23,725 nucleotides of DNA from Streptomyces lilacinus (GTDB lineage Bacteria > Actinomycetota > Actinomycetes > Streptomycetales > Streptomycetaceae). The notes beneath the pieces were generated by a model. That model worked only from the letters and a program-made list of their open reading frames with translations, was not told where the DNA came from and made no database searches. Where the stretch lies: the NCBI GenBank assembly GCA_000715685.1, contig KL569376.1, positions 33,610 to 57,334 of the forward strand. The letters are read 5' to 3'. Both the position numbers and the translations under genes were made by a program. Each line of letters starts with the position of its first letter. Position 1 is the stretch's first letter. Positions 1-23,725 of this stretch are shown here, piece after piece.

Positions 1-42
1 GGCTATCGTCCCGCCGGTGCTGATGACGACGACCTGTGCCAC
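1..42 (-). CDS. L-asparaginase, N-terminal fragment (cut by window edge)
   Basis: Only the first 14 codons lie inside the window. Read on the minus strand from GTG at 42-40 they give VAQVVVISTGGTIA. This matches the N-terminal strand and TGGTIA signature of bacterial L-asparaginases, which hydrolyse asparagine to aspartate and ammonia; the first Thr of TGGT is the family's nucleophile. A GGGAAGG ribosome-binding sequence sits at about 51-57, which favours this start over an in-frame GTG at 51. The gene runs divergently from the AsnC-type regulator at 163, a context that fits amino-acid catabolism under local control. The family call rests on one short motif, and the rest of the gene is outside the window. 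Confidence 0.7.
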   Translation of the reverse strand, partial: MAQVVVISTGGTIA

Positions 43-119
43 GTCGACCACCCTTCCCAAGATCATTTCAACTCGGCCGCGAGGGATGGCGGCCGGCAAG
101 GGAAGAATAGGACGAATGG

Positions 120-180
120 CGCGCAATTGGATCGCTGAAATCAGCGCGGAGGCACGGCCTGAGTGGTGGATAATTGCGCG
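120..180. promoter_or_regulatory. Operator-like nested inverted repeats upstream of and over the AsnC-type start
   Basis: A perfect 9-bp inverted repeat, CGCGCAATT at 120-128 and AATTGCGCG at 172-180, flanks the ribosome-binding site (GGAGG, 148-152) and overlaps the first codons of the regulator gene. Nested inside is a second perfect repeat, CGCTGA-AA-TCAGCG, at 133-146. Lrp/AsnC proteins usually bind spaced dyads and repress their own genes, so autoregulation is a reasonable inference. The same region lies upstream of the divergent asparaginase. The symmetry is seen directly; the protein that binds is inferred. Confidence 0.5.
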
Positions 181-633
181 ATGGACCGCATCGACAGAAA
201 TATCTTGCGCGAGCTCCAGAACGACGGCCGCCTGACCATCCAGGAGCTCGCCCACCGCGTGGGCCTGACCCCCTCCCCCTGCATGCGCCGCGTCCGTCAG
301 CTGGAACAGGACGGCGTCATCCAGGGCTACCGGGCGATCATCAACCCCGAGGCCGTCGGCCGCAGCTTCGAGGTCCTCGTCTCCATCGAGGTCAAACGCG
401 ACCGCGAGGCCGTCGAGGCCTTCGAGGCCGCCCTCCAGGACATCCCCGACGTCATCGAGGCGTACCGCCTCTTCGGCAGCCCCGGCTGTCTCCTCCGCAT
501 CGCGGTCGCCGACATCACCGCCTACGAGCGCCTCTGGATCGAACGCCTCACGACGCTGTCGGGCATCACCGAGGTCAACTCGCAGATCATCATGAAGCGG
601 ATCAAGGAACCGAAGGGTCTGCCGGTCGACTGA
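163..633 (+). CDS. Lrp/AsnC-family transcriptional regulator
   Basis: A 156-residue protein with the standard two-part Lrp/AsnC layout. The N-terminal winged helix-turn-helix begins MDRIDRNILRELQNDGR and continues through ELAHRVGLTPSPCMRRVRQLEQDGVIQGY. The C-terminal RAM ligand-binding and oligomerisation domain contains EAYRLFGSPGCLLRIAV and ends in a typical IIMKRIKEPKGL tail. Such proteins sense amino acids and bend DNA as dimers to octamers. GGAGG at 148-152 lies 10 nt before GTG 163, so I use that start; ATG 181 is the alternative and would remove only six residues. It diverges from an asparaginase gene and its 3' end overlaps the convergent phosphatase by 32 bp. The family is clear; asparagine or aspartate as effector is only inferred from the neighbour. 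Confidence 0.9.
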   Translation: MVDNCAMDRIDRNILRELQNDGRLTIQELAHRVGLTPSPCMRRVRQLEQDGVIQGYRAIINPEAVGRSFEVLVSIEVKRDREAVEAFEAALQDIPDVIEAYRLFGSPGCLLRIAVADITAYERLWIERLTTLSGITEVNSQIIMKRIKEPKGLPVD

Positions 634-1792
634 GGCGCGCGTCCTCTCGTTCGGCGGCGTCCTCGAGTCGGTCGATGACGAGCATCGCCACGTCGTCCGC
701 CAGGCTGCCCCCGGTGTGCCGGAGCAGCCCCTGGTGCAGTCGCTCCAGGAACTCCTGCGGGCTGCGGGCCTGCGCCGCTTCCGCGGATTCCATCGCCTCG
801 GGCAGGGGGAAGAAGTCGCTGTCCCGGTTCCGTGCCTCGATCACGCCGTCGGTGTAGAGCAGCAGACGGTCGCCGGGCGCGAACGGATAGCTCTCCACCT
901 TCTCCGGAAGGTCGAAGGCGAAGTCCTCCAGCTCCAGGGGCGGCAGGGTGGAGGCGGGCATCAGCGTGAGGACCTTGCCCTGGCGCAGCACCAGCGGAGG
1001 CGGATGACCGCGGTTGACCACCTCGACCACGGGTCCGTCCGGCACCTGGGCCACGAGCGCGGTGACGAATCCCTCCATCAGGACCTCCTCGTCGTACGCG
1101 TCCGGCACGGCGAGTTCCCGTTGCAGCGCGGCCACGCAGTGGTGCACCACCTCCACGAGGTCGTCCTCGTAGTGCACGGACTCTCGGAACGCGCCCAGCA
1201 CGGCGGCGGCCGCGCGTACGGCGGGCAGCCCCTTGCCCCGGACGTCCCCCACGATCATCCGGACCCCGTAGCGGGTCTCCACGGCGTCGTAGAGATCACC
1301 GCCGATCCGCGCCCCCGCCTCGGCGGCGAGGTACATGCTGGCGGGCCGGAGCGGACCGAGCCGGGCGGGCACGGGCCGCAGGATGACCTCCTGCGCCGCC
1401 GCGGCGATGCGGCGGATCTGGTCGAGCTCGTTCTGTCTGCGGGTCCGCACGGCTCTGCTCGTCGTGACACTGGCCACAGAGACGAGGAAAAGGGCCAGGA
1501 AGTTGGTATAGACCTGCTGGGTGCCCCACGCGTCGTTGTGGGTCGCGGTGATCACGCTGACGACCACCGCGACGGCCGCCGCCGAGACGGTGCCCTTGGG
1601 CCCCATCGTCACCGCGGCCAGCGCCGGCGTGGCCGTGAGCAGGGGGCCGGTGTACAGAAAATGCGCTGGCGAGAGCTCTACGGCCACCACGAGCAGGGCG
1701 ATCGCGAACGGCACGCACTGCCCGATCGCGAAGAGGGCCCGACTGTGGGCACCCGCTCCAGGTCGAGGGGACGAGCGGAAGGGCCACCGCAT
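602..1792 (-). CDS. Membrane-anchored PP2C-type (SpoIIE domain) serine phosphatase
   Basis: A 396-residue protein. Residues about 15-110 form several hydrophobic segments, probably four membrane helices, followed by a short charged linker (TRRQNELDQIRRIAAAAQEV). From about residue 145 it carries the PP2C/SpoIIE phosphatase domain. The metal-binding aspartates are visible: D166 in ARIGGDLYD, D183 in VGDVRGKGLPAV, the LLLYTDGVIEARN motif, and D366/D367 in LADDVAMLVI. Streptomyces has many such phosphatases; they usually dephosphorylate anti-sigma-factor antagonists in partner-switching pathways. There is no attached PAS, GAF or anti-sigma kinase domain, so the signal would have to come through the membrane part. 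The ATG at 1792 has a GGGGGAG sequence about 9 nt upstream. It converges on the AsnC-type gene and overlaps its end. Confidence 0.9.
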   Translation of the reverse strand: MRWPFRSSPRPGAGAHSRALFAIGQCVPFAIALLVVAVELSPAHFLYTGPLLTATPALAAVTMGPKGTVSAAAVAVVVSVITATHNDAWGTQQVYTNFLALFLVSVASVTTSRAVRTRRQNELDQIRRIAAAAQEVILRPVPARLGPLRPASMYLAAEAGARIGGDLYDAVETRYGVRMIVGDVRGKGLPAVRAAAAVLGAFRESVHYEDDLVEVVHHCVAALQRELAVPDAYDEEVLMEGFVTALVAQVPDGPVVEVVNRGHPPPLVLRQGKVLTLMPASTLPPLELEDFAFDLPEKVESYPFAPGDRLLLYTDGVIEARNRDSDFFPLPEAMESAEAAQARSPQEFLERLHQGLLRHTGGSLADDVAMLVIDRLEDAAEREDARLSRPADPSVP

Positions 1793-1932
1793 GTTCCAAG
1801 GCTCCCCCCTCGCACCTCAATGTTCCACTCGTCGCCCTCGGCCCCCAGCGGCCCCGACAGCCCCTCCCGAATCATCGAGCCGACGTGGGGTTAACATGTG
1901 AGCGCCGCCTAGCTCGAAAGATTGGCCGACCT
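1793..1932. promoter_or_regulatory. Divergent promoter region of the phosphatase and GAPDH genes
   Basis: This 140-bp stretch must hold the start signals for both divergent genes. TAACAT at 1892-1897 fits a -10 box for the GAPDH direction, but I see no convincing -35 element at the right spacing. No ribosome-binding sequence is evident just before GTG 1933. I see no strong dyad here. Confidence 0.35.
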
Positions 1933-3378
1933 GTGACTGTCAACGACGACTCGTTCACAAACTGGAAGAACCGCGAGGAGATCGCGGAGTCGATGATCCC
2001 GATCATCGGGAAGCTGCACCGGGAGCGGGACGTCACGGTCCTCCTCCACAGCCGCTCCCTGGTGAACAAGTCGGTGGTCAGCATCCTGAAGACCCACCGA
2101 TTCGCCCGGCAGATAGCCGGCGAGGAGCTCTCGGTCACCGAGACGCTGCCGTTCCTGCAGGCTCTCACCACGCTCGATCTCGGCCCGTCCCAGATCGACA
2201 TCGGCATGCTCGCCGCGACGTACAAGACCGACGCCCGCGGTCTCTCGGTGGAGGAGTTCACCGCCGAGGCCGTCGCCGGCGCCACGGGTGCCAACAAGAT
2301 CGAGTGCCGCGAGGGGCGCGACGTCGTCCTCTACGGCTTCGGCCGCATCGGCCGCCTCGTCGCCCGCCTGCTCATCGAGAAGTCCGGCTCGGGCAACGGC
2401 CTGCGCCTGCGCGCCATCGTCGTCCGCCAGGGCGGCGACCAGGACATCGTCAAGCGCGCCTCGCTGCTGCGCCGCGACTCCATCCACGGCCAGTTCCAGG
2501 GCACGATCACCGTCGACGAGGCGAACAGCACCATCGTCGCCAACGGCAACGAGATCAAGGTGATCTACGCCAACGACCCGTCGGAGGTCGACTACACGGC
2601 GTACGGCATCAAGGACGCCATCCTCATCGACAACACCGGCAAGTGGCGCGACCGTGAGGGCCTGTCCAAGCACCTGCGCCCCGGCATCGACAAGGTCGTC
2701 CTGACCGCGCCCGGCAAGGGTGACGTGCCCAACATCGTGCACGGCGTCAACCACGACATGATCAAGCCGGACGAGCAGATCCTGTCCTGCGCCTCCTGCA
2801 CCACCAACGCCATCGTCCCGCCGCTGAAGGCGATGGACGACGAGTACGGCGTCCTGCGCGGTCACGTGGAGACCGTCCACTCGTTCACCAACGACCAGAA
2901 CCTGCTGGACAACTACCACAAGGCCGACCGTCGCGGCCGCTCGGCGCCGCTGAACATGGTCATCACCGAGACCGGTGCCGCCTCCGCCGTCGCCAAGGCG
3001 CTGCCCGAGCTCAAGGCGCCGATCACCGGCAGCTCGATCCGCGTTCCCGTGCCGGACGTCTCGATCGCGATCCTCAGCCTGCGCCTCGGCCGCGAGACCA
3101 CCCGCGAGGAGGTCCTCGACTACCTCCGCAACGTCTCGCTGACCTCGCCGCTCAAGCGCCAGATCGACTTCACCACGGCCCCCGACGCGGTCTCCAGCGA
3201 CTTCATCGGCTCGCGCCACGCCTCGATCGTCGACGCCGGCGCCACCAAGGTCGACGGCGACAACGCGATCCTCTACCTCTGGTACGACAACGAGTTCGGC
3301 TACTCGTGCCAGGTCATCCGAGTCGTCCAGCACGTCTCCGGGGTGGAGTACCCCACGTACCCGGCTCCGGTGGTCTGA
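1933..3378 (+). CDS. gap: Glyceraldehyde-3-phosphate dehydrogenase, long form
   Basis: A 481-residue enzyme that oxidises glyceraldehyde 3-phosphate to 1,3-bisphosphoglycerate with NAD(P), or runs in reverse in gluconeogenesis. Residues 1-130 are an extra N-terminal region absent from the usual ~335-residue enzyme. The Rossmann nucleotide-binding motif GFGRIGR starts at 135. The catalytic Cys is C289 in SCASCTTN. HSFTNDQNLLDNYHK, the AAKA-like SAVAKALPEL, and the closing WYDNEFGYSCQVI are all classic. As I remember it, the long-form Streptomyces homologue begins MTVNDDSF, which supports GTG 1933 over the in-frame GTG at 1885. The gene is monocistronic, with a strong terminator directly downstream. 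This form usually accompanies a second, short GAPDH elsewhere in the genome. Confidence 0.95.
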   Translation: MTVNDDSFTNWKNREEIAESMIPIIGKLHRERDVTVLLHSRSLVNKSVVSILKTHRFARQIAGEELSVTETLPFLQALTTLDLGPSQIDIGMLAATYKTDARGLSVEEFTAEAVAGATGANKIECREGRDVVLYGFGRIGRLVARLLIEKSGSGNGLRLRAIVVRQGGDQDIVKRASLLRRDSIHGQFQGTITVDEANSTIVANGNEIKVIYANDPSEVDYTAYGIKDAILIDNTGKWRDREGLSKHLRPGIDKVVLTAPGKGDVPNIVHGVNHDMIKPDEQILSCASCTTNAIVPPLKAMDDEYGVLRGHVETVHSFTNDQNLLDNYHKADRRGRSAPLNMVITETGAASAVAKALPELKAPITGSSIRVPVPDVSIAILSLRLGRETTREEVLDYLRNVSLTSPLKRQIDFTTAPDAVSSDFIGSRHASIVDAGATKVDGDNAILYLWYDNEFGYSCQVIRVVQHVSGVEYPTYPAPVV

Positions 3379-3400
3379 TCCGGGCGATCTGTCCGACCCC

Positions 3401-3466
3401 GGTGTCCCGGGACACCGCCGCCGGGCGGCCACCTCAAGGACGAGGCGGCCGCCCGGCGGCTTTTTT
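3401..3466 (+). terminator. Intrinsic terminator of gap, with a second palindrome just before it
   Basis: A perfect 14-bp stem, GCCGCCGGGCGGCC at 3417-3430 pairing with GGCCGCCCGGCGGC at 3447-3460, has a 16-nt loop and is followed at once by six T (3461-3466). This is a textbook rho-independent terminator, stronger and more T-rich than most in high-GC actinobacteria. Abutting it is a perfect 16-bp palindrome, GGTGTCCCGGGACACC (3401-3416). The T tract serves only the plus strand; the opposing ROK gene ends at 3475. Confidence 0.9.
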
Positions 3467-3474
3467 CATGGGCC

Positions 3475-4479
3475 TCACGCCCCGCCGGCCGGGCCCTCCT
3501 TGTGGTGGCCCTCCTTGTGGTGGTCGAGGGCCAGGAGGGCGGCGCCGATCCACCCGGCTTCCGGGCCGAGGCGGGCCGGCTCGATGTCCGGGAGTTCGCG
3601 GTGGGCGGCGGCGGTGACGAAACGGCTGAAGCTCGAGCGGATGGGGGCCAGCAGGAGATCGCCGACTTCCGCGACGCCACCGCCGATGACCACCAGCTCG
3701 ATGTCGAAGAGGTTGACGAGCGTCGCGGCGCCGATGCCGAGCCAGTGGCCGAGGCGCTCGAGCTGGGCACATGCGGCCGGGTCTCCGGCGCGCGCCGCCG
3801 CCGAGACCGTTTCCCCGGTCACCCGATCGGGGCCGCCCGCGAGCGTGGCCAGCATCCCGTCGGGCTCGGCCGCGGCCGCCGCGCTGCCGTAGCGGCCGAG
3901 CGCCCGCCCGGAGGCCAGGGGTTCGAGGCAGCCGATGGTGCCGCAGCCGCAGCGCTCGCTGCCGTGGGGGTCGACGATCATGTGCCCGATCTCCATGGCG
4001 ATTCCCGTGCGGCCGCGGAAGAGACGATCGGCCAGGACGAGACCGCCGCCGACGCCGGTGCCCACGGTGACGAAGGCCATGTAGGCGGCGCTGTTTCCCA
4101 TGCGGTACTCCGCCCAGCAGGCGGCGTTGGCGTCGTTGTCGACGACGGTCGGCAGCCCGGTGGATTCCTCGAGCAGGTGCCGGAGCGGCACGTCACGGTA
4201 GGCATTGTTGGGAGCGGTCCGGATGCGGCCTTCGGGCCAGTGGACGAGGCCCGCCGCTCCCACGCCGACGGCGGCGATTCCGGGATGCCGGGAATGCAGT
4301 CCTTCGACGAGAACGGAAACGGCCTTCAAAGTGGCTGCCTGGTCGGCGGGGCTGGGCACGACCGGGACCCGTTCGACGACGTGGCCCTCCGCGTCGACCA
4401 CTCCCGCTGCGATCTTCGTGCCTCCGATGTCGAGTCCGATGGAGAGTCGACCGTCGTAGTCGTGGAATCGTGGGCGCAT
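3475..4479 (-). CDS. ROK-family sugar kinase (glucokinase-like)
   Basis: A 334-residue protein with every ROK kinase landmark: the ATP phosphate-binding motif GLDIGGTK (residues 15-22), the catalytic aspartate D116 in VDNDANAACWAE, VTVGTGVGGGLV, and the zinc site made by EIGH plus C177, C179 and C184 in CGCGTIGCLEPLASG. The family phosphorylates glucose, N-acetylglucosamine, N-acetylmannosamine and related sugars; the exact substrate cannot be read from motifs. It starts 12 bp after the upstream ROK gene, and the SD TAGGAG reuses that gene's stop codon, so the two are translationally linked. The C terminus carries an unusual HHKEG-HHKEG duplication coded by a 15-bp tandem repeat. Confidence 0.88.
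   Translation of the reverse strand: MRPRFHDYDGRLSIGLDIGGTKIAAGVVDAEGHVVERVPVVPSPADQAATLKAVSVLVEGLHSRHPGIAAVGVGAAGLVHWPEGRIRTAPNNAYRDVPLRHLLEESTGLPTVVDNDANAACWAEYRMGNSAAYMAFVTVGTGVGGGLVLADRLFRGRTGIAMEIGHMIVDPHGSERCGCGTIGCLEPLASGRALGRYGSAAAAAEPDGMLATLAGGPDRVTGETVSAAARAGDPAACAQLERLGHWLGIGAATLVNLFDIELVVIGGGVAEVGDLLLAPIRSSFSRFVTAAAHRELPDIEPARLGPEAGWIGAALLALDHHKEGHHKEGPAGGA
3494..3523. repeat. 15-bp perfect tandem duplication (HHKEG x2) at the kinase C terminus
   Basis: CCCTCCTTGTGGTGG occurs twice in direct tandem at 3494-3508 and 3509-3523, inside the last codons of the ROK kinase gene. It adds exactly five codons and keeps the frame. The second unit looks like a recent slippage product. Confidence 0.9.
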
Positions 4480-4491
4480 GGGGGCGTACTC

Positions 4492-5544
4492 CTACCGGGG
4501 TTGAAGCCGGACGCCGAAGCAACTCTGCAGAGCGATCAGCGCGGCGCCGTGCGCGCCACGGACGGCGTCCAGCGGTTTGGTGACGATGTGACAGTCCCTG
4601 CTGATGTGGAAGGTGTGCGCGGGGAATTTCCTCATCGCGTGGAGGAAGGCATTCGCCGCCCGGCGCCCGGGCCCGCCGTCGAGGAGATCCTCCGCCGCGT
4701 AGACCACCACATCGGTCGGTCCGAAGGTGGTGAGGAGCATGGCGATGCCACGGGCGATCGAGGTGCCGGCCTTGCGGAAGGCGGCCGCCGCCTCTCGCGC
4801 CTGTGCGTCGTTGCTGTCGGCGAGCGCGATCGCGGCCTCGAGTCCGTCGAGTTCCCGTCCGGTCCGTTCCTTGACCACGGCGGTCAGCGCACGGTTCCCC
4901 ACCTGGCTCTCGATGCACCCCCGCATCCCGCAATCGCAGATCCGGCCCCTCTGCCACACCTGGAGGTGCCCGAATTCCATCGGGACGGAAATCCGCTCGC
5001 CCCGTACGACCATTCCGGCCCCCACGCCGTCGCGGACGAGGATCACCCCGAACGTCGTGCTTCCGCGGCCCACACCGAGACTCTGCTCGTACGCCGCGAA
5101 GGCGTGGGCGTCGTTCTCCACCGACGTGGCGCAGCCCGTCATGGAGGCGAGTTCCGCACCGAGCGGGAAGTCCACCCACTCGTAGGGAGGAGGTTTTTCG
5201 TGCCGGTGGTCGTCGGGGCCGTTGACGAGGTGGAGCACCGTTCCCGTGTCCGGATCGACGGGGCCGCCCACCTGGACTCCCACGCACACCCTGCTTCTGG
5301 GAAACGCGCAGCCCAGTCTGTCGTCGACGAGATTTTTTGCCAGCTCGGCCACACGCTTCACCACCTCCCCGGACTCCATGACCGTGAGATGCCGACGGGA
5401 ACGTGCCATCACCACGCCGTCGGACCCGACAACGACCCCCGTGAGTTTGTACGGCTGGAGTTCGATGCCGACCGCGTAGTGCCCGTGGTCGAGCTCGTAC
5501 GAACGTCGGAGAACCTGCCGCACTTTCACGTCGTTCACGTTCAT
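4492..5544 (-). CDS. ROK-family protein lacking the DxGGT motif and any HTH
   Basis: A 350-residue ROK protein. It keeps the sugar-site residues (VGVQVGGPVDPDTG; VENDAHAFAAYE with D145) and the ROK zinc site (EFGH, then C203, C205 and C210 in CDCGMRGCIES). The N-terminal phosphate-binding motif DxGGT is replaced by GIELQPYKL, as in NagC/XylR-type ROK repressors rather than kinases. It also lacks the ~60-80-residue winged helix that such repressors carry; only about 20 residues precede the fold. It is therefore probably a sugar-sensing, non-kinase ROK protein, acting through a partner or as a stand-alone sensor. It follows the sigma-like gene by 40 nt and precedes the ROK kinase by 12 nt. The start ATG has AAGGTGG upstream. 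Confidence 0.8.
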   Translation of the reverse strand: MNVNDVKVRQVLRRSYELDHGHYAVGIELQPYKLTGVVVGSDGVVMARSRRHLTVMESGEVVKRVAELAKNLVDDRLGCAFPRSRVCVGVQVGGPVDPDTGTVLHLVNGPDDHRHEKPPPYEWVDFPLGAELASMTGCATSVENDAHAFAAYEQSLGVGRGSTTFGVILVRDGVGAGMVVRGERISVPMEFGHLQVWQRGRICDCGMRGCIESQVGNRALTAVVKERTGRELDGLEAAIALADSNDAQAREAAAAFRKAGTSIARGIAMLLTTFGPTDVVVYAAEDLLDGGPGRRAANAFLHAMRKFPAHTFHISRDCHIVTKPLDAVRGAHGAALIALQSCFGVRLQPR

Positions 5545-5584
5545 GTGCCACCTTGCGTCCAGTGGTGGGCTCGGGGAGAGAGGG

Positions 5585-6253
5585 TCAGGCTATTGATTCG
5601 GGGGCCACGGCCTCCGGGTATCGCTGGACCGCCGCACGGATGGCGATGGGCGTCAAAGTGACGATCTCGTCGGTGTCGCCCTCCCCGTCCTCGTCACGGG
5701 CCACGCGACGCAGTTCCTCCGCCTGCTCGGTGGTCGCGCAGTCCCACAGCACGCCGACGAGATCGGATGTGTCCGTGTCCTCGAATTCGTCGAAGGAGAC
5801 CCGCTCGGCCATGAGGTGACGGCCCCGATGGGCGTACGGGAGGTGCCGCACGCATTCGGTGAGGAACGCTGCCTTCAGTTCCGGCAGAGCCGCCTGCGGT
5901 TCCGGAACGGGTTGCCGCGCCTGGTCGCGGAAGCCGCTCAGCGCTCGCGCCGCCGTCTCCACCGCGAGCTCGTCGATGTCGTCTCGATGGAGACGCACTC
6001 CGGGGCGGCCGGCCGTCGCGATGGCCAACAGCCAGAGCTGGACGACGTGATAGCCGTAGGCGGCCCAGCCGGCCTGGGACTCGAAGTCGGGAGCCTGTAT
6101 AAGAGACAGGTCCGGGGAGAGCCGGCTCTCGACGTCGGCCCGGACGGTCCGAAGAAACCGTTCGAACGCCGGGTGCACGGACGGCGTGGTGTCTCTGGCG
6201 GTCTTCGGCTGGGCCCTGCGTGTGGCGATTCCTCGCTCATCCCTTGCGGACAC
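5585..6253 (-). CDS. Sigma-factor-like protein of unknown role (adapter-like sequence inside)
   Basis: A 222-residue protein starting at GTG 6253, with AAGGAGG five nt upstream and a 17-bp overlap with the ECF sigma gene. Residues about 85-125 (DIDELAVETAARALSGFRDQ, then a short loop and KAAFLTECVRHLPYAHR) resemble region 2 of divergent Streptomyces sigma-like proteins that carry a D-x-x-D-L-A-x-E-T-x-x-x-A-L motif. The C-terminal LTPIAIRAAVQRYPEA resembles a shortened recognition helix. A full region 4 is not visible. Residues 49-53 are coded by a 14-bp match to the Tn5/Nextera mosaic end (6096-6109), so the protein may be misassembled at that point even though the frame stays open. The role is unknown; its position suggests it modulates or cooperates with the ECF factor. 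Confidence 0.6.
   Translation of the reverse strand: MSARDERGIATRRAQPKTARDTTPSVHPAFERFLRTVRADVESRLSPDLSLIQAPDFESQAGWAAYGYHVVQLWLLAIATAGRPGVRLHRDDIDELAVETAARALSGFRDQARQPVPEPQAALPELKAAFLTECVRHLPYAHRGRHLMAERVSFDEFEDTDTSDLVGVLWDCATTEQAEELRRVARDEDGEGDTDEIVTLTPIAIRAAVQRYPEAVAPESIA
6096..6109 (+). other. Truncated Tn5/Nextera mosaic end (14 of 19 bp)
   Basis: TGTATAAGAGACAG is identical to the inner 14 bases of the mosaic end AGATGTGTATAAGAGACAG used in tagmentation libraries. In GC-rich DNA this AT-rich string is not expected by chance. It reads in the same direction as the second copy at 7123. It most likely marks untrimmed adapter at a contig join. Confidence 0.8.
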
Positions 6254-6779
6254 GCGAACCTCCTTCTTTTTCCTCGTAGTTCTCCAGCATGGTGCGCAGC
6301 GTGGCGAGAGCGTGCCGCAGATTGCTGCGGACGGTGCTCGCCTTCACGCCGAGAAGCGCGGCGATTTCCTGTGCGGAGTAGCCGTCCAGGTGCAGAGCCA
6401 GGACCTGTCCCTGCCGAGGAGGGAGACCGCGCAGAATCTCCAATACTTTTTGGTGCTCGTCCGGTTCGGCGCGATCCGCCGATACGGAGGCCGAAAGCCG
6501 TGCGTTCCGCGATTCCAGAGCCAACCGCTTGCGATTGCGTTCGGCCTTCTTGCAGTACGCGTGCCACGCCACCGTCCGGACCCAGCCCGCGGGGCTCTTG
6601 CAGTCCGGCCACATGCGCAGGAGCTCCTGCATGGCATCCTGTGTCGCGTCCTCGGCTTCCTCATAAGTCGCTCCGGCTCTCATGAGGCTATGAACGACTC
6701 GTGGATACTCCGCTGTAAAGAAAACGGCGAAACCCGGCAACTCGGCGGGTATGGCCCCGTGATCTCCTTGGGGGCTCAC
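6237..6779 (-). CDS. ECF-type RNA polymerase sigma factor
   Basis: A 180-residue ECF (group 4) sigma factor. Region 2 spans about residues 15-80 (FFTAEYPRVVHSLMRAGAT, EEAEDATQDAMQELLRMW, WVRTVAWHAYCKKAERNRKR). Region 4 spans about 115-165, with LRGLPPRQGQVLALHLDG, the helix-turn-helix SAQEIAALLGVKASTVRSNL, and RHALATLRTML. The start is GTG 6779 with AGGAGG seven nt upstream. Its stop overlaps the next gene, and two ROK-family genes follow, so it probably heads a four-gene unit. There is no adjacent anti-sigma gene with membrane segments; the 222-residue sigma-like protein is the only close partner. The whole gene lies between two adapter-like sequences, so its linkage to the flanks needs checking. 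Confidence 0.88.
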   Translation of the reverse strand: MSPQGDHGAIPAELPGFAVFFTAEYPRVVHSLMRAGATYEEAEDATQDAMQELLRMWPDCKSPAGWVRTVAWHAYCKKAERNRKRLALESRNARLSASVSADRAEPDEHQKVLEILRGLPPRQGQVLALHLDGYSAQEIAALLGVKASTVRSNLRHALATLRTMLENYEEKEGGSRVRKG

Positions 6780-6933
6780 GCAGCCACCTCCTCTGGGTCG
6801 GTCACACCCTTATAGGTCCGTGGGAGCGCGGCAGTGTGCAAAAGCCCGTCGGCGGCCCCTGCCCACGGCACTTGCACGCGAAGGGTGCCTTCCGCCCCTT
6901 CTTCGATAAAAGCCCGAGGAAGGTGAGGATTTG
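6780..6933. promoter_or_regulatory. Divergent promoter region (ECF sigma gene / small membrane protein)
   Basis: Read on the minus strand, TATAAG (about 6809-6814) is a good -10 candidate for the sigma operon. It would give a short leader before the AGGAGG at about 6787-6793. A clear -35 at 16-18 nt is not visible. On the plus strand GATAAA (6905-6910) precedes the strong AGGAAGGTGAGG of the small gene. Confidence 0.35.
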
Positions 6934-7119
6934 ATGAGGCGCAATACCGGCACACGCCACACCGACCACGCCGGCTCCACCGAGGTCGTGGTGCTCGTCA
7001 ACGGCGTGACGGCGAGCATCGGCGGCGCGTACCTGCTGACGTCATCGGTCCTGATCACCGTGCTGGCCGGAGTGGCGGCGGTCGCCGTGGCGGCCCTGCA
7101 CGTCATCTTCGGCTCGTGA
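6934..7119 (+). CDS. Small membrane protein, 61 residues, unknown function
   Basis: ATG 6934 is preceded by a purine-rich AGGAAGGTGAGG (6917-6928). The product starts with a polar, charged stretch of about 15 residues (MRRNTGTRHTDHAGST). It continues with two hydrophobic stretches, about residues 17-38 (VVLVNGVTASIGGAYLLTSS) and 39-58 (VLITVLAGVAAVAVAALHVI), consistent with a short helical hairpin in the membrane. I recognise no family. It is divergent from the ECF sigma gene, so it could belong to that regulon, but an adapter-like sequence begins four bases after its stop codon. Coding status rests on the ribosome-binding site and the membrane pattern. Confidence 0.6.
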   Translation: MRRNTGTRHTDHAGSTEVVVLVNGVTASIGGAYLLTSSVLITVLAGVAAVAVAALHVIFGS

Positions 7120-7122
7120 GCC

Positions 7123-7139
7123 ATGTGTATAAGAGACAG
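7123..7139 (+). other. Tn5/Nextera mosaic end (17 of 19 bp)
   Basis: ATGTGTATAAGAGACAG matches the 3' 17 bases of the 19-bp mosaic end exactly. It lies in the same orientation as the shorter copy at 6096-6109, so the pair does not look like the two inverted ends of a transposon. No 9-bp target duplication flanks it. It most likely marks residual sequencing adapter at an assembly join. Confidence 0.85.
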
Positions 7140-7177
7140 GCGCCACGACTGTGGCGGCACGCGGCGATCCTTCCTTC

Positions 7178-7528
7178 TCAGAACGTCTTCCAGCCCCCGC
7201 ACGACGAGATGTCACGACCGTCGTAGTTGCAGATGCGGGCCTTCCTCACGGGATACGCGAACCACTGCTCCTTGATCCCCTCGCCGTAGAACGCCTTGAT
7301 CCAACGAGGCTGGTCGTCCTCGTACGTTCTGACGTCGAGCGCCGCTCCTATGCCGTCGTTGCTCTGGTCCCAGATCGTCGCGAACCGGCCGTCCACGTAG
7401 CCCCAGTCGCACTTGCCGCGGGAGCAACTGGCCCACCGGGTCCCGGCGGCACTGGCCGGAACGGCGGTCAGCAGCACCGTCGCCGCGAGGAGAGGCCCGG
7501 CCGTCAGCGCCGCACGCCTGATCCGCAT
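7178..7528 (-). CDS. Small secreted Cys-containing protein, unknown function
   Basis: A 116-residue protein starting at ATG 7528 with AAAGGAG eight nt upstream. The signal peptide is clear: MRIRRAAL, a hydrophobic core TAGPLLAATVLLTAV, and a PASAAG cleavage region near residue 28. The mature part of about 88 residues is rich in Trp, Tyr and charged residues and has four cysteines (SCSRGKC, RIC, SSC), enough for two disulfides. No enzyme motif or family is recognised. It is divergent from the AraC-type gene. Roles such as an inhibitor, lectin-like protein or antimicrobial are possible, but nothing in the sequence singles one out. Confidence 0.7.
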   Translation of the reverse strand: MRIRRAALTAGPLLAATVLLTAVPASAAGTRWASCSRGKCDWGYVDGRFATIWDQSNDGIGAALDVRTYEDDQPRWIKAFYGEGIKEQWFAYPVRKARICNYDGRDISSCGGWKTF

Positions 7529-7732
7529 CACCCGATCTCCTTTCGCCATGTGCAGCTCAATCTGCTGAGGTGCGGTCACGAGTGTGCCCGCGCCCTCCTG
7601 CCGCGACATCGGCACACAGCGCAGACATCCTTGACATCGAGCGCACGACGGCGAGGCCAAGCCGCCGCAACCCGGCCAACCTGACCGGTACACGGCTTCC
7701 TCTCCGACCTCCCGCCCCGGCACCATCGGCCA
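7529..7732. promoter_or_regulatory. Divergent intergenic region (secreted protein / AraC regulator)
   Basis: A 204-bp spacer that must hold promoters in both directions. TTGACA at 7631-7636 is a good -35 for the plus direction, but no matching -10 follows at 16-19 nt. I see no strong dyad and no convincing ribosome-binding site before GTG 7733. Confidence 0.3.
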
Positions 7733-8812
7733 GTGCCCGATGCAGCCGAGGCAGCGCGAGAAGAACCGGTCCTGACCGTCTCCGCCGACATCCTGCCGCC
7801 GCCGGAACGGTTCTCGTGGTGGAACGAGCTGGTCAGGCGGCTCGTCGTACCCGTGTCGACCGCCTGCGAGCACGCCGACCGGTTCCGCGGGACCGCGACA
7901 GCCGTCACCCTCCCCGACACCCAGGTCGCGACCTTCTCCTTCACGCCCATGAGCGCCGGCCGCACCCTCGCCCACATCCGCGCCCACGACCCCGAGGACT
8001 ACTACCTCGTCCTGGCCCGAGTCGGCCTCATCACCCTCCAGCAGCGCCGCAACCACTGCGTCCTCGAGACCGGGGACATGGCGCTGTTCGACACCTCACA
8101 CCCCCTCACCTGCGAGTTCCGCGACCACGGCCGGCTCAGCGAACTCGTCCTCATGCGACTCCCCCGCGCCGCCCTCCCGTTCCCCGGCCACCGGGCCGAC
8201 CGGCTGCTGGCCACCGGCCTCCCCACCCCGACCGTCTCCGGCTCGCTCCTCGCCCACTTCATGGCCGGCCTGCCCGCGGACGCCTCCCTTTGCGGCCCGG
8301 CCGAACTCCGCCGGCTGGGATCCGTCGGACACGACCTGGCCCTCACCTTCCTCGCCGGCCGGCTCGACGCCCTCGACACCCTCCCGGCCGAGACCCGCCA
8401 CTCGGCCCTGCTCGTACGCGTCGACGCCTTCATCGACCGCAACCTCGGCGACCCGGACCTACGACCGGCCACCATCGCGGCCCACCACCACATCTCCGTA
8501 CGCCTGCTGCACCAGCTGTTCCGCGACCGGCCCGAGACCGTCGCCGCCGGCATCCGGCGCCGCCGCCTCGAGCGCTGCCACGCCGACCTCACCGACCCCC
8601 GCCTCCGGGACCGGACCGTCCACGAGACCGCCACCCGATGGGGCTTTCGGCACCCGTCGGACTTCAGTCGCGCCTTCCGCACCGCGTACGGAGCCTCCCC
8701 CAGCGATGTGAAGCGCACGGCACGCCGTGAAGGCACGGGCGCCGGTCCGCACCCACCGCCGCCTTCGCGTGCCGGCCCGATGCCGGGGCTTCGCCCAGCC
8801 GGCTGGTCGTGA
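7733..8812 (+). CDS. AraC-family transcriptional regulator
   Basis: A 359-residue regulator. Residues about 30-190 form an AraC-binding-like sensor domain (SWWNELVRRLVVPV, FSFTPMSAGRTLAHI, DYYLVLARVG, LETGDMALFDTSHPLTCEF). The C-terminal double helix-turn-helix follows: PATIAAHHHISVRLLHQLFR, then RTVHETATRWGFRHPSDFSRAFRTAYG with the usual P-S-D-V ending. The tail after about residue 330 is Pro-rich and disordered. The start is GTG 7733; no good ribosome-binding sequence is seen. The gene lies 60 bp upstream of a co-directional MFS transporter, a common arrangement for an efflux pump and its regulator, so control of that transporter is likely but inferred. Confidence 0.88.
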   Translation: MPDAAEAAREEPVLTVSADILPPPERFSWWNELVRRLVVPVSTACEHADRFRGTATAVTLPDTQVATFSFTPMSAGRTLAHIRAHDPEDYYLVLARVGLITLQQRRNHCVLETGDMALFDTSHPLTCEFRDHGRLSELVLMRLPRAALPFPGHRADRLLATGLPTPTVSGSLLAHFMAGLPADASLCGPAELRRLGSVGHDLALTFLAGRLDALDTLPAETRHSALLVRVDAFIDRNLGDPDLRPATIAAHHHISVRLLHQLFRDRPETVAAGIRRRRLERCHADLTDPRLRDRTVHETATRWGFRHPSDFSRAFRTAYGASPSDVKRTARREGTGAGPHPPPPSRAGPMPGLRPAGWS

Positions 8813-8872
8813 TCACTGACGCGAGCGGGGCGCGGGGCCGTCACCGGGCGTTCCTGATAGGCAGTCGCGGTG

Positions 8873-10105
8873 ATGAGCCGCCTCTCCACGCGACGACGGG
8901 ACGACGCCGGCTGTGACCGCTACGGCGACCGGCGCGGCCGGCCTTTCGCCGTGGCCGCCTACGCGTTCGCCGTCGTGATGTGCGGCACCACGCTGCCCAC
9001 TCCGCTCTACGGCTTGTACCAGCGAGAGTTGGGCTTCTCCTCGCTCATGGTGACGCTGATCTTCGCGGTCTACGCCGTCGGGGTCATCGTGGCACTGCTC
9101 CTTCTGGGGCAGCTGTCGGACTCCGTGGGCAGGCGACCGATCCTGCTGGCGGGGTTGGTGCTGTCGGCGATGAGCGCGCTGTGCTTCCTCTTCGGGCGCG
9201 GGCTGCCGGAGCTGTTCGTGGGGCGGGTGCTGTCGGGGCTGTCCGCCGGGCTGTTCACGGGGACCGCGACGGTCGCCGTGGTGGAGCTCGCCCCTCGGCG
9301 GTGGGCCGGAGCCGCCACGCTGGTCGCCACTGCGGCCAACATGGGCGGGCTGGGGAGCGGGCCGCTGCTCGCCGGCCTGCTGGCGCAGTACGTGCCGGAT
9401 CCGCTCCGGCAGGTGTTCGTCGTGGACCTGGCGCTCGTGGCGGCGGCCGTCGTCGGCGTGCTGCTGATCCCGGAAACGGTCCGGGACCGGCACGGTACGT
9501 CGCGTGGGCCCCGGCGGCTGCGCGTGCCGCGGTCGGTGCGCCCCGCCTTCGTGCCGGCGGCCATGGCCGGCTTCGCCGGGTTCGCCACTCTGGGGCTGTT
9601 CACGTCGGTGGCACCGAGCTTCCTGAGCGAGGTGGTGGGGGTGAGCGATCCGGCGGTGTCCGGCACGGTGGTCTTCGCGGTCTTCGCGGCGTCGACGGCC
9701 GGTCAGCTGCTGATGGGACGGGTCGGTGTCCGACGGGCGCTGCCGTGGGGGTGCGTGGTGCTCGTGGCGGGCATGGCGATGATCTCCGCGGCGCTGGTCA
9801 CGGCCTCCCTGCCGCTGTTGGTGGTGGGGGCGGTCACCGCCGGTGCGGGGCAGGGGCTGTCGTTCCGGGCCGGTGTCACGACGGTGGGCGAGCACAGCCC
9901 GGCCGAGCGGCGGGCGGAGGTGACGTCCGCGTTGTTCGTGGTGCTGTACGTGGCGATCTCGATTCCCGTGGTCGGTGTGGGCATGATGGCCGTCACGCTG
10001 GGGCTGCGGCAGGCGGGGCTGATCTTCAGCGGGTGCGTCGCGCTGCTGGCGGCCGCCACGGCGTCGCTGCTGGCCCTGCGGCGGATGCGAGGCGCCGGCG
10101 AGTAG
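8873..10105 (+). CDS. MFS drug-efflux-type transporter
   Basis: A 410-residue membrane protein with 12 predicted helices and no long central loop. The motif-A signature between helices 2 and 3 is present (GQLSDSVGRRPILLAG), as is the RVLSGLSAGLFTG region of helix 4. This fits the major facilitator superfamily, drug:proton antiporter type; the substrate is unknown. ATG 8873 follows an adjacent GTG at 8870; neither has a strong ribosome-binding sequence. It follows the AraC-type gene in the same direction and converges, with only 10 bp between stops, on the M28 peptidase gene. A short hairpin, GGCGCC at 10091-10096 and 10105-10110, spans its stop codon. Confidence 0.88.
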   Translation: MSRLSTRRRDDAGCDRYGDRRGRPFAVAAYAFAVVMCGTTLPTPLYGLYQRELGFSSLMVTLIFAVYAVGVIVALLLLGQLSDSVGRRPILLAGLVLSAMSALCFLFGRGLPELFVGRVLSGLSAGLFTGTATVAVVELAPRRWAGAATLVATAANMGGLGSGPLLAGLLAQYVPDPLRQVFVVDLALVAAAVVGVLLIPETVRDRHGTSRGPRRLRVPRSVRPAFVPAAMAGFAGFATLGLFTSVAPSFLSEVVGVSDPAVSGTVVFAVFAASTAGQLLMGRVGVRRALPWGCVVLVAGMAMISAALVTASLPLLVVGAVTAGAGQGLSFRAGVTTVGEHSPAERRAEVTSALFVVLYVAISIPVVGVGMMAVTLGLRQAGLIFSGCVALLAAATASLLALRRMRGAGE

Positions 10106-10115
10106 GCGCCCCGGT

Positions 10116-11603
10116 CTACCCCTGCGGTGCCACGTCGCGCCGACCCACGTTGTTGTCGAACCGGACCAGGAGGTCGGTGTCGAGCTCGCCCGGGTAGACG
10201 TCGGGAACGGAGTGGTCGGAGGGAGCCGACGCGATCGCGAGCAGGCGTTCGTGGTCCACGCTGTGAGGCGTCCACGCGAAGGGCCCGACGCGCACCGAGC
10301 CGCCGGCCGGAATCGCCTGATCGATCACCAGCGTGCCGATCGGCTGGAAGCGTGTCGGCCAGGTCGCCCCGGCGCCCGGGTCGCCCTGATACGTACGGAC
10401 CCGGGCGACGCCGCCTCCCAGAGCGGCCGTGCCGCGGTTGTGCACGCGTACGTACAGGAAGTTGGGAACGCCGTTGACGGGTGTTTGATGGCCGAGTTCG
10501 GGATCGTCGCCGGCGTTGATGTCGCTGTTGCGGACCCAGAGGTCGGGAGAGGCCCCGTTCGGGACCACGCTCGGCTGGGATCCGGTGTCGGCCTGGCTGT
10601 CCCTGATGTACAGGTCCACGGCCGAATGCGCTTCGTCGGCGACGTCCAGCGCTTCGGCGAGCAAGGTCGCCACTATCGTCTTGGTGACGGCGGCGAGATA
10701 GCCGTAGTCGAGCGTTGCCGGCTTGTCGGAGGTTTGGTGGTAGTGCGGGTTGCCCTCTCCCTCGAAGGCGCCGACCGTGACGTCGCTGTGCGCTTCGAAG
10801 GGCATGTAGTCGCTGGCGTAAATGGGGCCGAGTTTGACGGGTAGGGACGTGTAGGACGCGGCGGCCTGCGCCATCACCGCACCGAGGGCCTGCGAGGCGG
10901 CGTCATTGCTCGAGACGACATTGCCCTCGTCGCGCTCCACCGTCACGGAACCGTCCTCCGGCGGTCTGCCGACCATGTCCAGATTGATGACCCGGTAGAC
11001 GTCGGTGCCCGCGGCGTGGAGCTGCGCGGCGTACGCCGTGGATCCCCACAGTCCCTGTTCCTCTCCGGAGAAGGCCACGAAGCGGACCGTGGCGGAAAGA
11101 GCGACCGGCGCGAGCAGGCGCGCGATTTCCAGGATCGCCGCCACACCACTGCCGTTGTCGTCTGCTCCTGGAGCCCGTGCGGTCGCGTTGCCCAGGTCTT
11201 CCATTCGGCAGTCGTAATGGGCGCACACGATGATGACCGGATCGCCGCTTCCCGTCCCCGGCTTGGTGCAGACGACGTTGTCCCCGCTGTGACCGGCATG
11301 GGACCAGCTGCGCCTGACCACGTCCGTGTAGCCCGCCGCCGTGAACCGGTCCGATATCAGGGCGGCGGCCTCTGCGAGGTGCGGCGAGAACGTGTGCCGC
11401 GTGGGAAAGGCCGCGAGCGCCTCCACGATGTCGCGGAGAGCCTTCGCCGAGACCAATTCGACAAGGGTCGCGATGAACTTGTCCGGCAGCGTGCCGGTCC
11501 ATTTGCGTTTGGCCGGCGCGACCCGTACGGCCGGGCTCGGCGGTCGACGTTTGTCGGGTACGGGGAACGGCTGCCCCTCGTACGCGGTGTCAGGGGGCGA
11601 CAT
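10116..11603 (-). CDS. M28-family zinc aminopeptidase with a C-terminal non-catalytic domain, no signal peptide
   Basis: A 495-residue protein. Residues about 45-310 form an M28 peptidase with a complete two-zinc site by analogy with Streptomyces griseus aminopeptidase: H129 and D131 (AHYD), D149 (GADDNGSG), E181/E182 (SGEEQG), D209 (NLDMVG) and H289 (HYHQTSD). Residues about 329-495 are a separate domain beginning VDLYIRDSQADTG, containing DLWVRNSDI, YVRVHNRG and SVRVGPFAWTP, and ending near LVRFDNNVGRRDVAP. The upstream peptidase ends in a homologous domain. The N terminus (MSPPDTAYEGQPFPVPDKRR) is polar, with no Sec or Tat signal. ATG 11603 overlaps the upstream gene by 14 bp, so translation is coupled. 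Exopeptidase activity is expected; the compartment is uncertain. Confidence 0.88.
   Translation of the reverse strand: MSPPDTAYEGQPFPVPDKRRPPSPAVRVAPAKRKWTGTLPDKFIATLVELVSAKALRDIVEALAAFPTRHTFSPHLAEAAALISDRFTAAGYTDVVRRSWSHAGHSGDNVVCTKPGTGSGDPVIIVCAHYDCRMEDLGNATARAPGADDNGSGVAAILEIARLLAPVALSATVRFVAFSGEEQGLWGSTAYAAQLHAAGTDVYRVINLDMVGRPPEDGSVTVERDEGNVVSSNDAASQALGAVMAQAAASYTSLPVKLGPIYASDYMPFEAHSDVTVGAFEGEGNPHYHQTSDKPATLDYGYLAAVTKTIVATLLAEALDVADEAHSAVDLYIRDSQADTGSQPSVVPNGASPDLWVRNSDINAGDDPELGHQTPVNGVPNFLYVRVHNRGTAALGGGVARVRTYQGDPGAGATWPTRFQPIGTLVIDQAIPAGGSVRVGPFAWTPHSVDHERLLAIASAPSDHSVPDVYPGELDTDLLVRFDNNVGRRDVAPQG
10306..10365. repeat. Duplicated domain segment, copy 1 (in the M28 gene)
   Basis: These 60 bp match 11774-11833 at 55 of 60 positions by direct comparison. 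The match lies inside the C-terminal domain shared by the two peptidase genes. The high nucleotide identity points to recent duplication or gene conversion. Confidence 0.85.
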
Positions 11604-13791
11604 CGCGCAGTCCCACGTTGTTGTCGAACCGAACGATCCGTTCGGCGGGCACCGGTCCGTTGAGCGTGGCGGTGAGAGCCGGGTCGGGGGCGCCGTGCAC
11701 GACCGCTGCCAGGAATTCATGGTCCGCGAGGTGCGGCGTCCACGTCAGGGGGCCGACGCGCACCGAACCGTTGGCCGGAATCGCCTGGTCGATCACCAGC
11801 GTGCCGATCGACTGGAAGTGCGTCGGCCAGATCATCCCGGAGCCCTGGCCGCATCGGAAGACCTCGAGCTGGACCGCTCCACCCGCTGCCGCCTGGTTAC
11901 CCCGATTGTGGACGCGCACATACACGTGGTTCGGCTGGTCGTTGACGGGCGCCTGGTGCCCGAGGTCGGGATTGTCGCCCGTACTGATGTCGTTGTTGCG
12001 GACCCAGATGTCGGGAGAGTCCAACTGCGGGCGGGGGCTCGGCAGAGCCCCGGTGTCGGCCGGGTTGTCCGCGACGTAGACGTCAACGGGACGCCGCTTC
12101 CACAGCCCCTGGGCGATGAAGGCCTCGTCCATCACCTTGCTGAACAGGCCACCGGTGAGCGTCGTGTCCGCCGAGACGCAGCCCTGGGCCATGCTCCGGG
12201 CGTGCGCCGCGCTCGTGTCCTGCCTGTTCGGCACGATGAGCAGCATCTCCATCATCGTTTTGATCATGGCATCGGCCGCCTCGACCCGTTCGGCGGGATC
12301 GGACGAGTCACCGCCCATGCCCAGGTAGCACCGCCACAGTGCTGTGCCGAGCATCGAGTTGCGGAGGTTGAATTCGAAGGTGTTGAACTGCGCGTCGTCG
12401 AACCGCTCGGCGCGGTCGAGTCGCCGCACCTCGCTCCACTGGTTGGTGGCGTTGTTGTCGAAGGGGAACGTCTCGACGCGCCGGTGCCCGGCGGGATTGA
12501 ACCGGTCCCGGTAGATGGCGGGCAGGGCGTCGCAGACGCTGTGCTCGTACGACCCCGACCCGCCGTGGTCCGAGCCGAGCCATTGGAATACACCGTGGGT
12601 GTACTCATGGACGATGACACCGAAGTCGGCGGCATCCGGTGCGCCGCCCTCGCCGAAGCGGATCCGCGGCGGATTCGTCGTCCCGACCCACTCGCTGTTG
12701 TCGTCACCGTCGAGCGCCTGGGCGTCGACCTCGACCTTCTTCATGTTGGCGTTCAGCGTCGTGTTTCCCAGGCCGCGGAGGTAGCGAGCGGCGGAGTCGA
12801 GCCAGTAGTAGGCGTTCGCGCTCAGAAAGGCGCGGTTGATCGGGAACGTCCGGTAGGCGAAACTCGGCGCTGTTTCCTGCGGCTGCGCGAAGGTGGGGGT
12901 GTCCCAGTCCTTGCACTGGAACCACTGCCCGTCGAGTCGGAATTTCCCGCCGTCGGCAGGGGCGATCTCGGCTTCGACGTCATGGCGGAAGGCGTCGAGC
13001 GTTGCCGCGCTGGAGTCTCCGTGCAGCGTGCTGTCGTCCGATTCGGTCACCGGATCCGGCGAGAAGACCTTGAGGGTCGCCGTCACGTACTTGCCCGCGA
13101 GCGCGATCCACAGCAGCTCGCCGGACACGGCGTCCACGACGACGCGGAAGTGCTCGAAGGGCCCGGTGGTTTCCACCATGAAGTCCCGCACGAGATGCAG
13201 TGCGTCGTCGGGCTTCGTACCCTTCTGCAGCAGCGCGGTCGAGGCGCTGGGGTAGTCGGTGTGCGGCACGGTGGGCCTGGAGGTGTCCCGAATGTAGGCG
13301 AGTTCGTCCTTGGTCACCTCTGCGGCCTCGAATTCCCCGTCGAAAGGCGCGAGGGCAACCGCTTTGAGAGCGTCGAGGGCCTGGGCGGCGCCCGGATCGG
13401 GCGCATCCGTCATGTCGAGCTCTCCCCCGTGATCGACCTGAATGACGCTGGCCTGCTTGACGTCGGCCACGGCCTGCACGGTGGCGCCTGACACAGGGAC
13501 GTCGTTGTGGAACTGCTGGTAGCGGATCCTCAGCGTCGCCGCGCCTTCGCTCGATTCCACCTCGCGCAGATCGATGGTGCCGGCCTTCAGATCGCCCTTG
13601 CGCGCCTTCATGAACTGCTCGATGGCTTTCCGGGCAGTCGGCGCCCGCGTCAGCGTCGCTCCCGGATCGACGTATTTCCGCAGCACGCCCGCGTCGTCGG
13701 TGTGTTCCCCCACATCAGGGACCACCCTCAGAGGCTTCTCGACTTCGGGTCCGGGCTGGTTCCGCTGCTGGTCACCGTATTCCTGGGCCAT
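11590..13791 (-). CDS. Thermolysin/fungalysin-like metallopeptidase with FTP-type propeptide, no signal peptide
   Basis: A 733-residue protein. Residues about 70-125 resemble the FTP propeptide (LRIRYQQFHNDVPVSGATVQ), followed by a PepSY-like part (FRVVVDAVSGELLWIA). The gluzincin zinc site is H395-E396-x-x-H399 (VIVHEYTHGVFQWL). The third ligand is probably E416 in SYEHSVCDALPAIY, where the Glu-Asp spacing is one longer than in thermolysin. Residues about 568-733 form a C-terminal domain (VDVYVADNPADTG, DIWVRNNDI, YVRVHNRG, SVRVGPLTWTP) homologous to that of the next gene. ATG 13791 has an ideal GAGGAGG eight nt upstream, and the N terminus MAQEYGDQQRNQPG is clearly not a signal peptide. An upstream in-frame extension lacks a ribosome-binding site. 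Secreted relatives normally have signal peptides, so this is odd. Confidence 0.85.
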   Translation of the reverse strand: MAQEYGDQQRNQPGPEVEKPLRVVPDVGEHTDDAGVLRKYVDPGATLTRAPTARKAIEQFMKARKGDLKAGTIDLREVESSEGAATLRIRYQQFHNDVPVSGATVQAVADVKQASVIQVDHGGELDMTDAPDPGAAQALDALKAVALAPFDGEFEAAEVTKDELAYIRDTSRPTVPHTDYPSASTALLQKGTKPDDALHLVRDFMVETTGPFEHFRVVVDAVSGELLWIALAGKYVTATLKVFSPDPVTESDDSTLHGDSSAATLDAFRHDVEAEIAPADGGKFRLDGQWFQCKDWDTPTFAQPQETAPSFAYRTFPINRAFLSANAYYWLDSAARYLRGLGNTTLNANMKKVEVDAQALDGDDNSEWVGTTNPPRIRFGEGGAPDAADFGVIVHEYTHGVFQWLGSDHGGSGSYEHSVCDALPAIYRDRFNPAGHRRVETFPFDNNATNQWSEVRRLDRAERFDDAQFNTFEFNLRNSMLGTALWRCYLGMGGDSSDPAERVEAADAMIKTMMEMLLIVPNRQDTSAAHARSMAQGCVSADTTLTGGLFSKVMDEAFIAQGLWKRRPVDVYVADNPADTGALPSPRPQLDSPDIWVRNNDISTGDNPDLGHQAPVNDQPNHVYVRVHNRGNQAAAGGAVQLEVFRCGQGSGMIWPTHFQSIGTLVIDQAIPANGSVRVGPLTWTPHLADHEFLAAVVHGAPDPALTATLNGPVPAERIVRFDNNVGLRDVAP
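11774..11833. repeat. Duplicated domain segment, copy 2 (in the thermolysin-like gene)
   Basis: This is the counterpart of 10306-10365, with 55 of 60 identical positions. It codes for the stretch around SIGTLVIDQAIPANGSVRVG. Confidence 0.85.
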
Positions 13792-13978
13792 GATGAAGCC
13801 CTCCTCAACAAATGCGGAGGGGAGATTCGCTTTGATAAACACCCGAAAATATCGTAACTCTGCGCCGCCCTGCTCGCGCCTCAGCCACCGACGGCTCCAC
13901 CACGTCCTCGTCCCCCGCCAGGCCACTGCCGACAGCACCGTGCGGGCGGGACGCCCATAGGAACATAGGATCGCCCGC
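13792..13978. promoter_or_regulatory. Divergent promoter region (peptidase pair / SUKH-like gene)
   Basis: This region is locally AT-rich around 13820-13860, unlike its surroundings. On the minus strand TACGAT (13851-13856) is a -10 candidate for the peptidase pair. On the plus strand TAGGAT at 13966-13971 lies seven bases before GTG 13979, so the SUKH-like mRNA may be leaderless. Neither has a clear -35. Confidence 0.4.
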
Positions 13979-14896
13979 GTGACAGAGATCGACTACGGCC
14001 GTTTCCACGAGTGGCTGCGGGAAGCGCGGAATGCGACCGCGAGCGGCGCCGTGGAGGCAGATGCCCGATGGGAACTGCTGCGCCGGTTCCAGGAGGAGTG
14101 GGGGTACGAACCCACGGGCGGAGAGCGGTGGGAACGGGAGGACCCGGATGCCCACAAGGAGTACGTCGCCGGGCTGAGGACCGCCACGCAGTCCGACGTC
14201 TCGGCAGGCGACGAGCCCGACGACGTCGACCGCTCGCTCGCGATACCCGCCGCACTGGACGAGTGGTGGGACCTTCCGTTCAACTCCTTCGCCGACCGGT
14301 GGCGGCTCTACTGGACCAACCCCGTCTGGCCGCCCACCGTCCGTCCGGACCCCACCGGCTACGGCGTCGCCGACGGCCTGCCGCGGCACAACCCCTTTGT
14401 CGGCCCGGACGAGGACCGGCGGGTCTGCGTGTTCATGGCCGAGGACCAGTACTGCAACGAGTGGGGCTACCCCGCGGCCCGCGGCGGCCTCGCCGATCCG
14501 CCGGTGCTGGTCACCGCCCGGGACGACAACGAGCAACCGGCGTGGCTGCTCCAGAGCCACTCCCTCTCGGAGTTCTTCCTGCAGCTGGCCGTCACACGGT
14601 TGCCCGCCCACTACGGATGGACCGTCGAAGAAGCCGAAGCCACCGCGGAGGTCTTGGCCTGGGTGCGGGAGAACCTGCGTCCGATGGGCCTGCTGCCGTG
14701 GCGTGAGCTGGGCGCTCGTACGGAGTTCTTCGGCGGCCCGGACGTCATCGTGGCCCACAACACCGGCTACGGCGACTCCGAGCTCGTCGCGTACGGGCGC
14801 ACCGAGCAGGCACTGGAACGGCTGGCCGCCCGCCTCGGCGTCGACTGGTCGGAGTGGATCTGCGAGCCGGAGAGCCACCGCGACGAGGACGACTGA
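13979..14896 (+). CDS. SUKH (SMI1/KNR4)-like protein
   Basis: A 305-residue, acidic, Trp-rich soluble protein. IPAALDEWWDLPFNSF followed later by RRVCVFMAEDQYCNEWGY, then DPPVLVTARDDNEQPAWLLQ and SLSEFFLQLAV, follows the order seen in SUKH-fold proteins: helix with IP-x-x-x-x-E-W/Y, a strand with F-A-x-D/E-N-Q, a dPpV strand and a closing S-x-F-L/I helix. SUKH proteins are often immunity proteins for polymorphic toxins, but many are stand-alone. There is no signal peptide or membrane segment. GTG 13979 is probably the start of a leaderless mRNA. It diverges from the two-peptidase operon, which may be functionally linked. The family assignment is from pattern only. Confidence 0.55.
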   Translation: MTEIDYGRFHEWLREARNATASGAVEADARWELLRRFQEEWGYEPTGGERWEREDPDAHKEYVAGLRTATQSDVSAGDEPDDVDRSLAIPAALDEWWDLPFNSFADRWRLYWTNPVWPPTVRPDPTGYGVADGLPRHNPFVGPDEDRRVCVFMAEDQYCNEWGYPAARGGLADPPVLVTARDDNEQPAWLLQSHSLSEFFLQLAVTRLPAHYGWTVEEAEATAEVLAWVRENLRPMGLLPWRELGARTEFFGGPDVIVAHNTGYGDSELVAYGRTEQALERLAARLGVDWSEWICEPESHRDEDD

Positions 14897-15030
14897 GCCA
14901 CCTCCAGACCGGCTCAGCCGCATGTCGCAGGTGAGCCATGTCACGAGGCGCCCGAGAACCAGGGCTTTTGCCTGCTACGTCTCCCCGCCCAACACAGTCC
15001 GTGTCGGGAAACGAAGGAGAGAGAATCCCT

Positions 15031-15492
15031 GTGTCCTTTTCCGTGGCACTGAGCGTCGGCGTTCTCGGCTGTCTCGCCATCGCCGCAGTGACCTTCCTGC
15101 TGGGCCGTCCCCAGCGAAGATCACATCGTGTGTGCGCCGCCTTGGGGTGGCTGTGGGTGGCCGGTGTCGTGGGCCTGACGTTCGGTACGCGGTCGGGTGG
15201 CGGCCAGGCGGTGAACCTGATGCCGCTCGACGCTTCGAATCCCGCCAACACCTGGGATTTCTTCCTCAACGTGCTCATGTTCGTCCCCGGCGGCCTGCTC
15301 TTGGCCAGCGCGGGCACACGCCTCCTCGCAGCCGGTACGTACGGGTTCCTCGGCTCCCTCGCCATCGAGGTGACGCAGTACCTCACCAGTTCGGGACGAA
15401 CGGCCGACATCAACGACCTTCTGGCCAACACCCTCGGGTGCCTGATCGGTTACGCCTGTGTCGCGGCGGCGACCAGACGCTCACCGGCCTGA
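15031..15492 (+). CDS. VanZ-like membrane protein
   Basis: A 153-residue protein with about four to five membrane helices (SFSVALSVGVLGCLAIAAV, GWLWVAGVVGLTFG, FFLNVLMFVPGGLLLA, and the C-terminal LANTLGCLIGYACVAAA). The VanZ-family hallmarks are present: NLMPLD after the second helix, N-V-L-M-F-V-P-G-G in the third, and SLAIEVTQYLTSSGRTADINDLLANTLG. VanZ itself gives low-level teicoplanin resistance, but most actinobacterial members have unknown roles. I choose GTG 15031 because of the AAGGAGAGA just upstream (from 15014); an in-frame ATG at 14938 would add a non-hydrophobic 31-residue leader. It converges on the phosphotransferase gene. Confidence 0.85.
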   Translation: MSFSVALSVGVLGCLAIAAVTFLLGRPQRRSHRVCAALGWLWVAGVVGLTFGTRSGGGQAVNLMPLDASNPANTWDFFLNVLMFVPGGLLLASAGTRLLAAGTYGFLGSLAIEVTQYLTSSGRTADINDLLANTLGCLIGYACVAAATRRSPA

Positions 15493-15540
15493 CGGAGACC
15501 ACTGCCGGGGCCGCCCGCGACACAGCGCGGAATCGCGGAC

Positions 15541-16656
15541 TCAGGGTGCGCAGACCTCCTGTGAGCGGACCTCCTGTGCCGAGGCCTCTTCGCCGGCCTC
15601 GTCCAGCACCCTGGCGAGCAGGGCCACGCTCTGCGCGTAGGGGGTCCGCCCGCTCGGCCACTGGATGCCCGTGCTCGTCATCAAGCGCGTGACCCGGGAC
15701 GTGATCAGGCTGAACCGGAAGGCGGCGAAGACCTCGTAACAGGGGAAGTTCCGCAGCGGACGGCCGAGGAGGGAGGCGTAGGCCGCGATGGTCTCCTGCC
15801 GGCTCGGGAGGCCGGGGAGGCGTGGCAGGTCGAGGCCCTCGCTGAGGTAGCGGTCGGTGAAGAGGTACCAGGCCAGGTCGCCCTCCGGTGCGCCGAGCGC
15901 GGCCATCTCCCAGTCCAGGAGGGCGACCGGTGCGTGGCCCGAGTAGATGATGTTGCCGATGCGGGCGTCGCCCCACAGCAGCCGCGGCGGGCCGGGCTCT
16001 TCCGGGCAGTTGGCCCGCAGCCAGTGGACGGCGCGTGTGACGACGGGGTCGCCCTCGACTCCGTAGAACCCCAGATGAGCCAGGCACTCGCCGAACTGGC
16101 GGCGGATTCCGGCGGGGCCATGGGCCGGATCGTCCAGGAAGGACAGGTCCAGGGTGTCGGGGTCCAGGCGGTGGAGCCTCGCCATCAGCCGCAGACCGCC
16201 GTTCCATACCTGCGCGCGGTCGGCCGGGCGGAGTCGCGTCAGCCAGCCGGACCGGTGGTACGAGGGGATGTCCCCCGGCACCTGCCCGTCAATCCGCTCC
16301 ATGACGACGAAAGGGGCACCCAGGAGATCGCCGGTGGGTTCGCTGCCGTGGATCCTGGCCACGGGCACGTCGGTTCCGGCCAGCAGTTCCTGGACCCTGA
16401 CCTGGCGGCGCCACGGCGACTCGGGCAGCAGGCTGTGGGATGCCGGAGCCACCCTGATGGCCAGGCGCCGGACCAGGCGGCGGCCCTCCTGGTTCCACTT
16501 CGCGTCGCACAGGAGTGTCTCCCCGCTGAATCCCGTCTCCGCAGGAGTGCTCAGCGTGCCGATCGTGGGGGTCCCCTCTTCGGGGAACCGGTCGGCCAGC
16601 CATTGCGTGATCGCCTCGCGGGTGCGGGACGGATCACGCAACAGGGGTACGGACAT
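15541..16656 (-). CDS. APH/ACAD10-like phosphotransferase
   Basis: A 371-residue kinase-fold protein of the aminoglycoside phosphotransferase superfamily. The Brenner-type loop is LLWGDARIGNII, with catalytic D230 and N235; the usual His of HGD is Trp, as in the ACAD10/ACAD11-like branch. The Mg-binding D248 is in LLDWEMAALG. The N-lobe strand VVMERIDGQVPGD is also typical. Members phosphorylate small molecules such as hydroxyacyl derivatives or antibiotics, and the substrate here cannot be told. The start ATG has AAGGAA upstream. It lies 67 bp downstream of the secreted-protein gene on the same strand and may be co-transcribed. Its C terminus carries an imperfect five-residue duplication (QEVRS-QEVCA). 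Confidence 0.85.
   Translation of the reverse strand: MSVPLLRDPSRTREAITQWLADRFPEEGTPTIGTLSTPAETGFSGETLLCDAKWNQEGRRLVRRLAIRVAPASHSLLPESPWRRQVRVQELLAGTDVPVARIHGSEPTGDLLGAPFVVMERIDGQVPGDIPSYHRSGWLTRLRPADRAQVWNGGLRLMARLHRLDPDTLDLSFLDDPAHGPAGIRRQFGECLAHLGFYGVEGDPVVTRAVHWLRANCPEEPGPPRLLWGDARIGNIIYSGHAPVALLDWEMAALGAPEGDLAWYLFTDRYLSEGLDLPRLPGLPSRQETIAAYASLLGRPLRNFPCYEVFAAFRFSLITSRVTRLMTSTGIQWPSGRTPYAQSVALLARVLDEAGEEASAQEVRSQEVCAP
15553..15582. repeat. Imperfect 15-bp tandem duplication at the phosphotransferase C terminus
   Basis: Two adjacent 15-bp units at 15553-15567 and 15568-15582 share their first 11 bases (GACCTCCTGTG) and then diverge. They code for the QEV-x-x repeat just before the stop codon. 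Confidence 0.75.
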
Positions 16657-16723
16657 GCCTGTTCCTTGTCTGTTGCGCGCGGTCTGTTCAGCGGCCTGCC
16701 CGGCGTCGCCACCGTCACCACCG

Positions 16724-17260
16724 TCAGGTGATCGTGAGCGTCGTCACGCCGGTCGCCCCCGTGAACCCGGTGGAGAGGCATTGCAGGACCCCCGGCTGAG
16801 GAAGCGTGACGGTCTGCAGTGCGGTACGGCCCTGGAAGCGGCCTTGTGTGACAGTGCCGGTGATCGTGGTGACGACCTGGCCGGCCACGGCGGTGCTGCT
16901 GCCGGTGGCCTGGATGACACTGCTGTCGCCGGTGCTCCACTTGATGGTCCGCTGCTCCTCGAACCCGTCGAGGAGGTCGTTGCACCCGGCGAAGATCGTG
17001 AACCGCTCCCCGTACGAACCGCTCGTCACCTTGCCCGCGCTGTCGACGCAGGAGCCGAACCGCCCCTTGGTCGTGATCTCGATGTTCCGGGCGGCCAACG
17101 TAACACCGGGTCGGTAGGTGACGGACTCCGTTCCCACACACTGCACCTGCGCGGGTGAGGGTGCGTGTGCGTGGGCGGGACCCGCGGCCGGCACGGCCGT
17201 ACCGAGCACGGTGACGGCGGCCAGCGCCAGGGAACGCGTCCACGATCTGATGACGGCCAT
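16724..17260 (-). CDS. Secreted protein of unknown function
   Basis: A 178-residue protein starting at ATG 17260 with GAAGGAGA seven nt upstream. A standard signal peptide is present: MAVIRSWTR, hydrophobic SLALAAVTVLGTAVPAA, and cleavage near AHAHA at about residue 32. The mature part is Thr/Ser/Gly-rich with short alternating hydrophobic strands (TIKWSTGDSSVIQATGSS, VVTTITGTVTQGRFQG) and four cysteines (QCVG, SCVD, GCND, QCLS). This suggests a small disulfide-stabilised beta-sandwich. No catalytic motif is visible. Similar secreted proteins are, from memory, common and uncharacterised in Streptomyces. The phosphotransferase gene follows on the same strand. Confidence 0.75.
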   Translation of the reverse strand: MAVIRSWTRSLALAAVTVLGTAVPAAGPAHAHAPSPAQVQCVGTESVTYRPGVTLAARNIEITTKGRFGSCVDSAGKVTSGSYGERFTIFAGCNDLLDGFEEQRTIKWSTGDSSVIQATGSSTAVAGQVVTTITGTVTQGRFQGRTALQTVTLPQPGVLQCLSTGFTGATGVTTLTIT

Positions 17261-17323
17261 GCCCGGTCTCCTTCACGGGTGGGCGACGTGAGGTGTGCGA
17301 TGCAGCGATGCCCTGCTCGCGTG

Positions 17324-17344
17324 CCCGCGAGACCGGCTCGCGGG
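17324..17344. promoter_or_regulatory. Perfect inverted repeat between divergent genes
   Basis: CCCGCGAG (17324-17331), a 5-bp spacer and CTCGCGGG (17337-17344) form a perfect dyad. A further CTCGCG half-site lies at 17316-17321. It sits in the 264-bp spacer between the secreted-protein gene (minus) and the hydrolase gene (plus), and could be a regulator site. TAGTGT at 17475-17480 is a weak -10 candidate for the hydrolase. Nothing else stands out in this spacer. Confidence 0.45.
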
Positions 17345-17524
17345 AGTGACGGGAAGGCACGTACGGTCGCGGCGAGGCGCGCGTACACATGGGCACGCCC
17401 CGTCCCTGCGGGCAACCGCCCCACGGGCGACGCCCGAACGGCCAGGGGTGGTTCTCCCCAGGTCCTGCCGTCAGTAGTGTGGCCGTGACCCTCCGACGTC
17501 GTTCGGCTTCCGGCCTGGAGTGTG

Positions 17525-18376
17525 ATGGACGCCCTGGAGATCGGCACACTGGCGGTACCGGGTGCGCGGCTCCACTACGAAGTGCGCGGCGCCGGGCCGC
17601 TCCTGCTGCTCATCCCCGGCGGCAATTCCGACGCGGCCGTCTTCGAGCCCTTGGCCGCCGTCCTCTCCGCGGACCATCGCGTCGTCTCCTACGACCCGCG
17701 AGGCTACTCACGCACCGCGCTCGACGGCCCGCCGACGGATCAGCGGATCGAGGTGCACGCCGACGACGCGTACCGCCTGCTGGACCACCTGGCCGCCGCG
17801 GACGAGCCCGCGCAGGTGTTCGGCAGCTGCGCGGGCGGGATCGTCGCGCTCGAACTCGCGATGCGCCATCCGAGCCGGGTGCGCTCGGTGGTCTCACACG
17901 AACCGCCCACGATGGAGCTGCTTCCGGACGCCGCGCGGTACCGGGAGCTCGTCGACGATGCCCACGAGGTGTTCCGCCGCGAAGGCGTCGCGGCGGCCCT
18001 GCGGAAGCTCCAACCCCTCTTCGGCGGCCGGCCCGCGCCGGCGCTGCCGGAAGCACACGACAACAGCGCGTTTTTCCTGGCCCATGTGCTCCGGCCGTCC
18101 ACGCGCTTCGTCCCTGACCTCGCCGCGCTCGCGGCAGTGGCGGATCGGGTCGTCGTGGCCGGCGGTCATGGCTCACGCACGCACGTCATCCACCAGCCGG
18201 CACTCGTTCTCGCGAAGCGGCTCGGTCACGAACTGGCGGAGTTCCCCGGCGGTCACGTCGGCTACGCGAAACACCCTGTCGAATTCGCCGGGCGGCTCGT
18301 CGACGTACTGGCCGCCGCACCCCGCGACGATTCTCTCCGCACGACGACACGGGGGCTGAGGCCATGCGCATCGTGA
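17525..18376 (+). CDS. Alpha/beta-hydrolase fold protein with a Cys at the nucleophile position
   Basis: A 283-residue alpha/beta hydrolase. The oxyanion-region motif LLLIPGGNSDAAVFEPLA and the YDPRGYSRT strand-turn are typical. The nucleophile elbow, normally G-x-S-x-G, reads VFGSCAGGIVALELA, so residue 102 is Cys rather than Ser. A candidate catalytic His lies in FPGGHVGYAKHP near the C terminus. The acidic residue is not obvious. A Cys nucleophile suits dienelactone-hydrolase-like or acyl-transfer chemistry, or an inactive relative. ATG 17525 is used; GTG 17522 is adjacent, and GGAG lies at 17517-17520. The 3' end overlaps the next gene by 13 bp, so the two products probably act together. 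Confidence 0.82.
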   Translation: MDALEIGTLAVPGARLHYEVRGAGPLLLLIPGGNSDAAVFEPLAAVLSADHRVVSYDPRGYSRTALDGPPTDQRIEVHADDAYRLLDHLAAADEPAQVFGSCAGGIVALELAMRHPSRVRSVVSHEPPTMELLPDAARYRELVDDAHEVFRREGVAAALRKLQPLFGGRPAPALPEAHDNSAFFLAHVLRPSTRFVPDLAALAAVADRVVVAGGHGSRTHVIHQPALVLAKRLGHELAEFPGGHVGYAKHPVEFAGRLVDVLAAAPRDDSLRTTTRGLRPCAS

Positions 18377-19641
18377 TGGGAGCCCAGAACTGCGGCTTCG
18401 GTCCGGCAGCCGAACTCGTCGCCGTGTCCAGGCTGCTCTCGGGGCACGAGCGGATATTCGTGGGCGACGGCGTGGCGGCGGCGTTCGCTCGTCGTAACGC
18501 GGATGCCTTCGACGGCATCCGCGAGATCACCGGGACCGCCGTGATGGACGGCCTGCTCGAGAGGAGTGATGTGGTCGTCTCGGTCATGGACGCCGATCTG
18601 GTCGTACGGTCCGTCGTGGCGGGTCGGCCGGTGGTCATGGTGGACAGCCTGTTGAGCTTCTGGCAGATCAGACGTCCGCTCGCCCGCATCCGCGACCTGT
18701 GCGCCAGCATGCCGCGCTCCTCCTTCGCGGCCGCCGACCGGCACCTGAGCACGCTCTCACCGCACGAGCGCCTCATAGCGGCGCACCTGCTCGCCACCCA
18801 CAGCGTGGTTCAGAACTTTCCGGGTGTCACGCGCCGTATGGCCGAGCTCGTCGGCCTCGGCGTCGACCCCGGCGGGGGCTCGAGCCCGAAGATGCACGTG
18901 ACGGGCTCGGTCATCGACGTCGAGGGCCTACGGAACCTGCCGCGTGACGCGGAACCTCAATACGACCTGCTGATCAACGTCGGCGGATTCAAGAATTTCC
19001 TCCTGGACTTCGACGCCAACAACGACTACATCCAGCTGCTCCGTCGATGGATGGTGGATCTGCTGCGCGACTGGCGCCGGTTCGCGCGCGTCCTGGTCTG
19101 CGGCGGTCCCTTTGGTGCACACCGGGACCAGACCGTCTCCGTCGCGGGCCGGCAGGCCGAATGCCGTTTCGTGCGGCAGCGCGAACTGCTGGGGCACGTG
19201 GCGAGCACGCCGCATTACCTGCTCGCGCCCGGACTCACCGCGCTGCACGAGTCGATCGCGCTCGAGCAACTGCCTCTGGCCATCCACGAGCAGCACTACG
19301 CGCACGTCTTCACCGTGCGGCAGCTCGGCGACACGCTCTTCGGCCGGATGGCCGCCAGGTTCGCGGACGTCCTGCCGTATCACCGGGTGCCCGAGGACGA
19401 CTTCGCCGGCACCGCGGAACTCGTTCGGACCGCCGGCCGCATTCGCGAAGACGACGAGCTCTACGCCAGGTTCCGGCAGACGGTCAACGAACGGATCGAG
19501 CATTACGTGTCCCTCACCCCGGCGCAGCGGCAACAAGGCGTCAAGGAATTGCGGGACGTACTCGACGGCCAGCCGCTTTCCTCGGTGATGGCCGGGATCA
19601 TCCCCATCCCGCCCGCCCCCGCAGCGGGAACACGCGAATAG
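18364..19641 (+). CDS. CGA-synthase-related GT-B glycosyltransferase-like protein
   Basis: A 425-residue soluble protein with two Rossmann-like halves. The N-terminal MRIVMGAQNCGFGPAAELVAVSRLL (given here only as a position: residues 1-20 onward), RIFVGDGVA and VVMVDSLLSFWQ recall cytosylglucuronate synthase-type proteins of the BlsD/MilC group. The C-terminal YLLAPGLTALHESIALEQLP, followed by IHEQHYAHVFTVRQL, matches the sugar-nucleotide-binding end of GT-B enzymes. A transferase acting on a nucleotide sugar is likely, but donor and acceptor are unknown. Its start ATG lies inside the end of the hydrolase gene, in a different frame, which indicates translational coupling. The two could be part of a small-molecule pathway. 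Confidence 0.6.
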   Translation: MRIVMGAQNCGFGPAAELVAVSRLLSGHERIFVGDGVAAAFARRNADAFDGIREITGTAVMDGLLERSDVVVSVMDADLVVRSVVAGRPVVMVDSLLSFWQIRRPLARIRDLCASMPRSSFAAADRHLSTLSPHERLIAAHLLATHSVVQNFPGVTRRMAELVGLGVDPGGGSSPKMHVTGSVIDVEGLRNLPRDAEPQYDLLINVGGFKNFLLDFDANNDYIQLLRRWMVDLLRDWRRFARVLVCGGPFGAHRDQTVSVAGRQAECRFVRQRELLGHVASTPHYLLAPGLTALHESIALEQLPLAIHEQHYAHVFTVRQLGDTLFGRMAARFADVLPYHRVPEDDFAGTAELVRTAGRIREDDELYARFRQTVNERIEHYVSLTPAQRQQGVKELRDVLDGQPLSSVMAGIIPIPPAPAAGTRE

Positions 19642-19721
19642 CTCATCCTGCCTGCCCGTACGCGCCAGCGTCCTGTTCTCCACGATCCCGACTCTCGAAG
19701 GCGGGCACGGATCCTCGGGTT
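19642..19721. other. Convergent spacer with no clear terminator
   Basis: These 80 bp separate the stop codons of the glycosyltransferase-like gene and the TetR gene. I see only weak, widely spaced complementary strings (TGCCCG and CGGGCA) and no T tract, so I do not call a terminator. Confidence 0.3.
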
Positions 19722-20348
19722 CTACCCCCGCCGTTCGACGGCGTCCAACGCCGGGGCGATGACGGCGAAGGCCCGGTCGATCAGTTCGTGGGGATCCTCG
19801 GCACCGTCGCTGCCGCTCCACCGGTGCAACACGGCGTCGAAGGCGGTCAGCGCCATGCCGGCGGCCAGCCGCGGGTACAGATCGGTGTCGGGGGCGAGCT
19901 CGAGGCGGTGCGCCAACTCCGCCGCCAAGTCGTCGCGCCACCGTGCCTGATGCTCCAGGAAGCGTGCGTACAGGGCGGGGGTGCGCAGGATCAACTGAAC
20001 CACTCGCCGCGCCCTGTCGGCGTGGTCGGCGTGGTCGGTGCAGGCCGCGAGGGGCACCCGGACGGCGTGCCGCAGCGTCACGGAGGGGCGCTCCTCGAGG
20101 GGGCGAGCCGCCAGCTCGGCGTGGATGCCGGTGCCCATGTCGGCCAGGAACTGGACGACCACGTCCTCCTTGGACGCGAAGTACCGGAAGAACGTTCGCT
20201 TGGACACGCCGGCGGCGGTCGCGATCTCGTCGATGGTGACCGCGTCGAACCCCTTCAACGCCAGGAGCTGAAGCGCCGCTTCGGTCAGCTCGTTCGCGAC
20301 GAGCTGCCGCTTGCGCTGGGACAGGCTGACTTCGGGGCGGGTGCTCAC
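19722..20348 (-). CDS. TetR-family transcriptional regulator
   Basis: A 208-residue repressor. The N-terminal TetR domain is plain: RQLVANELTEAALQLLALKG, FDAVTIDEIATAAGVSKRTF with the recognition helix, then FRYFASKEDVV. The C-terminal ligand-binding part has the usual helical pattern (LILRTPALYARFLEHQARW, AGMALTAFDAVLHRW). GTG 20348 (VSTRPEVSLSQRKR) is the likely start; an in-frame GTG at 20381 would add 11 residues. It diverges from the SDR gene and probably represses it and itself, as is common for TetR/SDR pairs. A 9-bp tandem repeat gives DHADHAD in the middle of the protein. Confidence 0.88.
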   Translation of the reverse strand: MSTRPEVSLSQRKRQLVANELTEAALQLLALKGFDAVTIDEIATAAGVSKRTFFRYFASKEDVVVQFLADMGTGIHAELAARPLEERPSVTLRHAVRVPLAACTDHADHADRARRVVQLILRTPALYARFLEHQARWRDDLAAELAHRLELAPDTDLYPRLAAGMALTAFDAVLHRWSGSDGAEDPHELIDRAFAVIAPALDAVERRG

Positions 20349-20429
20349 CGGACGATGGTAACGCCATGCCGTGCATGACACCTAGCCGCACACTTGACAC
20401 CGAGTGACACGAACGGCAACGTGTGCCGC
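20349..20429. promoter_or_regulatory. TetR/SDR shared promoter with TGACAC repeats
   Basis: TTGACA at 20394-20399 is a perfect -35 for the SDR gene. CAACGT at 20417-20422, 17 bp on, is an acceptable -10 and would start transcription at about 20429-20430, the SDR start codon. TGACAC occurs three times in direct orientation at 20376, 20395 and 20405, two of them over the -35 and spacer, which makes them candidate operator half-sites. Confidence 0.5.
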
Positions 20430-21368
20430 ATGACGAAGCAGCAACGCTGGACTTCCGAGCAGATCCCGGACCAGACCGGGCGGGTGTTCGTCGTCACCGG
20501 AGCCAACAGCGGCCTCGGCCTGGCGACCACCCGGGCGCTCGCCCGCCGGGGCGGGCATGTGATCCTCGCCGTACGCGACGAGGGGAAGGGCCGCCGGGCG
20601 GTCGCGGACATCACCGCCGAGCAGCCGGGCGCGAGCCTCGAGGTGCGCCGCCTCGACCTGGCCGATCTCGACTCGGTCCGAGCATTCGCCGATGAGCTGC
20701 GCACCGACCACCCGCGGCTGGACGTACTCGTCAACAACGCCGGCGTGATGGCGCCGCCTCGCTCACTGAGCGCGCAGGGGCACGAGCTGCAGTTCGCCTG
20801 CAATCATCTCGGGCACTTCGCACTCACGGCGTTGCTGCTCGACCTGCTGACCGCCGGGCGCGACCCGCGCGTGGTCACGGTGAGTTCGGTCAACCACCGG
20901 CAGGGACGCCTCCACTTCGACGACCTCGCCGGCGAGCGCACCTACGGGCCCATGACCTTCTACAACCAGTCGAAGTTCGCCAATGCCGTCTTCGGAGCGG
21001 AACTCCACCGGCGGCTGACCGATGCCGGCAGCCAGGTCCGCAGCGTGCTCGCCCACCCCGGCTACACCGCCACCAATCTGCAGACGAGCGCGCCGATCGG
21101 CCTGTGGCGAGTCGTGTTCGGCCGGATCGGCAACCCGCTGTTCGCCCAGGCGCCGGAACAGGGCGCGTTGCCGCAGTTGTACGCGGCGACCGACCCGCAT
21201 GTGGAGGGCGGCCAGTTCATCGGGCCGGACGGCCTCGCCGAGCTGCGCGGCGGACCGACGCGGGTACGACTGTCCCCCGCGGCGGCCGATGCCGGGACCG
21301 GCCGCCGCCTGTGGGAGCTGTCGGAACGACTGACCGATGTGCGGTTCGCGTTGCCGACCGCCACCTGA
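20430..21368 (+). CDS. Short-chain dehydrogenase/reductase (retinol-dehydrogenase-like)
   Basis: A 312-residue classical-type SDR. The cofactor motif is TGANSGLG (residues 23-30), followed by NNAG (VLVNNAGVMAPP). The catalytic residues are Ser152/153 in VTVSSVNH, Tyr178 and Lys182 in FYNQSKFANAVF. The NHLGHFALTALLL helix and HPGYTATNL loop are typical of the branch that includes retinol dehydrogenases and WWOX-like reductases. NAD(P)-dependent oxidation or reduction of an alcohol or carbonyl is expected; the substrate is unknown. ATG 20430 is chosen because the family motif begins about 20 residues later and the promoter points to a leaderless start there. It is divergent from, and probably controlled by, the TetR regulator. 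Confidence 0.9.
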   Translation: MTKQQRWTSEQIPDQTGRVFVVTGANSGLGLATTRALARRGGHVILAVRDEGKGRRAVADITAEQPGASLEVRRLDLADLDSVRAFADELRTDHPRLDVLVNNAGVMAPPRSLSAQGHELQFACNHLGHFALTALLLDLLTAGRDPRVVTVSSVNHRQGRLHFDDLAGERTYGPMTFYNQSKFANAVFGAELHRRLTDAGSQVRSVLAHPGYTATNLQTSAPIGLWRVVFGRIGNPLFAQAPEQGALPQLYAATDPHVEGGQFIGPDGLAELRGGPTRVRLSPAAADAGTGRRLWELSERLTDVRFALPTAT

Positions 21369-21430
21369 CCGATCACTTCAACTGCCTTGAGACGTCGGCA
21401 AGTTGTTGGAGTTGATCACGGTTGACCGTT

Positions 21431-21459
21431 TAGGATCCCCGGACATGCGTGGCATGTCC
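21431..21459 (+). promoter_or_regulatory. Promoter with perfect 19-bp operator-like palindrome for the DNase gene
   Basis: TAGGAT (21431-21436) is a strong Streptomyces-type -10. TTGGAG (21406-21411) could serve as -35 at a 19-bp spacing. Five bases after the -10 begins the perfect dyad GGACATGC-GTG-GCATGTCC (21441-21459), covering the expected transcription start near 21443. A repressor bound there would block initiation. Confidence 0.6.
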
Positions 21460-21484
21460 ACGACCATCATGGCGAAGGGAATCC

Positions 21485-22735
21485 ATGCAGTTACAACGTA
21501 TAACCGTGGCCGCCCTCGGGGCGGTAGGCATCCTGGGAACCCTCCTCGCCCCCGTGTCCACCGCGGCCACCACGCCGCAGCGGTCCGGGGGCGCTCCCGC
21601 ATCCACGACCGCCTCCGCGAGCACCTCCGCGAGCACCTCCGCGACCATCACGATCGCGGACTGTACGGAGCTGGACCGGCAGCTCCCCGCGCTCGCGAAG
21701 ACCGCGCAGACCGCGAACACCGCGAAGGCCTCGAAGGACGAGGCCCTGGCGGCGTGCGACGCGCCCGCCACCGAGGAGGAGGCGACGGCGCAGCTCAAGA
21801 CGCCGGCCGCCAAAGAGCTGCTGGCCGCCAACCCGTGCGGGACCAACCCCAACAAGGGCTGGAAGTTCACGAGCCGTGGCCGGGCCTGCAACCCCGAGTC
21901 CCGCCTGATCAACGTACGGAACGTCCGCACCGGTCAGCTCGTCGGGCAGCTCTCCTACCTCTCGGTCGGCATGGTCGCTGCCAGGGGCGACTCCCTCACC
22001 TGGGACCAGGTGGTCTCGATGAGGAAGACCGGTGGCTGGGGCCGCGTCGGCGGCACCAGCGTCTACGGGGTGGGCCGCTGCGCCTCGGCCGACAAGTGCA
22101 CGACGCGGTTCACGAACTTCCCCATGCAGCGCATGGGTGAGGGGCGTACGAACGAGGGCCAGTGGAAGATGCGGTCCACGATCGACCCGAAGGGCAAGGA
22201 GCGCGGCAAGGGGCAGAACCGGGCCACCGTGGTCTTCTTCAACCCCGGGTGGGTCAACGTCTCGCAGCACGACCTGACCTCCGCCAGCGTACGGTGCGAC
22301 TCCATCCGCAACATGGGCCGCGGCGGCGTCGGAGCCGGGTGCGTCCTGCCCGAGTACTGGCCCACGATGACGGAGATGAAGCAGTTCCCCTACATCTCCC
22401 AGGGCATCCGAAAGGTGCAACGCGTCGGGCCGCACCACTACGGCCGCAAGACCGGCGCGCACCCGAACCCGCTCGTCTACACCTCGAACGGCGCGATCCG
22501 GAAGGCGAACAACGAGACCGCCTGCCCGGCCAACCGCCCGCGCCCGCCGGGGCAGACCTGTGACGAGTACCCGTTCGCCTCCACCCTTCAGGGGGCGTCG
22601 CGGACGCAGTGGCCGGACTGGGGCTGGCGCTGGGTGCCGAAGAACGAGAACGACCGGCAGGGCTACCAGATCCGTACGTTCTACGACAACAACCGGATCC
22701 TCAACGGCGACCGGTTCTGGGTCGACGCCGGCTGA
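21485..22735 (+). CDS. Secreted NucA/NucB-type deoxyribonuclease
   Basis: A 416-residue exported protein. The signal peptide MQLQRITVAALGAVGILG, with a PVSTAA cleavage region, precedes a low-complexity Ala/Ser/Thr linker coded by a 12-bp tandem repeat. The middle region (about 120-330) is Cys-containing and of unknown function. The C-terminal NucA/NucB domain has the hallmark CDEYPFAST, with C359, D360 and E361, then W-R-W-V-P-x-x-E-N-x-x-Q-G and FYDNNRILNGDRFWV. Such enzymes cut DNA outside the cell, without sequence specificity, for nutrient use, competence or biofilm turnover. AAGGGAA precedes ATG 21485. The next gene, 50 bp on, may code for an inhibitor. A perfect dyad overlaps its promoter. 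Confidence 0.85.
   Translation: MQLQRITVAALGAVGILGTLLAPVSTAATTPQRSGGAPASTTASASTSASTSATITIADCTELDRQLPALAKTAQTANTAKASKDEALAACDAPATEEEATAQLKTPAAKELLAANPCGTNPNKGWKFTSRGRACNPESRLINVRNVRTGQLVGQLSYLSVGMVAARGDSLTWDQVVSMRKTGGWGRVGGTSVYGVGRCASADKCTTRFTNFPMQRMGEGRTNEGQWKMRSTIDPKGKERGKGQNRATVVFFNPGWVNVSQHDLTSASVRCDSIRNMGRGGVGAGCVLPEYWPTMTEMKQFPYISQGIRKVQRVGPHHYGRKTGAHPNPLVYTSNGAIRKANNETACPANRPRPPGQTCDEYPFASTLQGASRTQWPDWGWRWVPKNENDRQGYQIRTFYDNNRILNGDRFWVDAG
21612..21644. repeat. 12-bp tandem repeat in the DNase linker
   Basis: The unit CCTCCGCGAGCA is repeated about 2.75 times without a break and codes for part of an Ala/Ser/Thr-rich linker after the signal peptide. It keeps the frame, so copy number can vary without harm. 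Confidence 0.85.
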
Positions 22736-22785
22736 CAGGGCAGGGAAAAGGCAGAAGGGCAAAGGGAAAGGTGAGAGGGCGGCGG

Positions 22786-23388
22786 ATGGTCGCGGTGACG
22801 GCACGGATCGAGATCGACCACGGTCAGTACCTGCTGGAGGGAGACGCCGGAACGGTGGACTTCCCCTTCACCGGGTTCAACGGCCTCGTGGCCTCCGTCG
22901 GCCCGGACGGGTGCGTCGGGGACGGCGGGGTGTGGGGCGCGGTGAGCACCGGGATGCGGTCCGGTTCGCTGAAACTGACCGTCGAGGTGCTGGACGCTCC
23001 ACCCCCGCCGCCCTCGGCCGCCGAGCGCGAGCGGTACAGCGAGATCGTCGAAGTGTCGCTCGATCTGCGCGGCCACCAGGCCGGAGTGTTCTCCCTGCCG
23101 GAGGAGACCAGCCCCTGGGAGCCCGACGAGGACGAGAACGAGGACGAGGACGGCGGTCAGGAACCACCCAGGACCGCCGGCGACACCTTCCCCCGCTTCT
23201 CGGACGCCGGCCCGGGACCGTACCGGCTCCGGGTCCACGCACGCGGCCGCGACGCGTCCCGCGACGGCGACACGGGCGCGGAGGAACACCTGATCCGCGT
23301 CTGGGCCGCGCCCGTCGCCTCGGAAACGGTGCACCAGGTGTCCGACCGGTGCGGAACGTCCCTGCGCGCCGCCGACGGGGCCGGCTGA
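22786..23388 (+). CDS. Possible Nin/ComJ-like DNase inhibitor (hypothetical)
   Basis: A 200-residue acidic protein without a signal peptide. It starts with the strand ARIEIDHGQYLLEGD and has GVWGAVSTGMRSGSLKLTVEVL, YSEIVEVSLDLRG, and PGPYRLRVHARGRDAS followed by EEHLIRVWAA. The order of strands (Y/H-x-Q-F/Y at the start, a DG turn, a VEVSLD-like strand, G-x-Y-x-L near the end) parallels the Bacillus Nin/ComJ inhibitor of NucA, from memory. An acidic loop (DEDENEDEDGG) interrupts the fold. GAGAGGG lies six nt before ATG 22786. Position directly after a NucA/NucB-type gene supports the inhibitor idea, but this beta-sandwich family is also common in Streptomyces with no known partner. Confidence 0.5.
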   Translation: MVAVTARIEIDHGQYLLEGDAGTVDFPFTGFNGLVASVGPDGCVGDGGVWGAVSTGMRSGSLKLTVEVLDAPPPPPSAAERERYSEIVEVSLDLRGHQAGVFSLPEETSPWEPDEDENEDEDGGQEPPRTAGDTFPRFSDAGPGPYRLRVHARGRDASRDGDTGAEEHLIRVWAAPVASETVHQVSDRCGTSLRAADGAG

Positions 23389-23407
23389 ACGTCGGTCGGG
23401 GCCCCGG

Positions 23408-23437
23408 GTCGTCAGCCGGTGGGTCGTCAGCCGGTGG
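23408..23437. repeat. 15-bp perfect tandem duplication over the hydrolase stop codon
   Basis: GTCGTCAGCCGGTGG occurs at 23408-23422 and again at 23423-23437. The inner copy contains the last codons and the stop of the minus-strand hydrolase; the outer copy lies just past the stop. Confidence 0.9.
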
Positions 23438-23725
23438 TGAGGTTCCGCGCGAAGAGGTTCAGCAGGCGGCCCCAATGCCGGTCGAGCCCGGCCTGGTTGA
23501 AGGCCGCCGTGTCCGCCATGGTGAAGCCGTGCACCGTGTCCGGGTACACCTCGCAGGTGTTGCGGACCCCGGCCTCGTCCAGGGCCGCGCTCAGTCGTGC
23601 GACCGTCTCGGGAGGCATCGAGTCGTCGTGTTCGGCGATCCCGAAATGCACCTCCGCGCTCACCTTGGGCGCGAGCAGGTGCGGGCTGTCCGGCGCGTCC
23701 GTGGCCAGCCAGCTGGGGTGGAAGC
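23427..23725 (-). CDS. Dienelactone hydrolase family protein, C-terminal part (cut by window edge)
   Basis: The open frame continues to the window edge and shows the last ~98 residues. FHPSWLATDAPDSPHLLAPK is followed by VHFGIAEHDDSMPPETV, holding the acidic residue of the triad, then YPDTVHGFTMADTAAFN with the catalytic His. Both motifs are those of the dienelactone hydrolase family, which hydrolyses lactone or ester bonds with a Cys nucleophile, lying upstream outside the window. An internal GTG at 23663 is not the start, because the family pattern runs through it. The gene converges on the inhibitor-like gene with 38 bp between stops. Confidence 0.85.
   Translation of the reverse strand, partial: FHPSWLATDAPDSPHLLAPKVSAEVHFGIAEHDDSMPPETVARLSAALDEAGVRNTCEVYPDTVHGFTMADTAAFNQAGLDRHWGRLLNLFARNLTTG

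Follow-up and report, generated by a model that had tools for sequence, protein, structure and literature searches.

Two short strings in a contig of Streptomyces lilacinus (KL569376.1) agree with the last bases, on the 3' side, of the mosaic end (ME) of hyperactive Tn5, which is 19 bases long. They raise the question of whether a transposon has inserted at this locus, whether native sequence happens to resemble one of its ends, or whether sequencing adapter was left in the assembly. We addressed this question in the window, meaning the whole stretch of 23,725 nucleotides that was analysed, an ungapped piece of scaffold bounded by two N-gaps. It contains the following features.

5585-6253, minus strand: gene damaged by site 1, a 222-aa frame running through the adapter (from the frame and relatives)
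6096-6109, plus strand: site 1 adapter remnant, the last 14 of the 19 ME bases; TGTATAAGAGACAG
6110-7122, no strand assigned: genuine genomic block between the joins, collinear with L075, L076/L078, L079 and L080
6237-6779, minus strand: gene for an ECF-type RNA polymerase sigma factor, 180 aa, inside the block
6934-7119, plus strand: 61-aa hydrophobic reading frame (an open frame, with similar DNA in relatives)
7123-7139, plus strand: site 2 adapter remnant, the last 17 of the 19 ME bases; ATGTGTATAAGAGACAG

A preliminary description of this DNA had noted ME matches at these positions, 14 bases long at the first and 17 at the second, reading in the same direction. Both matches are exact, and both lie in direct orientation on the plus strand. 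When up to two mismatches were allowed, the 14-mer occurred twice in the window, exactly in both cases, whereas 100 dinucleotide shuffles averaged 0.03 matches and none of them reached two. The complete 19-mer, with up to three mismatches, matched the window once (7121-7139, two mismatches) and the shuffles not at all. Neither window site carries adaptor tail 5' of the ME, and neither has an N-gap: site 1 is a gapless contig join within a gene, and site 2 is a gapless join between genes.

The string recurs throughout the assembly to which the window belongs (7,558,468 bases, or 7.56 Mb, in 325 contigs; completeness 86.54). The exact ME 14-mer was found 861 times forward and 785 times in reverse, for a total of 1646 copies or approximately one per 4.6 kb, whereas the same 14-mer read backwards gave 0 + 0. 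Across 199 genomes of the genus, 23 hold the 14-mer if the window's own genome is counted; it is absent from 176 of the 198 others and present in 22, at 1 to 38 copies per contaminated genome, with the highest count (18 + 20) in G126. These counts indicate that the ME string is foreign to the genus and that the window's assembly is the most extreme among those searched.

The anatomy of the copies was studied in 18 stretches of the assembly plus the window (377,126 bases), a non-random sample drawn from the first ten contigs, with some stretches picked because the string was present. Ninety-one ME suffixes of at least 10 nt were recovered. Sixty-four have an N within 60 bases on their 5' side and thus lie just 3' of scaffold N-gaps; with two more at contig starts, 66 of the 91 are at a gap edge or contig start. 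One copy has N downstream only. The other 24, both window sites among them, are gapless with no N nearby, indicating that the gapless join is common in this assembly. Seen from the gaps, an ME-like piece lies no more than 60 bases away from 50 of the 107 N-runs in the sample. Longer adaptor pieces are also present: GCCATCAG followed by ME has 58 exact copies in the assembly, CCCGCTCAG followed by ME has 51, and contig C5 starts with GATCTACAC, then GCCTCCCTCGCGCCATCAG, then ME. We take the two tails to be the pair of adaptors supplied in the Epicentre Nextera kits, of which the first has an Illumina P5 end; tail and ME are printed together as a single string in published work. Together, the 1646 copies, the longer adaptor tails and the positions at gap edges and contig starts establish both the identity of the strings as adapter and the assembly-wide scale of the problem, bearing out the earlier reading of probable adapter left in the assembly. 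The related suggestion, of contigs joined after adapter had stayed on their left ends, fits the 66 copies at gaps or contig starts.

Base composition just downstream of the ME was tabulated as raw percentages for 90 sites. At base 1, G accounts for 52% of sites (background 35%) and T for 3% (background 15%); at base 9, C accounts for 47% (background 35%). As raw percentages, these lean in the direction of the Tn5 target preference. The eleventh base, which lies beyond the 9-bp Tn5 target, is G in 68% of these sites against a background of 35%. At three further places in the sample (L041:13886-13914, L042:11448-11474 and L046:13690-13718), two adapters stand head to head without an intervening N; each is a pair of adapter-bearing contig ends butted together.

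We compared the region with relatives to establish what belongs at site 1. A query of 5700-7121 (E <= 1e-20) matched 3 of 391 other genus genomes (G060, G258 and G351), which supply L078, L079 and L080, respectively; L075 (record title Streptosporangium nondiastaticum) and L076 (Streptomyces klenkii) were also used, and L076 and L078 were counted as one relative. The preliminary description had suspected that the block 6110-7122 might be misplaced and had proposed a check of synteny. On the left side this suspicion is contradicted: 3471-6092 and the block are collinear, with unchanged orientation, in all four relatives (3523-6090 in L080, the most distant at about 66-73% identity). This four-relative synteny establishes the left placement of the block and rules out its being misplaced relative to its left neighbour. 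Over approximately 2.65 kb, identity to the window is 84.2% for L075 and 84.3% for Streptomyces klenkii; L075 is as close as Streptomyces klenkii, and the genus given in the L075 record may be worth checking.

The ME string, whose presence at the same place in relatives would by the earlier account have spoken against adapter, is absent from site 1 in all four. In its place, 78, 80 and 82 bases separate the site 1 flanks in L079, L075 and L078. Once the window bases that do not align are deducted, the window lacks 77, 77 and 78 genuine bases by comparison with these three relatives, and the 14 adapter bases occupy the place of these approximately 77-78. Distant L080 gives 174 absent bases, but there 185 bases of the right flank fail to align. 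The loss that had been suspected at the joins is therefore established for site 1. The absent stretch is 77-82% G+C in L079, L075 and L078, and this high G+C content is a plausible cause of a gap in coverage.

The join has consequences for the gene that it interrupts. The net loss at site 1 is 63 bases, in frame, and the minus-strand gene remains open; the reading frame is kept across the join by luck. In the 222-aa protein, the residues LSLIQ, 14 of whose 15 codon bases are adapter-derived, replace 26 residues of the closest relative, L079, and the relatives have about 21 extra residues at this point. The 222-aa frame has no Pfam or NCBIfam family match. Within the block, the earlier call of an ECF sigma gene agrees with the profiles: Pfam Sigma70_r2 and Sigma70_r4_2 score above cut-off, as does TIGR02937, and residues 1-180, the full length, are matched in L075 and L076. 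The 61-aa frame stops 3 bases short of site 2.

Taken together, both strings are almost certainly untrimmed Nextera ME, presumably carried in by read-through contigs that were scaffolded or butted together, and thus an assembly error. The ME of the Tn5 tagmentation adaptors would have been left untrimmed in the reads, probably from an early Nextera kit, judging by the adaptor tails. Where an insert was short, reads could then have run on into the adaptor at its far end, letting the assembler extend contig ends into adaptor sequence. Read-pair scaffolding would have ordered such contigs, mostly with N-gaps and at times by gapless butting, the step that presumably acted at both window sites; site 2 would be a join of the same kind, between two genes.

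A real Tn5 or mini-Tn5 insertion at each site, or its remnant, would account for the string itself, as this is the hyperactive Tn5 mosaic end, and one other sampled join (L041:6463-6480) does bear a flanking direct repeat of 7 bases. However, when the 9-base flanks of each window site are compared, 2 of 9 positions are identical at one site and 3 of 9 at the other, in keeping with the 9-bp duplication having been found missing earlier. The two ends are direct, not inverted, and, as had also been remarked, there is no transposase or marker between them, where the ECF sigma gene and the 61-aa frame lie instead. Moreover, site 1 has bases lost, not gained, and a transposon would have to be reconciled with 1646 copies in a single assembly and with the adaptor tails. 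A natural transposon, which the preliminary description had already thought unlikely, is ruled out by the number of copies, the adaptor tails, the loss of bases and the lack of a 9-bp duplication, and we regard Tn5 insertion here as having virtually no probability. Still less credible is native sequence that resembles the ME by chance. Two exact occurrences stand against 0.03 expected in the window even at up to two mismatches, the assembly-wide copies stand against none for the read-backwards control, and the relatives hold different sequence at site 1.

The comparison with relatives also covered other gapless joins of the sample. The 24 gapless ME matches make up 21 joins, three of which are the head-to-head pairs. 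Nine of the 21 were compared with relatives (both window sites and seven in L041 and L042), and seven of these could be placed, the exceptions being window site 2 and L041:13886-13914. Six placed joins lack bases: 77-78 (window site 1), 21, 40, 67-91, 69 and 41, where alternative pairings of the alignment pieces would give 149 instead of 21 and 92 instead of 41. With about 21 to 91 bases absent from these six, site 1 is within the usual range for the assembly. At the seventh, L041:6463-6480, 7 bases are repeated and none are missing; the direct repeat CCGTCAG flanks the ME and is present as a single copy in two relatives, probably reflecting contigs that overlapped by 7 bases. Simple scaling of 21 joins per 377 kb in this non-random sample suggests that there may be approximately 400 gapless joins assembly-wide.

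Site 2 raises a further possibility, namely that the strings are adapter and that the contig order is also wrong, so that sequence from 7140 onward is not the chromosomal neighbour of the block. Likeness to relatives stops at 7092-7121, before the site, and both flanks of site 2 occur together in no relative examined. The right flank (7140-7760; E <= 1e-15) matched only its own genome among 392 of the genus and none of the 391 others. When 7140-23725 was compared with G258, G060 and G351, and 7140-17000 with the genome of L075, position 7140 was nowhere placed beside the block. In G258, the block is followed by 19 bases and then by a homologue of window 15581-16686 in the same orientation, with nothing resembling 7140-15580 between them. 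That missing stretch, the absence of 7140-7760 from the other genus genomes and the scatter of other parts of 7140-23725 in G258 all favor a misordering at site 2. Yet what neighbours the block in G258 is also present, with matching orientation, on the contig that lies right of site 2, 8.4 kb further on; this suits a correct neighbourhood with an insertion, although a misjoin is compatible too. In addition, other relatives carry yet different sequence after the small gene, suggesting that this spot is naturally variable. On balance we consider misordering at site 2 rather unlikely, at a level that still calls for checking before the gene order over this site is used.

Matches to 7140-23725 in G258 fall on C6 near 0.84, 1.50, 1.52 and 1.68 Mb, on C1 near 0.07 Mb and on C12 near 0.05 Mb. 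The gene order of this part of the window is thus far from that of the closest relative, whether by nature or by misassembly. The same region contains a 782-aa frame (11590-13938, minus strand) that gave no NCBIfam match; it includes the stretch HEYTH, which we take to be of the kind seen in zinc metalloproteases.

Errors of this type are already known, and the window's assembly is a heavily affected case. Moeller et al. (2024; PMC11536531) describe adapter contamination of public microbial genomes for TruSeq, with as many as 805 adapter copies in one assembly. As in that study, adapter lies inside a published assembly, is concentrated at contig ends and adjoins longer adaptor pieces. That study screened with a TruSeq 12-mer and makes no mention of the word Nextera in its main text, whereas the string here is the Tn5 mosaic end. 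A second difference is that scaffolding has made copies internal here, some of them gapless and inside genes. The A5 pipeline paper (2012; PMC3441570) concerns Illumina libraries prepared with Tn5, roughly as old as we infer this one to be, with uneven coverage. There, Epicentre Nextera adapters were screened out before assembly; here, the adapter stayed in.

Where remnants are internal, gapless and sometimes in frame, proteins gain adapter residues and lose genuine ones, and a screen of contig ends would probably miss them. Any novelty of the present case would be confined to data quality. No biological reading of 6090-6110 or 7120-7140 is warranted, the 222-aa protein encoded at 5585-6253 is not usable in its present form, and we flag the assembly for heavy adapter contamination. 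Finally, among the matches listed for the other genus genomes, all plus-strand copies begin at contig base 119 or earlier; with 22 of 198 of these genomes holding the string, milder adapter contamination appears to be common in the genus.
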